The notes beneath the pieces are model-generated. The model searched no databases. It was given only the letters and a program-made list of their open reading frames with translations, and was not told where the DNA came from. DNA of 64,000 nt from Glycomyces albidus (lineage in GTDB: Bacteria > Actinomycetota > Actinomycetes > Mycobacteriales > Micromonosporaceae), in assembly GCF_009451885.1 (NCBI RefSeq), contig NZ_WIAO01000016.1, positions 1 through 64,000 of the forward strand, in the 5' to 3' direction. Below are positions 1-64,000 of the stretch, in pieces. Every line of letters begins with the position of its first letter. Position 1 is the stretch's first letter. The translations under genes and the position numbers were made by a program.

Positions 1-56
1 ACATGGAAGAGCCGCAAGGTTTGGAGTGGACGGGTACTAACCGCCGAGAACTTAAC
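1..56 (+). rRNA. 23S ribosomal RNA, 3' end (partial)
   Basis: The first bases match the conserved end of bacterial 23S rRNA, including the GGGTACTAA...CCGAGAACTT block that closes the molecule. The 5' part lies outside the window and the exact 3' end is estimated to within a few bases. A 5S gene follows about 125 nt later, the standard rrn order, so this is the tail of an rRNA operon. Confidence 0.85.
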
Positions 57-181
57 ACAACACTACGGCCAGCGAAAGCCGGATAGAACGAGACATTCAC
101 GCACGCTATGCGATTCTGAGACAACACACCGTGTGCTCAGGACCAGGCAGGTTCTTCGAGACCGTGTGGTTTCAAGGGTTT

Positions 182-299
182 GTTTGGTGGTGAGAGCGGA
201 AGTGACACACCCGGTCCCATTCCGAACCCGGTCGTTACGGCTTCCAGCGCCGATGGTACTGCACCCGAGGGGGTGTGGGAGAGCAGGACACCGCCAAAC
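182..299 (+). rRNA. 5S ribosomal RNA
   Basis: The 118-nt segment has the 5S hallmarks: complementary ends (GTTTGGTGG at the start, CCGCCAAAC at the end) form helix I, and the internal CCCATTCCGAAC block is the universal loop B/C sequence. A strong terminator follows 14 nt downstream, closing the rRNA operon. Confidence 0.95.
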
Positions 300-312
300 A
301 TTATTCATAACG

Positions 313-343
313 AAAAGGCCCGACACAGTGTGTCGGGCCTTTT
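313..343 (+). terminator. rRNA operon terminator
   Basis: A 14-bp perfect stem (AAAAGGCCCGACAC / GTGTCGGGCCTTTT) with a 3-nt loop ends in a short T run directly after the 5S gene. This is a textbook intrinsic terminator. Confidence 0.9.
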
Positions 344-624
344 CTGTGTCTTCGTTTTGTCGAAAGCCTCCACCTTAGCGGTGGGGGCCATTTGTGTTTT
401 CAGGCCTTTGCGCGACCAGGAGCGATATCGGGAAATTGAGGGCTGGCAGAGTGCGCGGCCGATGATCGCCCTGAGTGAGGTTGAGTGGCGTTTCCGGTTC
501 CGTCGGTGGAACTGTCGCGAAGCCGAGGGACTGTCGTTCCGCTCATGAAGAAGGGGACTCCGCGTTGTCACGCGAAGTCCCCTGGGGTCGTACTTGTTCT
601 GTCGCTTGCGAAATCGAGCCCGGT
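344..624. other. intergenic region between rRNA operon and a leftward gene
   Basis: No convincing gene is seen here. The only clear element is a hairpin at 553-582 (GGGGACT..GCG / CGC..AGTCCCC) just beyond the stop of the leftward gene ending at 625; on that strand it is followed by a TTCTTC run and is probably its terminator. Confidence 0.6.
553..582 (-). terminator. terminator of the leftward gene at 625-1761
   Basis: A 12-bp stem with one mismatch and a 6-nt loop lies about 45 nt past the stop codon. On the minus strand it is followed by a pyrimidine-rich TTCTTC tail. Confidence 0.65.
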
Positions 625-1761
625 CTAGACGTACGGGCCTTCGAGGTGCTCTCCGGCGTGCTGGCGGTACCAGAGGCCGCGGTAGCAGCGCCAGGGTTGC
701 GGTCGGAGCTGGGTGGGCGCGAAGATCTGCTCCAGGAGGCGGCGGGCCTCGAGGAAGAAGTCCAGGCGCTCATCGGGTGCGGCCACGTGCTGGGAGTCGT
801 CGACGGGGGTCTCTGCGGGGAGGATCGTCAGCGACGGCCACATGGTGGTCTGCTCGGCGAGCGGGAGGAGCCAGGCGCGCATCTCGTCGAGCGGTTCGCT
901 GCCGACGGTGTAGGTGAACGAGGTGCGGTGGCCGGCTTCGCGTGCGGCCGAGAGGATCTCGGAGAGGCGCTCGGACTGGCGGCTCGCGACCGGCATGACC
1001 GGGTCGGCGGCAGCGGCGTCCTCGGGCACGATCGGTTCGGCCGCGACTTCGGCGCTGTCGTCCTTGTACGTCTCGGTCGTGAGGAACAGCAGGATCGGGC
1101 CGACCTTCTCGGCGAGTTCATCGAACGCGGCCTTGGTGCGCAGGGCCGGGGTCAGGACGCCGAGGGTCGTGGACTCGGGGAGTCCTTCGGCGGTCATGGC
1201 CTCGCGGACCGCGAGGAGGTGCTCGACCACGAGCTGCTCGTCGCGGGCGCCGCCGGCGGAGAGGGTGACCTCGTTGAAGAGGTGCCGTTCGCCGTCGTCG
1301 GCCAGGTCGGAGGCCAGGGCCTCGAGCAGATCGCGGTAGCACTTCACCAGGTCGGCGGAGTCGACGTCGGCCTGGAGCAGCAGTGTCGCGGCGGTGCCTT
1401 CGGCGCGAAGGTAACCGCGGACCTCTTCTCCCGGTTCGGCTTCGATGATCTCGGCGACCGGGGTGCCGTCGACGCACAGCTCGCTCAGGCCGTGCTGCGG
1501 CGAGGAGGGGTCGACGTGGGCGCGGAGGCTGAACGGCGAGGTCGCGCGGTCGGCCGGGAGGACGAGCATGAACTCCTCGTCCTCCGAGTTGAGTCGGAGG
1601 CGCATGCCCTCGGTGTTGTTGCCGCGCAGACCGTAGAGGTTGAGCGCGATGAGCAGGAGCTCGCTCCACTCGAGGTCGTGTCGGACGGCGAGGCGCCGCC
1701 ACCGGTGCACCGTCGAGGAGATCGGGCCGGCTGAGTCAGCTGGTTGTGTCGGCTCTTCCAT
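625..1761 (-). CDS. hypothetical protein, 378 aa
   Basis: I do not recognise this family. The protein is acidic, soluble, and has no signal peptide or membrane segment. The amino-terminal half reads like a mixed alpha/beta domain (patterns such as LLLIALNLYGL and EFMLVLPAD). The middle holds an acidic Ala/Glu/Val-rich stretch, and the carboxyl end is Trp/Arg-rich (PWRCYRGLWYRQHAG). The ATG at 1761 was chosen because coding character begins there; the open frame continues upstream but looks non-coding and crosses a palindromic operator. It is transcribed divergently from the TPR gene at 1982 and ends in its own hairpin, so it is probably monocistronic. Function unknown. Confidence 0.75.
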   Translation of the reverse strand: MEEPTQPADSAGPISSTVHRWRRLAVRHDLEWSELLLIALNLYGLRGNNTEGMRLRLNSEDEEFMLVLPADRATSPFSLRAHVDPSSPQHGLSELCVDGTPVAEIIEAEPGEEVRGYLRAEGTAATLLLQADVDSADLVKCYRDLLEALASDLADDGERHLFNEVTLSAGGARDEQLVVEHLLAVREAMTAEGLPESTTLGVLTPALRTKAAFDELAEKVGPILLFLTTETYKDDSAEVAAEPIVPEDAAAADPVMPVASRQSERLSEILSAAREAGHRTSFTYTVGSEPLDEMRAWLLPLAEQTTMWPSLTILPAETPVDDSQHVAAPDERLDFFLEARRLLEQIFAPTQLRPQPWRCYRGLWYRQHAGEHLEGPYV

Positions 1762-1828
1762 GACCAGTTCCGATTCTTCCTCTCGTCCCCACCGCGGAAA
1801 CTCCACCGTACAAGAGACTTGGGCGTAC

Positions 1829-1847
1829 AGGTGGACGCGGTCCACCT
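1829..1847. promoter_or_regulatory. 19-bp perfect palindrome between divergent genes
   Basis: AGGTGGAC-GCG-GTCCACCT is a perfect 8-3-8 inverted repeat. It lies in the 220-bp space shared by the divergent genes at 1761 (leftward) and 1982 (rightward), with a TATGCT -10-like hexamer just to its right. The symmetry and position suggest a dimeric repressor site; no regulator gene is adjacent, so the binder is unknown. Confidence 0.5.
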
Positions 1848-1981
1848 CTATGCTAGGTCCGTCGGCGGACAAAAGCACCCGTCGTGAGCACCGGCACGCG
1901 GTCCGATGTCGTGGAACCGTGTCTCGCGTCCGGACCTGGTACCCCAACGCCGATACCCCAAGCACTGATCTGGAGTCGCGA

Positions 1982-3118
1982 ATGCGTGATGCCGCCGATG
2001 CGACGGGGGCGGTGCCCCCGCGGGCGCAGGGGCAGGTCCTCAAGGCGGTGGCCAGGACCTGGCCGGGCTTCATCTCCGGTGCCGTCGAGGGCCGCGCACA
2101 CGACCTCATCGAGCAGGACCGGTACGACGCGGCCGCGGAAGTCCTCGAGCGGGGCGTCGAACGGTTCGGTGAGCGCTCGGTCTCGGCCCTGCTGCTGGCC
2201 TGGTGCCTGCACATGGCCGGCCGGCAGGCCGACGCCCTGACGTGGGCGGGGCGGGCGGTCGAGGAGGAGCCCGAGAACGCCGACGCGATGTGGCTGCGGG
2301 CGAACATCCTGTTCGAGCTGGAGCGGCCGGAGGAGGCGACCGCGTCGCTGTGGGCCGCGATCGAGACGACTTCCGACAACGGCCGGTACTACATGCAGCT
2401 CGCGTGGGTCCAGTACCAGGACGCGGAGTTCGCCTCGACCAGGGACCTCGTCGAGAAGGGGCTGGAGCGGGCGCCCGATGACGCGTGGGTGCAGCACATC
2501 GCCGGCCGGATCTACGACTACCACCTGCGGCACCGGCGCGCCCAGCGCCACTACGAACGGGCGGTCGAACTCGAGCCCGCGAATGCGGCGGCGCGGCTCG
2601 ACCTGGCGGAGGTCCTCCAGACGCGCGGGCGGCTCAGCTCAGGGGTGCGGACGGCGTGGGAGACCGCGGGGCGGGATTCGCTCGGCGAGGCCGATGCCGT
2701 TGAGGCGCAGCGGACCTATGACATGACGCTGCGGCGGTGGCCGTGGCGGTGGTACGAGTGGGCGCTGCGCGCCGCGGTGGCGCTCACCGTGGTCGACTGG
2801 ATCCTGCCGGCGTCACCGGTCGCCGCATGGGTGCTCCTCGGGGCGACCGGTGCCCTGTACGCCGCCGGGTGGGTCCGTTCGCTGCTGGTCCTGCCGGGGG
2901 CGTGCCGCCGCGACCTGATCGCGAAGGGCCGGCGTGGCGATTTCGCGGGCGCGCTGGTGCGGACCCTGGTCGTGTTCAGCGTCATCGCGCTGGTGCTGTT
3001 CGGGGAGCTGAACGCATTGCAGCACTTGGGGGTGCTGGCGCTCCTCGCCATCGGATACGTCGAGTGGTTCCGGCGCGCGTACCGCATCTCGCAGGCGAGC
3101 GGGGACACTCGTCACTAG
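1982..3118 (+). CDS. TPR-repeat membrane protein, 378 aa
   Basis: Residues 35-250 are a run of tetratricopeptide-like helical pairs, including the recognisable HYERAVELEPANAAARLDLAEVL unit (about residues 190-212). TPR domains bind other proteins. After about residue 255 come several hydrophobic segments (LRAAVALTVVDWIL, WVLLGATGALYAAGWV, VVFSVIALVLFG, LGVLALLAIGYV), so the soluble TPR array is anchored by a carboxy-terminal membrane domain. The ATG at 1982 was chosen because coding character starts there. A partner cannot be assigned. Confidence 0.8.
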   Translation: MRDAADATGAVPPRAQGQVLKAVARTWPGFISGAVEGRAHDLIEQDRYDAAAEVLERGVERFGERSVSALLLAWCLHMAGRQADALTWAGRAVEEEPENADAMWLRANILFELERPEEATASLWAAIETTSDNGRYYMQLAWVQYQDAEFASTRDLVEKGLERAPDDAWVQHIAGRIYDYHLRHRRAQRHYERAVELEPANAAARLDLAEVLQTRGRLSSGVRTAWETAGRDSLGEADAVEAQRTYDMTLRRWPWRWYEWALRAAVALTVVDWILPASPVAAWVLLGATGALYAAGWVRSLLVLPGACRRDLIAKGRRGDFAGALVRTLVVFSVIALVLFGELNALQHLGVLALLAIGYVEWFRRAYRISQASGDTRH

Positions 3119-3218
3119 CCGCGCGGCAAGGTAGGCTTCGGGCGGTGCCGGACCTGCGGTTCGGCGCGATCCCGTCCCCCGCCCGGCGCGCTGCCGGCGG
3201 TTGCGCAAAGGAGTCACC

Positions 3219-4769
3219 GTGGTCGACCAGGGTGTGGTCTGTTCCGTCGATCCGCACGTCAGCCGGATCGGCGCCGACGTGCTCGCGAACGGCGGCAACG
3301 CCGTCGACGCCGCGATCGCCGCCGGTGCGGCGCTGACGATCGTGGCCCCGCACCTGTGCGGACTCGGCGGCGACCTGTTCGCCCTGGTCCACGTCCCAGG
3401 CGAGGACACTCCGGCGTATCTGAACGCTTCGGGCCGGGCCGGATCGGGCGCCGATCCCGAGGCGCTGCGCGCCGAGGGGCACCGGGCGATGCCATTCCGG
3501 AACGACATCCGCTCGGCGACCGTGCCCGGCTGCGTCGACGGCTGGTTCGCGCTGCACGAGCGGTTCGGGACCCGGCCGATGGCGGAGCTGCTCGCGCCCG
3601 CGATCGAGCTGGCGTCGCAGGGCTGGCCCGCGACCGCGATGCTCGCGAAGGCCGGGACGCTCCTCGACGGCGTCGAGGGCGCCGAAGACCTGGTCGGGCT
3701 CGAAGCCGGGGCGACGGTGAAGCGCGAGCGGACCGCCGCAGCGCTGCGGGCCGCCGCCGAGGGCGGCCGCGACGGGTTGTACCTGGGCGACTTCGGGCAA
3801 GGGCTCGTCGAGCTCGGACAGGGACTGTTCACCGAGGCCGATCTGGCTGCGGTGCAGGCGCAGTGGGAGGAGCCGCTCAGCGTCGAGGCGTTCGGGCACC
3901 GGATCTGGTCCGCGGCGCCGAACTCGCAGGGGTACCTGCTGCTGCTCGCACTGGCGATCGCCGACCGGCTGGACCTGCCCTCGGACCCGGGCGACCCGTT
4001 GTGGGCGCACTACCTGGTCGAGGCGTCGCGGCAGGCCGGGTACGACCGGCCGGAGCGGCTGTTCGACGGCGCCGACGTCGCGGACCTGCTGGCCGCGGCC
4101 GGGGAGCGCGCGGCCCGGATCCGACCGGACGCGAAGTCGGAGGTGCCGGTGCGGCAGGCCGCGGGCGGCACGACGTACATGGCGGTGCTCGACGGGAACG
4201 GCATGGGGGTCTCGTACATCCAGTCGAACGCGGCCGGGTTCGGGACGTGGGTCTTCGAGCCGCGCACGGGGATCGGCCTGCAGAACCGCGGGGTCGGTTT
4301 CAGTCTCGAGCCGGGGCATCCGGCCGAGTACGGGCCGGGCAGGCGGCCGCCGCATACGCTGCTGCCGGCGCTGGTGACGCGGGCCGACGGGTCGCTGCGG
4401 CTGGTGGCCGGGTCGATGGGCGGGGATTCGCAGCCGCAGATCGTGTCGCAGCTGATCGCGCGGGTGCTGCACGGCGGCGAGTCGGTCGGGGCTGCGGTGG
4501 GCGCGCCGCGGTGGCGGCTGTTCCCGGGCGAGACCGGGTTCGGGACCTGGGACGGCGCGTACGCGACCGATGTCGAGCTGGAGGACGGCAGCCCTGAACG
4601 CTGGGGCGCGGGGCTGCGGGAGCGCGGGTTCGCGGTCGAGCCGGCCGCGGCGGGGAGCGGCTTCGGGCACGCGCATTTGATCGAGGTCGACGGGGACGGG
4701 CACGCGGAGGGCGCGGCCGATCCGCGCGCGGAGACGGGCGCGGTCGCGGTGGCGCCGAACGCGGCGTGA
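3219..4769 (+). CDS. gamma-glutamyltransferase family protein
   Basis: This is an Ntn-hydrolase of the gamma-glutamyltranspeptidase family, which cleaves or transfers gamma-glutamyl groups (glutathione-like thiols, poly-gamma-glutamate, antibiotic intermediates). The amino end has the family block GVVCSVDPHVSRIGADVLANGGN and the GLGGDLF motif. The autoprocessing site is AAGGTTYM, with Thr318 the expected nucleophile freed by self-cleavage, followed by DGNGMGVSYIQS and FGTWV. The GTG at 3219 is preferred over a TTG 18 nt upstream because AAAGGAG ends 5 nt before it. No signal peptide is visible, so a cytoplasmic enzyme is likely. About 516 aa, a normal length. Confidence 0.9.
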   Translation: MVDQGVVCSVDPHVSRIGADVLANGGNAVDAAIAAGAALTIVAPHLCGLGGDLFALVHVPGEDTPAYLNASGRAGSGADPEALRAEGHRAMPFRNDIRSATVPGCVDGWFALHERFGTRPMAELLAPAIELASQGWPATAMLAKAGTLLDGVEGAEDLVGLEAGATVKRERTAAALRAAAEGGRDGLYLGDFGQGLVELGQGLFTEADLAAVQAQWEEPLSVEAFGHRIWSAAPNSQGYLLLLALAIADRLDLPSDPGDPLWAHYLVEASRQAGYDRPERLFDGADVADLLAAAGERAARIRPDAKSEVPVRQAAGGTTYMAVLDGNGMGVSYIQSNAAGFGTWVFEPRTGIGLQNRGVGFSLEPGHPAEYGPGRRPPHTLLPALVTRADGSLRLVAGSMGGDSQPQIVSQLIARVLHGGESVGAAVGAPRWRLFPGETGFGTWDGAYATDVELEDGSPERWGAGLRERGFAVEPAAAGSGFGHAHLIEVDGDGHAEGAADPRAETGAVAVAPNAA

Positions 4770-4811
4770 CGTGCGCCGCCCGAAGGGCGGGGTGGGCGGG
4801 GTAGTAGGAGT

Positions 4812-4893
4812 GCCATCCCGAGCCCCCACCCGCCCCGGGGAAGATAGGTGCGATCCTCCCGGGCGGGTGTGACAGGAACCCGGGCCCGCGGCC
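4812..4893. repeat. dispersed repeat, copy A
   Basis: This segment shares ordered blocks with 9029-9130: CCATCCC(G/C)AG(C/T)CCCCACCC, then CGGGGA-AGA(T/C)AGGTGCGA, then a GCGGGT/GACAG block. Copy A lies between the gamma-glutamyltransferase and glycosylase genes. Nature unknown; conserved non-coding RNA or a mobile repeat are both possible. Confidence 0.5.
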
Positions 4894-5002
4894 GCGGTGT
4901 CCCTCGATGGTGTGAGCCGGTGTGCGGGCGCGGTACGGAGTTGTCGTACCCCGGTTGTAGCGTCGGGGGCGATCGTCATTGGTTCTGGAGAGGACGGGTG
5001 CA

Positions 5003-6151
5003 GTGCCTGAATCGTTGCGGCTGGCTGACGCCCGGCGGATCGCCATCGCCGCGCAGTTGCGGCCGAAGGCCACGCGTTTCAAGACCGTCCTGGAGCGGCT
5101 CGGGTGCATCCAGCTCGACACGATCTCGGCCGTGCGGCGCGCGCACGAGCTGACGCTGCTCGCCCGCGGCCTCGACGTCGACGAGGCGGTGCGGAGCCTC
5201 GAGCGGCGCAGGACGCCCGTCGCGTTCGAGTACTGGGCGCATGCCATGTCCCTGCTGCCGGTGTCCGCGTGGCCCTACATGGCCCGGCGGCGCAAGGCGT
5301 GGCGCGAGCGGTACCACACCCCCGACCTCGCGGCCGCCGAAGCGGACGTCATCGCGCTCCTGCGCGAGCGCGGCGCCATCACCGTGTCCGACTTCCCGAA
5401 CGGTGCCATGCACCGCGGCAACGGGTCGGTCACCAACATGGGCGACAGCTGGAACTTCCGGACCGACCACAAGCGGGCCGTCGAGCACCTCCTCTGGTAC
5501 GGCGACGTCGCGTGCACCGATCGGATCGGCGGCTTCAAGCGCGTCTACCAGCTCGCCGAGCGCGCCATACCGTCCGAGCACTTGTGGGACGCCGACGACG
5601 AGGAGTGCCTGCGCTACATGGTGTCCACGGCGCTGCGGAACCTCGGCGTGGGCACCACCAAGGACGTCGCCGACTACTTCCGGCTCAAGATCGTCGACAC
5701 CGAGCGGGTGCTGCGCGAGCTCGGGGTCGAGCAGGTCGCCGTGGAGGGCTGGAAGGCCCGCGCCTGGATCGACCCGCAGGTGAGGCGGACCCGGCTCACC
5801 GGTGCCGAGCGGCCGGTCGCGGTGTCGATGTTCGACCAGCTCGTGTGGTTGCGCGAGCGCATGGAGCGCTTGTGGGGCCATGGCTGGAAGATCGAGATCT
5901 ACGTGCCGGAGCCGCAGCGCACGTTCGGCTACTACTGTCTGCCGGTGTTCGTCGGCAGCGACCTGCCCGGGCGGGTCGCGCTGCGCCGCAGCAACGGTGA
6001 TCTCGTGGTGGAGGCCGCGCAGTGGGACGACGCCCGGGCCGACCGGGAGTATCTGCACGCGGCTGTTGAGCGGGCCGCGTCGTGGGTCGGCGCCGAGGTG
6101 CGGTGGAAGGCCGAGGTCCGCGGGTTCGACACCGCGGTGGCCGAGGTCTGA
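5003..6151 (+). CDS. AlkZ/YcaQ-family winged-helix DNA glycosylase
   Basis: The protein belongs to the HTH_42 family, whose studied members (Streptomyces AlkZ, E. coli YcaQ) remove bulky alkyl adducts or unhook interstrand crosslinks. Family hallmarks are the FKTVLERLGCIQLDTISAVRRAHE start, winged-helix repeats, and the late FGYYCLPVF...GRVALRRS beta-barrel element. The catalytic motif is Gln37-Leu-Asp39, the Q-x-D form typical of the broader YcaQ-like branch rather than the Q-x-Q of antibiotic-cluster AlkZ. The GTG at 5003 is favoured by GGAGAGGA about 9 nt upstream. It stands alone, with no neighbouring antibiotic genes, fitting a general crosslink-repair role. Confidence 0.88.
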   Translation: MPESLRLADARRIAIAAQLRPKATRFKTVLERLGCIQLDTISAVRRAHELTLLARGLDVDEAVRSLERRRTPVAFEYWAHAMSLLPVSAWPYMARRRKAWRERYHTPDLAAAEADVIALLRERGAITVSDFPNGAMHRGNGSVTNMGDSWNFRTDHKRAVEHLLWYGDVACTDRIGGFKRVYQLAERAIPSEHLWDADDEECLRYMVSTALRNLGVGTTKDVADYFRLKIVDTERVLRELGVEQVAVEGWKARAWIDPQVRRTRLTGAERPVAVSMFDQLVWLRERMERLWGHGWKIEIYVPEPQRTFGYYCLPVFVGSDLPGRVALRRSNGDLVVEAAQWDDARADREYLHAAVERAASWVGAEVRWKAEVRGFDTAVAEV

Positions 6152-6322
6152 TCGGACGCGAAGGGAGCGTCACCGAGGGGGGCGCTTCGGCTGCCGTTTG
6201 CGCCGTCGCTCATGAACTCGGTATGCGGCTCGGACCATGCCCGCCAGCTGCCGGGCGTTGCAGTGCCGACCCCGTGCGGAGGTGGCCGGGCCGGTCGGTT
6301 GCGGGTGATGTCGCCGGACGGG

Positions 6323-6359
6323 CCGGGGCCCGGCCGTTTCGACGACGGCCGGTCCCCGG
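6323..6359 (-). terminator. hairpin terminator of the protease gene
   Basis: CCGGGGcCCGGCCGT pairs with ACGGCCGGtCCCCGG around a TTCG-containing loop, 12 nt beyond the stop codon at 6372. It has no U tract, as is common in actinomycetes. Confidence 0.65.
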
Positions 6360-6371
6360 TTCAGTGCGGTA

Positions 6372-7526
6372 CTAGCTGGTGACGAGGGTCAGGCCCCATG
6401 CGGAGAGGGCCGGGCCGATCGGCTGGAAGTAGGTGACACCGCCGGTCCGGCAGTTGCCGGAGCCGCCCGAGGTCATGCCCTGGGCGCTGTTGCCGGTGAT
6501 GAACGAGCCGCCGGAGTCGCCGGGCTCGGCGCAGACGTTCGTGCGGGTCATGCCGTAGACGGCGCCTTCGGCGTAGCGGACGGTCTGGTTGAAGGCCTGG
6601 ACGGTCCCGCAGTGCCAGCCGGTGGTCGAACCGGAGCGGCAGATGGAGGAGCCGACGGCGGCCTGGTTGGCGTTGGCGACGTCGCGGGCGCCGGAGTACA
6701 TGTTCACGTCGTCGTACAGGGGCTCGCTGGAGCCCACGGCGACCCAGGCGCGGTCGGAACCGGGGAAGACCGAGTTGCGGAAGGTGCCGGGGGCGGCTTC
6801 GCCGCTGGTCACCTGGTCGCCGGCGGAGCCGCAGTGGCCCGCGGTCACGAAGCCGGGGGTCGAGCCCTGGCGGACCGAGAAGCCGACGGAGCAGCGCCAC
6901 GAGTTCTCGACGATGTAGGCGTCGCCGCCGCGCACGAAGAACAGTTCGGGCGCTTCGGCGGTGGCCGCGGTGACCATGTCGGGGTCGAGGCCCGCCGCGT
7001 CGATCGCTTCGGCTGCAACGGATTCGTCGGCCGCTTCGATCACGAGGGTGTTCTTCTCGAGGTCGACGTAGTGGCCGTAGAGGCCGTCGATCGCGAGGGC
7101 GTCGAGGGCCGAGCCGGCCGCTTCGAGTTCGCCGAGGCCGTGGTCGACGAGGACGGGGGTGGCCCCTTCGGCGCGCAGCTCGGTGAACTCGGTCCGGTCG
7201 GTGGTGGCGACGAGGATCTCGTCGGCGGACTCGTCGACCCACAGGCCGCCGTAGGAGGCGTCGAGGGAGTCCGGGACCTCTTCGAGGAGGTCGGCGGCGA
7301 CCGCTTCGACCGCGAGGCGGTCGTACGCCTCGGATTCGGTGAGCCCGAAGGTGTCGGAGAGCTCGGCGATGAGGCCGGGGGAGACGTTGCCGAGGAGGTC
7401 GGCGCGGGCGTCGGCGGCCTTGGCGTCGAGGATCTCGGCGGAGGCGGGTGCCGCGCCGGCGGCGAGGGAGAGAGCGGTGGCTATGGCGCCGGCAGCCGTG
7501 ACTGCAAGCACGCGTTGGCGTTTCAT
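6372..7526 (-). CDS. secreted alpha-lytic/streptogrisin-type serine protease
   Basis: A preproprotein of 384 aa. Residues 1-31 are a signal peptide (MKRQR, a hydrophobic core, then APASA-EI). A long acidic propeptide follows to about residue 195. The mature S1-family domain starts around YIVENSWRCSVGFSV. Its catalytic triad is His in TAGHCG, Asp in SDRAWV and Ser in EPGDSGGS, with paired cysteines around the His and Ser. The propeptide would act as foldase and inhibitor, cleaved on secretion. The ATG at 7526 gives the signal peptide its normal basic start; GAAAGG lies 12-17 nt upstream. Monocistronic, with its own hairpin terminator. Confidence 0.95.
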   Translation of the reverse strand: MKRQRVLAVTAAGAIATALSLAAGAAPASAEILDAKAADARADLLGNVSPGLIAELSDTFGLTESEAYDRLAVEAVAADLLEEVPDSLDASYGGLWVDESADEILVATTDRTEFTELRAEGATPVLVDHGLGELEAAGSALDALAIDGLYGHYVDLEKNTLVIEAADESVAAEAIDAAGLDPDMVTAATAEAPELFFVRGGDAYIVENSWRCSVGFSVRQGSTPGFVTAGHCGSAGDQVTSGEAAPGTFRNSVFPGSDRAWVAVGSSEPLYDDVNMYSGARDVANANQAAVGSSICRSGSTTGWHCGTVQAFNQTVRYAEGAVYGMTRTNVCAEPGDSGGSFITGNSAQGMTSGGSGNCRTGGVTYFQPIGPALSAWGLTLVTS

Positions 7527-7769
7527 GTGATGTATGCCTTTCGGGTGGGGCATCGACGGCCGGCGGGGTTCGCGGCCGTCATGGCAGGCCGGGTGCGACC
7601 GCTGGTTGCGGTCCTCACCCGAGGTGATGGGTGAGCCATGCCATACAAGGAGGTTAGAGGTAAATGCCGCAAAGTTAAAGATGGAAGTAATTCAGTGAAT
7701 ATCGTTCTAAGTGGTATGAGGTTTCAGGAATGCTACCCAACCTCTGAATTCACAGATTCAACCCAAAAG

Positions 7770-7796
7770 GGGCGGCGTCCGGATCGGACGCCGCCC
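7770..7796 (-). terminator. intrinsic terminator of the NmrA-like gene
   Basis: GGGCGGCGTCC-GATC-GGACGCCGCCC read on the minus strand gives an 11-bp stem followed by CTTTT, 18 nt past the stop at 7814. The adjoining 7640-7770 block is strikingly AT-rich for this genome and probably carries the promoter of the leftward protease gene. Confidence 0.85.
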
Positions 7797-7813
7797 TGCT
7801 TTCGTTGTGCCCC

Positions 7814-8638
7814 TTACTTGAACGCCTCCGCGTTCTCGGTCGCCCACTGCGCGAACGTCCGCGCGGGGCGGCCGGTGATGCGCTCGACCGTGTCGGCGAC
7901 GGTCCTGCCCTCCGGGGGCGTGTTGCCGAGCGCCTCGATCAGGAACGCGATGAGGCCCTCGTGCATGCCCTCGCTCGTCCACTTCTCACGGGCCTCTTCG
8001 ACGGTGAGCTCGACGAACTCGATCTCGCGGCCGACGGCCTCGCCGATGAGGCGGACCTTGTCGTGCATGGTCAGGACCTCGGGGCCGGTGATGACGAGGG
8101 TCTGCTCGTCCTGGCCGCCGTCGAGGAGCACGCGGGCGGCCACGGCGCCGATGTCGGCGGGGTGGACCATCGCGCTGAGGCGGTCGCCGAAGGGCTCGCG
8201 GATGCGGCTCTCGGCCTTGATCGGCGCGGACCACCACATGAGCGCGTTCGACATGAACTCGACCGGGTGGAGGTAGGTCGTCTCGATCGGGCTGGCGGAG
8301 AGGGCCTGCTCGAGGGGGCCCGTGGCGATGCCGCCGAGGACGGTGGCGCGGCGGACGCCGGCCTCCGCGGCGAGGGCGACGATAGCGGCCGGGTCGGGGA
8401 TCGCGCCGTACTGCTCGCCGGCGAAGTTGATGAAGTGGACGGCGTCGACGTCCTTGAACGCTTCGGTGAGCGTCTCCGGCGCGGCCAGGTCGCCGACCGC
8501 GATTTTGACGCCCTCGGGAAGGTCGGCCTCGGGGTTGCGGGTCAGGGCGCGGACCTCGGCGGTCGGGTCGAAGGCGGTGATCTGCTCGACGACGTTGCGG
8601 CCGACGGTTCCGGTGGCGCCGGTGATCAGGATGCGCAT
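7814..8638 (-). CDS. NmrA-like NAD(P)-binding Rossmann protein
   Basis: An atypical short-chain dehydrogenase of the NmrA/HSCARG type, 274 aa. It opens with the dinucleotide-binding motif MRILITGATGTVGRNVV, then has FINFAGEQYG, ATVLGGIA and YLHPVEFMSNAL, features seen in NAD(P)H-sensing or quinone-reducing members (QorB-like). The usual SDR Tyr-x-x-x-Lys pair is absent, so it may sense cofactor or bind ligand rather than catalyse. AAGGAG lies 6 nt before the ATG. The promoter carries two similar palindromes, so repression by an effector-responsive regulator is likely; such a regulator is not adjacent. Confidence 0.85.
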   Translation of the reverse strand: MRILITGATGTVGRNVVEQITAFDPTAEVRALTRNPEADLPEGVKIAVGDLAAPETLTEAFKDVDAVHFINFAGEQYGAIPDPAAIVALAAEAGVRRATVLGGIATGPLEQALSASPIETTYLHPVEFMSNALMWWSAPIKAESRIREPFGDRLSAMVHPADIGAVAARVLLDGGQDEQTLVITGPEVLTMHDKVRLIGEAVGREIEFVELTVEEAREKWTSEGMHEGLIAFLIEALGNTPPEGRTVADTVERITGRPARTFAQWATENAEAFK

Positions 8639-8663
8639 GGGTACTCCTTGAAATTTTACGGAA

Positions 8664-8680
8664 CGGAATCAGTTGTTCCG
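8664..8680. promoter_or_regulatory. operator-like site I of the NmrA-like gene
   Basis: CGGAA-TCAGTTG-TTCCG is a 5-7-5 inverted repeat just downstream of the predicted -10 (TAAGAT on the minus strand, 8681-8686). The same arrangement recurs as site II exactly 29 bp away. Confidence 0.55.
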
Positions 8681-8692
8681 ATCTTAGCAGAG

Positions 8693-8710
8693 CGGAATGA
8701 TCCATTCCAA
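8693..8710. promoter_or_regulatory. operator-like site II overlapping the -35 of the NmrA-like gene
   Basis: CGGAATGATCCATTCC contains a perfect 6-3-6 palindrome (GGAATG-ATC-CATTCC) and overlaps the minus-strand -35 TTGGAA (8705-8710). That hexamer sits 18 bp from the -10 TAAGAT. Sites I and II bracket the promoter, a classic repressor layout. Confidence 0.55.
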
Positions 8711-9189
8711 TAGGCGGGCGAGATTTTCTGAGAATGCAGAGACCCCGCTGCTCAGGGGAGGTGCCGACGGGTCTCCAGCTCCGGATTCCGGCCCGCCGGG
8801 CTGGCACGGTCGCGGAGAGGCGGCGGACTGGGCAGGGCCTCCGGGGCGAGTCGGCGCGGATTGGCCTGGCCGGATCCGGCCCCCGGGGTCGGGCGTGTCG
8901 GTTCACAGGCGCCCCCGGTTTCAAAGGTGCCCGGTGGGGGCGACATTCCATTGGGACGCGGCGGCGGATTGGCGGCGAGCCGGTGGGCGGTGCGCGTCGA
9001 CGCGCGCGTGCTCGGCCTGAACGTGAACGTCCATCCCCAGTCCCCACCCACCCACCCACTCGGGGAGAAGACAGGTGCGAGGTTCGCGCGCGGGTCCGAC
9101 AGTCCCCGGTGTCAACCCCGGGCCGGCGGCCGAGGTTCAGCCATTCGAGTGGACTCGAGAAGTTCGAGTGCGCCGGAGGCGGTGCACGG
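8711..9189. other. intergenic region with dispersed repeat copy B
   Basis: No gene is supported in these 480 bases. The stretch 9029-9130 is a diverged copy of the repeat at 4812-4893, with the same CCATCCC-AG-CCCCACCC and AGGTGCGA blocks in the same order. The rest is GC-rich sequence without a recognisable signal. Confidence 0.5.
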
Positions 9190-9864
9190 TCAGGACTCGC
9201 GGGGGTCGCCTGCGGTGACCAGGCCGGTCTCGTAGGCGCAGATGACGGCCTGGGCGCGGTCGCGGAGGTTGAGCTTCGCGAAGACCTTGCCCACGTGCGT
9301 CTTCACGGTCTGCTCCGAGACGAACAGGGCCGCCGCGATCTCGGGATTCGACAGGCCGCGCGCGATGAGGCGCAGGACCTCCTCCTCGCGCGGCGTGAGC
9401 GCGTCCAGACGCGACGAGCGGCGCAGGGCCGGCCGGGACTTGAAGCACTCCTCGATGAGCCGCCGCGTCACCGACGGCGCGAGGAGCGCGTCCCCCGCCG
9501 CGACCACCCGGACCGCCGCGATCAGGTCGCCGGGCGGGGCGTCCTTGAGAAGGAACCCGCTGGCGCCCATGCGGAGCGCCTCGTAGACGTAGTCGTCGAT
9601 GTCGAACGTCGTGAGCATCAGCACCCGCGGCCGCCGCTCCGCCGGCGCGGACAGGATCCGCTTCGACGCCTCAAGTCCGTCCATAGTGGGCATGCGAACG
9701 TCCATGAGCACCACGTCCGGACGCAGCCGGGTCGTCTCGGTGACCGCGGCGACCCCGTCCGGGGCGTCGCCGACGACGTCGATGTCCTCCTGCGCGTTCA
9801 GGAGCGCCGCGAACCCGGCACGGACCATGGCCTGGTCGTCGGCGATGAGCACCTTGATCGTCAC
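9190..9864 (-). CDS. NarL/FixJ-family response regulator
   Basis: A two-domain transcription factor of 224 aa. The receiver domain (1-120) has the acidic pair in IADDQ, the phospho-acceptor Asp in DVVLMDVRMP, and the conserved Lys in FLLKDA. The LuxR-type helix-turn-helix (155-210) has LTPREEEVLRLIARGLSNPEIA and VSEQTVKTHVGKVFAKLNLRDR. It is encoded with a 4-bp ATGA overlap after its kinase, so the two are translationally coupled. Targets are unknown; the divergent DUF998 gene at 11309 is the nearest candidate. Confidence 0.95.
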   Translation of the reverse strand: MTIKVLIADDQAMVRAGFAALLNAQEDIDVVGDAPDGVAAVTETTRLRPDVVLMDVRMPTMDGLEASKRILSAPAERRPRVLMLTTFDIDDYVYEALRMGASGFLLKDAPPGDLIAAVRVVAAGDALLAPSVTRRLIEECFKSRPALRRSSRLDALTPREEEVLRLIARGLSNPEIAAALFVSEQTVKTHVGKVFAKLNLRDRAQAVICAYETGLVTAGDPRES

Positions 9865-11165
9865 GCGGACTCCTCTGCGGTCGAACGGATCGGCAGCACC
9901 GCGCGGACGCGGAAACCGCCCTCGGGCGTCGGCCCGGTCTCGAGGTCCCCGCCGTCGAGGGCGACGCGCTCCCGCATGCCGACCAGACCCAGTCCCGAAC
10001 CGTCACGGCTCGACGCGGCCGGGCCGCCGGGCGGCGGCCCGTTCACCACCGTAACCACCACCGACCCCTCCTCGGCGGCGACCGACGCGTCCACATGCGC
10101 GCCCGGCGCATGCCGGACCACATTGCTCAACGCCTCCTGGACCACCCGGAACACCGTGAGCGCCACCGTCTCCGGCAGCTCCGCGGGCAGGTCGCCGACC
10201 ACCAGGTCCACGGGCGTCCCGGCCCGGACCACCGACTCGGCCAACCCCTGCAGCGCCTCGGGCCCCGGCTGCGGCTCGCGCGCACCCGCCTCGTCCTCGC
10301 TCCGCAGCACCCCGAGCAGCCGCCGCATCTCCGCCAGCGACTCGCGCGCCTGGTCGCTGATCGACCGGAACTCCGCCCGCGCGTCCTCGCCCAACCCCGC
10401 GAGCCGGTACTCCGCCGTCGAGGACTGGACCGCGATCACCGACATGTGGTGCGCGACGATGTCGTGCAGCTCCCGCGCGATCCTGGTCCGCTCCTCCAGG
10501 AGCCGGCGGCGCTGGCGCTCGTCCTCGGCGACCCGCTCCTCCTCGGCGACGCGGGCGCGGCCCTGCCGCCAGATGCGGACCGTCAACCCGACGAGGAGCG
10601 CGAACGCCCCGAGCAGCGTCCCGAGCAGCAGGTTCTCGGTGCCGGGGTTGTCGTTCGCGAAAGCGTTGTACGAGATCGGGATCCGCCCGGAGTTCACACC
10701 CCACACCACCCAGCTCCCGATCGCCGCGTAGCCGAGCCAGGCGAGGGCGCCGAGCCAGATCGGGCGGTCGCGGCCGAGCGCGAAGAACACCACGAGCAGC
10801 GCGAACAGGCTCGGGACGGTCAGCGGCCAAGGCTCCCAGCCGTCCACGTCACCGAACGAGACGGTGGCCGCGAGCACCCCCATGACCACCAGCCACGCCG
10901 CGAACGGCCGGAACCGCGCCAGCAGCACCGCCCCGCCCGTGGCCGCGGCGAACAGGAACGGCGAACCCACCTCGTAGTTCGTGCGCAGGATCTGGTTCTG
11001 AATCCCATAGAGCGCCAGCGCGAACGGCACCGACCCTGGGCCGACGAGCGCGAGCACCGACCGGAACCGCCAGCGCCACGTGCCGGAGCCGACCGGTCCG
11101 ACCGGGATCAGGTAGCTGATCACCCGGCGGACGGCTGGCGCTCTCGGTGCGGTCTCGGCGGTCAC
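9861..11165 (-). CDS. membrane sensor histidine kinase, NarL-partner (HisKA_3) type
   Basis: A 434-aa kinase. Residues 20-200 contain about five or six membrane helices in pairs, with no obvious extracellular sensor domain, as in actinomycete DesK-like kinases. The dimerisation/phospho-acceptor box is RTRIARELHDIVAHHMSVI, with the His in RELHD. The HATPase domain has VVQEALSNVVRHA (N box) and DGSGLGLVGMRERV (G box). The GTG at 11165 was chosen: an in-frame start further upstream would add an arginine-rich non-coding-like leader. It overlaps the downstream response regulator by 4 bp. Confidence 0.92.
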   Translation of the reverse strand: MTAETAPRAPAVRRVISYLIPVGPVGSGTWRWRFRSVLALVGPGSVPFALALYGIQNQILRTNYEVGSPFLFAAATGGAVLLARFRPFAAWLVVMGVLAATVSFGDVDGWEPWPLTVPSLFALLVVFFALGRDRPIWLGALAWLGYAAIGSWVVWGVNSGRIPISYNAFANDNPGTENLLLGTLLGAFALLVGLTVRIWRQGRARVAEEERVAEDERQRRRLLEERTRIARELHDIVAHHMSVIAVQSSTAEYRLAGLGEDARAEFRSISDQARESLAEMRRLLGVLRSEDEAGAREPQPGPEALQGLAESVVRAGTPVDLVVGDLPAELPETVALTVFRVVQEALSNVVRHAPGAHVDASVAAEEGSVVVTVVNGPPPGGPAASSRDGSGLGLVGMRERVALDGGDLETGPTPEGGFRVRAVLPIRSTAEESA

Positions 11166-11308
11166 GGGACTACCGTATGCCGCTCGGGACCTGCGCGTCC
11201 TCACTCCCGGGTACGGCATCGAAGGGGCCGTCTCACCCCTGGGTATGAGGCCGGATTCCACGCCTCGGCTTGAGGGAAGTGGACTTCCCGGAACCTACCG
11301 TTCGCCGC

Positions 11309-12022
11309 ATGTTTCGAGACTTCTTCCGAAGCCGCGCAGCCGAAGTGACCGCCATGTCGGGGGTCGCCGCCTCCCAGGCCGGCTTCGCGGTGATGCATCT
11401 GACCCAGTCCGACGTGGTCGACCCGGTCGCGATCCCGGTGTCGAGCTACGCCGTCACCTGGCCCGGGGTCGTCCTGTTCCCGGCGTCCGTCCTGGCGCTC
11501 GCGGCGGCGTGCGCGGTCCTGGCCGGGCGCGGCGTGGGGCTGGCCCGCGAGGGCTTCATCCGGTTCCTGCTCGGCGCCACCGCGGTCATGCTGTTCTGTG
11601 CCGCGGTGTTCCGCACCGGGACGCCCGAGTCGGGCCTCACCTGGTGGGCGCAGATCCACCGCTACACGGCCGGCGCGGCATTCGTGCTGCTCACCGTGGT
11701 CGCCGCGCTGTGCGCGGTGCGGATGCGGCAGGCCGGCGCGCCCGCGTGGGTGCGGCACGGCACCTGGTGGGCGACCGCACTGTCGGCGCTGACGTTCCTG
11801 ACCACGACCGTGAACACGTTCCTGCCGGGCTTCCTCGACGGCGGCGACTGGCGCGGCATCCCGCAACGGGTCCTCCTGGTGGTCCTGTCGATGCTGCTGT
11901 GGTTCCTGGTGGCGAACTCGATCCGCGCCGCGGTCCGGGCGCCCGCGGCCCCGCCCGCCCCGGCCATGGATCCCGCTCCGGTTCCCGAGCCGGTGCGCGC
12001 GTTCGCGGCGGTCCGGTCGTGA
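11309..12022 (+). CDS. DUF998-type integral membrane protein
   Basis: The protein has six or so transmembrane helices and the DUF998 layout. A helix ends in QSDVVDPVAIPVSSYAVTWPG, a loop carries FRTGTPESGLTWWAQIHRYTAG, and an Arg/His-rich cytosolic turn lies between helices 4 and 5. Residues 205-237 form a Pro/Ala-rich tail. Function of the family is not established. ATG 11309 is used because an upstream in-frame TTG at 11270 has no better ribosome site. It is divergent from the two-component system, with 143 bp between, so it may be its target. Confidence 0.75.
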   Translation: MFRDFFRSRAAEVTAMSGVAASQAGFAVMHLTQSDVVDPVAIPVSSYAVTWPGVVLFPASVLALAAACAVLAGRGVGLAREGFIRFLLGATAVMLFCAAVFRTGTPESGLTWWAQIHRYTAGAAFVLLTVVAALCAVRMRQAGAPAWVRHGTWWATALSALTFLTTTVNTFLPGFLDGGDWRGIPQRVLLVVLSMLLWFLVANSIRAAVRAPAAPPAPAMDPAPVPEPVRAFAAVRS

Positions 12023-12186
12023 ACGGCGCCGAGCGGCCCCGAACCGGCCGGCTCCGGGCCCGCCTCGCGCGGGCCCGGATGGCCCTGGGCGGCTGCCGCG
12101 AGCTGCGCCGGGCCCGGGAAGCGTTCTCGTTCTTCAGCGCCCCTGAGGATTCGCGGCCCGGCCCGTACTTCGGCAGCTGGCTATAG
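12019..12186 (+). CDS. possible small basic protein, 55 aa
   Basis: A GTG start overlaps the stop of the DUF998 gene (GTGA), and the frame runs 55 codons to a TAG. The product would be Arg-rich with a hydrophobic, Phe-containing end (AFSFFSAPEDSRPGPYFGSWL). The coupling suggests translation. Against it, a strong hairpin (CGGGCCCGC / GCGGGCCCG, 12055-12077) inside may instead be the terminator of the upstream gene. Confidence 0.3.
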   Translation: MNGAERPRTGRLRARLARARMALGGCRELRRAREAFSFFSAPEDSRPGPYFGSWL

Positions 12187-12194
12187 TCGCGGGT

Positions 12195-12908
12195 ATGGAC
12201 GCATCCTCGCCCCGACCGCCACTCTCGATCGCGCTCGCCCAACCGGACCTGCGCCCAGGGGACGTCGAGGCCAACGCCGCCGCGCACGCGGAGGCGATCC
12301 GCGCCGCCGGGGCCCGGCTCGTGGTCTTCCCCGAACTGTCGCTGTCGTCGTACGCGATGAGCGCGCCGACGGTGTCCCTCGACGACCCCGCGCTGGCGGT
12401 GGTCGTGGACGCGTGCGCCGAGACCGGGTCGGTGGCGCTCGCGGGCGCGCCGCTCGTGGAGGACGGGCGCGAGCGCATCTCGATGGTGCGGTTCGACGGG
12501 GAGGGCTTCGCGCCGGTGTACCGCAAGATGTTCCCGGGCGAGTCCGAGCAGGGCCGCTTCGCGGCGGGGGACTGCGTGGTCGTGCTGGAGCTCGACGGGT
12601 GGCGGCTGGGATTGGCGATCTGCCGGGACAGCAAGCTGGACGCGCACATCGAGGCGACCGCCGCGCTCGGCATCGACGCGTACGTCGGCGGGAACCTGCA
12701 CGACGCGGAAGGCGCGGCGCGCCGCGACGCGCGGATGCCGAAGCTCGCTGCCGAGTACGGGATCTGGGTCGCGATGAGCTGCTTCGCCGGTCCGGGCAGC
12801 GACTACCCGGACGCTTCGGGCGGCTCGGCGGTGTGGGCGCCGGACGGCTCCCTCGCGGCCCAGGCCGACGACCGGCCGGGCCGGATCGTGCGAGCGACGC
12901 TGAGCTGA
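12195..12908 (+). CDS. carbon-nitrogen hydrolase (nitrilase superfamily)
   Basis: A compact 237-aa amidase-type enzyme with the complete catalytic triad: Glu47 in VFPELSLSSY, Lys111 in VYRKMFPGE and Cys143 in GLAICRDSK. The family hydrolyses amides or nitriles in the cytosol through a cysteine thioester; the substrate cannot be read from sequence. It ends with the usual ASGGSAVWAPDGSLAAQ strand pair. The ATG lies eight nt after the preceding small ORF, so it may share that transcript. Confidence 0.9.
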   Translation: MDASSPRPPLSIALAQPDLRPGDVEANAAAHAEAIRAAGARLVVFPELSLSSYAMSAPTVSLDDPALAVVVDACAETGSVALAGAPLVEDGRERISMVRFDGEGFAPVYRKMFPGESEQGRFAAGDCVVVLELDGWRLGLAICRDSKLDAHIEATAALGIDAYVGGNLHDAEGAARRDARMPKLAAEYGIWVAMSCFAGPGSDYPDASGGSAVWAPDGSLAAQADDRPGRIVRATLS

Positions 12909-13111
12909 CCGTTCATCCGGAACGGCTGCGCGTTTGCGGGCCGCAGGCGGCTCCGACCCCCGACTCCCCGATGCGGCGCGTCGCGGCATGTCGGTCGGCC
13001 CGGCGATGTGCCATATGTCGACCTGCGACCGGAACGTGTCGTCGATCCGACACGGCGCCCCGGTCCGGCTCGCGATACTCGGTGGGTGCCGCGTCCCCAA
13101 GGGAGTCACCC

Positions 13112-13861
13112 ATGTCCTCCGTCGATGAGTTCAGCGCCGCCGTAGGCAACGCCGCTTCGACCGCCGAATCCGTGATCGCCGCGATCAACGCCGCCAAAGC
13201 CAACGGCGACGAGCTCGTCGGCGCGATCGAGAACGCCGGCGCCGAAGGCTCGGCCGCCCGGGCGCGGGCGATCGGAGCACGACTCGAATCCGAAGCCGCC
13301 GCGATCGCCCTGCAACTCAAAGACGTCCTGGACGAGATCCGCGAACAGGCCCACGGACTGCGCGAGGCGTTAACCGGCGCCCTGCGCGGATCCGGCGTCC
13401 ACCGGCCGGTCTCGGGCGCCGCGAACCTGCCGCCGCCGCGATTCGACGCCCGCCGCGTCCACGGCTCGATGCCCGGCTTCGAGCGCAGACGCGGGCACCA
13501 GCCGCGCACGCACGCGGTCCTCCATTCCGGTGACGGCACCCGCCTGGAGTTCACCAGCGGAGACGACGAGTCCACGCCCCGCATCCGCGAGCACATGTGG
13601 CAGCACACCGGGCCGGTGAGGCCGCCGAACGGGTTCTGGTCCGAGTCGCACGCCGAACTGAAGGCGGCGCTCGCCATGAGCGACAAGGACATCAAGCGTG
13701 CAGACCTCGTCATCAACAACCCCGGCGGGCCGTGCGAAGGCCGTCTGGGCTGCGACGGACTCCTGGCAAAGTACCTCCAGCCCGGCTCCTCGCTCACGGT
13801 CCACTGGCGAAACGCGAACGGATCGATGAGCTCGAAAACGTATACCGGAACGCTACGATGA
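13112..13861 (+). CDS. polymorphic toxin with DddA-like (SCP1.201-type) deaminase domain
   Basis: A 249-aa two-part protein. Residues 1-90 form an Ala/Glu-rich helical domain without signal peptide, of the kind that precedes toxins in actinomycete contact-dependent systems. A basic linker follows (about 95-145). The carboxy-terminal deaminase has the zinc site of the SCP1.201/DddA family: His180-Ala-Glu182 in SESHAEL and Cys208/Cys214 in NNPGGPCEGRLGCD, followed by LLAKYLQPGSSLTVHW. Studied DddA members deaminate cytosine in double-stranded DNA; whether this one prefers DNA, ssDNA or RNA is unknown. AAGGGAG lies 6 nt before the ATG. An immunity-like gene follows 16 nt downstream. No secretion machinery is seen nearby. 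Confidence 0.88.
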   Translation: MSSVDEFSAAVGNAASTAESVIAAINAAKANGDELVGAIENAGAEGSAARARAIGARLESEAAAIALQLKDVLDEIREQAHGLREALTGALRGSGVHRPVSGAANLPPPRFDARRVHGSMPGFERRRGHQPRTHAVLHSGDGTRLEFTSGDDESTPRIREHMWQHTGPVRPPNGFWSESHAELKAALAMSDKDIKRADLVINNPGGPCEGRLGCDGLLAKYLQPGSSLTVHWRNANGSMSSKTYTGTLR

Positions 13862-13877
13862 CGCCGAGGAGGCAGAT

Positions 13878-14291
13878 GTGAGCGTGCGCGCGTACTACAA
13901 ACCGGGGCATTCCGACACCCCGGTGATCGCCTCGACCGCCGAGGAGCTCGATCGCGTCATCGACGATCTGCTGAAGCAGCCGTACGAGTTCAGCATGGCC
14001 AACCTCTACATCGCCGAACGCGAGAGCGAGAACCCGGTCGTCGAACTCTCCATCGGCGTCGACCCCGACCGCGGCGTCGGCGGCCTCCAGTACCTCCACG
14101 GGAGCGACGGCCGATGGTTCTCCAAGGGCCGGTTGAGCACCTATGACGAGGTCGTCTACTGCTACTACGGGAACGGCTGCACCTACCCGCGCGACTCGGA
14201 GCTGCCCCTCGACGCGATCCGCGCCGCCGCCGCCCAATTCCTGCACACCGGGGGCGCCCGACCCGACTCGGTCACCTGGCAGCCGGCCTGA
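13878..14291 (+). CDS. Imm1-like immunity protein
   Basis: A 137-aa acidic protein immediately after the deaminase toxin, starting at GTG with GAGGAGG 5 nt upstream. Its features fit the Imm1 family typically paired with SCP1.201-type deaminases: an amino-terminal strand ending YYKPGHSDTPVIASTAEELDRVIDDLL, a central SIGVDPDRGVGGLQYLHG, and YYGNGCTYPRDSELPLDAIRAAAAQFL near the end. It would bind and block the toxin in the producer cell. Family assignment rests on these motifs and on position. Confidence 0.85.
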   Translation: MSVRAYYKPGHSDTPVIASTAEELDRVIDDLLKQPYEFSMANLYIAERESENPVVELSIGVDPDRGVGGLQYLHGSDGRWFSKGRLSTYDEVVYCYYGNGCTYPRDSELPLDAIRAAAAQFLHTGGARPDSVTWQPA

Positions 14292-14318
14292 ACCGGGCGC
14301 CGAAGACGACGCGTCGGA

Positions 14319-14347
14319 GGCCGGCCGACCCCCCGGATCGGCCGGCC
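14319..14347. terminator. bidirectional terminator between convergent genes
   Basis: GGCCGGCCGA-(9 nt)-TCGGCCGGCC is a perfect 10-bp stem lying between the immunity gene and the convergent serine hydrolase gene. Confidence 0.7.
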
Positions 14348-14414
14348 CGCGGTCAGTGCACCCAAGGCAGGTCCCGACACCCGCGGCTCGCGCCCGGCTT
14401 CGCGACCGCCGAGG

Positions 14415-15605
14415 TCACTGCTCGCCGCAGAGGGCGTGCTCGATGAGATCGTTCGTGCGGAGGTTCTGGCCCACGGCCGACTCGAACGAGTCCCGCAGCT
14501 GCGCCGAACTGAACACCGTCACACTGTGCTCGCCGTCCGCGGTCGTGGCGGCGCGCGTCATCGCGCCGATGACGTCGCCGCCGGCGACCCACAGCCCCTC
14601 GCCGCAGTCGTCGAAGCCGAGCCGGAAGACGCCCAGACCGTAGGAGACGCCGCCCGGCCAGATCAGCTCGTAGCCCTCGCCGGTCACGGGGACTGTCTGC
14701 TGCATCCCGCTCATCTCCGCGGGTTCGAGGAGACCGCCGCCGATGAGCGCCCGCATGAAGCGGTCGACGTCAGCGGTGGTGGAGACCAGGCCGCCGGAGG
14801 CGTCGTGGTCGATGTACTCGGTGACGTTCACCAGGTCGCCGCCCGGTTTGAACCGGTGGTAGAGCTCGGCGTGCGGCTCGGGCATCTGCGAGGCGAAGCC
14901 GGCCCAGAACGTGTCGTCCAGGTCCAGCGGGCGGACGATCCGGTCGTGCACGGCCTTGGCCCAGTGGTGTCCGGTGGCCTCCTCGATGATCATGCCGAGC
15001 AGGATGTAGCCGGGGTTCGAGTACGACCAGCCCTCGCCGGGCTCGTCGAACACCGGACCGGTCGCGAGCGCGGCCTCGACGGTCTCCATCGGGTCGGCGA
15101 TGTCGAAGCGGGTCTGCTGGAAGTACTCCTCGGTGCCCAGCTCGGGCGGGTCGGCGTAGTCGGGCAGGCCGCTGGTGTGCTGGAGCAGGTGGCGGATCGT
15201 GATCTCGCCGCCGTCGATGCCTTCGGCTTGAACGACGCCGGGGAGCCAGTCCTCGGCGGTGTCGTCGAGGGAGAGCACGCCTTCCCCGGCGAGCTGGAGG
15301 ACGACCGTCGCGACGAAGGTCTTGGTGACGCTGCCGATCCGCATCAGGCCCTCGTCGTCCACGGGCGCTCCGGTGTCGATGTCCGCCACGCCGCTGGTGA
15401 CGGCTCGCGTGCCGCCGTCGTCGCCGGTGACGCGGGCCTGCACGCCGGTCACGCCGAACGCCACGATGGCGTCGGCGTCGGCTTGGAGCCGATCCCGGGC
15501 CGGACCCTCCTCGGCCGTGCTCGGCCACGCGAGGACCATCGAGGCCGCGGCGGCGGCCGCCGCTGTGACGGCGGCTCCCGTGACGGTGAGTCGTCTGCGC
15601 TGCAT
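14415..15605 (-). CDS. exported serine hydrolase, beta-lactamase/DD-peptidase fold
   Basis: A 396-aa class C beta-lactamase-like enzyme resembling Streptomyces R61 DD-carboxypeptidase. It has a signal peptide (MQRRR, Ala-rich core, about residue 31). Active-site motifs are SVTK (Ser-x-x-Lys, in RIGSVTKTFVA), the Tyr-Ser-Asn of WSYSNPGY and a late HxG-like region near WVAGGDVIG. The HTSGLPDY block is typical of the family. It would act outside the membrane on peptidoglycan or a small ester/amide. A monocistronic gene, convergent with the immunity gene. Confidence 0.9.
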   Translation of the reverse strand: MQRRRLTVTGAAVTAAAAAAASMVLAWPSTAEEGPARDRLQADADAIVAFGVTGVQARVTGDDGGTRAVTSGVADIDTGAPVDDEGLMRIGSVTKTFVATVVLQLAGEGVLSLDDTAEDWLPGVVQAEGIDGGEITIRHLLQHTSGLPDYADPPELGTEEYFQQTRFDIADPMETVEAALATGPVFDEPGEGWSYSNPGYILLGMIIEEATGHHWAKAVHDRIVRPLDLDDTFWAGFASQMPEPHAELYHRFKPGGDLVNVTEYIDHDASGGLVSTTADVDRFMRALIGGGLLEPAEMSGMQQTVPVTGEGYELIWPGGVSYGLGVFRLGFDDCGEGLWVAGGDVIGAMTRAATTADGEHSVTVFSSAQLRDSFESAVGQNLRTNDLIEHALCGEQ

Positions 15606-15999
15606 AGTGTTTCCTCTTCGCGGTGGTTTCCTCGACGGCGGTTCGATCGCCGTCCTGTACCGCCATGTTCGACGCGCGGGACCGTCCACCGCTTCGGCCG
15701 ACGAACGGAACACCGGAGCCGCGACCTCGGTCGAACGACCGACCGATGGGCGAAGCGTCTGGTCGATCCGTTCGAATCGGGGCCTTCCTCGGTACTTCGG
15801 GTGGCGCGCGATGAGCCGGTGTGCTTCCGCCTCGAAGACCGAACGGGCCGCGTTCGAAGGCCGGGCGGATGCGTGAGCGGACCGCATCGGATGTTGCCGT
15901 CGCATTGCCGTTTCCGCTTACGCCTGCGCAACGCGTCCCGCGATGTACTGGCACTGCCGGGCAGAACCCCTCCCGGCGTGCGTGAAAGGACGGACCGTT
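15606..15999. other. intergenic region between divergent genes
   Basis: About 390 bases separate the leftward serine hydrolase from the rightward membrane protein. The open frames here lack coding character. I see no palindrome or convincing promoter, only the GAAAGGA ribosome site (15984-15990) for the gene starting at 16000. Confidence 0.5.
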
Positions 16000-16362
16000 A
16001 TGGACGCATTCAAGTCAGCGGCGATGTGGGCGGCAGTCGTCGTCACCGCATCGTGCGGCGTGGTGCTGCTCGGCGGCGGCAAGGTGACGTCAGGAACGCT
16101 GCTCGTTGCTACGGCGTTCTTCCTCGCGCTCCCGGTCAGGCAACACCGGATCCCCCGATGGGTGAGCGTCGGACTGGTCTGTGTCGTACTCGCGCTGGTG
16201 GTCTGGAACATCTCCACCACCGAACTTCCGCCTCCTTCGAACGCAATGGTGGCGGGCTGCGCCGACGAGGTCGCTTTTACGTACACCCCAAGCGGTTTCA
16301 AGTTCCTGGACCAAGTGACCTACATCTTCAGCCAGTTCCTTGCTCAAGCGGCGCCGTCCTGA
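16000..16362 (+). CDS. small membrane protein, 120 aa, function unknown
   Basis: Two or three hydrophobic segments (MWAAVVVTASCGVVLLGG, LLVATAFFLALPV, VSVGLVCVVLALVVW) are followed by a roughly 50-residue extracytoplasmic tail with one Cys and aromatic residues (FTYTPSGFKFLDQVTYIFSQFL). The ATG at 16000 has GAAAGGA 9 nt upstream. I do not recognise the family. Codon use fits the host but is slightly less GC-rich than its neighbours. Confidence 0.65.
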   Translation: MDAFKSAAMWAAVVVTASCGVVLLGGGKVTSGTLLVATAFFLALPVRQHRIPRWVSVGLVCVVLALVVWNISTTELPPPSNAMVAGCADEVAFTYTPSGFKFLDQVTYIFSQFLAQAAPS

Positions 16363-16478
16363 GCGCACCTTGGGATGGGGGCCGCCTTGTACGTGAAGCT
16401 CCGGTGAACCCCTCGCGGCACGAGTCCGGGTTAGGCTGTCCGCACTCCTTCCCTCACCACCGGAGAGCCCTGCCCGCC

Positions 16479-16721
16479 ATGCCTCGCTCGATGCCCCCTG
16501 CCGTGCCTCCTTCGAGGTCTCCTCGCTCAGCGCCCTGGCGCTTCACGCTCCGCGAGGCGGGCGCGTTCGTGTTCTGGCTGTACATGTCCTGCGCTGCGCA
16601 GTTGCCGGTACTCGGACTGGCCGGGTGGGTCCAGAGCGAAGGGCCCTATTTGGGCGAGTTGATCCCGTCCAGCGTGTGCAAAGGCGAGCGGATCCTGTTC
16701 CGGCTCAAGGAGACCGGGTAG
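16479..16721 (+). CDS. small hydrophobic protein, 80 aa
   Basis: The predicted product has a Pro/Arg/Ser-rich start, one hydrophobic segment (AGAFVFWLYMSCAAQLPVLGLAGW) and a short polar end. Its stop TAG overlaps the GTG of the next gene (TAGTG), strong support for real, coupled translation. No family is recognised. A CGGAGAG sequence lies about 12 nt before the ATG. Confidence 0.5.
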   Translation: MPRSMPPAVPPSRSPRSAPWRFTLREAGAFVFWLYMSCAAQLPVLGLAGWVQSEGPYLGELIPSSVCKGERILFRLKETG

Positions 16722-17380
16722 TGCGGCTCGCTGGGCGGGAGTGGCGGGTCGTGGTTGATGAGGTTCGGTTCGGGGCCGAGCGGTTGCGGGTGATTCGGCC
16801 GCAGCGGCCGGTCGGGCACATGTCGCTGCACGAGGGGCGGCTCGGGGCGCACATGTCGGTGGACAGGCGAGGTGCCGCCGACCTGGCGAGTGCGTGGTGG
16901 CTGGCGGCGCGGTCGCCGCGGAGTCTCGTCTACCTGCCGCTGCGGTCGAGTGCATCGATGTGCGGGGCCGAGTACGGGGGGCTGCGGTTGGATCTGGTGA
17001 TGCTCCACCACAGTCTGGGCTTCCGGGCATCGCAGTGGAAGTCGGTGCGGGGGCGGTTGCGGTCGGGGCGAATGCACAAGGTGACGATGCCCGACAGGCC
17101 GTTCCGGGAGGTCGACGACGACGAGCACTGGACCCGGTGGCACCGGGAGTTCCGCGACCACCTCGCATGGACGATCGCCGCCGACACCCTGCTGCTGACC
17201 GGGAGCCGGCTCGCGTTCGAGATGGAAGGCGATCAGGTGCGCGCCCTAGCGGAGGACTGCCCGGCGCATCTCGCCGATCGGCCCGACACGCACTGCTGCG
17301 CGGAGATCGAGATCGGTCGCTTCAGCAGACCCAGAACGCGGTGGCAGCTTCACGTCGAAGCATGCAACCGCCACTGGTGA
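16721..17380 (+). CDS. hypothetical protein, 219 aa
   Basis: Starts at GTG overlapping the preceding stop by one base. The product is basic, soluble and Trp/His-rich; recognisable stretches are WWLAARSPRSLVYLPLR, LRLDLVMLHHSLGFRASQWKSVRG and DEHWTRWHREFRDHLAWTIAADTLLLTGS. It carries two adjacent cysteines (DTHCCAEIEIG). I cannot place it in a family. Together with the 80-aa gene it forms a two-gene unit; membrane anchor plus soluble partner is one reading. Confidence 0.55.
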   Translation: MRLAGREWRVVVDEVRFGAERLRVIRPQRPVGHMSLHEGRLGAHMSVDRRGAADLASAWWLAARSPRSLVYLPLRSSASMCGAEYGGLRLDLVMLHHSLGFRASQWKSVRGRLRSGRMHKVTMPDRPFREVDDDEHWTRWHREFRDHLAWTIAADTLLLTGSRLAFEMEGDQVRALAEDCPAHLADRPDTHCCAEIEIGRFSRPRTRWQLHVEACNRHW

Positions 17381-17527
17381 CCATCGCCGTCATCCACAGA
17401 GCCCAGCCTGCAAAACGGCCATACCGCCCCGAGTTATCCATAGGCGCAGAACTTTCTGTGGCGGCGCTGCAACCCGACGTGTTGTAGTTGGTAGCAAAAA
17501 CAGCCCTCATCAACCGAGCTTCATTTG

Positions 17528-17618
17528 GGTTCTCGCAGGAGGGCGGCACAGTGGGATCGATCGAGCCGCCACACAAGGCCGCGAGCGAGTGCACTCGCTC
17601 GCGGCGCCTGCGAGAACC
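17528..17618. repeat. 91-nt three-stem inverted-repeat element
   Basis: An outer 12-bp perfect inverted repeat (GGTTCTCGCAGG at 17528-17539, CCTGCGAGAACC at 17607-17618) encloses two further stems: GGCGGC/GCCGCC (17542-17570) and a perfect 28-nt palindrome (17578-17605, GCCGCGAGCGAGTG and its complement). As RNA this would fold into a three-way junction; as DNA it could extrude a cruciform. Confidence 0.65.
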
Positions 17619-17677
17619 ATCGGGGCGAGCGTCGAGCGGAGGCCGCCGGCGTTCGCCCCGAACACCCCTCACCGGGT

Positions 17678-17709
17678 GCCGGGCCCGCGACCTTCTGCGC
17701 GGGCCCGGC
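17678..17709 (-). terminator. terminator of the siderophore-interacting protein gene
   Basis: GCCGGGCCCGCG and CGCGGGCCCGGC form a perfect 12-bp stem with an 8-nt loop, directly abutting the stop codon at 17710. Confidence 0.75.
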
Positions 17710-18414
17710 TCACGGTCGCCAGTACGCCATCGCGTGGAAGCGGTCTTTCGGGATGCCGAGTTCCTTGCGGGCCAAGGCCGTCAGGGCCCGGGTGGTGCGG
17801 GCGTCGCAGGTTATCCACAGGTATGTGGACGGGCTGACCAGCGCGGGGAGGTCTGCGCGGACCGCGGTTTCGAGCGCGGTGCCGTCGCCGCGCGGGACGA
17901 GGTGGAGGTCGTGGCCGTCGCGGGTGCGGAAGGGGAGGGTGTCGTCGTTGGCGGTCTCGAACCAGATCGTGGCGGGGGTGTCGGGGAAGGCGTCCAGGAG
18001 GGAGTTGATCGCCGGGAGCGAGGCGGCGTCGCCGACGAGGAGGAGGCGATCCGGGGCCGGGTCGGGGCGGGTGAAGGCGGTGCCGTAGACCGTGGCGGCA
18101 ATGGTGTCGCCGGGCCGGGCCTGCTCGGACCAGTTGCTGGCGGTGCCGTTGTGGAGGGCGAACTCGATGTCGAAGGTCCCGGCGGCGGGGTCGGGGTCGA
18201 CGAGGGTGTAGCCGCGCTGGTGGGGTTTGCCGTCGTGCTCGAACCACAGGCGGACCCACATGGTCGGGTGCACGCCGACTTCTGCGAGGAGCCCGCCGTC
18301 GGTGAACGAGACGCGGCGGTAGTGCGGCGCGACCTGCTCGGCCCCTGTGACCGTGAGCTTGAAGTCCTTGGCGCGCAGCAGTTTCAGTACTGCGCCTTCC
18401 CAGCCGTGGCCCAT
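17710..18414 (-). CDS. siderophore-interacting protein (FAD-dependent ferric-siderophore reductase)
   Basis: A 234-aa SIP-family flavoprotein that reduces ferric siderophores to release iron in the cytosol. The FAD-binding barrel has YRRVSFTDGGLL, HQRGYTLVDPDPAAGTFDIEFALH (the R-x-Y-T/S FAD motif is RGYT) and WSEQARPGDTIAA. The NAD(P)H-binding half has LLLVGDAASLPAI, YLWITCDARTTRAL and a FHAMAYWRP end. GAGAGGA lies 6 nt before the ATG. A perfect iron box sits 41-59 nt upstream, shared with the divergent acylase gene, so expression should rise on iron starvation. Confidence 0.95.
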   Translation of the reverse strand: MGHGWEGAVLKLLRAKDFKLTVTGAEQVAPHYRRVSFTDGGLLAEVGVHPTMWVRLWFEHDGKPHQRGYTLVDPDPAAGTFDIEFALHNGTASNWSEQARPGDTIAATVYGTAFTRPDPAPDRLLLVGDAASLPAINSLLDAFPDTPATIWFETANDDTLPFRTRDGHDLHLVPRGDGTALETAVRADLPALVSPSTYLWITCDARTTRALTALARKELGIPKDRFHAMAYWRP

Positions 18415-18454
18415 TCGCGGTCCTCTCGTCGTGCCAAGATCAACGTCTTGAGTG

Positions 18455-18473
18455 TTAGGTTAGACTAACCTAA
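18455..18473. promoter_or_regulatory. iron box (IdeR/DtxR/DmdR1-type operator)
   Basis: TTAGGTTAGACTAACCTAA matches the 19-bp actinobacterial iron-box consensus TTAGGTTAGSCTAACCTAA with only the central base differing from the usual G/C. It lies in the 61-bp gap between the divergent siderophore-interacting protein and acylase genes and should repress both when iron is plentiful. Confidence 0.93.
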
Positions 18474-18475
18474 TT

Positions 18476-21196
18476 ATGAGCTTCACTTGCTATCGGGATG
18501 CCTGGGGGATCCCGCATCTGCGGGCGCCCGACGCCTTGTCGCTGTCGTTCGCCCAGGGCTGGAACGCCGCCACCGATCGGGCCTGGCAGCTCGAGAACCT
18601 GCGGCGCAGGGCCACCGGCACCGCCGCCGCGCTGCACGGTGACGAGTGGCTGCCCTGGGACCGGCTGATCCGGCAGGTCCGCGTCACCGACACCGCCGTG
18701 TCGGTCTTCGAGGCGCTCGACCTCGAGACTCGGGAGTGGGTCGCGGCTTTTGTCGACGGCGTCAACGCCGGGTCGCCGATCGCGGTCTGGGAGCCCTGGA
18801 CCCCCTTGGCGGTCTGGCATGCCGAGCACCTGACGTTCGGGTCGGGATTCCCCGCGAAGCTCTGGCGCCGACTGGTCCGGGAGACGCTGGGAGAGGACGC
18901 GGTCGCCCGGTTCGCCATGGACGGGCCCGAGCCGGTCGGGTCGAACGGGTGGCTCGTCTCCGGCGAGATGACCGCGTCCGGGGCCGCGATCGTGGCCGGG
19001 GATCCGCACCGGTTCATCCAGCTTCCCGGCTCCTACCAGCAGATCCGGCTCGCGTGCGACGAGTTCGACGTCGTGGGCCTGGCCATTCCCGGCGTCCCCG
19101 GCATCGCCCACTTCGGACACGCCGGTGGTGTCGCGTGGGGCATCACGAACGCCATGGCCGACACGCAGGACCTCTTCCGGGAGCAGCTCCGCCGGAAGCC
19201 CGACGGCACGGTCGAGGCGTTCGGGCCGGGCGGGTGGGAACCGGTCGCGACCCGGACGGAGACCATCGCCGTCGCCGGAGGCGCCGAGGAGACCGTCGAG
19301 ATCCTCGAGACCGCGCGAGGGCCCGTGATCGCGGACGGACCCGACGGGGCCCTGAGTCTGCGCGGGCCGGTGAACGCCGAGCCGGACCTCGGATTCGCCG
19401 CGCTCCCGAAGCTGCTGCGGGCCAAGACCGTCGCCGACATCGATGCCGCCCTTGACGACTGGGTGCTCCCCGTCAACGTGGTGATGGCCGCCGACACGGC
19501 CGGCGGGCTCCTGCACCGCGTCGCCGGGCGGGTGCCCGAGCGCGACGGCGAGAACCTGAAGTACCCCGTCTTCGCCTGGGACGAGCGATACGCCTGGCGC
19601 GGCTGGAAATCCATGCCGCGCAAGGCGGTCGACCGGGTCGCGACCATGGCCAACGACCGCGGGATCGCCTCCGGGCTCGGCGTCGAGTTCTGCCCGCCGG
19701 ACCGGGCCGACCGGATCCGCGCCCTGCTCGAAGAGCGGTCCGACTGGGCCGCAGCCGATATGGCCCGCATCCACACCGACACGTGGCTGCCGACGGCCGG
19801 CGTGCTCCTCGATCTGCTCCCCGGCCTCGACCTGGGCCCCGAGGCCGCGGCCCTCCGAGAGCGGCTGCTCGCATGGGACCGGCACATGGACGCCTCCAGC
19901 ACCGAGGCCGCCGCGTTCGCCGCCGTCAGGCGCGCGTTCATCCGCGGCCTCGCCGAACTGCCGGTGTTCGGCCCGCTCACAGAACCGTCCGGCCATCCCG
20001 CGTTCTTCACTCCCTGGCTGGCCCTCCTGCCGCGCATCGGGTACGCACTCCGGCACGTCCTCGACGGCACTCCCCTTGAGGGCACTCCCCATCGCGACAC
20101 CGCCCTTGACGGCACACCCCGTGACGGCGCCTCACTCGACCGCACGCCGATTGACGGCGACTCCCTGCGCGCCCCCGCTGACAGCGACTCCCTCGACGGC
20201 ACTTCTCTGAACGGCACCATTCCCGATCGCCGCCTGGTCGATGCGGCCGACCGCGATGCCCTGCTGGCAGCGGCCCTCGAGCAGGCGGCCCGGCAGGAGC
20301 CGGTCGCCTGGGGCGAGGTGCACCGGTTGGCCGCGTGGCACGACCCCTCGCCCGGCGACGAGCCGGTCGGGCCGCTCGCGGGCATGTGCGGCGACGGCGA
20401 ATGCGTGCTCTCCACCTCCGGCGCGCCCGGCGCGAGCGAGGACTTCCTGCGCGGGCCCGCGGCCAGATGGGTGTGGGACCTCGCCGACCGGGAGCAGAGC
20501 CGCTGGATCGTCCCCTTCGGAGCGGCCGGGGAGCCGGGCCCGCACCAGTGCGACCAGTTCCCGCTGTGGCAGCGCGGCGAACTCGTCAAAGTAGTCACGG
20601 ATTGGCAAGAGCTGCAAGAGGAGTACCGCATGATCGACCGCCCCGCCGTCTTCGAGCAGAAGGTCGACGGCTTCGGACACGTCGCGATCGTCCCGGTGAG
20701 GCCCGCCGAGGACCTCGACCTCATCTACGGCTGGGTCACCGAGGACCGCGCCAAGTTCTGGGGGATGACCGGGCATTCGAAGGAGTACGTGCTCGAGATC
20801 TACGAGTACCTCGACTCGCTCGAGACCCACCACGCGTTCCTGGTCCTGCGCGACCGGGAGCCGATCGCGCTCTTCCAGACCTACGAGCCGGACGCCGACC
20901 CGGTCGGGGAGTGCTACGAGGTCGAGCCCGGCGACATCGGCGCCCACCTGCTCGTGGCCTCCGCGAACGGCAAGGCCCAGACCGGGTTCACCGGCGCCCT
21001 GATGGGCGTGCTCGCGCTGTACCTGTTCGACGACCCGGCCCACCGCAGGGTCGTCGTCGAACCTGACGTCGGGAACGCGCAGGCCGCGGCCCGCCTGCAG
21101 CGCAGCGGGTTCACGCTCGGACCCGAGATCGAGCTCAGGGAGAAGCGGGCGCGCCTGGCGTTCCTGCGCCGCGAGGACGCGCCCTGCGGGAAGTGA
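18476..21196 (+). CDS. penicillin acylase-type amidase fused to siderophore GNAT acyltransferase
   Basis: A 906-aa fusion. Residues 1-700 are an Ntn-hydrolase of the penicillin amidase family, starting directly at YRDAWGIPHL with no signal peptide; the predicted nucleophile is Ser156 in GSNGW after autocleavage, and AIPGVPGIAHFGHAGGVAWGITN is the beta-subunit hallmark. Residues 525-585 are a degenerate five-residue repeat insert. From about residue 718 (MIDRPAVFEQ) a GNAT domain like the AlcB/IucB/MbtK N-acyltransferases of siderophore synthesis follows (ISFAWG-like IYGWVTEDRAKFWGM; VVVEPDVGNAQAAARLQRSGF). The ATG is 2 bp after the iron box with no ribosome site, suggesting a leaderless message. 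Likely role: acylation or deacylation of a hydroxamate siderophore or precursor. Streptomyces desferrioxamine loci are also known to carry acylase and reductase genes. Confidence 0.88.
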   Translation: MSFTCYRDAWGIPHLRAPDALSLSFAQGWNAATDRAWQLENLRRRATGTAAALHGDEWLPWDRLIRQVRVTDTAVSVFEALDLETREWVAAFVDGVNAGSPIAVWEPWTPLAVWHAEHLTFGSGFPAKLWRRLVRETLGEDAVARFAMDGPEPVGSNGWLVSGEMTASGAAIVAGDPHRFIQLPGSYQQIRLACDEFDVVGLAIPGVPGIAHFGHAGGVAWGITNAMADTQDLFREQLRRKPDGTVEAFGPGGWEPVATRTETIAVAGGAEETVEILETARGPVIADGPDGALSLRGPVNAEPDLGFAALPKLLRAKTVADIDAALDDWVLPVNVVMAADTAGGLLHRVAGRVPERDGENLKYPVFAWDERYAWRGWKSMPRKAVDRVATMANDRGIASGLGVEFCPPDRADRIRALLEERSDWAAADMARIHTDTWLPTAGVLLDLLPGLDLGPEAAALRERLLAWDRHMDASSTEAAAFAAVRRAFIRGLAELPVFGPLTEPSGHPAFFTPWLALLPRIGYALRHVLDGTPLEGTPHRDTALDGTPRDGASLDRTPIDGDSLRAPADSDSLDGTSLNGTIPDRRLVDAADRDALLAAALEQAARQEPVAWGEVHRLAAWHDPSPGDEPVGPLAGMCGDGECVLSTSGAPGASEDFLRGPAARWVWDLADREQSRWIVPFGAAGEPGPHQCDQFPLWQRGELVKVVTDWQELQEEYRMIDRPAVFEQKVDGFGHVAIVPVRPAEDLDLIYGWVTEDRAKFWGMTGHSKEYVLEIYEYLDSLETHHAFLVLRDREPIALFQTYEPDADPVGECYEVEPGDIGAHLLVASANGKAQTGFTGALMGVLALYLFDDPAHRRVVVEPDVGNAQAAARLQRSGFTLGPEIELREKRARLAFLRREDAPCGK
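20070..20235 (+). repeat. degenerate 15-bp tandem repeat inside the acylase gene
   Basis: About eleven in-frame 15-bp units encode variants of Leu-Asp-Gly-Thr-Pro (LDGTP, LEGTP, HRDTA, LDGTP, RDGAS, LDRTP, IDGDS ... LDGTS, LNGTI). The stretch interrupts the carboxy-terminal part of the acylase domain and is probably a surface loop. Confidence 0.75.
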
Positions 21197-21362
21197 GGTG
21201 GGGACCTTCAACGCCGGCACCAAGACCCGCAGGACACCGCCGCAGGCCCCGGACGCCGAGAGCCGCACCGCAGTCCGCGTCGACCTCGGTCGCGGCTCCG
21301 GGCCCTGGGCCCGCCGACGCCGGGCCGAGAGCGGGCTGCCGGGCGCGGTCGATCAGGTCGGG

Positions 21363-22091
21363 TCAATCCGCGGTCGTCGAGACGGCGACGTCCGGTCGTG
21401 ACGGCGCCTCGCCGAGTCCGGGGCGCGGATCGCGTTCCGCTTTGAACGGCCCTTCCAATGCGGCCCATTGGAGGAGCATCACGGTCTTGGCGTCGGCGAT
21501 CTCGCCGGTGCGGATCATCTTGAGCGCCTCGGTGAACGGCAGTTCGACCACGGCGATGTCCTCGCCTTCCGCGGCGACGCCGGCGCGGGCGGCGAGTGCC
21601 TTCGACCCGTCGTACGGCGCCGCGAAGCAGTGCACGCGCTCGGTGACCGAGCCGGGGCTCATGTACGCGGCGAACACCAGGTGCGGTTCGCCGATGTCGA
21701 GCCCGGTCTCCTCGGCGGCCTCGCGCCGGATCGCCGCTTCCGGGGCGTCGCCGTCGAGGAGGCCGGCGGGGACCTCGAGGAGCATGCCGTCGGGGTGCTC
21801 GTTCACGTACGCGGGCAGGCGGAACTGCCTGGTGAGGACGACCGTGCCGCGCTCGGCGTCGTAGAGCAGCACGGCCGCGCCGTCGCCGCGGTCGTAGGTC
21901 TCGCGCTGCTCGCGGGTCCAGGTCCCGTCGGCGTGCCGGTAGTCGAACGTCGTCTTGCGCAGGACGTACCAGTCGCTGGAGAGCAGTTCGACGTCGACGA
22001 TGCGCACGTCCGGGTTGCCGGTCAGGTCGCGGCCCTGCCGGTCGAGCCCGGTGCGGCCGCGCCGGTCCGGGGTGTCGAGCCCTGCGGTCAT
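21363..22091 (-). CDS. NUDIX hydrolase, NudK-like (GDP-mannose/ADP-ribose pyrophosphatase)
   Basis: A 242-aa NUDIX protein closely following the E. coli NudK layout: FDYRHADGTWTREQRETYDRGDGAAVLLYD, TVVLTRQFRLPAYVNEHPDGMLLEVPAGLLD, and the NUDIX box GLLDGDAPEAAIRREAAEETGL with the metal-binding REAAEE. MSPGSVTERVHCFAA follows. NudK enzymes split GDP-mannose or ADP-ribose; the exact substrate here is uncertain. GGAGG lies a few bases before the ATG. The tail after residue 215 is variable. It is divergent from the catabolic island starting at 22237. Confidence 0.9.
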   Translation of the reverse strand: MTAGLDTPDRRGRTGLDRQGRDLTGNPDVRIVDVELLSSDWYVLRKTTFDYRHADGTWTREQRETYDRGDGAAVLLYDAERGTVVLTRQFRLPAYVNEHPDGMLLEVPAGLLDGDAPEAAIRREAAEETGLDIGEPHLVFAAYMSPGSVTERVHCFAAPYDGSKALAARAGVAAEGEDIAVVELPFTEALKMIRTGEIADAKTVMLLQWAALEGPFKAERDPRPGLGEAPSRPDVAVSTTAD

Positions 22092-22209
22092 CCCTGCCTC
22101 CAGTTTCGATAATGTGCGAGTTTGTTCGAATGTGATGGTATCGCGTGGCGTGTTCCCGGAGTGCCCGCGAGCGTTTACTGGTGGCGCGCGCCATGCTAGG
22201 CTCCGACAC

Positions 22210-22227
22210 ATACCGACCAGACGGTTT
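22210..22227. promoter_or_regulatory. operator-like site 1 of the catabolic island
   Basis: ATACCGACCAGACGGTTT is an imperfect palindrome found at four promoters in this island (also at 25419, 34952 and 40066 in this window). Here it lies 10 bp before the ATG of the first SDR, between it and the divergent NudK gene. The TetR gene two genes downstream is the natural candidate binder. Confidence 0.65.
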
Positions 22228-22236
22228 GGAGATCGC

Positions 22237-22977
22237 ATGCAGAGGTTCGAGGGCAGCGTCGCCCTGATCACCGGCGCCAGCAGGGGCATCGGCTTCGCCA
22301 TCGCCCGGCGCCTCGTCAGCGAAGGGGCGAACGTGGTCGTCACCGGCCGCGACAAGAAGGCGCTCGACGAGGCCGTCACCGAGCTCGGCGAGGACCGCGC
22401 CTCCGGCGTCGCGGGGAAGGCCGACGACCGCGAGCACCAGGCGGCCGCCGTCGCGCACGCCGTCGAGCGGTTCGGCGGGCTCGACCACCTCGTCAACAAC
22501 GCCGGCATCAACCCCGCGTACGGCCCCCTCGCCGGCATCGACCTCGACGCGGCCCGCAAGATCCTCGAGGTCAACGTGATCGCCGCGCTCGCGTGGACCC
22601 GCGAGGCCCTCGCCGCCGGCCGGCTCAAGTCGGTCGTCAACATGGCCTCGATCGCCGGGACCGCCGCCAGCCCCGGCATCGGGTTCTACGGGATCTCCAA
22701 GGCCGCCTTGATCAACCAGACCGAGCAGCTCGCCGAGGAACTCGCGCCCGCGGTGCGGGTCAACGCGCTGGCCCCGGCGGTCGTCAAGTCCCGCTTCTCG
22801 AAGGCGCTCTACGAGGGCCGCGAGACCGAGGCCGCGGCCGCGTACCCGCTTGCGCGCCTGGGGGAGCCCGACGACGTGGCCGGGCCGGCCGCGTTCCTGC
22901 TCTCCGACGACGCCGCCTGGGTCACCGGTCAGACGATCCTCGTGGACGGCGGCGCCGGCGCCCGCCGCACCTGGTGA
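22237..22977 (+). CDS. short-chain dehydrogenase/reductase (FabG-like)
   Basis: A classical 246-aa SDR. It has the cofactor motif TGASRGIGFA, NNAG in LVNNAGINP, the catalytic Ser of MASIAG, the Tyr-x-x-x-Lys of YGISKAA, and the LSDDAAWVTGQTILVDGG end. In this setting it most likely oxidises a 3-hydroxyacyl-CoA or another secondary alcohol intermediate. TTTGGAGATCGC carries the ribosome site, immediately after operator site 1. It is first in a run with the TetR, quinone oxidoreductase and second SDR genes (12-bp gap, then overlaps). Confidence 0.9.
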   Translation: MQRFEGSVALITGASRGIGFAIARRLVSEGANVVVTGRDKKALDEAVTELGEDRASGVAGKADDREHQAAAVAHAVERFGGLDHLVNNAGINPAYGPLAGIDLDAARKILEVNVIAALAWTREALAAGRLKSVVNMASIAGTAASPGIGFYGISKAALINQTEQLAEELAPAVRVNALAPAVVKSRFSKALYEGRETEAAAAYPLARLGEPDDVAGPAAFLLSDDAAWVTGQTILVDGGAGARRTW

Positions 22978-22989
22978 AGGATGGGAGCC

Positions 22990-23574
22990 ATGAAGACCAA
23001 GAACGTCGCCGACGAGGTGCTCCGCGCCGCCCTCGAACTGTTCGCCGAGCAGGGGTACGCCAACACCAGCGTCCAGCAGATCGTGCAGGCCGCCGGCGTC
23101 ACCAAGGGCGCGATGTACCACTACTTCACCTCGAAGGACGACCTGCTCTTCGCGATCTACGAGCGGATGCTGTCGCTGCAGAAGCGCCGCCTCGACGAGA
23201 TCATGGCCGCCGGCGGCGACACCGAGTCGGTGCTGCGGGCGGTCTGCGAGGACGTGGTCGTCACCTCGATCGACTTCCTGCCCGAAGGCACCGTGTTCTT
23301 CCGCAGCCAGCACATGCTCACCCCGGAGCGGCAGGCGGAGGTCAAGCGCCGCAGGCGCGAGTACCACGACAAGTTCGCCGAGCTGATCGTCCGCGGGCAG
23401 GAGGAGAAGCTGTTCCGCGATGACGTGCCCGTGTCCGTCCTCATCGCCCACTTCTTCTCCGACATCCACTACCTGCCGCACTGGTACTCGCACGAAGGTC
23501 CCGAGAACGAGGCCGAGCTGGCCGCGCAGATCACCGAGCTGTTCCTGCGGAGCCTGAGGAGGAACGGTGGCTGA
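22990..23574 (+). CDS. TetR-family transcriptional regulator, probable island repressor
   Basis: A 194-aa TetR protein: helix-turn-helix in VQQIVQAAGVTKGAMYHYFTSKDDLLFAIYE, then an all-helical ligand domain (FFRSQHMLTPERQAEVKRRRREYHDKFAELI). The ATG at 22990 is preferred over one at 22981 because GGGAG is well spaced only from the former. It is cotranscribed with dehydrogenases, and an 18-bp operator-like sequence recurs at four promoters across 18 kb, so I infer it represses the island and is released by an acyl-CoA intermediate. Confidence 0.9.
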   Translation: MKTKNVADEVLRAALELFAEQGYANTSVQQIVQAAGVTKGAMYHYFTSKDDLLFAIYERMLSLQKRRLDEIMAAGGDTESVLRAVCEDVVVTSIDFLPEGTVFFRSQHMLTPERQAEVKRRRREYHDKFAELIVRGQEEKLFRDDVPVSVLIAHFFSDIHYLPHWYSHEGPENEAELAAQITELFLRSLRRNGG

Positions 23575-24547
23575 CACCATGCGCGCGTGGCGCGTCACGG
23601 CATACGGCGAGCCGGCGGAGGTGATGTCGCTCGACGAGGTGCCCGTGCCCGAGCCGGGACCCGGCGAGGTGCTCATCCGCAACCGGGCCGTGGCGGTGAA
23701 CTTCCCGGACGTGCTGCTCGCCCGCGGGACCTACCAGGAGCGGCCGCCGCTGCCGTTCACGCCCGGCATCGAACTGTGCGGCGAGGTCGTCGCGCTCGGC
23801 GCCGGCGTCGACCGGATCCCATTGGGGCGGCGGGTGGTCGCGACCGCGATCGGCGTCATGGCCGAGTACGCGGCCGTCCCGGCCGCATCCGTCCACGATG
23901 CACCCGACGCATTGGACGACGCGGCCGCCTCGGCGTTCCTCATCGCATACCAGACCGCCTGGTTCGGGCTCCACCAGCGGGCCGCGCTCCAGGACGGCGA
24001 GACGCTCCTCGTCCACGCCGCCGCGGGCGGGGTCGGCACGGCCGCATGCCAGCTCGGCGCGGCCGCCGGCGCGACCGTGGTCGGCGTCGTCGGCAGCGAG
24101 GCGAAGGTCCCGGTGGCCGAGGCCGCCGGCGCCGCGCGCGTGCTGCTGCGCGGCGACGAGTGGATCGGCGCGGTCAAAGCCGCCGGAGGAGCGGACGTCG
24201 TCTTCGACCCGGTGGGCGGCGACGCGTTCGAAGGCGCCGCGAAGGTGATCAACTTCGAGGGCCGCATCATCGTGGTCGGCTTCGCCTCGGGCGAGATCCA
24301 GCGGGTGCGCGCCGACCTCGCCCTGGTCAAGAACTACAGCGTCCTCGGCCTCCACTGGGCCCTGTACCAGCGCAAGCGGCCCGACCTCGTGGCCGAGGCG
24401 CACGCCGCGCTGACCCGGCTCGCGGACGCGGGCGCCGTACGCCCGGTCGTCGCGGAGACCGTGCCCTTCGCGGATGCGTCGCAGGCGGTCCAGCGACTCG
24501 CCGGCGGCGGCACCGTCGGGAGGCTGGTCGTGGCGGTGGGGGAGTGA
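23567..24547 (+). CDS. NADPH:quinone oxidoreductase-type MDR enzyme
   Basis: A 326-aa zinc-independent medium-chain reductase. It has VPVPEPGPGEVLIRNRAVAVNFPDVLLARG near the start, the cofactor motif HAAAGGVGTAACQL, and VVFDPVGGDAFEGAAKV. The zinc-binding cysteines of alcohol dehydrogenases are missing. Related enzymes reduce quinones or the double bond of enoyl-CoA or acryloyl-CoA compounds. GTG 23567 follows GAGGAGGAAC and overlaps the TetR stop by 8 bp; a second in-frame ATG (23579) is an alternative start. Confidence 0.88.
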   Translation: MADTMRAWRVTAYGEPAEVMSLDEVPVPEPGPGEVLIRNRAVAVNFPDVLLARGTYQERPPLPFTPGIELCGEVVALGAGVDRIPLGRRVVATAIGVMAEYAAVPAASVHDAPDALDDAAASAFLIAYQTAWFGLHQRAALQDGETLLVHAAAGGVGTAACQLGAAAGATVVGVVGSEAKVPVAEAAGAARVLLRGDEWIGAVKAAGGADVVFDPVGGDAFEGAAKVINFEGRIIVVGFASGEIQRVRADLALVKNYSVLGLHWALYQRKRPDLVAEAHAALTRLADAGAVRPVVAETVPFADASQAVQRLAGGGTVGRLVVAVGE

Positions 24548-25368
24548 CCGGCCTGGCCGGGCGCGTCGCCATCGTGACCGGCGGCGCGCGCGGCATCGGC
24601 GAGGCGTACGTGCGCGCCCTGCACGCCGAAGGCGCGCACGTGGTCGTCGCCGACGTCCTTGCGGAGCAGGGGAAGGCGCTGGCCGACGAACTGAACGCCG
24701 CCGCTTCCGGTGCTGTGCCGCCTCACCGCCCCGGCGCTGCGGGCGGCGGTGCGATCGGGGCGCCGACCGGTCGCGGCCCGGCCGGCGGGCGTGCCCGCTT
24801 CTGCGAGCTCGACGTCACCGACGAGGCCGCCTGGGATCGGGTGGTCGCCGAGACGCTGGAGGCGTTCGGCGCAGTCGACGTGCTGGTCAACAATGCGGGG
24901 ATCGCGAACGCCGCGCCGATCGAGCACTTCACGCTCGCGAAGTGGAACGCGGTCGTGGCCGTGAACCTCACCGGGACCTTCCTCGGCTGCCGTGCCGTCG
25001 TCCCGGCGATGAAGGCCGCCGGGCGCGGATCGATCGTGAACGTGTCCTCAGTGGAAGGACTGCGCGGCAGCGAGCGCCTCCACGGCTACACCGCGACGAA
25101 GTTCGGCGTCCGAGGGCTCACGAAGTCCCTCGCCGTCGAGCTCGGACCCGACGGCATCCGGGTCAACTCGATCCACCCCGGCTTCATCGCGACCGACATG
25201 ACCACCCGCATCGACCCGTCCCGGCTCCAGATCCCGCTCGGCCGCCCCGGCGCGCCCGCGGACCTCGCCGGAGCCGTCGTCTTCCTCGCCGGGGACGCCT
25301 CGGCCTACCTCACCGGGACCGAGATCGTGGTCGACGGCGGGATGACCGTCGGCATACCCCACTCCTGA
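24544..25368 (+). CDS. short-chain dehydrogenase/reductase with Gly/Pro-rich insert
   Basis: A 274-aa SDR: TGGARGIGEAYV, NNAGIANA, VSSVEG, YTATKFG (Tyr-x-x-x-Lys) and LTGTEIVVDGGM. The GTG start overlaps the previous stop (GTGA). Unusually, residues about 52-80 insert a low-complexity Ala/Gly/Pro stretch (AAASGAVPPHRPGAAGGGAIG...) before the conserved ELDVTDEAAWD, lengthening the normal 245-aa fold. It probably acts on a hydroxyacyl-CoA in the same pathway as its neighbours. Confidence 0.88.
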   Translation: MTGLAGRVAIVTGGARGIGEAYVRALHAEGAHVVVADVLAEQGKALADELNAAASGAVPPHRPGAAGGGAIGAPTGRGPAGGRARFCELDVTDEAAWDRVVAETLEAFGAVDVLVNNAGIANAAPIEHFTLAKWNAVVAVNLTGTFLGCRAVVPAMKAAGRGSIVNVSSVEGLRGSERLHGYTATKFGVRGLTKSLAVELGPDGIRVNSIHPGFIATDMTTRIDPSRLQIPLGRPGAPADLAGAVVFLAGDASAYLTGTEIVVDGGMTVGIPHS

Positions 25369-25418
25369 GCAGCCGCAACACAGGCAACATATCGAAATGG
25401 ATTCACTGTCCTCAGCAC

Positions 25419-25436
25419 ATACCGTCCGGTCGGTAT
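25419..25436. promoter_or_regulatory. operator-like site 2 (upstream of the ABC importer operon)
   Basis: ATACCGTCCGGTCGGTAT is a near-perfect palindrome (8 of 9 half-site positions) located 49 bp before the first ABC transporter gene. It matches sites 1, 3 and 4. Confidence 0.7.
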
Positions 25437-25484
25437 CTGCGGTATGGTGGCTCTACTCCGACACGAAGAGGTGCGAGTACGACG

Positions 25485-26260
<776 letters not shown>

Positions 26261-26264
<4 letters not shown>

Positions 26265-26977
26265 GCGCCTTCGCCTTCCAGGACCTGACCGTCGGCTACG
26301 GCGACGGCGCCCCCGTGATCGACGGGCTCGGTCTCGACGTGGCCGAAGGCGCGGTCGTCGCGCTCCTCGGCGCGAACGGCGCCGGGAAGACCACGCTGCT
26401 GCGGGCCCTCGCCGGACTCGAACGCGTCCGCGGCGGCCGCATCCTCCTCGGCGGCCGCGACCTCACCGGCATGTCCGCCGAAGACCGCGTCCGGTGCGGG
26501 CTGTCGCTCGTGCCCGAAGGACGCAGCGTCGTCGTCGAACTCACCGTCGACGAGAACCTGCGCCTGGGCGGCCTGTGGCGGCACAAGCCGAAGGCCCGCA
26601 AGGCCGCCGTCGAAGCGATGTACGACCTGTTCCCGGCCCTCGACCGGCGCCGCCGCGCGGCCGGCCACACCCTCTCGGGCGGGGAGCGCCAGATGCTCGC
26701 GCTGGCCCGGGCGCTCCTCGCCCGCCCCGAGGTGCTGCTCCTGGACGAGCCCTCGCTCGGCTTGGCGCCCAAGGCGACCGCCCAGCTCCTCGGCGTGCTC
26801 CGGGAGACCGCCGCGCGCACCGGCCTCACGGTGCTCCTCGCCGAGCAGAACGTCACCGGCGCCCTGTCGGTGGCCCAGCGCGGCGTCGTGCTCTCCCTCG
26901 GCGCGGTCGTCGCCGACCGCCCCGCGGCAGAACTCGCCGCCGACCCCGCCCTCCGCCACGCCTACCTGGGGTTCTGA
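26261..26977 (+). CDS. Liv-type ABC transporter ATPase (LivF-like)
   Basis: A 238-aa second ATPase subunit. Walker A GANGAGKTT, a canonical signature LSGGERQMLALARAL, Walker B LLLLDEPSLGL and the LivF-specific LVPEGRSVVVELTVDENL. ATG overlaps the LivG stop. Its own stop overlaps another ATG (TGATGG) that is not the permease start, because about 430 bp of extra sequence lies before the permease. Confidence 0.95.
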
Positions 26978-27410
26978 TGGATCGACACCAAGACTTCCGC
27001 CCGCCCGTCCGCAACCGGCGCGGTACGGGGGCGCGCCTGCGCTTCCGCATCGCCTGCACGCCTGACCCGCTGCGGACCGGCGCGGCGGTGCCCGCCGCAC
27101 GCGCTCACGGGCCGGAGCCGCTGTCGCGTCCGCTCGCCGCGTGCGATCCGGTTGCGCCGCCGCCGGTTTCACCCTCGCATGCTGCGACTGTCGGCGCTCG
27201 ACGCGGTTCGAGAGCGCCGATGCGCCGCCGCGCGGCACTGAGCGGACTGAAGGCGACGTCGTGGCCGCTCGTCGCGGGCGTTTCAGTTCAGCCCCAGATG
27301 CCGCCGCCGCCGCGCCCCGCACCCGCCCGCGCCCGGCGCAGCCCGGCAGCGCTCATGCGCGGCTTCCATACAGCCGCAACGGTGCTCGGCCGAGGCTCGG
27401 AGGGGTGCTG
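26978..27410. other. 433-bp insertion-like spacer inside the transporter operon
   Basis: Elsewhere these transporter genes overlap, but here 433 bp separate LivF from the permease. The left edge (GGGGTTCTGATGGATCG, 26968-26984) and right edge (GGGGTGCTGATGGACCG, 27402-27418) match at 15 of 17 positions. One open frame crosses it from the ATG at 26977, giving an Arg/Pro/Ala-rich product with no recognisable domain that I do not accept as a gene. Confidence 0.55.
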
Positions 27411-28289
27411 ATGGACCGGTTCGTGTTCCTCTTCGCCGCCGGGCTCGCCCGCGGGGCCGTGCTCGCGCTGTTCGCGCTGTCGCTCGTGATCGTCTGGCGC
27501 ACCGCCAGAGTCGTGAACTTCGCGCAGGCCGCGATGGCCGCCGCCGCCGTCTACGCGGCGTTCGCGGTCACCGCCGCGACCGGCTCCTACTGGGCCGGGC
27601 TGCTCACCGGGCTCGCCGCCGGGGCGCTGCTCGGTGCGGCCGCCGAGCGCGGGCTCATGCGGCGCCTGCCGGCGCACGCGCCGCTGCCGGGGATCATCGT
27701 CGCGATCGGGCTCGTCATGGTCCTCCAGGCCGGGCTCGCGATCGCGTTCGGCCCCGAGCACCGGCCGATGCGCCCGCCGTTCTCGGAGCGGCCCTTCATC
27801 ATCGGCGGCGTCCCGGTGCTCTCCCCGAACGACCTGTTCACGCTCGCGGCCGCCGCCGCGGTCATGGCCGCGCTCGCGCTGCTGTTCAACCGGACCTCGC
27901 TCGGCCTCCAGCTCCGGGCCGCCGCGTTCGCCCCCGAGACCGCCCGGCTCCTCGGGGTCCGCGTGCCGCGCATGGTCACCCTCGGCTGGGCCCTGTCCGT
28001 CGCCGCCGCGTCCCTCGCCGCGCTGCTCCTGGTGCCCACCGAACTCGGGCTCAACCCGCACGCGGTCGACCTCCTGTTCGTGAACGCGTTCGCCGTCGCC
28101 GTCATCGGCGGCCTCGACTCGCCCGCCGGGGCGCTCCTCGCCGGGATCGGCGTCGGCCTCCTGGTCAGCCTCGTCACCGGGTACGTGTCGGCGTCGGCGG
28201 CCCCGCTCGCGGTGCTCGCGCTCATGACCCTCGTCCTGCTGGTCCGCCCCGGCGGCCTGCTCGCCCCGAAGGAGGCCAGGACCGCATGA
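27411..28289 (+). CDS. Liv-type ABC permease (LivH-like)
   Basis: A 292-aa membrane subunit with about eight helices. Family signatures are WRTARVVNFAQAAMAA (the LivH entry motif), AERGLMRRL, VIGGLDSPAGALLAGIGVGL and a carboxy-terminal LLVRPGGLLAPKE. The cytoplasmic loop LRAAAFAPETARLLGVRVPR is the coupling region. GGAGGGG lies 6 nt upstream of ATG. It overlaps LivM by 4 bp. Confidence 0.93.
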   Translation: MDRFVFLFAAGLARGAVLALFALSLVIVWRTARVVNFAQAAMAAAAVYAAFAVTAATGSYWAGLLTGLAAGALLGAAAERGLMRRLPAHAPLPGIIVAIGLVMVLQAGLAIAFGPEHRPMRPPFSERPFIIGGVPVLSPNDLFTLAAAAAVMAALALLFNRTSLGLQLRAAAFAPETARLLGVRVPRMVTLGWALSVAAASLAALLLVPTELGLNPHAVDLLFVNAFAVAVIGGLDSPAGALLAGIGVGLLVSLVTGYVSASAAPLAVLALMTLVLLVRPGGLLAPKEARTA

Positions 28290-29299
28290 GCACCCCCTTG
28301 CGCGCCTTGATCATCACCGTCCTCGCGATCGGCGGGACGTTCGGGCTCGACCCGTTCCGCAACTACCAGCTCGCCACCGCCGCCGCGTGCTTCGCGGCCG
28401 TCGCCGGGCTCACCGTCCTGGTCGGACTGACCGGGCAGCTCTCGCTCGGCCACGCCGTCCTCATGGCCGCCGGCGGGTACGGCTTCGCGTACGCCGCCTC
28501 GGCGGTCGAGGGGCCGTGGCCGCTCGCGCTGGCCGCGGGGCTCGCCGCCGCGGCGGCCGTCTCGGGGCTGCTGGGTCTGCTGCTCGGTGCGGCCGCGGCC
28601 CGGCTGCGCGGCCCGTACCTCGCGGGGCTCACCCTCGCGCTCGTCATCGCCCTGCCGGCGGCGGTGAACACGCTGCCGCTCGGCGGCGACCAGGGCGCCC
28701 GCGCCCCGTTTTTCCCGGTGCCCGAGGCGCTGTCGGCGCTCATCGCGGTCGAGCAGTGGCACGCGTGGCTCGCGATCGCCGTCGCCGCGGTCGCGGTGAC
28801 CCCGCTCGTGATGCTCCGCGCCGGGCGGGCCGGGCTGCGGATGCGCGCGGTCCTGGACGACGAGACCGCCTCCCGTCTGTCCGGTGTAGACCCTGGCGTG
28901 GTGAAGGCCGGCGCGTTCGCCGCCAGCGCCGTCCCGGCCGGGCTCGGCGGTGCGGTCCTGGCCATCGCGACCCAGCAGGTGACGCCCGGCGGGTACGGTC
29001 TGGCGTTCTCGCTGCTCCTCGTGGTCGCGGCCGTCGCCGGCGGGCTCGGCAGCATCGGCGGCGCGGCGATCGGGTCCGTCCTGGTGACCGTGCTGCCGTG
29101 GTTCATCGATGAGCTCGTGGCCGCTGCGCCCGCCGAGTTCGGGCAGCGCCTCGACGGGAATCTGGCCGTGCTGCTGTTCGGCGCCGGCCTCATCGCCTTG
29201 ACCACCGCCTGGCCGGGCGGCGCCGCGCGACTGCTCGACCGGCTCCGCGCCGCCCGGCCCCTCCGCTTCGCTACCCCTTCAACGACCACAGAGAGGTGA
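28286..29299 (+). CDS. Liv-type ABC permease (LivM-like)
   Basis: A 337-aa second permease. It has the LTGQLSLGHAVLMAAGGYGFAY motif of LivM, ARLRGPYLAGLTLAL, MRAVLDDETASRLSGVDPGVVKAGAFAASAVPAGLGGAVLA and GGLGSIGGAAIGSVLVTVLPWF. About nine membrane helices. Start overlaps LivH stop (ATGA); the binding-protein gene follows at once. Confidence 0.93.
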   Translation: MSTPLRALIITVLAIGGTFGLDPFRNYQLATAAACFAAVAGLTVLVGLTGQLSLGHAVLMAAGGYGFAYAASAVEGPWPLALAAGLAAAAAVSGLLGLLLGAAAARLRGPYLAGLTLALVIALPAAVNTLPLGGDQGARAPFFPVPEALSALIAVEQWHAWLAIAVAAVAVTPLVMLRAGRAGLRMRAVLDDETASRLSGVDPGVVKAGAFAASAVPAGLGGAVLAIATQQVTPGGYGLAFSLLLVVAAVAGGLGSIGGAAIGSVLVTVLPWFIDELVAAAPAEFGQRLDGNLAVLLFGAGLIALTTAWPGGAARLLDRLRAARPLRFATPSTTTER

Positions 29300-29304
29300 T
29301 CGGA

Positions 29305-30603
29305 ATGCGAACTCCCAGACCGTTCAAGAGCGGGACCTTCAAGAACGCGCCCTTCAAGAGCGCGGCCGCGATGGCCGCGGCGGCGGCCCTCGGCCTCGCC
29401 GCGTGCAGCACCCCCGGTGGCGGCGGCGAGTCCGTCCCGGGCGTCACCGACGACACCGTCACGATCGGCACGCACCAGCCGCTGACCGGCCCGGCCGCGG
29501 CCGGGTACTCGACGATCTCGGCCGCGACGGCCGCGTACTTCGAGTACGTGAACGCCAACGGCGGCATCAACGGCCGCGAGATCGAGTACGTCGTCAAGGA
29601 CGACGCGTACGACCCGGCCGCGACCCAGACCGTCGTGCGCGAACTGGTGACCGAGGAGAACGTGTTCGCGATCGTCAACGGCCTCGGCACCCCGACCCAC
29701 TCGTCGGTCCTCGACTACCTCGACCAGCAGGGCGTGCCGGACCTGTTCGTGTCCTCGGGGTCGCTGACGTGGAACCAGCCGAACGTCTACGACAACACGT
29801 TCGCGTTCAACGCCGACTACGCGACCGAGGGCGCGGCCCTCGCGCAGTACGCGGTCGACCAGGACGCGGACGCGGTGATCTGCGTCCTCGGCCAGGACGA
29901 CGACTACGGCGAGGGCATCATCGAGGGCGTCGAGACCGTGGTGGGCTCCAACGAGATCGCCGAGGTGCAGCGCTACTCGGTGTCCGCGGAGGACCTGACC
30001 GCGCAGATCGGCGCGATGAGCGCCGCCGGGTGCGAGGTGAACGTCCTCGGCACCATCAACGGCTTCACCGCGATGGCGGTGGGCACCGCGGCCCAGATGG
30101 AGTGGTTCCCGAAGTGGTACGTCTCGTCGTCGGGCGCGGACTACCCGACGCTCGCGGGCTACCTCGGCGAGGACCTCGCCCCGGCGCTGCTGCAGGGCAT
30201 GGTGAGCGTCAACTACCTGCCGTTCAGTCCCGACGGCGAATGGGTCGCCCTGTTCGAGGAGATCAACGCCGAGTACAACGACGGCGCCCCGTTCACCGGG
30301 AACACGGTGTTCGGCATGAGCGTCGGCTACCTGTTCGCGGAGGCCCTCGCCAAGGCCGGCGACGACCCGACCCGCGAGTCGCTCGTGGAGGCGGTCGAGT
30401 CCGGTGAGCTGGTGGGCAACGGGATCGTGCCGCTGTCGTTCAGCGAGGACGACCACGCGGCCTACCGGGCCGTCGGGGTCACGGTCGTGGACGGGGGCGT
30501 CCAGGACTACGTCGGCACCACCTATGAAGTGTCCGCGGGCCAGGTGGCCGCGGTCGAACCGAGCCCCGTTCCGCTGGAGAACGAGGGCATCCCGGGCGCC
30601 TAG
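29305..30603 (+). CDS. Liv-type ABC substrate-binding lipoprotein (LivK-like)
   Basis: A 432-aa exported binding protein. The lipobox LGLAAC places the lipidated Cys around residue 32. The ligand domain starts VTDDTVTIGTHQPLTGPAAAGYSTISAATAAYFEYVNANGGINGR, typical of peripheral-binding family 6. ATG 29305 is preferred (GAGAGG 8 nt upstream) over a GTG 9 nt earlier. A repeated FKSGTFKNAPFKS stretch lies in the signal region. The ligand is not evident; the neighbouring acyl-CoA genes suggest an organic acid rather than an amino acid. Confidence 0.92.
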   Translation: MRTPRPFKSGTFKNAPFKSAAAMAAAAALGLAACSTPGGGGESVPGVTDDTVTIGTHQPLTGPAAAGYSTISAATAAYFEYVNANGGINGREIEYVVKDDAYDPAATQTVVRELVTEENVFAIVNGLGTPTHSSVLDYLDQQGVPDLFVSSGSLTWNQPNVYDNTFAFNADYATEGAALAQYAVDQDADAVICVLGQDDDYGEGIIEGVETVVGSNEIAEVQRYSVSAEDLTAQIGAMSAAGCEVNVLGTINGFTAMAVGTAAQMEWFPKWYVSSSGADYPTLAGYLGEDLAPALLQGMVSVNYLPFSPDGEWVALFEEINAEYNDGAPFTGNTVFGMSVGYLFAEALAKAGDDPTRESLVEAVESGELVGNGIVPLSFSEDDHAAYRAVGVTVVDGGVQDYVGTTYEVSAGQVAAVEPSPVPLENEGIPGA

Positions 30604-30630
30604 CCCGCATCACCGAGGAGAAGGAGACCG

Positions 30631-31680
30631 ATGACCGACGTGGACGTGCCGGGGCTGGACGCGGCCGGGCTCGCCCGATGGCTGGCCCGGGAGCACCCCG
30701 ACCTGGCCGGGGAGGGCCCGCTGCGGGCCGCGCTCATCGACGGCGGCCGCTCGAACCTGACGTACCGCATCGACGGCGCGAAGGCGCCGCTGGTGCTGCG
30801 CCGGCCGCCGCTGGGGCACGCCCTGCCGACCGCGCACGACATGCGGCGCGAGCACCGGGTGATCTCGGCGCTCAAGGGCACCGTACCAGTCCCGGCCACA
30901 GTGGACGTCGTGGACGACACGGAGGCCGGGGAGGTCACCGGCACCGTCTTCTTCGTCATGGAGCACGTCGACGGCCAGGTCCTGGACCACCCGGACCGCA
31001 ACGCGGACTGGACGCCCGCCGGACTCCACCGCCTCGGCATCGAGGTCGCCGAGATCCTCGCCGACCTGCACGCCGCCGAGCCCGAACCGCTCGGGCTCGG
31101 CGGCTTCGGCCGGCCCGACGGGTACCTCGCCCGGCAGATGCGGACCTGGCGGCGCCAGCTCGACGCGTCCCGGTCCCGCGAGACCCCGGCCCTCGACGCG
31201 CTCGGCGGGCGCCTCGCCGCCGCCGTCCCCGCCTCGGGCCGGTCGGGGATCGTCCACGGCGACTACCGGCTCGACAACATGCTCGTCGCCGGGCCGCCCG
31301 CCGCGCCGCGCGTCGCCGCGGTCCTCGACTGGGAGATGGCCACCCTCGGCGACCCGCTCGTGGACCTCGGGATGCTCGGCATGTACTGGCACATCAGGGA
31401 ACTGCCCGGCGGCGAGCGGGCGGCCGGACCGATCGTCCCCGGCGCCGGCTACCCCGGGTTCGACGAGGTCGCCGACGCCTACGCCCACCGCGCCGGGACG
31501 CCCGTCCCGGACCTGCGCTGGTACCGGGCCTTCGCCTGCTACAAGCTCGCCGTCATCCTCGAAGGCGTCCACTACCGGTACACCAGGGGGCAGACCGTCG
31601 GCGAGGGATTCGATGCGATCGGCGCGCTCGTCGCGCCCCTGGCCGAGGAGGGCCTGTGGATTTCCGACCGGACGAGATGA
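30631..31680 (+). CDS. APH-like kinase of the ACAD10/11 amino-terminal type
   Basis: A 349-aa aminoglycoside-phosphotransferase-fold kinase. Features: nucleotide loop LIDGGRSNLTYRI, Lys in LVLRRPP region, catalytic loop IVHGDYRLDNMLV, and metal-binding DWEMATLGDPLVDLGML. This is the family fused to the dehydrogenase in mammalian ACAD10/11 and found as LvaA in Pseudomonas levulinate degradation, where it phosphorylates the 4-hydroxyl of a 4-hydroxyacyl-CoA. Its 3' end overlaps the next gene, an ACAD11-type dehydrogenase, by 25 bp, which strongly supports that joint role. Confidence 0.9.
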   Translation: MTDVDVPGLDAAGLARWLAREHPDLAGEGPLRAALIDGGRSNLTYRIDGAKAPLVLRRPPLGHALPTAHDMRREHRVISALKGTVPVPATVDVVDDTEAGEVTGTVFFVMEHVDGQVLDHPDRNADWTPAGLHRLGIEVAEILADLHAAEPEPLGLGGFGRPDGYLARQMRTWRRQLDASRSRETPALDALGGRLAAAVPASGRSGIVHGDYRLDNMLVAGPPAAPRVAAVLDWEMATLGDPLVDLGMLGMYWHIRELPGGERAAGPIVPGAGYPGFDEVADAYAHRAGTPVPDLRWYRAFACYKLAVILEGVHYRYTRGQTVGEGFDAIGALVAPLAEEGLWISDRTR

Positions 31681-32897
31681 CCCGCGCATTCGCCGACGAG
31701 GCCCGCGCGTTCCTCGACGAGCACGTGCTCCCCGCCGAGCCCGTCCTCGCCAAGCAGATCGCCGACACCCCCGGCGACTGGCGGGTGCGGCCCGTCGTGC
31801 GCGACCTCCAGGAGACCGCCCGCGACCGCGGCCTGTGGAACCTGTTCCTGCCGCCCGGCCCCCACGGGCTCGGCGGCGGCCTCTCCAACCTGCGGTACGC
31901 GCCCGTCGCCGAACTCACCGGCCGCAGCCCCCGGCTCGCCCCGGCCGCCATGAACTGCGCCGCCCCCGACACCGGCAACATGGAGCTCCTCGCCCACTTC
32001 GGCACCCCCGAGCAGCAGGAGACCTGGCTCGAACCGCTCCTGGACGCCCGCATCCGCTCCGCGTTCTGCATGACCGAGCCCGGCACCGCCTCCTCCGACG
32101 CCTCCCAGATCGGCACCCGCATCCACAAGGACGGGAGCGAATGGGTCGTCAACGGCACCAAGTGGTTCGCCACCGGCGCGATGAACCCCGACTGCACGCT
32201 CCTGATCGTCATGGGCAAGACCGACCCGAACGGGCCCCGCCACCGGCAGCAGTCCATGGTCCTCGTCCCGCGCGAGACGCCCGGCGTCACCGTCGTCCGG
32301 CCGCTCACCGTGCTCGGCTACGACGACCGCGACCACGGCGGCCACGCCGAGATCCGCTTCGACGACGTCCGCGTCCCCGCCGCGAACCTCCTCGGCGGCG
32401 CCGGCGACGGCTTCGCCATCGCGCAGGCCCGCCTCGGACCCGGCCGCATCCACCACTGCATGCGCGCCCTCGGCATGGCCGAACGCGCGCTCGACCTCGT
32501 CCGCGTCAGAGCCGCCGAGCGCGTCGCCTTCGGCGGGCCGCTCGCCCGCCAGGGCGTCGTCCGCGCCTGGGCCGCCGACGCCCGCGTCGAGATCGAGGCC
32601 CTGCGGCTCCTCGTCCTCAAGACCGCCTGGCTCATGGACACCGCCGGGAACCGCGCGGCCATGAAGGAGATCCAGGCGATCAAGGTCGCCGTCCCCCGCG
32701 CGGTCCAGCGCATCCTCGACCACGCCATCCAGCTGTTCGGCGCCGCGGGCCTCACCGAGGACCACCCGCTCGCCGAGATGTTCGCCGCCGCCCGGGCCCT
32801 GCGCCTCGCCGACGGCCCCGACGAAGTGCATGTCGCCGCCCTCGGCAAAGCCGAACTGGCGGTACCGTCATCCGAATTGGAAGGAGTCGTGCAATGA
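31656..32897 (+). CDS. ACAD10/11-type acyl-CoA dehydrogenase
   Basis: A 413-aa flavoenzyme of the ACAD11 subgroup. Diagnostic stretches are AFCMTEPGTASSDASQI, VNGTKWFATGAMNPDC, RHRQQSMVLVPRETPGV, LGPGRIHHCMRALGMAERAL and RLADGPDEVHVAALGKAEL. In that subgroup the enzyme removes phosphate from 4-phosphoacyl-CoA and rearranges it to a 3-hydroxyacyl-CoA able to enter beta-oxidation. GTG 31656 (MDFRPDEM) follows GAGGAGGG and gives the usual start; an ATG at 31677 is possible. It overlaps the kinase by 25 bp and the ligase by 4 bp. Confidence 0.9.
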   Translation: MDFRPDEMTRAFADEARAFLDEHVLPAEPVLAKQIADTPGDWRVRPVVRDLQETARDRGLWNLFLPPGPHGLGGGLSNLRYAPVAELTGRSPRLAPAAMNCAAPDTGNMELLAHFGTPEQQETWLEPLLDARIRSAFCMTEPGTASSDASQIGTRIHKDGSEWVVNGTKWFATGAMNPDCTLLIVMGKTDPNGPRHRQQSMVLVPRETPGVTVVRPLTVLGYDDRDHGGHAEIRFDDVRVPAANLLGGAGDGFAIAQARLGPGRIHHCMRALGMAERALDLVRVRAAERVAFGGPLARQGVVRAWAADARVEIEALRLLVLKTAWLMDTAGNRAAMKEIQAIKVAVPRAVQRILDHAIQLFGAAGLTEDHPLAEMFAAARALRLADGPDEVHVAALGKAELAVPSSELEGVVQ

Positions 32898-34486
32898 CGC
32901 ACCGCCCCGGCTCGACCGACCCCGCGATCGACGGCCCCGGCCACGGGACCCTCTCCATCGCGGCCATCCTCGCCGACACCGCCCGCCGCACACCGGACGC
33001 CCCGGCCCTGCACTTCATGGGCCGCACCACCGCCTACGGCGAACTGTGGGACCAGACCCGCGCCTACGCCGGGGCGCTCGCCGCCCGCGGCATCGGCCGC
33101 GGCTCGCGCGTCGCCATGATCGTCCCCAACGTCCCCGACTTCCCCCGCGTCTACTACGCGGCGCTGGCCCTCGGCGCCGTGGTCGTCCCGATCCACCTGC
33201 TGTTCAAGGCCGACGAGATCGCGTTCGTCCTCGAGGACTCCGGCGCCGACCTGCTCGTGGCGGCCGCGCCGCTCCTGGCCGAGGCCGCCCCGGCCGCGGC
33301 CCGGACGGGCACCCCCCTCACGACGGTCCTCGCGCCCGAGGGCCTGGAGGTAGGCGGCGCGCCCGTGCCGAGGCTCGAAGCCGAAGCGGCGCAGGCCGAA
33401 CCGATCGAGCGGTACGCGTCGGTGAACCCGCTCGACGCCGCCACGGTCCTGTACACCTCGGGCACCACCGGGACCCCGAAAGGCGCGGTCGGCTCGCACC
33501 TGGCGATGATCGAGCAGGTCCACGTCTCGCTCATCGACTCGTTCCCGCTGCTGCGCGAGGACGTGGTGTACGGCGGGCTGCCGTTCTTCCACTCCTTCGG
33601 GCAGATGGCGGTGCTCAACATCGCGTTCCGGCGCGGGGCGTCGATCATCCTGCTGCCGAAGTTCGACCCCGACGAGGCGCTGGCGCTCCTCGTCCGGCAC
33701 GGCGGGACCGTGTTCACCGCGGTGCCCACGAACTACGCCGGCATGGTCGAGGCCGCGAAGCGCACCGCCGAGCGGCCGCCGCTGCGGTACGCCGTCTCCG
33801 GCGGCGCGGCCCTGCCGGTGGCGCTCCTGGAGGCGTTCGAGGAGGCGTACGGCGCGCAGGTCCACGAAGGGTACGGGCTCACCGAGACCGCGCCGTCGTG
33901 CACGTTCAACATGGTCGGCGAGCCGATCCGGCCCGGGACCGTCGGCACCCCGATCTGGGGCGTCGACGTCGCCGTGGCCGACCCCGACGTCGAGGACCGG
34001 ATCGTCCTCCTGGGAACCGACGTGCTCGGCGAGATCGTGGTGCGCGGCCACAACCTCATGAAGGGCTACCTCGGCCGGCCCGACGCCACCGCCGAGGCCG
34101 TCGTGGACGGCTGGTTCCGCACCGGCGACCTCGGGACCGTCGGCGCCGACGGCGTGGTCCGCATCGTCGACCGCAAGAAGGACATGATCATCCGCAACGG
34201 CTACAACGTGTACCCGACCGAGGTCGAGGCCGTCCTCGCCCGCCACCCGCACGTCTCCATCGCCGCCGTGTTCGGCGTCCCCCACGACACGCACGGCCAG
34301 GAGGTCCACGCCGCGGTGGTCCCGGCCCAGGGAGCGAGCGTCGACGCGGCCGAAGTCGTCGCGTACATGAAGGAGAAGGTCGCCGCGTTCAAGTACCCTC
34401 GGGTCGTGCACGTGGTCGACGAGCTCCCGCTCGGGGCGAGCGGGAAGGTCCTCAAGCGCGAACTGGTGAAGCAGTTCGCGCCCTAG
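32894..34486 (+). CDS. acyl-CoA synthetase (AMP-forming), FadD-like
   Basis: A 530-aa ANL-family ligase that activates a carboxylic acid to its CoA thioester. It carries the P-loop TVLYTSGTTGTPKGAV, the adenylate motif VHEGYGLTETAPS, WFRTGDLGTVGADG, the hinge RIVDRKKDMIIRNGYNVYPTEVE and the catalytic Lys in GASGKVLKREL. AAGGAG lies 7 nt before the ATG, which overlaps the ACAD stop. It probably performs the first intracellular step on the acid imported by the Liv-type transporter. Confidence 0.95.
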   Translation: MTHRPGSTDPAIDGPGHGTLSIAAILADTARRTPDAPALHFMGRTTAYGELWDQTRAYAGALAARGIGRGSRVAMIVPNVPDFPRVYYAALALGAVVVPIHLLFKADEIAFVLEDSGADLLVAAAPLLAEAAPAAARTGTPLTTVLAPEGLEVGGAPVPRLEAEAAQAEPIERYASVNPLDAATVLYTSGTTGTPKGAVGSHLAMIEQVHVSLIDSFPLLREDVVYGGLPFFHSFGQMAVLNIAFRRGASIILLPKFDPDEALALLVRHGGTVFTAVPTNYAGMVEAAKRTAERPPLRYAVSGGAALPVALLEAFEEAYGAQVHEGYGLTETAPSCTFNMVGEPIRPGTVGTPIWGVDVAVADPDVEDRIVLLGTDVLGEIVVRGHNLMKGYLGRPDATAEAVVDGWFRTGDLGTVGADGVVRIVDRKKDMIIRNGYNVYPTEVEAVLARHPHVSIAAVFGVPHDTHGQEVHAAVVPAQGASVDAAEVVAYMKEKVAAFKYPRVVHVVDELPLGASGKVLKRELVKQFAP

Positions 34487-34905
34487 ACGGCCTCGCCGAT
34501 CCGCAGCTCCGCCTCGACGGCGGCGCGGACCGGCGCGGGCACCGGCACCGGGCGGCGCCCGGCGCGGTCCACGAACACGTGCGTGAACCGCCCCAGCGCG
34601 AGCGGCGCGGCCCGGCCGGGCCCGCCCTCGCGCAGGATCGCCAGGTCCCACGTGATCGAGGTGGTCCCGAGGCGGGCCACCGCGATGTCCACTTCCAGGA
34701 CCTCCGGGAACGAGGCGGGCGCCAGGAACTCGCACGACGAGGCCCGGGCCAGCCCGATCACGTCCCCGGCCGGGTCCAGGCCGGCGCGGCGCATCATCCA
34801 GGTGTTCACCGCCGAGTCCATCGCCTCGTAGTACACGGTGTTGTTCATATGGCCGTACTGGTCGTTGTCGTTCCAGCGCAGCGGGAACGGATGGCGGTTC
34901 GTCAC
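34483..34905 (-). CDS. acyl-CoA thioesterase, YbgC/4HBT hotdog family
   Basis: A 140-aa hotdog-fold enzyme. The active-site segment is RWNDNDQYGHMNNTVYYEAMDSAV, with the Asp of NDQYGHMNN as the catalytic residue, followed by ASSCEFLAPASFPEVLEVDIAVARLG. It hydrolyses acyl-CoA, likely to recover CoA from stalled intermediates. GTG 34905 follows GAAGGAGA; an ATG at 34938 is less likely. Its stop overlaps the ligase stop (convergent), and its promoter region is shared with the divergent acyl-CoA dehydrogenase, including operator site 3. Confidence 0.9.
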   Translation of the reverse strand: MTNRHPFPLRWNDNDQYGHMNNTVYYEAMDSAVNTWMMRRAGLDPAGDVIGLARASSCEFLAPASFPEVLEVDIAVARLGTTSITWDLAILREGGPGRAAPLALGRFTHVFVDRAGRRPVPVPAPVRAAVEAELRIGEAV

Positions 34906-34936
34906 GGTCGTCTCTCCTTCGACGGCAGGGGGTCCC

Positions 34937-36139
34937 ATGCATCCTAATCACAAACCGACCGGTCGGTCCAACCGGCTGGAGTCCGACTTCTACTCGTTCC
35001 AAGACCTGCTCACCCCCGTCGAGCAGGACGCCGCACTCCGCATCCGCGACTTCATGGAACGCGAGGTCCGGCCCATCGCCGACGACTACTGGGAACGCGC
35101 CGAGTTCCCCTACCACCTCATCCCCGGCATCGCCGAGACCGGCGTCATCGGCACCATGTGGCCCGAATCCGCGCGCTTCCCCAACAGCGCCCTCTTCCGC
35201 GGCTGGGCCGCCCTCGAACTCGCCCGCGTCGACGCCTCCTTCGCCACCTTCGTCGGCGTCACCTCCGGCCTCGCCATGGGCGCCATCGGCGTCGGCGGCA
35301 CCGACGCCCAGCGCGCCGAATGGCTCCCGCCCATGGGCCGCGGCGAGATCATCGGCGCGTTCGGCCTCACCGAGCCCCTCGCCGGCTCCGACACCGCCCG
35401 CGGCCTGCGCACCACCGCCGCCCGCACCGGCGACACCTGGGTCCTCAACGGCGCCAAACGCTGGATCGGCAACGCCACCTTCGCCGACGTCACCGTCATC
35501 CTCGCCAAGGACACCGCCGACGACCAGGTCAAAGCCTTCCTCGTCCGCAAGGACGCGCCCGGGTTCACCGCCACCAAGATGGAACGCAAGCAGTCCCTGC
35601 GCGGCGTCCAGAACGCCGACATCACCCTCGAGGACGTCGAAGTCCCCGAGACCGACCGCCTCCAGCGCATCGACTCGTTCAAAGACCTCGCCGGCGTCCT
35701 CGGCCCCACCCGCGTCGGCGTCGCCTGGGAGGCCATGGGCATCGCCGCCGGCGCCTACGAGGCCGCCCTCCGGTACGCCGGCGAACGCGAGCAGTTCGGC
35801 AGGCCCATCGCCAAGTTCCAGCTCGTCCAGCAGAAACTCGCCGACTCCGTCGCCGACCTCACCGCCGGCATCGCCGTCTGCGTCCGCGCCTCCCAACTCG
35901 AAGAGGCCGGCACCCGCGGCGACGCCCAGGCCTCCATGGCCAAGGCGTTCTGCACCGCCCGCATGCGAGCGGTCGTCGCCCGCTGCCGCGAGATCCTCGG
36001 CGGCAACGGCATCCTCCTCGACCGCGGCGTCGCCCGCTTCTTCGCCGACGCCGAGGCCGTCTACTCGTACGAAGGCACCCGCGACATGAACACCCTGATC
36101 GTCGGCCGGGCGATCACCGGACACCAGGCATTCGTGTGA
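34937..36139 (+). CDS. acyl-CoA dehydrogenase, glutaryl-CoA dehydrogenase-like
   Basis: A 400-aa flavoenzyme: FGLTEPLAGSDTARGLRTTA, RWIGNATFADVTVI, REQFGRPIAKFQLVQQKLAD and the catalytic-base motif YEGTRDMNTLIVGRAITGHQAF. It would make the alpha-beta double bond in beta-oxidation, possibly on a shortened or branched substrate, complementing the ACAD11-type enzyme. The ATG 34937 has GCAGGGGG upstream. Operator site 3 lies inside codons 6-11, so either repression works from within the coding start or translation begins differently. Confidence 0.92.
   Translation: MHPNHKPTGRSNRLESDFYSFQDLLTPVEQDAALRIRDFMEREVRPIADDYWERAEFPYHLIPGIAETGVIGTMWPESARFPNSALFRGWAALELARVDASFATFVGVTSGLAMGAIGVGGTDAQRAEWLPPMGRGEIIGAFGLTEPLAGSDTARGLRTTAARTGDTWVLNGAKRWIGNATFADVTVILAKDTADDQVKAFLVRKDAPGFTATKMERKQSLRGVQNADITLEDVEVPETDRLQRIDSFKDLAGVLGPTRVGVAWEAMGIAAGAYEAALRYAGEREQFGRPIAKFQLVQQKLADSVADLTAGIAVCVRASQLEEAGTRGDAQASMAKAFCTARMRAVVARCREILGGNGILLDRGVARFFADAEAVYSYEGTRDMNTLIVGRAITGHQAFV
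34952..34969. promoter_or_regulatory. operator-like site 3 (inside the start of the acyl-CoA dehydrogenase gene)
   Basis: The core ACCGACCGGTCGGT (34954-34967) is a perfect 14-bp palindrome and the best copy of the island motif. It lies between the divergent thioesterase and dehydrogenase genes, but within the first codons of the latter. Confidence 0.7.
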
Positions 36140-36150
36140 AAGGAACCGAC

Positions 36151-37374
36151 ATGACCGAGGCCTACGTCATCGCCACCGCGCGCTCCCCGATCGGCCGCGC
36201 CCGCAAGGGGTCCCTCAAGGACGCCCGCGCCGACGACCTCGCCGCCCAGATGATCCGCGCCGCCGTCGACAAGGTCCCCGGGCTCGACCCCGACCGCATC
36301 GACGACCTCCTCCTCGGCTGCGGCATGCCCGGCGGCCGGCAGGGCATGAACATGGCGCGCATCGTCGCCGTCATGCTCGGCTGGGACACCGTCCCCGGCG
36401 CCACCGTCACCCGCTACTGCTCCTCCAGCCTCCAGACCACCCGCATGGCCTTCCACGCCATCAAGGCCGGCGAAGGCGACCTGTTCGTCTCCGCCGGCGT
36501 CGAATCGGTCTCCGGCATGGACATCGGCTCCAGCGACGCCATCCCCGGCGCCGACCTCGAGAACCCCGTCTTCGCCGACGCCGTCTCCCGCACCTCGAAA
36601 CGCGCCGGCGGCGCCGACCCCGGCTGGACCGACCCGCGCGAGGACGGCCTCCTGCCCGACCCGTACATCGCCATGGGCCAGACCGCCGAGAACGTCGCCG
36701 CCCTGCGCGGCATCACCCGCGACGAGCAGGACGCCTACGCCGCCCGCAGCCAGCAGCGCGCCGAACGCGCCATCGCCGAAGGCTTCTGGGCCAAGGACAT
36801 CACGCCCGTCACCCTCGCGGACGGCACCATCGTCACCGCCGACGACGGCCCCCGCCCCGGCACCACCGCCGCGGCGCTCGCCGGCCTCGACCCCGTGTTC
36901 CGTCCGAACGGGACGGTCACCGCCGGGAACGCGTGCCCCCTCAACGACGGCGCCGCCGCCGTCGTCGTCGCCTCCGACCGCCTCGTCGCCGAACTCGGCC
37001 TGGACCCGATCGCGAGGATCGTCTCGACCGGCGTCAGCGGGCTCTCCCCGGAGATCATGGGCCTCGGCCCGGTCGAGGCGTCCCGGCGCGCACTCGCGCT
37101 GGCGGGCATGGAGATCGGCGACATGGACCTGGTGGAGATCAACGAGGCGTTCGCGGCCCAGGTGATCCCGTCCGCGCGGGACCTCGGGGTCGACGAGGAC
37201 CGGTTGAACGTCAAGGGCGGCGCGATCGCGGTCGGGCACCCGTTCGGGATGACCGGGGCGCGGATCACGTCGACGCTGCTGAACGCCTTGGAGGACACCG
37301 GCGGGCGGTACGGCCTGGAGGCGATGTGCGTCGGCGGCGGGCAGGGCATGGCGATGGTGCTCGAACGGCTCTGA
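36151..37374 (+). CDS. thiolase (acetyl-CoA acyltransferase, FadA-like)
   Basis: A 407-aa thiolase that cleaves 3-ketoacyl-CoA to acetyl- or propionyl-CoA. The acyl-binding Cys is in VTRYCSSSLQTTRMA, and the activating His and Cys are in GGAIAVGHPFGMTGAR and CVGGGQGMAMVLE. NEAFAAQVIPSARDL is also present. GAAAGGA lies 8 nt before the ATG, 11 bp after the dehydrogenase stop. It completes the beta-oxidation set of this island. Confidence 0.95.
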   Translation: MTEAYVIATARSPIGRARKGSLKDARADDLAAQMIRAAVDKVPGLDPDRIDDLLLGCGMPGGRQGMNMARIVAVMLGWDTVPGATVTRYCSSSLQTTRMAFHAIKAGEGDLFVSAGVESVSGMDIGSSDAIPGADLENPVFADAVSRTSKRAGGADPGWTDPREDGLLPDPYIAMGQTAENVAALRGITRDEQDAYAARSQQRAERAIAEGFWAKDITPVTLADGTIVTADDGPRPGTTAAALAGLDPVFRPNGTVTAGNACPLNDGAAAVVVASDRLVAELGLDPIARIVSTGVSGLSPEIMGLGPVEASRRALALAGMEIGDMDLVEINEAFAAQVIPSARDLGVDEDRLNVKGGAIAVGHPFGMTGARITSTLLNALEDTGGRYGLEAMCVGGGQGMAMVLERL

Positions 37375-37671
37375 TCCTGGGGCGGCGCCGATCGAGCGGG
37401 GACTGATCCCCCGAGGGCACTGCTCCGCAGGCGGCATCGATCCGTGGGGCGCCGTTCCGCGGGCGGCAACCGCTCCTGCGCACGGCCTCGTTCCGAGGGG
37501 GCAGTGTTCCGCGATGCGGCGTTGACTCGCGGGCGGTGCGGTGTTGATCCGCGAGGCGCTGTTCCCGCGGGCGGCGTGGACTCGCACGGTGCCGGTGCGC
37601 GGACGGCGCTGATCCTCGGACCGCGCCGACCGTGAACGGCGCCGATCCGACGACGGCTTGATTCCACACGA
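37375..37671. repeat. degenerate 16-18-bp tandem repeat (intergenic)
   Basis: About sixteen imperfect units of the form GCGGCGNTGATCCGCGG fill the space after the thiolase stop. Short open frames inside are by-products of the repeat. No gene is supported. Confidence 0.6.
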
Positions 37672-37704
37672 AAGCGGCGCGGACCCAGAAGGTCCGCGCC
37701 GCTT
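37672..37704. terminator. bidirectional terminator between thiolase and MaoC genes
   Basis: AAGCGGCGCGGACC and GGTCCGCGCCGCTT form a perfect 14-bp stem with a 5-nt loop, 9 bp beyond the stop of the leftward MaoC gene. Confidence 0.85.
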
Positions 37705-37712
37705 CGGTGTTC

Positions 37713-38174
37713 CTACTCGGGGACGTAGAGGGTGATGGTCCGGGCGACGAGCGCGGGCTTCGCGCCGCCTTCGATCTCCACGGTCACGTCGTATCCGGCG
37801 CGCACGCCGCGGGCGGTCTCCTCGACCGACGCGAGTTCGACGGCCGCCCGGACGCGGGCGCCGGCGGGGACGGGCTGGAGGAACCGGAGCCGGTCGAGCC
37901 CGTAGTTGACGGACATGGCGAGCCCGCCGATCGCGATGAGCCCCTCCAGGAGCCGGGGGAGGAGCGACAGGGTGAGGTAGCCGTGGGCGATCGGCCCGCC
38001 GAAGGGACCGGCGGCGGCGCGCTCGGGGTCGGTGTGGATCCACTGGTGGTCGCCGGTGGCGTCGGCGAACGCGTCGATGCGGTCCTGGTCGACCGCGAAC
38101 CAGTCGCCGGTCGCCCTGGCGCCCAGGGCGTCCCCGAGGTCCGCGGGGGAGGCGGCGGTGATCGGGCCGGTCAT
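37713..38174 (-). CDS. MaoC-like (R)-enoyl-CoA hydratase
   Basis: A 153-aa hotdog dehydratase. The catalytic region DRIDAFADATGDHQWIHTDPERA contains the conserved Asp and His, followed by PFGGPIAHGYLTLSLLPRLL. It would hydrate a 2-enoyl-CoA, filling the step for which no crotonase gene is seen in the island. It overlaps the preceding SDR by 4 bp and is followed by a strong terminator. Confidence 0.92.
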   Translation of the reverse strand: MTGPITAASPADLGDALGARATGDWFAVDQDRIDAFADATGDHQWIHTDPERAAAGPFGGPIAHGYLTLSLLPRLLEGLIAIGGLAMSVNYGLDRLRFLQPVPAGARVRAAVELASVEETARGVRAGYDVTVEIEGGAKPALVARTITLYVPE

Positions 38175-38923
38175 GCCTTCGGCCCTCCCGCGACGTACAG
38201 GACCTGGCCGGAGACGAACCCCGCGTCCTCGGAGCAGAAGTAGGCGACCGCGGCGGCGACGTCCTCGGGCTTGCCGACGCGGCCGACCGGGGTCTCCTTG
38301 GCGGCGTGGGCGAGGAAGTCCTCGAAGGGGACACCGATGCGCTCGGCGGTGGCCCGCGTCATGTCGGTCTCGATGAACCCGGGCGCGACGGCGTTCGCGG
38401 TGATCCCGAACTTGCCGAGTTCGATCGCGAGGGTCTTGGTGAGCCCCTGCATGCCGGCCTTCGCGGCGGCGTAGTTGGCCTGGCCGCGGTTGCCGAGCGC
38501 GGAAGTGCTGGAGAGGTTGACGATCCGGCCCCAGCCCGCGTCCACCATGGACGACTGGACGGCGCGGCTCATGAGGAAGGCGCCGCGCAGGTGGACGGCG
38601 AGGACCGCGTCCCAGTCGTCGGCGCTCATCTTGAACAGCAGGTTGTCGCGGAGGATCCCGGCGTTGTTGACGAGGATCTGGGGCGGGCCGAGCTCGGCGG
38701 TCACGCGCTCGACGGCGGCCGCGGCGGCGGCCTCGTCGGCGACGTCGGCGCCGACGCCGATCGCCTTGCCGCCCTGGGCGTTGATGGCGTCGGCGGTGGC
38801 GCGGGCCTGCTCCTCGGCGAGGTCGAGGACGGCGACGGCGTGCCCGTCCGCGGCGAGGCGGCGGGCCGTGGCGGCCCCGATGCCGCGCGCGGCGCCGGTG
38901 ACGATGGCGGTCCTTGCGGTCAT
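38171..38923 (-). CDS. FabG/PhaB-like short-chain dehydrogenase
   Basis: A 250-aa SDR: VTGAARGIGAATARRL, ILVNNAGILRDNLLFKM, NLSSTSALGNRGQANYAAAKAGM (Ser, Tyr-x-x-x-Lys) and APGFIETDMTRA. The sequence is close to 3-oxoacyl-ACP/CoA reductase types, so it is a good candidate for the 3-hydroxyacyl-CoA dehydrogenase step next to the MaoC hydratase (ATGA overlap). It lies 21 bp downstream of the alcohol dehydrogenase gene in one leftward operon. Confidence 0.93.
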   Translation of the reverse strand: MTARTAIVTGAARGIGAATARRLAADGHAVAVLDLAEEQARATADAINAQGGKAIGVGADVADEAAAAAAVERVTAELGPPQILVNNAGILRDNLLFKMSADDWDAVLAVHLRGAFLMSRAVQSSMVDAGWGRIVNLSSTSALGNRGQANYAAAKAGMQGLTKTLAIELGKFGITANAVAPGFIETDMTRATAERIGVPFEDFLAHAAKETPVGRVGKPEDVAAAVAYFCSEDAGFVSGQVLYVAGGPKA

Positions 38924-38944
38924 TGGCTGGGTTCCCTTCGAAGG

Positions 38945-40033
38945 TCAGAACACGATGAGCTGGCGCAGTGCCTCGCCGGCGGCGAGGCGGTCGAGGGCGG
39001 CCGGGAGGCCGTCGAGGCCGATCCTGTCGGAGACGAGCCGGTCGAGCGGGAGCCGCCCGGCGCGCCAGAGTCCGGCGTAGCGGGGGACGTCGTCGCCGGG
39101 GACGGCAGAACCGAGGTAGGAGCCGACGACCGTGCGGGCCTCGGCGGTCAGCAGCAGCGGCGACACCGCGGCGCGCGCGTCGGGGTGCGGCAGGCCGACG
39201 GTGACGGTGGTGCCGCCGGGCGCGGTGAGCGCGAACGCGGTCTCGAACGCCCCGGCCGACCCGGCCGCCTCGACCACCACGGGGGCGCGGAGGCCGGCGG
39301 CCTCGCCGGGAGTGCGGGCCTCGGCGCCGAGCGAACGCGCGAGGTCGAGCTTAGCCGGGACGGTGTCGACGCCGACCACCTTGTGGCCCAGCGCCTGCGC
39401 GACGAGGAGTGCGGCCATGCCGACGCCGCCGAGACCGACGACGGCCACCGTCTCGCCCTCGTTCGGCCTGCCCGCGTTGACGACCGCGCCGCCGCCGGTG
39501 AGCACCGCGCATCCGAGGAGCGCGGCGATCTCGGGCGGCACGTCGTCCTCGACCGGCACCACCGAGCGCTCGGAGACCACCGCGTGCGTCGCGAACGCGC
39601 TGACGCCGAGGTGGTGGGCGACCGGCGTACCGCCGCGGCTGATCCTGACGGCGCCGCCGACGAGGGTCCCGGCGGCGTTCGCGGCGCTGCCGACCTCGCA
39701 GGGGAGCCGCCCGTGCGTCCCGCACGCCGCGCATTCCCCGCAGCGCGGCAGGAACGTCAGGACCACGCGGCGCCCGACTGCGGTCGCGGTGCCGGGCCCG
39801 GCCGCTTCGACGATGCCGGCGGCCTCGTGGCCCAGGAGCATCGGGACCGGCCGGACCCGGCTGCCGTCGACGACCGAGAGGTCCGAGTGGCACAGCCCCG
39901 CGGCCTCGACGCGGACGAGCAGCTCGCCCGGGCCGGGCCCGTCAAGGTCCAAGGGCCCCACGGTGATCGGCCTCGACTCGGCGTACGGCGCGGGCGCCCC
40001 GCACCGCTCGAGTACGGCTCCGGTGATCTCCAC
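38945..40033 (-). CDS. zinc-dependent alcohol dehydrogenase (MDR family)
   Basis: A 362-aa enzyme with both zinc sites: catalytic Cys/His in AGLCHSDLSVV and GHEAAGIVEAAG, structural cysteines in CGECAACGTHGRLPCE, and cofactor motif VVGLGGVGMAALL. It would oxidise a primary or secondary alcohol, possibly feeding an aldehyde or ketone into the pathway. It is the first gene of the leftward operon and has operator site 4 at 33-50 bp upstream. Confidence 0.92.
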   Translation of the reverse strand: MEITGAVLERCGAPAPYAESRPITVGPLDLDGPGPGELLVRVEAAGLCHSDLSVVDGSRVRPVPMLLGHEAAGIVEAAGPGTATAVGRRVVLTFLPRCGECAACGTHGRLPCEVGSAANAAGTLVGGAVRISRGGTPVAHHLGVSAFATHAVVSERSVVPVEDDVPPEIAALLGCAVLTGGGAVVNAGRPNEGETVAVVGLGGVGMAALLVAQALGHKVVGVDTVPAKLDLARSLGAEARTPGEAAGLRAPVVVEAAGSAGAFETAFALTAPGGTTVTVGLPHPDARAAVSPLLLTAEARTVVGSYLGSAVPGDDVPRYAGLWRAGRLPLDRLVSDRIGLDGLPAALDRLAAGEALRQLIVF

Positions 40034-40065
40034 GCCGACCTCCTCGTCGTCAGGTTCCGCTCAGC

Positions 40066-40083
40066 ATACCGACTGGACGGTTT
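40066..40083. promoter_or_regulatory. operator-like site 4 (upstream of the alcohol dehydrogenase operon)
   Basis: ATACCGACTGGACGGTTT differs from site 1 at two positions only (ATACCGACCAGACGGTTT). It marks the promoter of the leftward ADH-SDR-MaoC operon and so extends the presumed regulon to 18 kb. Confidence 0.65.
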
Positions 40084-40378
40084 GCGGTGCTACCCCGGCG
40101 CGCGGCAGTTTGAACTCGAGCGGGGAGGTCGCGGTCCGCGCGTCGCCCGAGCCGGATGCGTGTCGATCCCGGGCGGTCGCGTCTCGAACCCTGGCGGCCG
40201 CGTTTCGAGACGGCCGGCCCGACCCGCCTCGGTGGATATTCGACCCGACCGGCCCGGGCTCCGGCAGAACCGCACCGCGAACCTCGCCTGCGGCTGTTGG
40301 GACACCAGCGGCGCAGTCGCTGTGGGAATTCGCACAATAAGATGCACTGAGTGCATCGTTGCATCTAGTGTAAGCGAC
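40084..40378. other. intergenic region upstream of the TetR/MMPL pair
   Basis: The left part (40084-40270) is GC-rich with imperfect repeats of the GCGTNTCGANNC type. The right part (40320-40378) is AT-richer and promoter-like, with TGTGGGAATTCGCACA (40321-40336, near-palindrome) and the palindrome at 40342. No gene is supported. Confidence 0.5.
40342..40356. promoter_or_regulatory. palindromic operator upstream of TetR/MMPL genes
   Basis: ATGCACT-G-AGTGCAT is a perfect 15-bp palindrome 22 bp before the TetR start, overlapping a TAAGAT -10-like hexamer. The half-site partly repeats just downstream (TTGCATCTAGTG). Autoregulation by the adjacent TetR protein is likely. Confidence 0.6.
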
Positions 40379-41014
40379 ATGCCCGCCACCACCGGACCCG
40401 TCGACCGCCGCGCGGCCCTCAAAGCCAAGAGCCGCCAAGCGATCCTCGACGCCGCCGCGAGCCTCATGGAGCGGCGGCGCACCACCGACTTCTCCGTCGA
40501 CGAACTCGCCGCCGCCGCCGACGTCTCCCGGCGCACCGTCTTCAACCACTTCGCCGGACTCGAAGACGTCATCACCGAAGTCGCCGGGCAGATGCTCACC
40601 GACGTCGTCGACCGCATGTCCGCCCAGGCCGCCGACACTGAGCGCGAACCCGACACCGTCCTCGCCGACCTCGTCGCCACCTCCTCCGGCGAGCAGCTCG
40701 TCCCGGTCGTCGTCGAACTCTTCGACATCCTCGGCGGCGGCGACGGCCCCCAGCCGGGCAACCGCGAAGCCTTCCTCATGCAGCGCGCGTTCAACCTCTT
40801 CACCGAACGCATGACCGCCGCCATGACCCGCCGCCACCCCGAGACCGACCCCCTCGCCGTCCGGCTCCTCGTCGCCGCCTTCTGCGGCGGCCTCCTCGGA
40901 TTCGTCCACCTCTGGATCGAGGAGACCGGCGCCGTCGACACCCCCGACTCCCGACGGGCCTGGGACCGGCTCGTCGCCAGCGTCACCGAAGTCCTGCGAG
41001 AACCGGGCGCCTGA
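40379..41014 (+). CDS. TetR-family regulator of an MMPL transporter
   Basis: A 211-aa TetR protein with the helix-turn-helix FSVDELAAAADVSRRTVFNHFAGLEDVITE and an all-helical effector domain (LMQRAFNLFTERMTAAMTRRHPETD). The MMPL transporter gene begins 62 bp downstream on the same strand, a familiar pump-repressor arrangement, and a perfect palindrome lies at its promoter. The effector is unknown. Confidence 0.9.
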   Translation: MPATTGPVDRRAALKAKSRQAILDAAASLMERRRTTDFSVDELAAAADVSRRTVFNHFAGLEDVITEVAGQMLTDVVDRMSAQAADTEREPDTVLADLVATSSGEQLVPVVVELFDILGGGDGPQPGNREAFLMQRAFNLFTERMTAAMTRRHPETDPLAVRLLVAAFCGGLLGFVHLWIEETGAVDTPDSRRAWDRLVASVTEVLREPGA

Positions 41015-41076
41015 GCGCCGAACACCCGAAGCACATCCGAGACCGCCGACCAGACCGCCGATCCAGGAGACCGACC

Positions 41077-43575
41077 ATGGCCGAATTCCTCTACCGCGTC
41101 GGGCGCTGGTGCGCCCGCCGCGCCAAGACCGTCATCGCCGCATGGGCAATCGTCCTCGCGGCCGCCGCCACCGCGTACGTCCTCTTCGGAGGCGCCTTCG
41201 CCACCACCCTCTCCATCCCCGGCACCCCCACCGAAGAGGTCACCGACCACCTCGCCGAGGCCCTCCCCGAAGCCTCCGGCGGCACCGGCAGCATCGTCCT
41301 CGCCACCGACGACGGCGCGCCCTTCACCGACGAGCAGAAGAGCGCCGTCTCCGCCCTGATCGCCGAAGCGGCCGACGTCGACGGCGTCGCCGCCGTCGTC
41401 GACCCCTTCGCCACCGAAGCCCAGCGCGCCGAACAGCAGGCCCAGATCGACGAAGGCCGCACCCAGGTCGCCGCCGGGCTCGCGCAGGCCGACCAGGGCC
41501 GCACCGAGATCCAGGCCGCCCGCGACGACCTCGCCGCGTCCCAGGCCGAACTCGACGCCGCCCGCGAACAGGCCGGCGACTCCGCCGAACTCGACGCCCA
41601 GCAGGCCGCACTCGACGCCGCCGCAGCCGAACTCGACGCCCAGGAAGCCGAGATCGAAGCCGGCGCAGCCGAACTCGAAGCCCAGGCGCTCACCCTCGAA
41701 CAAGGCGCCACCCTCCTCGAACTCGCCGCCGACGCCGGCGTCGTCTCCTCCGACGGCAGCGCCGCCATCGTCACCGTCTCCTTCACCGAGACCCAGATGG
41801 AGGTCACCCCCGAGACCAAGGAAGCCGTCACCGCCGTCTTCGAGGACTCCCCAGTGGACGGCGTCGAGGTCGACTACTCCTCCGAGATGCAGGACGCCGT
41901 CCCCGCCATCGCGGGGGTCAGCGAAGTCATCGGCCTCGTCGTCGCCGGCATCGTCCTCGTCCTCATGCTCGGCACCTTCCTCGGCGCCGTCCTGCCTCTC
42001 GCCACCGCCCTCGTCGCGGTCGGCATCGGCGCCCTCGCCAGCATGTCCCTGTCCGGCTCCGTCGAGATGACCTCGGTGACCCCGATCCTCGGCCTCATGC
42101 TCGGCCTCGCCGTCGGCATCGACTACTCCCTCTTCATCGTCAACCGCCACCGCCGCCAGCTCAAGGACGGCTACGACGTCGACGAATCGATCGCGCTCGC
42201 GACCGGCACCTCCGGCAACGCGGTCGTCTTCGCCGGCGCCACCGTCCTGATCGCCCTGGTGGCGTTGAACATCACCGGCATCCCGTTCCTCGGCCTCATG
42301 GGCTCGATCGGCGCGTTCTGCATCGCGGTCGCGGTACTCGTCGCCATCACGTTCATCCCCGCGCTGCTGCGCCTCGCCGGCCTGCGGATCCTCTCCAAGC
42401 GCGAGCGGGCCGCCCGCGAGACGCACGATGCGGCCGAGCGCAAGCCCGACGCGAAGCCGATGCACACCGGCCGCGCCGTCCTACGCGTCCTCGTCGGCCT
42501 CGGCGCCCTCGTGGCCGTCGCCCTCCCCGCGATGGACCTGCGCCTCAACCTCCCCGACGGCTCCTCCGAACAGCACGACACCACTCAGTACCAGGCGTAC
42601 GCGACCATCGCCGAGCGCTTCGGCGAAGGCCAGAACGGCTCACTCCTCGTCGTCGCGGACCTCGCCGAGGCCCCCGACGAGGCCGGCTCGCTCGCCGCTC
42701 AGGTCGCGGTCGCCGAAGCCGTCGCCGGCGAAGACGACGTCGTCGCCGTGGCGCCCATCGGCACCTCGGAGGACGGCAGGACCATGGCGTTCCAGGTCAT
42801 CCCCGAGGAAGGCCCCACCAGCGAGTCCACACAGGAACTCGTCCACGACCTGCGCGGCCTCACCGTCGACGGCGTCGAGGACATCGGCGTCGCCGGCTCG
42901 GCCAGCGGCAACATCGACATCTCCGAGATCCTCGCCGACGCGCTCCCCGTCTACCTCGCCGTCGTCGTGGGCCTGTCGCTGATCATCCTCATCCTGGTGT
43001 TCCGCTCGATCCTCGTGCCGGTGCTCGCGACGCTCGGGTTCATCCTCAGCTACTTCGCGGCCCTCGGCGGCGTCGTCGCGATCTACCAGTGGGGCTGGCT
43101 CGCCGACGTCTTCGGCGTCGACACGCCCGGACCGATCCTGAACTTCCTGCCGACGCTCCTGGTCGGCATCCTGTTCGGCCTCGCCATGGACTACATGCTG
43201 TTCATCGGCTCGGGCATGCGCGAGGCGTACGCGCACGGCGCCCCCGCGCGCCAGTCCGTGGTCCTCGGCGTCCGCGCCGGCCGCTCGGTGGTCACGGCCG
43301 CCGCGATCATCATGATGGCGGTCTTCGGCGGGTTCGTGTTCTCCCACTCGACGATGATCCGGCCCATCGGCTTCGCGCTCGCCTTCGGCGTGCTCGTGGA
43401 CGCGTTCCTGGTCCGGATGCTCATCATCCCCGCGCTCATGCACCTGGTGGGGGACAAGGCGTGGTGGCTGCCGAAGTGGCTCGACCGCATCCTCCCCGAC
43501 GTCGACGTCGAGGGCGCCGCCCTCGAACGGCGACACCCGCACGTGGAGCAGCGGCCCGAGAAGGTCGAAGCCTAA
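41077..43575 (+). CDS. MMPL-family RND transporter
   Basis: An 832-aa membrane transporter with twelve helices in two halves. Proton-relay Asp residues lie in GLAVGIDYSLFIVNRHRRQ and GLAMDYMLFIGSGMREAY, the two family hallmarks. The first extracytoplasmic domain is enlarged by a long Ala/Glu/Gln coiled-coil (about residues 118-208), a hairpin seen in some actinobacterial MMPL proteins. Such pumps export lipids, lipopeptides or drugs. GGAGACCGACC precedes the ATG. It is controlled with the adjacent TetR gene. Confidence 0.93.
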   Translation: MAEFLYRVGRWCARRAKTVIAAWAIVLAAAATAYVLFGGAFATTLSIPGTPTEEVTDHLAEALPEASGGTGSIVLATDDGAPFTDEQKSAVSALIAEAADVDGVAAVVDPFATEAQRAEQQAQIDEGRTQVAAGLAQADQGRTEIQAARDDLAASQAELDAAREQAGDSAELDAQQAALDAAAAELDAQEAEIEAGAAELEAQALTLEQGATLLELAADAGVVSSDGSAAIVTVSFTETQMEVTPETKEAVTAVFEDSPVDGVEVDYSSEMQDAVPAIAGVSEVIGLVVAGIVLVLMLGTFLGAVLPLATALVAVGIGALASMSLSGSVEMTSVTPILGLMLGLAVGIDYSLFIVNRHRRQLKDGYDVDESIALATGTSGNAVVFAGATVLIALVALNITGIPFLGLMGSIGAFCIAVAVLVAITFIPALLRLAGLRILSKRERAARETHDAAERKPDAKPMHTGRAVLRVLVGLGALVAVALPAMDLRLNLPDGSSEQHDTTQYQAYATIAERFGEGQNGSLLVVADLAEAPDEAGSLAAQVAVAEAVAGEDDVVAVAPIGTSEDGRTMAFQVIPEEGPTSESTQELVHDLRGLTVDGVEDIGVAGSASGNIDISEILADALPVYLAVVVGLSLIILILVFRSILVPVLATLGFILSYFAALGGVVAIYQWGWLADVFGVDTPGPILNFLPTLLVGILFGLAMDYMLFIGSGMREAYAHGAPARQSVVLGVRAGRSVVTAAAIIMMAVFGGFVFSHSTMIRPIGFALAFGVLVDAFLVRMLIIPALMHLVGDKAWWLPKWLDRILPDVDVEGAALERRHPHVEQRPEKVEA

Positions 43576-44201
43576 TCGGGAAGGGCCCCTTCGCCTCCGG
43601 GCGAGGGGGCCTTCCAGTTCGGGTCCCGTCCGAGCACCGCGAGTATCCGGTCCATCGGCCCGGAGTCCGCCGCGGCCATCACGGCGGGGGCGAACGGCGC
43701 ATAGGGCCCGGTCCTGGCGGGGCCGGTGAGCGGCACCTCGAACGCCAGCGTTTCGGCGGCGGTCAGGACCTCGACGCTGAACACGGGAGGCCGCCCGATG
43801 GAGACCCCGACGTCCCACGAGTGCACCACGTAGTCGATGAAGTGGAACCCCAATGCGGTCCCCCCTGGCACCTTCAGCTCCTGGTCGGCCCCGGCGAGCA
43901 GGGACCAGTCCCTGCCCAGCGCGCCATCGGCGGCGAACGCCTCCACCACCTCGGCTGCGGATTCCGCGAACGCCTGCGGAGTGGAGGGGACCTCCGCCCA
44001 GGTCCGCAGCTCGAACGCATCGCCCCGGGCAGCGGCGGCGAACCCGTGGTTCTGCGCCGTCATGTGGGCGAGCAGCCGGCCGAGGTCCCAGCCGGCGCAG
44101 GGCGTGGGCAGGTCGAAGCGCTCGATCTGGTCGACCAGGTCCACGGCGGTGGCCATGGCCGTGCGGTGGAAGGCGAGGAGTCCGTTCATGATCGGGATCA
44201 T
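43572..44201 (-). CDS. DinB/maleylpyruvate isomerase-like (TIGR03086-type) protein
   Basis: A 209-aa four-helix protein of the mycothiol-dependent maleylpyruvate isomerase/DinB superfamily. Family marks are FDLPTPCAGWDLGRLLAHMTAQNHGF, with the metal-binding His in LLAHM, and ALGFHFIDYVVHSWDVGVSIG, with two further His residues. It may use mycothiol for detoxification. ATG 44201 has GGGGAG 3 nt upstream; ATG 44189 is an alternative giving the more usual family start. Its stop overlaps that of the MMPL gene. Confidence 0.8.
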   Translation of the reverse strand: MIPIMNGLLAFHRTAMATAVDLVDQIERFDLPTPCAGWDLGRLLAHMTAQNHGFAAAARGDAFELRTWAEVPSTPQAFAESAAEVVEAFAADGALGRDWSLLAGADQELKVPGGTALGFHFIDYVVHSWDVGVSIGRPPVFSVEVLTAAETLAFEVPLTGPARTGPYAPFAPAVMAAADSGPMDRILAVLGRDPNWKAPSPGGEGALPD

Positions 44202-44283
44202 AGGCTCCCCGCGCCCGGCCCGATAAGATGCCGGTCGGCCTCCGCCCCGGCGGGCGGGACGCCGAGTCCTTAAGGAGTCCAAG

Positions 44284-44748
44284 ATAAGTTCCGAGACCGA
44301 CCGCCTGGTCGCGTTCAGCACCCAGCTTCGCAGTGTCCACCAACGCCTCCGCCAGGCCCTCGACCTGGCCCGCCGCTCGATCGACGGCGAGTTCGAGGAG
44401 GTGGGACAAGACCTCCTCGTCTACTGCCGCGGCTTCTGCGCCGCCCTGAGCGGCCACCACCAGAGCGAGGACCGCGGCCTCTTCCCGGAGATCACCGCGG
44501 CCCACCCCGAGCTCGCACCGGTGGTCGCGAACCTCGTCCGCGACCACAACATGCTCGAACACCTCCTCGGCGGCTTCGCGGCCGCCATCGACGCGGGCGC
44601 CGACGACGAGACCCTCCACCGCCACCTCGACGGTATCGGCGCGGTCATGGAGACCCACTTCGGCTACGAGGAGCGCCAACTCCTCACCGTCCTCGACACA
44701 CTGGCCCTCGAAGGGGACCCTAGAACGCTTCTGGGGGACCTCGCCTAG
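44284..44748 (+). CDS. hemerythrin HHE-domain protein, probable ATA start
   Basis: A 154-aa four-helix di-iron protein. Iron ligands appear in RSVHQRLRQAL (helix 1), GHHQSEDRGLFPE (helix 2), RDHNMLEHLL (helix 3) and THFGYEERQL (helix 4). The first GTG in frame (44401) would drop helix 1 and its His. Coding similarity instead starts at ISSETDRLVAFSTQL, where AAGGAG is 6 nt before an ATA codon. No ATG, GTG or TTG occurs between. I therefore annotate from ATA, which may be a true rare start or a mutated ATG. Such proteins bind oxygen or nitric oxide. Confidence 0.75.
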   Translation: MSSETDRLVAFSTQLRSVHQRLRQALDLARRSIDGEFEEVGQDLLVYCRGFCAALSGHHQSEDRGLFPEITAAHPELAPVVANLVRDHNMLEHLLGGFAAAIDAGADDETLHRHLDGIGAVMETHFGYEERQLLTVLDTLALEGDPRTLLGDLA

Positions 44749-44823
44749 ACGGCGAACGAGTGTCTAAGCCGACCCCAGAACGCTCCTGGGAACCCTTCGC
44801 CTAGCCGGCGAGCGGGTGTCCGG
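44716..44823. repeat. tandem duplication of about 55 bp spanning the hemerythrin stop
   Basis: 44716-44770 and 44771-44823 align along their length (GACCC-AGAACGCT-CTGGG...TCGCCTAG-CGGCGA-CG-GTGTC). The first copy contains the last nine codons and stop of the hemerythrin gene; the second is non-coding. Confidence 0.75.
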
Positions 44824-45236
44824 ATGCGCGAGCGGCCCGCGCGGCTGCGTGCGCGGCTTGGTCGCTTCTCTCAGGCGGGTCTCCATTCGGCGTGTGGTGC
44901 ATGCGGGTCGGTCGATGGTGAATGTGGTTTCGCTCAGCGGGTCTTGGTTCTTGCGGGCGGCCGGCCTCGTCAGGTCGGCCGCCCGCGCATGCTCCGCGCG
45001 GAGCGTTCGGACCGGCGGGGACCGCCGCGCGGGCGGCTTCCCGCGCGCGGTCTCGGTATGGCGACGTTCGCGAATCCCCTTCTGTCGCCGCCATCCCGCC
45101 GGTCCGGCTGATGACGTTTTTGCTATCCACTACAACAGGCACGGGCAGTCAGTGTCGAACGCGAAGAACCTACTTGTGGATAACGCCGGGGGAGTCGGCA
45201 TTTCCGCAGGTGGAAAGGGTGTGGATAACCGGGCCG
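44824..45236. other. intergenic region between hemerythrin and CHAT genes
   Basis: No gene is supported. The region contains a strong hairpin (GGGCGGCCG / CGGCCGCCC near 44957-44987) and, at its right, an AT-richer part with two perfect DnaA-box-like 9-mers. Confidence 0.5.
45175..45228 (-). promoter_or_regulatory. two DnaA-box-like sites
   Basis: TGTGGATAA occurs at 45175-45183 and 45220-45228, both the reverse complement of the DnaA box TTATCCACA, 45 bp apart. They lie just past the stop of the CHAT gene. There is no dnaA, dnaN or AT-rich unwinding region nearby, so this is not the chromosomal origin. Confidence 0.35.
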
Positions 45237-46436
45237 TCAGCCGTAGGTGGTGGCCAGGGCCGCCCAGATGATGGGGTTGTCCTCGGGGCGGCCTTCGGAT
45301 TCCCATCGGGCGGCTTTAATTCGCTGCCAGGCGTTGAGGGCCGCGACGGGGTCGGGGGCGTCGTGGGCGGCGTTCACTGCGGTGACGGCTTCGGGGAGGA
45401 GCGGAGGTGTGGGGGTCGGGGCGAAGCGGCGGAGGCCCTCGTCGGTGGGGAGGGTCCAGCGGGTCGCGGTGACGTAGCGGGCACCGGTGTGGAGGGCGGC
45501 GGCGACCAGGCCGATCGGTTCGGCGAAGCGGGTTTCGCCGCCGCTTTCGCAGGCGATGAGCGCGACGCGGTCGGGCATCGACCAGCCGGCGGTCGAGCCG
45601 GGGCGGTGGCCCAGGAGGATGTCGGCCGCGGTGAGGGGGCGGTGGCCGTTCACGACCGCGGCGCGGCCGGTGGTGTCGGCGCCGCAGCTCAGGTGGAGAC
45701 GGGCGTCCAGGCCGTGCCGCGCAGTCGTCACGTGGCCGACGTAGAGGAAGCGCGCGGCGTCCTCGAGGAGGGGCCGCAGCCGGTCGCGGTCGAGGTCGCT
45801 CCGGCGGAACGCCGGACCGGACGGGATGAGCCGGTCGCCGAGGGCCGTGGTCATCGCGGCCAGCGGGGAGTCGTCGCCCACCGGGCCCAGGACCGAGCCG
45901 AGGTCACGGCCGGCCCCGGGGATCTTCGGATCGAGGACCGCGACGACCTTGCCGCTCGGGTTCCACTCGGACCTGCGGCGCTCGGGCGCGTTGCGCACCG
46001 TGGCGGGCGGGAGGATCGAGAGGTCGGCGTTCGTGACGAAGCGCTCGCCCTCGTCGACTCGCAAAGCCTCCCAAGGGACCTGGGCGGTGGAGAGCGACGG
46101 CTGGACGCGGACGTGGGGGCGCAGGCCCTGTTCGAGGAACGCGTTCATCTCGGTCGCGAGCTGGTAGGGGATCAGCGCCCGCGCCAGCGCGGACGCGAGC
46201 CCGGCCTCGCGTTCGCGGTCGGTGAGCGGTCCATTGAGCGAGCGCCGGAGGGCCTGGTCGGCGGTTTCGCCGGGCAGCGGTGTCGGCAGCGCCTGGGCGA
46301 GCGCCTCCAGGGCCGGCAGCACCCAGCCCGCCTCGACCATGATGTTCTGGATCGCCCCGAGGTCGTGCTCCCAGCGCCACGAGTAGTAGAGCCCGTCGCC
46401 GTCGATGAGTTTGAGCTGCACGGTAGGCCGGTTCAC
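45237..46436 (-). CDS. CHAT-domain (caspase-like) protease
   Basis: A 399-aa protein ending the four-gene leftward operon. Residues 1-140 are an unassigned amino-terminal domain. The CHAT peptidase follows, with His235 in FLYVGHVTTARHG and Cys296 in VALIACESGGETR forming the catalytic dyad; the RPLTAADILL element between them is typical. GTG 46436 overlaps the TPR gene stop (GTGA). CHAT proteases in bacteria act as effectors or regulators in immunity and cell-death circuits, often held by a TPR partner, as here. Target unknown. Confidence 0.88.
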   Translation of the reverse strand: MNRPTVQLKLIDGDGLYYSWRWEHDLGAIQNIMVEAGWVLPALEALAQALPTPLPGETADQALRRSLNGPLTDREREAGLASALARALIPYQLATEMNAFLEQGLRPHVRVQPSLSTAQVPWEALRVDEGERFVTNADLSILPPATVRNAPERRRSEWNPSGKVVAVLDPKIPGAGRDLGSVLGPVGDDSPLAAMTTALGDRLIPSGPAFRRSDLDRDRLRPLLEDAARFLYVGHVTTARHGLDARLHLSCGADTTGRAAVVNGHRPLTAADILLGHRPGSTAGWSMPDRVALIACESGGETRFAEPIGLVAAALHTGARYVTATRWTLPTDEGLRRFAPTPTPPLLPEAVTAVNAAHDAPDPVAALNAWQRIKAARWESEGRPEDNPIIWAALATTYG

Positions 46437-48043
46437 CACGTGTCGATCACCTCGTCTGAGCGGATGGGGAGCCCGTAGCGCCGTTCGGTCTCCTGGATCC
46501 ACGGCTCCAGTCGGGATTCGCGCCAGGGGTTGACGCGCAGTCGCGGGGGCAGTGCGAAGCGCGTCGCCGGGAAGTCGCCCGAGGTGCCCGTGACGAGTGC
46601 GGACGCGGTGAACGACAGCAGTTCGCCCTCGCTCGGCACCGGCGGTGGCGCGGGTGGTTCGGCGAACGGGTTGTAGTCGACCGCCGCGGGCGCGTGCAGT
46701 GACACCGTGGCGCTCATGTGCTCGAGGATCTCCGAGATCAGCGAGCCGTCGCCGAGGACGGTGGCGAGGGTCAGCGCGTGCGCCATGGCCGGGACGGCGA
46801 CCGTCGCCGCCCACTGCTCGCGGGCGCGGCCCGGGGTGAAGCCGTGGCGGACCGCGTCGGTGAAGAGGGCCGCGGGGAGTGCCAGGTCGAATGCGAACTT
46901 GACGAACCGGTACTGCTCCTCGGGGTCGGCGGTGCGTTCGGCGCGTCTCTCGAATGCGAAGGCGCGGAGCTGGTCGATGCGCGTCAGGTGGTAGAGCGCT
47001 CCGGCCGCCTCGTAGACCCGCCACGCTTCGATGTACGCGTCCTCGGCCGCGTCGAACTCGCCGTCGGCGGCGAGGAGGCCGCCTTGTACCGCAAGGGCTT
47101 CGGCGAGCATCACGGCGTGCCCGGCCTCGCGCAGGGCGGTGATCGCGGGGCCGATGAGTTCGCGGGCGAGTTCCGGGTCGCCGGCTTCGAAGGCGGCCTG
47201 GGCGCGGGTGCAGCGCAGTTCGGCGGCCCGGAGCGGCTGCTCGGCCGCGTTGAGCGCCTGTTCGGCGGCGGCGAGCAGCCGCTGCCCTTCGGTGATGTCG
47301 CCGGACCGGAGCGCGACGCGGCCCTGGTTGGCGATCGCGAGCGCCGCGAACGGCGCGTCGCCGGCCGCGGTGTGGATCTGCTCGGCCAGCCGCAGGTGGG
47401 CCATGGCCGCGTCGAGTTCGTTGCGGGACTGCAGGATCATCGCGAGGTTGGTGTGCGGGTGCCCGGTGAGGCGCGGGTCGCGGGCCGCGGCGAGTTCGAG
47501 GGTGCGGCGCACGACGGCCTCGGCCTCGTCCCAGCGTTCCAGGTTGATGAGGACGACGCTGCGGGAGTTGCTGATCGTGACCTGGAGGTAGGTCTCGTCG
47601 TCGCTGTCTTCGCCGGTGATCGCCTGCGCTGCATCGAGGTCGGCGAGGGCTGCTTCGAGGCGGCCGAGGAGCTGAAGCGTCTGGGACCGGTTGATGAGCA
47701 GTGAGGCGCGGACTGCGACCGTGCCGTACCTGTCGCCTGCTTCCGCTTCGGCCGCAAGGCAGGCGGCGAGCGCCTGCTCGGCGAGGTGCAGTGCCTCGCC
47801 CGGTTCGCCGCGGCCTTCGGCGATCGCCGCGAGGTTGCCGAGGACGCGGGCGCGGCAGTCGAGTCCGGCGGCGTCGACGTCGTCGACGTGCGTCATCGCG
47901 GCCGCCGCTTCGAGCATCGGCTTCGCTTCGCGGTTTCGGCCTTGTAGGGCGAGTTTCGCGGCGTTGTTGTTCAGCTCCCTGGCGGCGGCCCAGCGCGGGC
48001 CGCTGGTCTCCTTGCCCCACAGGCCGAGGAAGTGCTCGTTCAT
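46433..48043 (-). CDS. TPR-repeat protein, partner of the CHAT protease
   Basis: A 536-aa soluble protein. Residues 20-360 are tandem TPR-like helical pairs (e.g. NNNAAKLALQGRNREAKPMLEAAAAM, ASLLINRSQTLQLLGRLEAALADLDAAQAI, NLAMILQSRNELDAAMAHLRLAEQI). The carboxyl 180 residues include a Pro-rich patch (EPPAPPPVPSEGE) and a Trp/Arg-rich end. TPR proteins next to CHAT proteases commonly sense a signal and gate the protease; this is inferred. ATGA overlap with the gene before and GTGA with the gene after. Confidence 0.85.
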   Translation of the reverse strand: MNEHFLGLWGKETSGPRWAAARELNNNAAKLALQGRNREAKPMLEAAAAMTHVDDVDAAGLDCRARVLGNLAAIAEGRGEPGEALHLAEQALAACLAAEAEAGDRYGTVAVRASLLINRSQTLQLLGRLEAALADLDAAQAITGEDSDDETYLQVTISNSRSVVLINLERWDEAEAVVRRTLELAAARDPRLTGHPHTNLAMILQSRNELDAAMAHLRLAEQIHTAAGDAPFAALAIANQGRVALRSGDITEGQRLLAAAEQALNAAEQPLRAAELRCTRAQAAFEAGDPELARELIGPAITALREAGHAVMLAEALAVQGGLLAADGEFDAAEDAYIEAWRVYEAAGALYHLTRIDQLRAFAFERRAERTADPEEQYRFVKFAFDLALPAALFTDAVRHGFTPGRAREQWAATVAVPAMAHALTLATVLGDGSLISEILEHMSATVSLHAPAAVDYNPFAEPPAPPPVPSEGELLSFTASALVTGTSGDFPATRFALPPRLRVNPWRESRLEPWIQETERRYGLPIRSDEVIDTW

Positions 48044-49074
48044 CGCAGTCCGGCCGCGGTCTCGGTGAGGGTCGCGTCGGGCGCGGTGAGGCGCCTGCGC
48101 GCGAACTCGATGATGTCGGCGCGGAGCCGCGCCTGGTCGGGGTCCGTTGCGGCCGGGTACCCGGGCGCGTGGATCCGCATCCGGAGGCCGCGGGCGAGGC
48201 GCGTCGCGACGTCGGGCGGTGCGAGGGCTTCGCCGGTGAACGCGTTGGCGCCGCGGTCGAACCGGAGCGGGATCTCGACGGTGTCGAGGACGGCGGTGAG
48301 CTCGGCCGGCCGCGCGCCGGGTGCCGCCGGGGCGGACACGGTGAGGACCCATTCGGCGGCGCGCTGCGCGAGCTGCCAGGTGGACTCGCCCGCCGCGTCG
48401 AGGAGCCCCTGTGGCACCGGGCTCCAGTCGACGGGTGTGCCGCCGCTCGCGATGACGAGGTCGCCGGTAGTGCCGCCGGCCGCGAGCGCCCAGTCGTCGC
48501 GGGCGGTGCGGGCCGCGCTGCGGAGTTCGATGCCGAAGGACTCGGCGAGATCGGTCAGCGTCGCTTCGAGTTCCGTCATGGCGCGGCCGATGTCCGGGTC
48601 GCTCCCGTACGCCGCCACTGCGGCGAGGTCGACTCCGGTGAGCGCCCGCTCCACGGCGTCCTCGTCGTCGAGGAGGTGTTCGAGTGCGGCGGTGCGCCAG
48701 GCGGTCTCGGCGCGGAGGATCCCTTCGGGGAGGGCCGGGACGGCTGCGGCGTGGGACGCGGGCCACCAGGCCGCCGCCCAGGTCAGGTGGGCGAGGTCGC
48801 GGGCGGCGTCGAGCACCGGCGAGGTCCGGTCGGCGGCGACCGAGCCATGTCCATTGAGGATCGCGTCTGCCGCGTCGGGGCCGTAGACCTCCCACAGCCA
48901 GTCGGCGGCGAGCACCGGGTCCCAGACGTCTGCGGCCGGGTGGGCCCGCGGATCCAGGACGTCCCAGAAGAGCAGCGCCCCGCGGGCTTCGACGAGCGCG
49001 GTCCGCTCGGGATGCGGCGGGCGGGCGCCGACCCGGATCGCTGACGCGGTCCGTTCGACCGCGTACTCGGTCAT
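48040..49074 (-). CDS. unknown protein of the CHAT operon, 344 aa
   Basis: Second gene of the operon. It is acidic, Ala/Trp-rich and soluble, without signal or membrane segments. Noticeable pieces are ALLFWDVLDPRAHPAADVWDPVLAADWLWEVYG, TWAAAWWPASHAAAVP and a segment RTARDDWALAAGGTTGDLVIASGG. I do not recognise a domain. Its position between gene 1 and the TPR gene, with 4-bp overlaps at both ends, argues for fixed stoichiometry with the protease system. Confidence 0.75.
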   Translation of the reverse strand: MTEYAVERTASAIRVGARPPHPERTALVEARGALLFWDVLDPRAHPAADVWDPVLAADWLWEVYGPDAADAILNGHGSVAADRTSPVLDAARDLAHLTWAAAWWPASHAAAVPALPEGILRAETAWRTAALEHLLDDEDAVERALTGVDLAAVAAYGSDPDIGRAMTELEATLTDLAESFGIELRSAARTARDDWALAAGGTTGDLVIASGGTPVDWSPVPQGLLDAAGESTWQLAQRAAEWVLTVSAPAAPGARPAELTAVLDTVEIPLRFDRGANAFTGEALAPPDVATRLARGLRMRIHAPGYPAATDPDQARLRADIIEFARRRLTAPDATLTETAAGLR

Positions 49075-50633
49075 GACCGCTCCTCTTCGCGTTCAAGGGA
49101 ACGCTTCAACCGGTCGCGCTGGTCCATGACGACCGAGCGGAGCGCCCCGTCGAGGAGGTCCCACACTTCGTCGGCCGCGGTCGCCTCGCCGCGCAGTTCG
49201 CGGCCGTGTAGGCGCACCCACAGGCGGCGCAGGTACGCGCGGCGGGTCCCGCGGACCTCCTCGCCGATCGGGTCCGGCAGGCGCAGTACACGGTGGACGT
49301 ACGATTCGCGCCGCCACCGGTTCAGGAGGCGCGCGTTGGCGTCCGAGGCGGCCGGAGGCTGGTCGCCGGTGCCGAGTCCGGCGCTCGCGTCGCGGCCCAG
49401 GACCATGGCGACGCGGCTCGGCTCCTCCGCGAGCTGCCACGGCGCGGCGGAGCGGTGGATCTCGCCGGTCACGAGGGATGGGACGTCGGCCATCGACTCG
49501 CGGTGGAACCAGGTGGTGAGGGCCGCGAACAGACGTTCCAGGATGGAACGGTCGAAGGGCTTGGGCAGGGCGCGTTTCGAGGCGCGCTCACCGAGTTCGG
49601 GGACGGCGGGGCGGTCGCGCTCGGTGAGGCCGTAGCCGCGCGCGATGCCGGGCAGGTCGAGCCGGGCGGCTTCGGCGGTACCGGTGCCGTCGTCCGCCAG
49701 CGCCTTCCACAGGCGCGGGTCGGGGGCGGTCGCGCAGTCGTCGAGGAACGCGGCGATCCCCGGGTGAGCGTCCGTTTCCGGGGGAGCGGGCTGGCTGGCT
49801 GCCTCCTGCGCCGGAGGTCGGCGTGCGTCCGACACCGGAAGTAGGTGTGGCGCTTTCTCTTCGGGTGCCGTTGGTGCGACTCGTGCCGAGATCGGGTGTG
49901 GCGCTTCGCCCTCATGTGCGGCGGGGGTGTCTTGCACGGGGAGCCGATGCGGCGCTTCCGCTTCAAGTACCGCCAGCGTGTCCGGCAACAGTGGCCGCTG
50001 CGTCGCTCCTCCTTCGTGCGTCGCTGGGGTGTCTCGTGCCGGGAATCGTTGCGGTGCCTCCGCTTCGAGTGTCGGCAATGCGTCCGGCACTGGGTCCCGA
50101 CCAGCCCATGCCTCCCGCAGCAGTCCCGCGAGTTCGGCGGTTCTGGCCGGATCGGTCAGGAAGCGGCGCAGCCGGTCCACGGTGACGTCGCCGCGTTCGG
50201 CGTGGACGTCGGCGACGGCGGCGGCCGCGATGTCGGCGGCCCCGGGGAGCGCGGCCGGGTCGCCGTGGAGGTGCGCGAGTTCGTAGCAGCGCTGGAAGTA
50301 CAGGTCCTGCGGGTGGCCTTCGGTGATCCCGGCGCGGCGGCGGGCGCGCTTGAGGAGCTGGAACCAGGCCGCGGTCGCCGCGAGGACCGGACCCGCGTCG
50401 AGGATCGCCTGGCGGAGGGCGTCGACGTGCTCGATCGCGACGACGCCGCCGGAGAACCGCGGGTTCTGGGTCGGGCGCAGCACGAGCGGGTCCAAGAGGA
50501 GCTTCACGGTCCGCGCGAGCGGGCGGCCCGAGGCGTTGCTCAAGGGCGCCACGGCATCGCCGAGCTGGGACCAGGCGTCGGCGACGAGCATGCCCCGCGG
50601 GACGGCCGCCGAGGCCGCGAGGCCATGGACCAT
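49071..50633 (-). CDS. unknown first protein of the CHAT operon, 520 aa, with internal repeats
   Basis: First gene of the operon. Residues 1-185 are an alanine-rich helical domain (GRPLARTVKLLLDPLVLRP, AGPVLAATAAWFQLLKRARRRAGI, FQRCYELAHLHGDPAALPGA). Residues 188-290 contain about three degenerate 34-residue repeats starting LEAEAPxRxPxxDTPAxHEG. The carboxyl domain has a Trp/Arg-rich region (LLNRWRRESYVHRVLRLPDPIGEEVRG) and a basic end. ATG 50633 was chosen as the first in-frame start with coding character. No family is recognised; it could be a sensor or the substrate of the CHAT protease. Confidence 0.75.
   Translation of the reverse strand: MVHGLAASAAVPRGMLVADAWSQLGDAVAPLSNASGRPLARTVKLLLDPLVLRPTQNPRFSGGVVAIEHVDALRQAILDAGPVLAATAAWFQLLKRARRRAGITEGHPQDLYFQRCYELAHLHGDPAALPGAADIAAAAVADVHAERGDVTVDRLRRFLTDPARTAELAGLLREAWAGRDPVPDALPTLEAEAPQRFPARDTPATHEGGATQRPLLPDTLAVLEAEAPHRLPVQDTPAAHEGEAPHPISARVAPTAPEEKAPHLLPVSDARRPPAQEAASQPAPPETDAHPGIAAFLDDCATAPDPRLWKALADDGTGTAEAARLDLPGIARGYGLTERDRPAVPELGERASKRALPKPFDRSILERLFAALTTWFHRESMADVPSLVTGEIHRSAAPWQLAEEPSRVAMVLGRDASAGLGTGDQPPAASDANARLLNRWRRESYVHRVLRLPDPIGEEVRGTRRAYLRRLWVRLHGRELRGEATAADEVWDLLDGALRSVVMDQRDRLKRSLEREEERS
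49765..50090 (-). repeat. 102-bp tandem repeat within the first CHAT-operon gene
   Basis: Units starting at LEAEAPQRFPARDTPATHEGG and LEAEAPHRLPVQDTPAAHEGE are exactly 34 codons apart; a third, weaker unit (KAPHLLPVSDARRPPAQEA) follows. The repeat is in frame. Confidence 0.65.
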
Positions 50634-50941
50634 GCCGCGAAGTGTAGTCGAGCCGTACGAATCCCGGTGAAACCTGTGATCGGTAGGGGCCCGCACAGGG
50701 CGACGCTGACGGCGTCGCGCGATCGCGTGACCGGGCCCGCGCCACTGAACCGACACCGCCGAGCTCGCGCCATTCGATCACGCCACTGAACCGACACGGC
50801 CGAACTCGCGCCACTGGACCCGCGCCGGTGAACCCGCGCCACCGGACTCGCCCTACTGAACTCGCTCTATCGAACCCGCGCCACCGGACCGAACCGCCGA
50901 ACCAGCGCCACCGCCCCCGCACACCGAACCAGGAGGCCCCG
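50634..50941. repeat. intergenic region of degenerate 14-bp repeats between divergent operons
   Basis: Between about 50730 and 50930, units of the form GCGCCACTGAACYC recur roughly ten times with drift. This spacer separates the CHAT operon from the rightward Hsp70-type set. The AGGAGG at 50931-50936 is the ribosome site of the next gene. No further promoter is recognisable. Confidence 0.6.
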
Positions 50942-52234
50942 ATGTTCCAAGACTTCCGCGCGGCCAACCCGCTCTCGCCTCATGCTCCGCCCGTGCGCTC
51001 CCCGTACGGCACCCCCGAGCATCCGCTCACGCCGAAGCGGCGGCGCCCGCGCGGGCTGGGCCTGTTCTCGATGATCGTCCTGCCGTCCGTGGCGATCGGT
51101 GCGACGGCGATCATCGGCGAGCACCTGACCGGCCCCGGCGCCGACGTCATGCTCCGCACCGGCATCGCGTTCTCCGCCGACGGCCTCGCGCTCGTCCCGT
51201 ACGACCGCACCGGCGCGACCGGCCTCATCGCCGAGGCCACGACCGACAGGTTCGCGGTCCGACTCGCCGCCGTCGACCTCGCCTCGGGCGAGACCCGCTG
51301 GGACGTGCAGCTCGCGGACGAGCGCGAATGGGACGCGGCCGCCGTCGCCGCCGGCGCCGCGTACGCCTACATCGCGACGCAGGACGGCCTCCAGGTCCGC
51401 GACCTCGACGACGGCGCCCTCGTCACCGACGCCGTGCCCGGCCTCGAACGGGTCGGTTCCGGCACGGCCGCATACGGTCTCGACCCCGCCGCCGGAGTGG
51501 TCGCCCTCGACGTCGACGGCGGGTTCCACACGATCGCGCTCGACGCGCTCGAAGCGGCCCCCGCCGATCCCGCGGTCGCCCAGGCGTGGACCGGCCGGCT
51601 CGCGCCCGAAGGCGCCTTCCCCGGACTCGGCGGCATGACCTCCACCGAGGCGTCCATCGGGGGCGACCGGACGCTGCGGATCGAGCCGACCGCCGAGGAC
51701 GCCCTCGGCGGCGGCCTCGCGGTCGTCTCGGGCGGCGACCGGCGCGCGCTCGGCACCCGCGTCTACTACGAGGCCGGCATCGTCCTCGACCAGACGGCGG
51801 CCTCCACGACCTGGGAGATCGATGTGGACGAACTCATCGACGGCGTCCTGGAGGACCCGACCGCCGCTATCGACCTGATGGTCCCCGCCGGGACGGCCGC
51901 GGGCGCCGCCACCGGCCATGCCCTGATCGAGCACCGGCCCGAACCCGGCGGCGACGGCTTCGCCCTCACCGTCGTCGACCTCGAGACCGGTCTCGCAACT
52001 GCCTCCCTCACCACCGCCGACCACTTGGGCCGCAGCATGACCGCGCCCACCGGCCACACCGTCGTCCTCGTCGCCCCCGACGAGGGCGTCTTCCACTCGG
52101 ACCTCGTGGTCGTCGCCCCCGACGGGTCGATCGACCGCGTCACCTTCGGCGCCGTCGACCTCCTCGGCGACCCCGACCTCGACCTCGACCTCGACCTCGA
52201 CCTCGGCCTCGACCCCGAGCCCGATCTCGACTGA
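50942..52234 (+). CDS. single-span membrane protein with extracytoplasmic beta-propeller-like domain
   Basis: A 430-aa protein. A Pro-rich cytoplasmic start (residues 1-37) precedes one membrane helix (about 38-60, LGLFSMIVLPSVAIGATAIIG). The rest is a beta-rich outer domain with propeller-like blades (AVDLASGETRWDVQLADE, YIATQDGLQVRDLDDG, VVDLETGLATASL). These resemble PQQ-type repeats such as the ligand half of the Hsp70 chimera two genes downstream. The extreme carboxyl end is an Asp-Leu repeat tail. AGGAGG precedes the ATG. Function unknown. Confidence 0.75.
   Translation: MFQDFRAANPLSPHAPPVRSPYGTPEHPLTPKRRRPRGLGLFSMIVLPSVAIGATAIIGEHLTGPGADVMLRTGIAFSADGLALVPYDRTGATGLIAEATTDRFAVRLAAVDLASGETRWDVQLADEREWDAAAVAAGAAYAYIATQDGLQVRDLDDGALVTDAVPGLERVGSGTAAYGLDPAAGVVALDVDGGFHTIALDALEAAPADPAVAQAWTGRLAPEGAFPGLGGMTSTEASIGGDRTLRIEPTAEDALGGGLAVVSGGDRRALGTRVYYEAGIVLDQTAASTTWEIDVDELIDGVLEDPTAAIDLMVPAGTAAGAATGHALIEHRPEPGGDGFALTVVDLETGLATASLTTADHLGRSMTAPTGHTVVLVAPDEGVFHSDLVVVAPDGSIDRVTFGAVDLLGDPDLDLDLDLDLGLDPEPDLD
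52175..52228 (+). repeat. hexanucleotide repeat coding for Asp-Leu
   Basis: Five perfect GACCTC units (52175-52204) and four diverged ones give a tail of alternating Asp and Leu at the end of the membrane protein. Such repeats are prone to slip. Confidence 0.85.
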
Positions 52235-52311
52235 AACCTGTGACCGGTAGCCGCCGGTCCGACCAGAGACTGAACCCGCACCGACCGCACACTCCGAGAA
52301 GGGAACCCCCG

Positions 52312-53100
52312 ATGCTCAAGTTCATCAACCTCACCGTCCTGTTCGCCGGCCTCGCCTGCACGGTCATGTACGTGCTCACCGGCCTCGCCGGGCCCGCCCC
52401 CGACTCGTGGGCGAACGGCTGGATGGCCGGCCCGATCATCCTCATGGCCGTCCTGCCCTTCACCGCCACGATGGGCCGGCTCGCCGGGCCGCTGCGCGAG
52501 CTGCGCGGCATGGTGCCCAAGGGCTTCGAAGGCGCGCCGCTCGCCATCGGCACCGTCGTCCAGGTCTCCCGCACCGGGCTGTCCGTGAACGACCAGCCGC
52601 AGCTCGAGATCCTCTTCGACGTCGACACCATGGACGGCCAGTCGTTCCGCGCCGTCGCCAGGAGCCTCGTCGACCTCACCGAGCTCGCGGCCGTCGTCCC
52701 CGGCGCGATGCTCCCGGTCCGGTACCGGCCGGGCAGCACCGACGGGCGCGTCGTCATCGCCGTCGACGCCCCGCAGGCCGAGATGCAGGCCGCGTTCGAC
52801 CGGGTGCGCCTCGCGAAGGGCCTGGTCACGCCCCGGCAGCTCCAGATCGCCGAGCAGGGCCTCGAAGGCCGCGCCGTGATCCTCGCGCTCGCCCCGACCG
52901 GCGAGATCCAGGGCGACCGGGCCGTCATGGACCTCGACCTGCGCATCACCCGCGCCGACGGCACCGTGTTCGACCTCAAGCAGCGCAAGCCGATGGACGC
53001 CAGCGCGGTCCCGCAGGTCCAGCCCGGCATGGTCGTCAAGGTCAAGTACCTCCCGCACGACGAATCGGAGGTCGTCATCCAGACCCTCGTCAACCCCTGA
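52312..53100 (+). CDS. two-span membrane protein with duplicated beta domain
   Basis: A 262-aa protein with two membrane helices (about residues 5-27 and 36-54) followed by two related beta-barrel-like repeats. Each begins with a G-x-x-V-(x)-L/S pattern and ends PGM-x-(V/L)-(P/K)V(R/K)Y (PGAMLPVRYRPG and PGMVVKVKYLPH). The architecture resembles DUF3592-like proteins, but the assignment is tentative. AGAAGGG lies upstream of the ATG. It sits between the propeller-like protein and the Hsp70 chimera, probably in one transcription unit. Confidence 0.7.
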   Translation: MLKFINLTVLFAGLACTVMYVLTGLAGPAPDSWANGWMAGPIILMAVLPFTATMGRLAGPLRELRGMVPKGFEGAPLAIGTVVQVSRTGLSVNDQPQLEILFDVDTMDGQSFRAVARSLVDLTELAAVVPGAMLPVRYRPGSTDGRVVIAVDAPQAEMQAAFDRVRLAKGLVTPRQLQIAEQGLEGRAVILALAPTGEIQGDRAVMDLDLRITRADGTVFDLKQRKPMDASAVPQVQPGMVVKVKYLPHDESEVVIQTLVNP

Positions 53101-53563
53101 ACCGCCGCCCGCCCGCACCGGGCCCGCCCATTGCGGGTCCGGTGCGACACCAGCGGGGCCAGAGGCGAAACCGACCGGGCCCGCCCGCGCGGGTCCGGTG
53201 CAACAACGGCAGGGTCGGAGACGAAACCCGACCGGGCCGGCCACGCGGGTCCGGTGGCCCCGGGCCAGAGGCGAAGCCGACCGGCCCGCATGCGCGAGTC
53301 CGGTGCGACACCGGCCCAAGGTCGAAGACGAAACCCGACCGGGCCCGCCTGCGCAGGTCCGGTACGGACCGAAACGCCCCGGTACCTGCACCGCAGGCTC
53401 CTGACCGGTACGGCCGCAGGGCCGTCCGTGTCAGCCCCGACGGGTATCCTCGCGGGGAGTCCCACGCCCCATCGTGGACACACCCGCCCCCCATAGCCCG
53501 AACCGCGGCACCGGCCCCCGGGTCCGCGGGCCGGGCCCAGCCCCGACCGAGTGAGTAGGACCC
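53101..53563. repeat. intergenic region with 57-bp tandem repeats
   Basis: From 53121 to about 53375 a unit beginning GGCCCGCC-GCG-GGTCCGGTGCGACACCGG recurs at 53121, 53178, 53235, 53283 and 53342. This is roughly 4.5 copies with spacing 57, 57, 48 and 59. The remainder up to the Hsp70 start has no recognisable signal except GAGTAGGA at 53551-53558, its ribosome site. Confidence 0.7.
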
Positions 53564-56344
53564 GTGCACGCTCCCGTTTGGCTCGCCGTCGACCTCGGCA
53601 CCACCCACACCGTCGCCGTGATCGGCCGCGGCGGCCAGGAACCGCGCTCGCTGCTCTTCGACGGCTCGCCGCTCCTCGCCTCCGGCGTCTTCCTCGACGC
53701 CGACGGCACCCTCCACACCGGACGCGACGCGCAGCGGCTCGCCGCCGCCGACCCCGGCCGGTTCGAGCCGCACCCCAAGCGGCGCATCGACGACGGCACC
53801 GTCCTCCTCGGCGACCGCGAACTCCCCGTCGAGGAGCTCCTCGCCACCGGGCTGCGCCGCGTCGCCGAAGAGGCCGCCGCCTCCGGCATGCGCCCCACCG
53901 ACACCGTGCTCACCTACCCCGCCGACTGGGGCCCGGTTCGCCGCGCCCGGCTCGAGGCCGCCGCCGACCTGGCCGGGATGGGCCGGGTGCGGCTCCTGCC
54001 CGAGCCGATCGCGGCCGCCGCCTACTGCGCCGACGTCCTCGGCCAGGAGATCCCGCGCGGCGGCACCGTCGCGATCTTCGACTTCGGCGGCGGCACCTTC
54101 GATGTCGCCGTGGTCCGCCGCGACGAGGAGGGCCGCCTGCGCACGCTCGCGTTCGGCGGCCTCGACGACCTCGGCGGCCTCGACATCGACATGGCGCTCG
54201 CCGCCCACCTCGGCCGGGTCGTCGCCGGCCGCGACCCCGACCTGTGGAAGCGGCTCAGCGAACCCGAGACCACCGCCGACCTGCGCGACCGGCTCGCGTT
54301 CTGGGGCGAGGTCCGCGCCGCCAAGGAGATGCTGTCGCGCACCTCCACCGCGCCGGTCGGCCTGCCCGGCCACAACCCCATGGGGCTGCACCTCACCCGC
54401 GACGAGCTGACGAGCCTCGCGGACCCGCTCGTCGCCCGCGCGGTCGACGAGACCCGCCGCACCGTCGAACGCGCCGGGGTCGAACCCGCCGCGCTCAGCG
54501 CGCTCCTCCTCGTCGGCGGCTCCAGCCGCATGCCCCTGGTCGCGACCCGACTCCACGCCCGTCTCGGCGTCGCCCCGTCCGTGCCCGAGCAGCCCGAACT
54601 CCCGGTCGCCTTCGGCGCCTTGCATCACGCCGCGACCGAGCCCGAGGCCCCGCCCGCGACCACCCCGGTCGCGCAGACCGGGTACGCGCCCTACCCGGTC
54701 CAGAGCCCCACCGGGAGCCTCCCGCCGCAGCAGGGGGCGCCGTCGCCGGTCACCGCGCAGCCGAGCCCGCAGCCGGTGCCGTCGCAACCCACCCCGGCCG
54801 GGCCCTTCCCGCCGACCGTCACGCCCCACACCCCGTACCAGCCGAACGTCTACACCGGACCGCTCCCGGTCGGCGGTCCCGCGCCGAAGCGCGGGGTGGC
54901 GCTCTCGGTGGCCGCCTCGATCCTGGTGACGATCGTGGTCCTCGTCGCGGTCGCCTTGAACCGCATCGACTTCGGGTCCCTCTTCGGCGGCGGTGGCGTG
55001 CTCGAGGGCCTCGAGGGACTCGACGGTCTCGGCGACGTCGCCGGGGACGGCGCGACCGACGGCACCGGCCTGGAGGTCGCCTACGAGCAGGCGCTCGCGG
55101 GCGGTGCCGCGTCGGTGGCCGCGAGCGACGGCATCGCCGTCATTGCCGAGACCGCCATGGGCAAGACCAAGGCCGCCGCGTTCGACGCCGCCGGCGCGAA
55201 CCTGTGGACCCAGGAGTACGACCTCGAACCGGCCGAACTGCACCTCCAGATCGTCGGGAACGTGCTCCTCATCGACGCGCTCGACTCCGCCACCGACGAA
55301 GGGCAGGACATGCGCGCCGCCGCGTCGCTCGACACCGGCGAGTTCCTGTGGAAGCAGCCGTGGATCGACCGCAGCGACGTCGCCTTCTACGGCACCGACC
55401 TCCTCGTCGAGCAGCGCACCGGCTTCGACGACAACGCCGCCATCCGCATCGACCTCCAGACCGGCGACGAGGTGTGGAAGAAGCAAGGCCCGGAGGACCT
55501 GTTCATCATCGACGAGTTCCGCATCCGCGCCGAGGCCGTCTGGAACGACGGCGCCGAGTACGCCGGCGCCGTCCCCCCGAACTCGTACTCCCTCTACGAC
55601 AACCTCGCCGTCGCGAACCGCGTCGTCGACCTCGACCCGGACGAGGGCACCGCCGTGGTCCGCGACGCCGCCGACGGGGCCTCGCTCACCGACGGCGACC
55701 TCCCGATCGACTCCTACCTGTGGACCGCGTTCGACGGCCTCGCCATCGGGAAGGTCGCCGAGGCCGCCTCCCCGGGCCGCGCGGTCCTCGCCGGGTACTC
55801 CCTCGACGACCTCGGCGAGGTCTGGAACGTGCCCTTCGACGCCGGGTACGCGATCATCAACGTCAAACCGTGCGGGCCGCAGCTCGTGTGCGCCGCGGTC
55901 GAGAACAGCGGCGCCGAGGTGTACAAGACCGTCGCCTACGACTCCCGGACCGGCGAACTGCGATGGGAACTCGACTCCACCGACTGGTCCACTGAGGACA
56001 ACTGGTACTCGACCCCGGACGCGCTGGTCCACGGCGACCAGACCTTCGACGTGGTGGACACCGCCCGCATCGTCGGCTTCGACGGGACCGTCACCGGCGA
56101 CGCGGAGCAGTTCACCTCGGTCGACGCGGTCCGCGACGGCCGTGCCGCGGCCGTGCAGGTGAGCTCCAGCCTCACCAGCACCGACTGGGAGGTGTTCGTC
56201 CTCGACCCGGCCACCGGCGACCGCACGCCCGCCCAGAGCACCGGCGTGGACCTGCCCGAGCACATCGCGATCGCCGGCGACCTCGTCGCCGTCCACACCG
56301 GCGACGGGAGGGCCCTGATCCTCACCGCCACCGGTCTCGCCTGA
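53564..56344 (+). CDS. Hsp70-type ATPase fused to a transmembrane span and PQQ-like propeller
   Basis: A 926-aa chimera. Residues 1-360 are an Hsp70/actin-fold ATPase: phosphate-1 motif AVDLGTTHTVAV, phosphate-2 AIFDFGGGTFDVAVV, and adenosine motif ALLLVGGSSRMPLV. No canonical substrate-binding domain follows; instead there is a Pro/Gln-rich linker (365-435) and one membrane helix (about 444-466). Residues 470-926 form an extracytoplasmic beta-propeller-like region (YEQALAGGAASVAAS, AASLDTGEFLWKQPW, RIDLQTGDEVWKK, YDSRTGELRWELD). The ATPase thus faces the cytosol and the propeller the outside. GTG start follows GAGTAGGA. Such chimeras are uncharacterised. Confidence 0.88.
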   Translation: MHAPVWLAVDLGTTHTVAVIGRGGQEPRSLLFDGSPLLASGVFLDADGTLHTGRDAQRLAAADPGRFEPHPKRRIDDGTVLLGDRELPVEELLATGLRRVAEEAAASGMRPTDTVLTYPADWGPVRRARLEAAADLAGMGRVRLLPEPIAAAAYCADVLGQEIPRGGTVAIFDFGGGTFDVAVVRRDEEGRLRTLAFGGLDDLGGLDIDMALAAHLGRVVAGRDPDLWKRLSEPETTADLRDRLAFWGEVRAAKEMLSRTSTAPVGLPGHNPMGLHLTRDELTSLADPLVARAVDETRRTVERAGVEPAALSALLLVGGSSRMPLVATRLHARLGVAPSVPEQPELPVAFGALHHAATEPEAPPATTPVAQTGYAPYPVQSPTGSLPPQQGAPSPVTAQPSPQPVPSQPTPAGPFPPTVTPHTPYQPNVYTGPLPVGGPAPKRGVALSVAASILVTIVVLVAVALNRIDFGSLFGGGGVLEGLEGLDGLGDVAGDGATDGTGLEVAYEQALAGGAASVAASDGIAVIAETAMGKTKAAAFDAAGANLWTQEYDLEPAELHLQIVGNVLLIDALDSATDEGQDMRAAASLDTGEFLWKQPWIDRSDVAFYGTDLLVEQRTGFDDNAAIRIDLQTGDEVWKKQGPEDLFIIDEFRIRAEAVWNDGAEYAGAVPPNSYSLYDNLAVANRVVDLDPDEGTAVVRDAADGASLTDGDLPIDSYLWTAFDGLAIGKVAEAASPGRAVLAGYSLDDLGEVWNVPFDAGYAIINVKPCGPQLVCAAVENSGAEVYKTVAYDSRTGELRWELDSTDWSTEDNWYSTPDALVHGDQTFDVVDTARIVGFDGTVTGDAEQFTSVDAVRDGRAAAVQVSSSLTSTDWEVFVLDPATGDRTPAQSTGVDLPEHIAIAGDLVAVHTGDGRALILTATGLA

Positions 56345-56550
56345 CCCGCTCAGCCGGACCCGTTCAGCCGGCCCCGCTCGAACTGCCAGCTCGGACTCGG
56401 TCCCCGCCCGAACCCGACCCGCTTGGCCGGCCCCGCTCGGTCCCGGCCCGCTCAGACCCGAGTCTCACCCGGTCAGCGCTGACCGGATCGTTCCGGTCAC
56501 GGCCGGGATCGTGCCTGTCGCCGGAGGCCGCCCGGCGACAGGATTGGGTG
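56345..56550. other. intergenic degenerate repeats
   Basis: Imperfect units resembling CCCGCTCAGCCGGACCCG recur to about 56460. No gene is supported. AGGA at 56539 precedes the next start. Confidence 0.45.
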
Positions 56551-57135
56551 ATGCAGCGAGCCCTGATCGTCATCGACGTCCAAGAGTCCTTCCGGCAGCG
56601 GCCCAACTGGGCCGCCACCTCGAACCCCGACATCGCGAAGCAGGTCGGGCGCCTCGTCGACCACGCCCGCGCCGAAGGCGACCTGGTCGTGTGGGTCCTC
56701 CACAGCGAACCCGGCACCGGCGACGTCTTCGACCCCGCCGAAGGCTTCGTCACCTACATCGACGGCCTCGAGCCCCGGCCCGGCGAGCCCGAACTGGTCA
56801 AGACCTCGCACAACGCGTTCACCACCACCAACCTCCACCAGATCCTCACCCAGCGCGGCATCGGCGAGGTCCTCATCAGCGGCATCCGCACCGAGCAGTG
56901 CTGCGAGACCACCGCCCGCGTCGCCTCCGACCTCGGATTCCAGGTCGTGTTCGTCATCGACGCGACCGCGACGCACCCCATCCCGCACCGCGACGCCGAC
57001 CCGGACCGGCCGCTCGAGGAGGTCCTGGCCGACCCCGCCACGCTCCAGACCGCCGACGTCATCGCCCGCACCGAGTACGCGCTCGCCGGCCGCTTCGCCA
57101 CGGTCAGTACCGTTGACGAGGTGACCGCGCACTGA
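56551..57135 (+). CDS. isochorismatase-family cysteine hydrolase
   Basis: A 194-aa hydrolase with the family triad Asp9 (LIVIDVQESF), Lys84 (ELVKTSHNAF) and Cys117 (GIRTEQCCETTAR), preceded by the cis-peptide ISGIRT turn. Family members hydrolyse amides or isochorismate; which applies is unknown. ATG 56551 has AGGA 8 nt upstream. The GlxA-type regulator gene begins 17 bp downstream, a pairing commonly seen in actinomycetes in which the regulator probably controls the hydrolase. Confidence 0.92.
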   Translation: MQRALIVIDVQESFRQRPNWAATSNPDIAKQVGRLVDHARAEGDLVVWVLHSEPGTGDVFDPAEGFVTYIDGLEPRPGEPELVKTSHNAFTTTNLHQILTQRGIGEVLISGIRTEQCCETTARVASDLGFQVVFVIDATATHPIPHRDADPDRPLEEVLADPATLQTADVIARTEYALAGRFATVSTVDEVTAH

Positions 57136-57152
57136 CCGGATCGGGAGGCCCC

Positions 57153-58124
57153 ATGACCCGCGTCGTCTTCCTGCTGGTGCAGCGGCTGCACCTGCTCGAC
57201 CTGGCCGGACCCGCCCAGGTCTTCTCCACCGCCGCCGACCTCGGCCTGGACTACCGGGCCGAGTACGTCGCCGACCGCGAGGACGTCACCACCGCGCAGG
57301 GCCTCCCGCTCCGCGCGCAGACCGCCTGGCCCGACCTCGACCCGGGGGACCTCGTCCTGGTCCCCGGCTGGCGCTCCCCGAAGACCGCCGGCGGCCCGCG
57401 CCTCATCGGCGACCAGGCGGCCCGGCTGGTCGCGCACCACGAGCAGGGCGGCACCGTCGGCAGCGTGTGCTCGGGTGCGTTCGCGCTCGGCCAGGCCGGG
57501 CTCCTCGACGGCCGCCGCTGCACCACCCACCACGAGCTCCAGGACGAGCTCGCGCAGCGGCACCCGCGCGCCGCGGTCCTGCGCGACCGGCTCTACGTCG
57601 TCGACGACCGGGTCGTCACCTCCGCCGGGATCGCCAGCGGCATCGACCTCGCGCTCCACCTCGTCGCCGTCCGCCACGGCCCCGCCGTCGCCGCCCGCAT
57701 CGCCCGCAGCATGGTCGTGTACGCCCGCCGCAGCGGCGACGCCGCCCAGGACAGCGCGATGCTGCGGCACCGCTCGCACCTCTCCGACGCCGTCCACCGG
57801 GTCCAGGACCTCATCGATGCGCGCTTCGCCGAACCGCTGCGCCTGGCCGACCTCGCCGCCGCGGCCGGAGTCTCCGAGCGCACCCTCACCCGCCGCTTCG
57901 CCGACGCCACCGGCCTGACGCCGCTGCGCTACCAGTCCGCGCTCCGCCTCGAACGCGCCGAGCACCTCATCGCCCAGGGGACGCCGGTCGAGTCCGCTGC
58001 CCGCGCGGTCGGGTTCGTCGACGCCCGCATGCTCCGCCGGCTCCGGGCCGGCAGGGCATGGCACAGCGGCAGCGCCCCGGGAACCCCTCAGTCCCGGGGC
58101 GCTGCCGCCCCCTCATTCGAATGA
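57153..58124 (+). CDS. GlxA-type transcriptional regulator (DJ-1/PfpI plus AraC HTH)
   Basis: A 323-aa regulator. Residues 1-185 are a DJ-1/PfpI-like class I amidotransferase-fold domain, with VPGWRS and the nucleophile-elbow-like GTVGSVCSGAFALGQAGLLDGRRCTTHHELQ. Residues 205-300 hold the AraC DNA-binding region (LADLAAAAGVSERTLTRRFADATGLTPLRYQSALRLERAEHLI, then ESAARAVGFVDARMLRRL). The last approximately 20 residues are encoded by a perfect terminator-like hairpin and look like read-through sequence. Confidence 0.88.
   Translation: MTRVVFLLVQRLHLLDLAGPAQVFSTAADLGLDYRAEYVADREDVTTAQGLPLRAQTAWPDLDPGDLVLVPGWRSPKTAGGPRLIGDQAARLVAHHEQGGTVGSVCSGAFALGQAGLLDGRRCTTHHELQDELAQRHPRAAVLRDRLYVVDDRVVTSAGIASGIDLALHLVAVRHGPAVAARIARSMVVYARRSGDAAQDSAMLRHRSHLSDAVHRVQDLIDARFAEPLRLADLAAAAGVSERTLTRRFADATGLTPLRYQSALRLERAEHLIAQGTPVESAARAVGFVDARMLRRLRAGRAWHSGSAPGTPQSRGAAAPSFE
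58066..58108 (+). terminator. hairpin inside the 3' end of the regulator gene
   Basis: GCGGCAGCGCCCCGGGA and TCCCGGGGCGCTGCCGC form a perfect 17-bp stem with a 9-nt loop, ending 14 nt before the regulator stop. It looks like a transcription terminator although it is translated. Confidence 0.7.
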
Positions 58125-58171
58125 AGTCCTGCGTCCCCGAAGCGGCTGCGCCGCTGGAGGGACTGCGCCGC

Positions 58172-59104
58172 TTAGGGAATCGTGTATCCGGCGGCGCGCA
58201 TGAGCTCGTACCACTCGGGCCGGGTCAGCGGCACCTCCGAGCCCTGCGCCGACCCGACGACCCGATCGATGTTCGTGGTCCCGATGACGACCTGCATCTG
58301 CGCCGGGTGGCGGGTGATCCATGCGACCGCGATCGCGATCGGCGGCACGTCGTACTGCTTCGCGAGCCGGTCGATCACCGCGTTCAGCTCCGGGTACCGC
58401 TCCGAGCCGAGGAACGGCCCGTCGAAGAAGCCCGCCTGGAACGGCGACCACGCCTGGACCGTGATGTCGTGCAGGCGGCAGTAGTCCACGATGCCGTCGT
58501 CGCGGCTGACCGACTGGTCCAGGCCCTGCATGTTCGCGGCCACGCCCTGCGCGATGAGCGGCGCGTGCGTGATCGAGAGCTGCACCTGGTTGGCGACGAT
58601 CGGCTGGTTCACGTACTTGCGCAGCAGGTCCATCTGCCGGGCGGTGTGGTTCGAGACGCCGAACGCGCGGACCTTCCCGGCCGCGGCGAGGTCGTCGAAC
58701 GCGCGGGCGACCTCCTCGGGCTCGACCAGCGCGTCCGGCCGGTGCAGCAGGAGGATGTCGATGTAGTCGGTGTCGAGCGCCGCGAGCGACTCGTCGACGG
58801 ACTCGACGATGTGCTCGTACGAGAAGTCGAAGTACGGGCCGGGGTGCATGATCCCGGTCTTGGTCTGGATGACCAGGCGCTCGCGCTCGGCGGGCGTCAG
58901 CCGCATGGCCTCGGCGAAGCGGCGCTCGCAGCCGTGCCGCGAGCTGCCGTACAGGTCGGCGTGGTCCACGAAGGTGATGCCGGCGTCGACCGCGGCGCCG
59001 ACCAGGGCCCGCACCTCCTCGTCGGTCTTCTCCTGGATGCGCATCAGGCCGAGCACCACGTTCGGTGCGGTGATGTCGGTGCCGGGCATGGTGAACGTCT
59101 TCAT
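58172..59104 (-). CDS. aldo/keto reductase
   Basis: A 310-aa NADPH-dependent reductase of the YdhF-like group. The catalytic tetrad is Asp/Tyr in FVDHADLYGSS, Lys in LVIQTKTGI and His in LLLHRPDALV; the cofactor end has VIGTTNIDRV. It reduces carbonyls of unknown identity. It lies 24 bp downstream of a second aldo/keto reductase in a leftward operon that diverges from a LysR regulator. Confidence 0.93.
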   Translation of the reverse strand: MKTFTMPGTDITAPNVVLGLMRIQEKTDEEVRALVGAAVDAGITFVDHADLYGSSRHGCERRFAEAMRLTPAERERLVIQTKTGIMHPGPYFDFSYEHIVESVDESLAALDTDYIDILLLHRPDALVEPEEVARAFDDLAAAGKVRAFGVSNHTARQMDLLRKYVNQPIVANQVQLSITHAPLIAQGVAANMQGLDQSVSRDDGIVDYCRLHDITVQAWSPFQAGFFDGPFLGSERYPELNAVIDRLAKQYDVPPIAIAVAWITRHPAQMQVVIGTTNIDRVVGSAQGSEVPLTRPEWYELMRAAGYTIP

Positions 59105-59128
59105 TCGACGGGTCCTTCTCGATCGGGG

Positions 59129-59989
59129 TCAGGCGGCGGAGAGCCGGGCGACCTGGTCGGCGGTCAAGGTCAGCTCGGCCGCGCCGGCCGAGTCGCGGAT
59201 GCTCTCGGGGCGCGAGGCGCCCGGGATCGGGACGACGACGGGCGCGAGCGCGAGCTGCCACGCCAGGACCACCTGGTAGACGCTCACGCCGGCCTCGGCC
59301 GCGACCTCGTTGAACGCGGCGTGGCGGCTGCCGAGCTCGGGCGCGCTGCGGATGCCGCCGAGCGGGCTCCACGGCAGGAACGCGACGCCGAGGGTCGCGC
59401 AGTGCTCGAGTTCGCCCAGGCTGGAGCGGAAGCGCGGCGAGAACTGGTTCTGCACCGACGCGAGCCGGCCGCCGAGGATCGCGTTGGCCTCGTCGATCTG
59501 CGCGACGCTCGCGTTCGAGATGCCGGCGAGCCGGATGACGCCCTCGTCGAGCAGGTCGCGGATGGCGCCGACCGACTCGGCGTACGGGACCTGCGGGTCG
59601 GGGCGGTGGAACTGGTAGAGGCCGATGGCCTCGACGCCGAGCCGCTGCGCCGACGCCTTCGCGGCCTGCTTGAGGTACTCGGGGCGGCCGTCCTGGGTCC
59701 AGGAGCCGTCGCCGGGCCGCAGGTGCCCGCCCTTGGTGGCCACCAGGACGTCGTCGGCGCCGGAGCCGTACGCCTTGAGCGCCTTCGCGATCAGCGCCTC
59801 GTTGTGGCCGACCTCGTTCGCGTCCCGGTGGTAGGCGTCGGCGGTGTCGATGAGCGTCACGCCGGCGTCGAGGGCGGCGTGGATCGTCGCGATCGACCGC
59901 TCCTCGTCGGGCCTGCCCTCGATGGACATCGGCATCCCGCCGAGCCCGATCGCCGACACCTGCCGGTTCCCGATGGTGCGCTGCTGCAT
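59129..59989 (-). CDS. aldo/keto reductase
   Basis: A 286-aa reductase distinct from its neighbour. It opens MQQRTIGNRQVSAIGLGGMPMS. Catalytic residues lie in LIDTADAYHRDANEVGHNE (Asp, Tyr), VLVATKGGH (Lys) and LYQFHRPDP (His), and the end VPIPGASRPESIRDSAGA is the cofactor site. AAGGAG lies 8 nt before the ATG. Expression is probably governed by the divergent LysR gene. Confidence 0.93.
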   Translation of the reverse strand: MQQRTIGNRQVSAIGLGGMPMSIEGRPDEERSIATIHAALDAGVTLIDTADAYHRDANEVGHNEALIAKALKAYGSGADDVLVATKGGHLRPGDGSWTQDGRPEYLKQAAKASAQRLGVEAIGLYQFHRPDPQVPYAESVGAIRDLLDEGVIRLAGISNASVAQIDEANAILGGRLASVQNQFSPRFRSSLGELEHCATLGVAFLPWSPLGGIRSAPELGSRHAAFNEVAAEAGVSVYQVVLAWQLALAPVVVPIPGASRPESIRDSAGAAELTLTADQVARLSAA

Positions 59990-60054
59990 TCGTGCACTCC
60001 TTGCGGCTGGGCGGGACGCGGCGCCGCGCGCCCGCCGGCTGGCGGATGACCAGG

Positions 60055-60078
60055 TAGATGCTAGGTTCGGTGTATCTA
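60055..60078. promoter_or_regulatory. possible LysR-binding site
   Basis: TAGAT-(14 nt)-ATCTA is an interrupted inverted repeat in the 139-bp space between the aldo/keto reductase operon and the LysR gene, where a LysR protein is expected to bind. Confidence 0.4.
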
Positions 60079-60128
60079 GAAGTCCAACAACTGACGTTTC
60101 TGGCATTGAGAACCCGAGGGAATGATCC

Positions 60129-61037
60129 ATGGACCTGCGGCAGATGGAGTACCTGGTCGCGCTGGCCGATGAGAGGCACTTCACACGCGCGGCGGAGCTG
60201 ACGGGCATCTCGCAGTCGGGCCTGTCGGCGGCGATCCGCAGCCTCGAGGACGAACTCGGCACCGCCCTGTTCACGCGCACCACCCGCCGGGTCGAGCCCA
60301 CCGAGGCCGGGTTCGCGCTGCTGCCGTACGCGCGGATGATGCTCGAGCAGGCCGCGGGCGCCCGCGACGCCGTCGTCAAGGCCAGCCGGGCCGTCTCCGG
60401 GTCGCTCAGCATCGGCGCCGAGCAGTGCCTCGGACTGGTCGACGTCTCGGCGCTGCTCGACCGCTTCCACCGCCGCCACCCGCGGGTCGAGACCATGTTC
60501 ACCCAGTGCGGCTCGCACGACCTGCTCGGGATGCTCCGCGCCGGCGAGCTCGACGTCGCGTTCGTCGCCACCGACCGGCACCTGAGCACCCTCCCGCACC
60601 GGGAGATCGGCCGCGAGCCGCTCATGGTCGTCATGCCGCCCGACCACCCGCTCGCCCAGCGCGCCTCGGTGCCGTGGGACGCCCTCGAGGACCAGGACTT
60701 CGTCGACTTCGGGGCGGCCTGGGGCGTGCGGACCCTGAACGAGTCGGTGTTCGCCGCGCGCGGGTCGCGGCGGCGCGTGCGCTGCACCGTCAACGACGTC
60801 CACACCCTCCTCGACCTGGTGTGCCGCGGCCTCGGCATCGCCGTCGTCCCCCGGCATGTCGCCGCGAAACCGCAGGCCGCGGCGCTGCGGGTGCTGCCGC
60901 TCGCCGACGCGGACGTGCCGCAGTGGACGGTCTCGGTGGTCTCCACCGCCTGGGACCAGGCCGACTCGCCCGCCGCGCACCTGCTCGAACTCCTCCCGGA
61001 TCCGACCCCTGCGGAGCCGGTCCGGCTCCCGGCTTGA
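60129..61037 (+). CDS. LysR-family transcriptional regulator
   Basis: A 302-aa regulator. Residues 1-62 are the winged helix (MDLRQMEYLVALADERHFTRAAELTGISQSGLSAAIRSLEDELGTALFTRTTRRVEPTEAG). The substrate-binding domain follows from SGSLSIGAEQ with GMLRAGELDVAFVA and LVCRGLGIAVVPRHVA. It is divergent from two aldo/keto reductase genes, the standard LysR layout, so activation of these by a small ligand is the likely role. Confidence 0.93.
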   Translation: MDLRQMEYLVALADERHFTRAAELTGISQSGLSAAIRSLEDELGTALFTRTTRRVEPTEAGFALLPYARMMLEQAAGARDAVVKASRAVSGSLSIGAEQCLGLVDVSALLDRFHRRHPRVETMFTQCGSHDLLGMLRAGELDVAFVATDRHLSTLPHREIGREPLMVVMPPDHPLAQRASVPWDALEDQDFVDFGAAWGVRTLNESVFAARGSRRRVRCTVNDVHTLLDLVCRGLGIAVVPRHVAAKPQAAALRVLPLADADVPQWTVSVVSTAWDQADSPAAHLLELLPDPTPAEPVRLPA

Positions 61038-61129
61038 AGAAATCCGGAGACAGTGCGGCGGCGGATGTCGAAAACCGCGGACCGGCCCCGTCGTCCCAGG
61101 CGAAGATCCGAACAGCCTAGGAGGTCACC

Positions 61130-61522
61130 GTGAAGTACGTCATCCTCATCCACTCCAACCCGCAGCCGTGGGGCCACCCGACCGGGGACTTCATCCCCGA
61201 GAACCAGGCGCTGCCGGCCGAGCAGCGCGAGCGCCTCAACGCGGAGTTCGAGCGGCTGCTCACCGAGATGAGCGAGAACGGCGAGCTCGTCGCCGCGGAG
61301 GCGCTCGCCGACCCGAGCACCTCGACGCTCTACCGCTGGAGCGGCGGCGAACCGCTCGCCACCGACGGCCCGTACTCCGAGTCGAAGGAGCACCTCGCCG
61401 GGTTCTTCCTCATCGACGTCGCCGGACCCGAACGCGCCCAGGAGATCGCGCGCGCGTTCTCCGGACCCGGCGAGACCGTCGAGCTGCGTCCGGCGATGTG
61501 GCCCGGCGGCGAAGAGCACTGA
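61130..61522 (+). CDS. YCII/DGPF-domain protein
   Basis: A 130-aa protein of the YCII-related DGPF family: MKYVILIHSNP at the start, ATDGPYSESKEHLAGFFLIDVAGPERA with the DGPY motif. GTG start with AGGAGG 6 nt upstream. These proteins are nearly always paired with SigJ-type sigma factors, as here (stop and ATG overlap by one base, TGATG). Their biochemical role is not established. Confidence 0.92.
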   Translation: MKYVILIHSNPQPWGHPTGDFIPENQALPAEQRERLNAEFERLLTEMSENGELVAAEALADPSTSTLYRWSGGEPLATDGPYSESKEHLAGFFLIDVAGPERAQEIARAFSGPGETVELRPAMWPGGEEH

Positions 61523-62724
61523 TGGACTCCCGGCTCGAGGACGTGTGGCGGCGCGAGTCGCCGCACGTCCTCGGGGCGCTGGTGCGTCGCTACGGCCACT
61601 TCGACGCCTGCGAGGACGCTGTCCAGGAGGCGCTGCTGGCCGCCGCCGTCCACTGGCCGCGCGCCGGCGTGCCCGCGAACCCGCGCGGCTGGCTGATCCG
61701 CGCCGCCTCCCGCCGCCTCGTCGACGCCCTCCGCAGCGACCGCGCCCGGCACGACCGCGAGACCGCCGCGACCCGCCTCGAACCCGACTCGCACGCCGCC
61801 GCAGCGGACGACTCGCTGCACGTCCTGCTGCTGTGCTGCCACCCGTCGCTGACGCCCGCCTCCCAAGTGGCACTGACCCTCCGGGCCGTCGGCGGGCTCA
61901 CCACCGAGCAGATCGCCGCCGCGTTCCTCGTCCCGCCCGCCACGATGGGGCAGCGCATCAGCCGCGCCAAAGCGAAGCTCGCGGCCGCGGGCGCCCGCCT
62001 CGGCGACGCCACCCGCGCCGACCTGCCCGACCGCGTCAACTCCGCCCGGCAGGTCCTCTACCTGGTCTTCAACGAGGGCTACACGGCCACCGGCGGCACC
62101 GACCTCCTCGACGTGTCCCTCACCGCCGAGGCGATCCGCCTCACCCGCGAGCTGCGCCGGCGCCTGCCCAGCGACACCGAGACCGCCGGGCTCCTCGCGC
62201 TCATGCTCCTCACCGAGGCCCGCAGCCCCGCCCGCACCGACGCGCGCGGCGACCTGGTGCCGCTCGCCGGCCAGGACCGCACCCGCTGGGACGCCGGCCT
62301 CATCGCCGAAGGCACCGCCCTCGTCGAGGCGGCCCTGCCGACGGGGCCCGTGGGGCCGTTCCAGCTCCAGGCCGCCATCGCCGCCGTCCACAGTGAAGCG
62401 GCCCGGTATGAAGACACCGACTGGCCGCAGATCGCCGAGCTGTACCGGATGCTCGACGCCCTCGCCCCCGGTCCCGTGGTCACCATGAACCGCGCCGTCG
62501 CGGTCGCGATGACCGACGGCCCCGAGGCGGGCCTGGCGATGCTCGACCCGCTCCTGCGCGCGCCGGCCCCCGCGCCCGCGCACCGGCTGCACGCGGTTCG
62601 CGCCCACCTCCTCGAACGAGCCGGCCGGCCGGCCGAGGCCCGGGACGCCTTCCGGGAGGCCGCCCGGCTCGCGGTGAGCACCCCCGAGCAGCGGTACCTG
62701 CTGGCGAAGGCCGCCCGGTCCTGA
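61522..62724 (+). CDS. ECF sigma factor of the SigJ/ECF41-42-like group
   Basis: A 400-aa sigma factor. Sigma region 2 is about residues 10-75 (RRYGHFDACEDAVQEALLAAAVHWPRAG, NPRGWLIRAASRRLVDALRS), and region 4 about 110-165 (ALTLRAVGGLTTEQIAAAFLVPPATMGQRISRAKAKL). A long carboxy-terminal domain follows (RVNSARQVLYLVFNEGYTATGG and TPR-like helices to the end). In this ECF group the extension controls activity in place of an anti-sigma factor. It is coupled to the YCII gene. Confidence 0.93.
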   Translation: MDSRLEDVWRRESPHVLGALVRRYGHFDACEDAVQEALLAAAVHWPRAGVPANPRGWLIRAASRRLVDALRSDRARHDRETAATRLEPDSHAAAADDSLHVLLLCCHPSLTPASQVALTLRAVGGLTTEQIAAAFLVPPATMGQRISRAKAKLAAAGARLGDATRADLPDRVNSARQVLYLVFNEGYTATGGTDLLDVSLTAEAIRLTRELRRRLPSDTETAGLLALMLLTEARSPARTDARGDLVPLAGQDRTRWDAGLIAEGTALVEAALPTGPVGPFQLQAAIAAVHSEAARYEDTDWPQIAELYRMLDALAPGPVVTMNRAVAVAMTDGPEAGLAMLDPLLRAPAPAPAHRLHAVRAHLLERAGRPAEARDAFREAARLAVSTPEQRYLLAKAARS

Positions 62725-62912
62725 CCGCAGGGCGACCGCTCGGCGCGCGTTCGGCGCACAATGGACGCCGTCCGGCGCAGCCGCCTTGCCAGCGCCACCA
62801 CGACAAATCGATAATTCTCGATGTCTACTGCATCGCTCGTCCCCCTCATGACGACCACGGCCCTCACCCCGTCGACGCAGCCTGATGCGCCCGCATCCCA
62901 AGAAGGGCAGCC
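62725..62912. promoter_or_regulatory. promoter region of the secreted deacetylase gene
   Basis: The interrupted palindrome ATCGA-TAATTC-TCGAT (62805-62820) overlaps a GATAAT -10-like hexamer, suggesting a regulated promoter. GAAGGG at 62902-62907 is the ribosome site. Confidence 0.4.
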
Positions 62913-64000
62913 ATGCAAAGCCACCGCATCAGACCGCTCATCGCCACCCTGTCCGCGCTCGCCGTCGCCGCCGCGACCGTCGTCGCACTCCTCATCGCGA
63001 GCCCGTCGTACGCCCAGACCTGCAACGGCTACGTCGCGCTCACCTTCGACGACGGACCCAACCCCGGCACCACGAACAGCCTCCTCAACGCGCTCACCGC
63101 GAACGGCCTGCGCGCCACCATGTTCAACACCGGACAGGCGGCCGCCTCCAACCCGTCCCTGGTGCGCGCCCAGGTCAGCGCCGGCATGTGGGTCGCCAAC
63201 CACTCCTACACCCACCCGCACATGACCCAGCTCAGCTCCACCCAGATGGCCCAGGAGATCTCCCGCACCCAGCAGGCGATCCAGCAGGCCGGCGGCGGCA
63301 CCCCCGTCCTCTTCCGGCCCCCCTACGGCGAGACCAACGCGACCCTCCGGTCCGTCGCCTCCCAGCACGGCCTCACCGAAGTCCTGTGGAGCGTCGACTC
63401 CCAGGACTGGAACGGCGCCAGCACCGCCCAGATCGTCTCGGCCGCGAACAACCTCCAGAACGGCGGCGTCATGCTCATGCACGACGCCTACCAGAACACC
63501 ATCAACGCGATCCCCCAGATCGCCTCCAACCTGCGCTCCCGCGGCCTGTGCGCCGGGATGATCTCCCCGTCCACCGGCCGCGCCGTCGCCCCCGACGGCT
63601 CCGGCGGCGGCGGCGGCGGTGGCGGCGAGGGCACCGACCTCCTCCGCTCCCAGTCCGCCGGCAAGTGCATCGACGTGCCGGGCGGCAACACCGCCAACGG
63701 CACCCGCGTCCAGCTCTACACCTGCTACGAGGGCGCGAACCAGCAGTTCACGTACACCTCCGCGCAGGAACTCCGCGTCCTCGGCAAATGCCTCGAGGCC
63801 ACCTCCGGCACCAACGGCACCCTCGCGCAGATCGCCACCTGCACCGGCGCCGCCTCCCAGAAATGGACCTTCGGCTCCGACGGCACCATCCGCAACAGCG
63901 GGCACAACACGTGCCTCGACGTCTACAGCTCCGACAACGGCGCCGCCGTCCAGCTCTACTCGTGCTGGACCGGTGCCAACCAGAAGTGGACCCGCGTCTG
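62913..64000 (+). CDS. secreted CE4 polysaccharide deacetylase with ricin-type lectin domain (partial)
   Basis: The gene is cut by the right window edge after about 362 codons. A signal peptide ends near SPSYA-QTC (residue 34). The NodB-type domain has YVALTFDDGPNPG (catalytic Asp and metal-binding Asp), HSYTHPHM (metal-binding His pair), LFRPPYGETN and VMLMHDAYQN, the arrangement of Streptomyces acetylxylan esterase/chitin deacetylase enzymes. A Gly-rich linker (about residues 230-240) leads to a ricin B trefoil with LRSQSAGKCIDVPGG and QKWTF repeats (Q-x-W). It probably deacetylates plant or fungal polysaccharide outside the cell. Confidence 0.93.
   Translation, partial: MQSHRIRPLIATLSALAVAAATVVALLIASPSYAQTCNGYVALTFDDGPNPGTTNSLLNALTANGLRATMFNTGQAAASNPSLVRAQVSAGMWVANHSYTHPHMTQLSSTQMAQEISRTQQAIQQAGGGTPVLFRPPYGETNATLRSVASQHGLTEVLWSVDSQDWNGASTAQIVSAANNLQNGGVMLMHDAYQNTINAIPQIASNLRSRGLCAGMISPSTGRAVAPDGSGGGGGGGGEGTDLLRSQSAGKCIDVPGGNTANGTRVQLYTCYEGANQQFTYTSAQELRVLGKCLEATSGTNGTLAQIATCTGAASQKWTFGSDGTIRNSGHNTCLDVYSSDNGAAVQLYSCWTGANQKWTRV

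Follow-up and report, generated by a model that had tools for sequence, protein, structure and literature searches.

Assignment of the 4-hydroxy-acid chemistry of ACAD10/11 is recent: it dates from 2017 to 2025 and concerns a pseudomonad operon and the mammalian enzymes. The operon, lvaABCDE of Pseudomonas putida KT2440, was reportedly described by Rand in 2017 as a levulinate operon. According to two reports (PMC12440821, PMC11342911), mammalian ACAD10/ACAD11 resemble the locus presented here in their kinase and dehydrogenase domains and in their catalytic and phosphate-site residues; the mammalian proteins are fusions, whereas here there are two overlapping genes in an importer-bearing island with a common palindrome. 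As PMC6692424, PMC11342911 and PMC12440821 describe it, lvaABCDE follows a like logic of kinase, dehydrogenase, ligase and SDR. Compared by gene content with that description of the operon, the island has no lvaB, carries a TetR-type instead of an LvaR-type regulator, and adds a Liv-type importer, an extra dehydrogenase, a thiolase, MaoC, MDR proteins and a thioesterase.

The locus lies in a window of 64,000 nucleotides (the whole stretch of DNA that was analysed) from Glycomyces albidus. The interval 30631..34486 given in the initial annotation is too short, since the unit is an island of 18 genes at 22237-40033, which includes the KIN-ACD1 pair:

22237..22977, + strand, SDR0, short-chain dehydrogenase, best solved relatives DHRS4
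22990..23574, + strand, TetR1, TetR-family regulator (TetR_C_24), probable island regulator
23567..24547, + strand, ADHq, MDR quinone-oxidoreductase/enoyl-reductase-like protein
24544..25368, + strand, SDR1, short-chain dehydrogenase, top NCBIfam match trans-4-hydroxycyclohexanecarboxylate dehydrogenase, below cut-off
25485..26264, + strand, LivG-type ABC ATPase
26261..26977, + strand, LivF-type ABC ATPase
27405..28289, + strand, LivH-type permease, start uncertain (earliest 27141)
28286..29299, + strand, LivM-type permease
29305..30603, + strand, substrate-binding protein (SBP), Peripla_BP_6
30631..31680, + strand, KIN, ACAD10/11-type (LvaA-like) APH-fold kinase, catalytic positions D211 and N216
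31656..32897, + strand, ACD1, ACAD11-type (LvaC-like) dehydrogenase, R259, HCMR 267-270, D386
32894..34486, + strand, LIG, AMP-forming acyl-CoA ligase, AMP-binding and AMP-binding_C (Pfam)
34483..34905, - strand, TE, 4HBT hotdog thioesterase
34937..36139, + strand, ACD2, ordinary acyl-CoA dehydrogenase, not ACAD11-type
36136..37374, + strand, THIO, thiolase
37713..38174, - strand, MAOC, MaoC-type hydratase
38171..38923, - strand, SDR2, FabG-like dehydrogenase
38945..40033, - strand, ADHn, zinc alcohol dehydrogenase

The calls for the kinase, dehydrogenase and ligase genes come from a codon model, all on the + strand, and agree with the layout first proposed: KIN overlaps ACD1 by 25 bp (dehydrogenase ATG at 31656), the ligase overlaps the dehydrogenase by 4 bp (32894 against 32897), and the pair stands downstream of a Liv-type importer and beside thiolase, MaoC and SDR genes. 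The importer (25485-30603) is directly upstream of KIN, with 27 bp between the binding-protein gene and KIN; TE, ACD2, THIO, MAOC and SDR genes lie downstream of LIG. Three SDRs, among which a counterpart of LvaD (the 4-oxoacyl-CoA-reducing SDR) was sought, and two MDR oxidoreductases are present in the island. The reported absence of an LvaB-like small protein next to KIN also holds, because the overlap of KIN and ACD1 leaves no gap for a small gene and only 27 bp lie upstream. No lvaB was found in the island, and DUF6285, a family that may correspond to LvaB although no paper making this link was found, had no match in the genome and is listed in none of nine annotated plasmid regions. The levulinate cluster of Pseudomonas citronellolis LA18T likewise has a kinase, an LvaC-like dehydrogenase and an SDR with no lvaB homologue found, but differs in a histidine-phosphatase gene and in its regulator and ligase context (PMC6692424). 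Since no lvaB was found in this cluster, and recombinant ACAD10/11 act without LvaB according to PMC12440821, the missing LvaB is no obstacle.

From the comparison with solved structures, it is clear that ACD1, which carries the Pfam acyl-CoA dehydrogenase N, M and C domains, belongs to the ACAD11 type, as had been proposed: human ACAD11 scores 423 bits (52% identity over 389 aa) against 150 bits for the best ordinary relative, and the top four matches (403-423 bits) comprise this human protein, mouse ACAD11 (two entries) and 4hr3, a putative acyl-CoA dehydrogenase. ACD1 keeps the residues at mouse ACAD11 H597, R626, R631, H634, R637 and D753, its diagnostic set being R259 (the R626 counterpart), H267-C-M-R270 and D386, the catalytic Asp in place of Glu. 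Nonconservative changes of mouse R626, H634 and R637 disrupt the dehydrogenase step most, according to PMC12440821; judging from the alignment, the residues used by mouse ACAD11 for the 4-phosphate are present in ACD1. R626, H634, M636, R637 and D753 (mouse numbering) are invariant in 103/103 ACAD11-type rows and absent from 8/8 other ACADs. In the tree of these 111 rows, the window and mammalian proteins fall among the 103 ACAD11-type rows and not among ordinary acyl-CoA dehydrogenases, here a narrow outgroup of eight (three fragments from this genome and five copies of ACD2). Proteins shorter than 330 aa or with an internal stop were dropped from the tree; the tree and motif counts exclude L050, L051, L053 and L055 as duplicates of L064, L065, L071 and L066 but keep both of the identical L060 and L122, and alignment A1 leaves out L061, L062 and L071.

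The annotation of KIN as an APH-fold kinase was equally borne out (Pfam APH, 159 bits); among solved structures it is closest to 9o56, 3dxp and mouse ACAD11 (two entries), at 160-194 bits against 45 bits for the following match. The catalytic D211 and N216 and R168, the conserved Arg of the substrate region, align with mouse ACAD11 D220, N225 and R176, and these positions are invariant in 87/87 kinase rows, proteins with an internal stop having been dropped. R73 is a conserved Arg beside the alpha-C Glu; mouse R86 has no unambiguous counterpart in the alignment. At the level of sequence, KIN matches the ACAD11 kinase domain with its catalytic residues kept, the predicted conversion of 4-hydroxyacyl-CoA into 2-enoyl-CoA by KIN and ACD1 is well supported, and so is the ACAD10/11-like interpretation of the initial annotation.

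KIN-ACD1 adjacency is conserved across loci. KIN, ACD1, SBP and ACD2 occur together in 30/80 named loci from 11 genera, including Promicromonospora, Cellulomonas and Microbacterium; judged by gene content, the island is largely intact in these loci and common to several soil actinobacteria. Glycomycetaceae dehydrogenases cluster with those of Promicromonospora, which suggests transfer. Nine recurring groups of ORFs outside our gene list were found near the island across loci, five of them in or near the thioesterase-ACD2 stretch in Micrococcales; the one extra ORF annotated there, in a single locus (L084), encodes a TetR protein (TetR_C_36), and this TetR_C_36 protein of Micrococcales may be a second regulator. 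More distantly, the proteobacterial plasmids Bosea pB32-2 and Aminobacter pSR7 resemble the island in carrying a KIN-family kinase, an acyl-CoA dehydrogenase, an SDR and a Liv-type importer, the Bosea dehydrogenase being 55% identical to ACD1, but their other neighbours differ and the Aminobacter kinase is only 33% identical.

The transcription units of the island share a candidate operator, CATACCG-n6-CGGTATG, at three places in the window:

22209..22228, + strand, candidate operator palindrome before SDR0-TetR1-ADHq-SDR1, 1 mismatch
25418..25437, + strand, candidate operator palindrome before the Liv-kinase-dehydrogenase-ligase run, 1 mismatch
40065..40084, + strand, candidate operator palindrome before ADHn-SDR2-MAOC, 1 mismatch

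In 40 island loci (the window included), which were picked by hand from the gene-order list and are the same loci from which the palindrome was derived, 123 sites were found, 122 of them outside mapped island genes, against 0, 3 and 2 in shuffle controls. KIN has its own palindrome in 23/23 loci in which it faces away from the importer, in the one locus that lacks the importer gene (24/24 in total), and in 1/16 loci where it follows the importer on the same strand; before SDR0, another motif ranked above the exact form (3/25). In 57 other loci, which served as the outside test, the site was present in 17/18 with TetR1 and 10/39 without a recognised TetR1; several of these loci hold parts of the island, and kinship inflates the association. 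This co-occurrence indicates that TetR1 probably binds the palindrome and regulates the island, a single repressor apparently controlling the whole. No LvaR-type regulator was found in the island, the regulators in and beside it all being TetR-type. TetR2 (40379-41014) is an unlikely island regulator, since it is paired with an MMPL gene both in G139, which retains just two island genes, and in G142, where none was found within 12.5 kb. A scan of the window's genome gave six sites, three of them in the island, and two with a backward-pattern control. One, with 1 mismatch, lies ~45-65 bp upstream of a succinic-semialdehyde-dehydrogenase-type gene (C4:71246), considered as the aldehyde dehydrogenase missing from the island; this gene occurs in 6/22 genomes of the genus and was not counted in the regulon, because in the other five the best upstream match has at least 4 mismatches. 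Two more 1-mismatch sites, one upstream of a sulfotransferase gene (C15) and the other within an MFS gene (C88), were taken as chance. We found no description of the operator or of the actinobacterial clusters by title or abstract start, a search of partial coverage and weak evidence of absence.

From the gene content, family membership, diagnostic residues and the conservation of island and palindrome, we infer the enzyme activities, step order, regulator, inducer and substrate as follows. We consider it likely that this is a dedicated catabolic island for a 4-hydroxy or 4-oxo acid or a precursor of one, working through KIN and ACD1 under TetR1 control. The Liv-type importer would bring in a carboxylic acid with a 4-hydroxy or 4-oxo group, or one converted into such an acid by shortening or by the opening of a lactone; LIG would form the CoA ester and an SDR or MDR enzyme would set the oxidation state at C4. 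The 4-hydroxyacyl-CoA would then be phosphorylated on its 4-hydroxyl by KIN, after which ACD1 (FAD; Asp386 as base; Arg259/His267/Arg270 as phosphate site) would expel the phosphate to give 2-enoyl-CoA with no net oxidation. MAOC, SDR2 and THIO would hydrate, oxidise and thiolyse this product, ACD2 would serve further beta-oxidation turns, and TetR1 would repress the units through the palindrome until freed by the compound or its CoA ester. The food of the island would be a gamma-hydroxy acid, gamma-keto acid or lactone, as first proposed. Solved relatives of the binding protein (aligned in 27 sequences) are weak, the best at 70 bits, and uninformative on the substrate; its paralogue on C3 (70% identical, same genome), considered as a substrate clue, adjoins an inositol catabolism cluster and is likewise uninformative. 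LIG reached the cut-off of none of the ligase models among the 25 of 109 listed.

Three other readings differ from this one mainly in the substrate and are compatible with it. The island may, although we doubt it, salvage hydroxy fatty acids or products of lipid peroxidation, long acids (for example from plant cutin) being cut by ACD2, MAOC, SDR2 and THIO until the hydroxyl stands at C4 and then passed to KIN and ACD1. The second dehydrogenase, hydratase and thiolase and the DHRS4 relatives of SDR0 fit such a role, as do the wide spread of KIN-like genes in the family (133/150 genomes at E<=0.001, weak matches included) and the recurrence of KIN-ACD1 outside the island set beside homologues of SDR0 (22/50 loci) and ADHq (18/50). 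However, the usual cargo of Liv-type importers is small polar or aromatic acids, and the island is rare, its binding protein being found at E<=1e-120 in 1/149 genomes drawn from the phylum, the window's own. That the island is a levulinate (4-oxovalerate) operon, an actinobacterial equivalent of lvaABCDE in function, seems unlikely: the ligase, SDR, kinase and ACAD11-type dehydrogenase match, MaoC, SDR2 and the thiolase could carry a C5 enoyl-CoA to acetyl- and propionyl-CoA, and the lack of lvaB has its precedent in P. citronellolis, but a C5 acid should have no use for a further acyl-CoA dehydrogenase, a pair of MDR proteins and as many as three SDRs, the regulator is of another type, and no C5-specific pointer was found in the island. 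We give similarly little weight to a KIN-ACD1 pair serving another or cyclic acyl-CoA, such as an intermediate of alicyclic, terpenoid or aromatic degradation. The top match of SDR1 (241 bits, cut-off 400) and weaker matches of SDR2 (200/431 bits) and ADHn (79/339 bits) to cyclohexane-carboxyl-type dehydrogenases point that way, sub-cut-off matches of the SDR1/SDR2 kind being common among SDRs; against it stands the invariant phosphate site, which is what unchanged ACAD11 chemistry would give, although that site is compatible even with a ring-bearing 4-hydroxyacyl-CoA. That KIN is an unrelated small-molecule kinase which merely adjoins an ordinary beta-oxidation cluster is strongly disfavoured and very improbable, for although APH domains are plentiful in this genome (33 matching stretches), the 25-bp overlap, conserved adjacency and common palindrome speak for a joint function and KIN is far from resistance kinases (30 bits, cut-off 390).

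As to origin, it is conceivable, if improbable, that TetR1, SDR0, ADHq, KIN, ACD1 and the operator formed an old actinobacterial regulon for 4-oxo/4-hydroxy carbonyls, which later gained importer, ligase and beta-oxidation genes and so became a transferable island. If so, the core regulon, acting for example on 4-hydroxy-/4-oxo-alkenals and acids, would correspond in bacteria to the ACAD11 route of mammals, joined by enzymes that resemble DHRS4 and enoyl reductases, and the later-built island would live on a plant-derived hydroxy acid or lactone.

The KIN-ACD1 chemistry is known; the 18-gene setting is new and apparently co-regulated. The stand-alone KIN and ACD1 enzymes suit structural work, induction experiments on the island offer a way to the natural substrates of ACAD10/11 chemistry, and the predicted operator and regulator may serve to build a biosensor of 4-hydroxy acids or of the corresponding CoA esters. 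As read from its genes, the system is a bacterial version of the two mammalian enzymes that burn 4-hydroxy fatty acids, a version, shared across actinobacterial orders, with separate genes, an importer and an apparent TetR switch.

The three genes, placed by a codon-usage gene caller in a genome of 5.76 Mb (88 contigs), are:

30631-31680, KIN, kinase, Pfam APH
31656-32897, ACD1, dehydrogenase, Pfam acyl-CoA dehydrogenase domains
32894-34486, LIG, ligase, Pfam AMP-binding domains

The gene calls and Pfam matches bear out the initial annotation of an APH-type kinase overlapping the dehydrogenase by 25 bp, and the ligase gene, also expected to overlap the dehydrogenase gene, does so by 4 bp according to the gene calls. 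Compared with all solved structures, ACD1 matches human ACAD11 (423 bits, 52% identity across 389 residues), mouse ACAD11 (415-417 bits) and 4hr3 (403 bits), after which the next match falls to 150 bits. KIN likewise matches 9o56 (194 bits), 3dxp (177 bits) and mouse ACAD11 (160-163 bits), with the next match at 45 bits, and is distant from the resistance kinases, the best NCBIfam model giving 30 bits, below its cut-off of 390. The window's genome holds 33 APH matching stretches versus one ACAD11-type dehydrogenase, the next relative of ACD1 within it reaching 115 bits; among the named relatives listed, the closest match to ACD1 is in Glycomyces sp. NRRL B-16210 (86%), which points to a Glycomyces-like actinomycete as the source of the window. 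The proposed ACAD11 type of the dehydrogenase was recovered in a maximum likelihood tree of 111 rows, which splits 103 ACAD11-type rows, with the mammalian sequences among them, from 8 other ACADs (SH-aLRT 100). Since this was a quick run in which the outgroup branches were very long and the branches near the mammals also drew a long-branch warning, only the main split and supported close groupings are relied upon.

In mouse ACAD11, R626, H634 and R637 adjoin the catalytic D753, and their nonconservative changes were the most disruptive, H597 being only partly important; D220 and N225 are named as kinase residues in the same study (PMC12440821). By alignment to mouse ACAD11 (chain number equal to the paper's number minus one), ACD1 residues H230, R259, R264, H267, R270 and D386 correspond to mouse H597, R626, R631, H634, R637 and D753, and KIN residues R168, D211 and N216 to R176, D220 and N225. 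The equivalents of R626, H634, M636, R637 and D753 are invariant in 103/103 ACAD11-type rows, and none of them occurs in the 8 other ACADs, the island's second, ordinary dehydrogenase ACD2 included, in which the aligned base position is Glu in seven and Ala in one. The R631 equivalent is common to both sets, as expected, and the equivalents of kinase residues R176, D220 and N225 are invariant in all 87 kinase rows.

The 4-hydroxyacyl-CoA kinase/elimination chemistry is already known, and the mechanism is drawn by analogy from LvaA/LvaC and ACAD10/11, as described in two papers (PMC11342911, PMC12440821). By this analogy, LIG would provide the CoA ester, KIN would put phosphate on a 4-hydroxyacyl-CoA, and ACD1 would eliminate the phosphate with a redox-active FAD but no net oxidation, while the hydratase MAOC, the short-chain dehydrogenase SDR2 and the thiolase THIO, along with ACD2, would complete the breakdown by beta-oxidation. 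Among the SDR and MDR enzymes, one of which may handle the C4 oxygen, SDR0 has DHRS4 as its closest solved structures (170 bits), ADHq has quinone-oxidoreductase-like MDR proteins (187 bits), and the top NCBIfam model of SDR1 is trans-4-hydroxycyclohexanecarboxylate dehydrogenase (241 bits, below the cut-off of 400). LvaB is absent from the island, as the initial annotation had noted, and in this the island resembles the Pseudomonas citronellolis cluster, in which LvaB is likewise reported not to have been found (PMC6692424). On a plasmid of Streptomyces sp. NBC_00388 (L144, 7853-17508), a kinase/ACAD11-type pair adjoins AfsA-like and ketosynthase genes, which resemble those of gamma-butyrolactone signal biosynthesis.

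A limited literature search found no description of the actinobacterial island or its operator. Its distribution was examined by tblastn of 19 window proteins against 100 loci (80 named, the best 80 of 586 relatives, plus 20 from relatives, some genomes being present twice), in which the recurring blocks are SDR0-TetR1-ADHq-SDR1, LivG-LivF-LivH-LivM-SBP (importer and its binding protein), KIN-ACD1-LIG, TE (thioesterase), ACD2-THIO and ADHn-SDR2-MAOC. KIN, ACD1, SBP and ACD2 occur together in 30 of these best 80 named loci (Glycomyces 4, Promicromonospora 3, Krasilnikoviella 1, Cellulomonas 4, Microbacterium 7, Isoptericola 3, Kineosporia 1, Cellulosimicrobium 1, Agromyces 3, Nesterenkonia 1, Demequina 2). 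These 30 contain LivG, LivF and THIO in every case, LIG, TE, SDR2 and MAOC in 29, SDR1 in 28, ADHn in 24, ADHq in 23, TetR1 in 21 and SDR0 in 17. As no locus extends more than 10 kb away from the dehydrogenase, some outer island genes fall outside. The other 50 named loci have KIN in 46, SDR0 in 22, ADHq in 18, TetR1 and MAOC in 17 each, and SDR2 in 14.

A KIN orthologue (77-100%) is present in 12/16 genomes searched of the window's genus and in one genome from another genus (78%); in the remaining family, KIN matches reach at most 56% among the matches listed. The island is patchy, since SBP at E<=1e-120 was found only in the window's own genome of 149 drawn across the phylum. Elsewhere in that genome, an orphan SBP paralogue, 70% identical to the island's SBP, lies beside an inositol catabolism cluster (L194, G000:C3, 8785-10056). 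The window also carries an unusual-looking single long gene with penicillin-amidase and Acetyltransf_8 (GNAT) domains (18476-21196), and a row consisting of a CHAT-domain protein, a TPR protein and two more that match no Pfam family (45240-50633).

The Glycomycetaceae dehydrogenases form one group (SH-aLRT 94%) and join Promicromonospora in a 16-row clade (SH-aLRT 98%), and in all three Promicromonospora loci the genes for importer, kinase, dehydrogenase and ligase follow one another as in the window. Because of this shared clade and gene order, horizontal transfer is the simplest reading. The Glycomyces relative G139 lacks a KIN orthologue, and of the island just LIG (80%) and MAOC (81%) are left at the site flanked by its NUDIX gene and TetR2-MMPL (L192, G139:C285:116500-128500, 3932-6850), an apparent internal collapse.

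When the stretches preceding island genes were searched for exact palindromes in common, TACCG-n6-CGGTA was the most frequent overall, with 56 occurrences; it stands upstream of ADHn in 22/34 loci, KIN in 14/40, LivG in 13/38 and SDR0 in 3/25. The extended form CATACCG-n6-CGGTATG, at up to 2 mismatches, gave 123 sites in the window segment and 39 island loci, against 0, 3 and 2 in three block shuffles. All but one, which lies within a gene, are outside mapped island genes (LivG 37, ADHn 29, KIN 24, SDR0 21, ACD2/TE 8, SDR2 3), and conservation, though not required by the search, extends to four of the six bases left free in the middle (per half, C 83% and C/T 72/28%). The window's sites are at 22209, 25418 and 40065, with one mismatch each; at 3 mismatches the window has 5 matches versus 1.63 expected, the total of 5 being reached by 2 of 100 shuffles.

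The position of KIN offers a test. A kinase facing away from the importer has its own site in 23/23 loci, as does the kinase of the single locus without an importer gene, although these 24 loci are related and hence not independent events; a kinase behind the importer on one strand has a site in 1/16 loci, inside the binding-protein gene. In the window, KIN has no site of its own and comes after the importer genes, and we therefore infer that it is controlled through the 25418 site.

An operator-like site (1 mismatch, at 3183) closely precedes a succinic-semialdehyde-dehydrogenase-type gene (3247-4623) in the window's genome (L157, G000:C4), and is missing in the 5 orthologues examined. A related palindrome, AAACCGAC-n2-GTCGGTTT, perhaps another TetR operator, lies beside a gene of 560-572 aa in several Glycomyces genomes (L167, G000:C29; L168, G099:C21; L169, G049:C14).

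Outside the island set, 57 loci, several with island parts, were checked for a TetR1 homologue (at least 35% identity over 120 residues). The palindrome is present in 17/18 loci with such a homologue versus 10/39 without (Fisher p 1e-6, loci being counted as independent despite their relatedness). Of these 57 loci, 26 have a kinase gene as well as the palindrome, which precedes the kinase by 18-172 bp in 15 of them and lies elsewhere in the remaining 11. The second TetR gene, TetR2, which adjoins the island, remains with the MMPL gene in G139 and G142. Since the palindrome accompanies TetR1 homologues, TetR1 is the likely regulator, and both the rearranged kinases and the TetR1 co-occurrence speak for a function of the palindrome.
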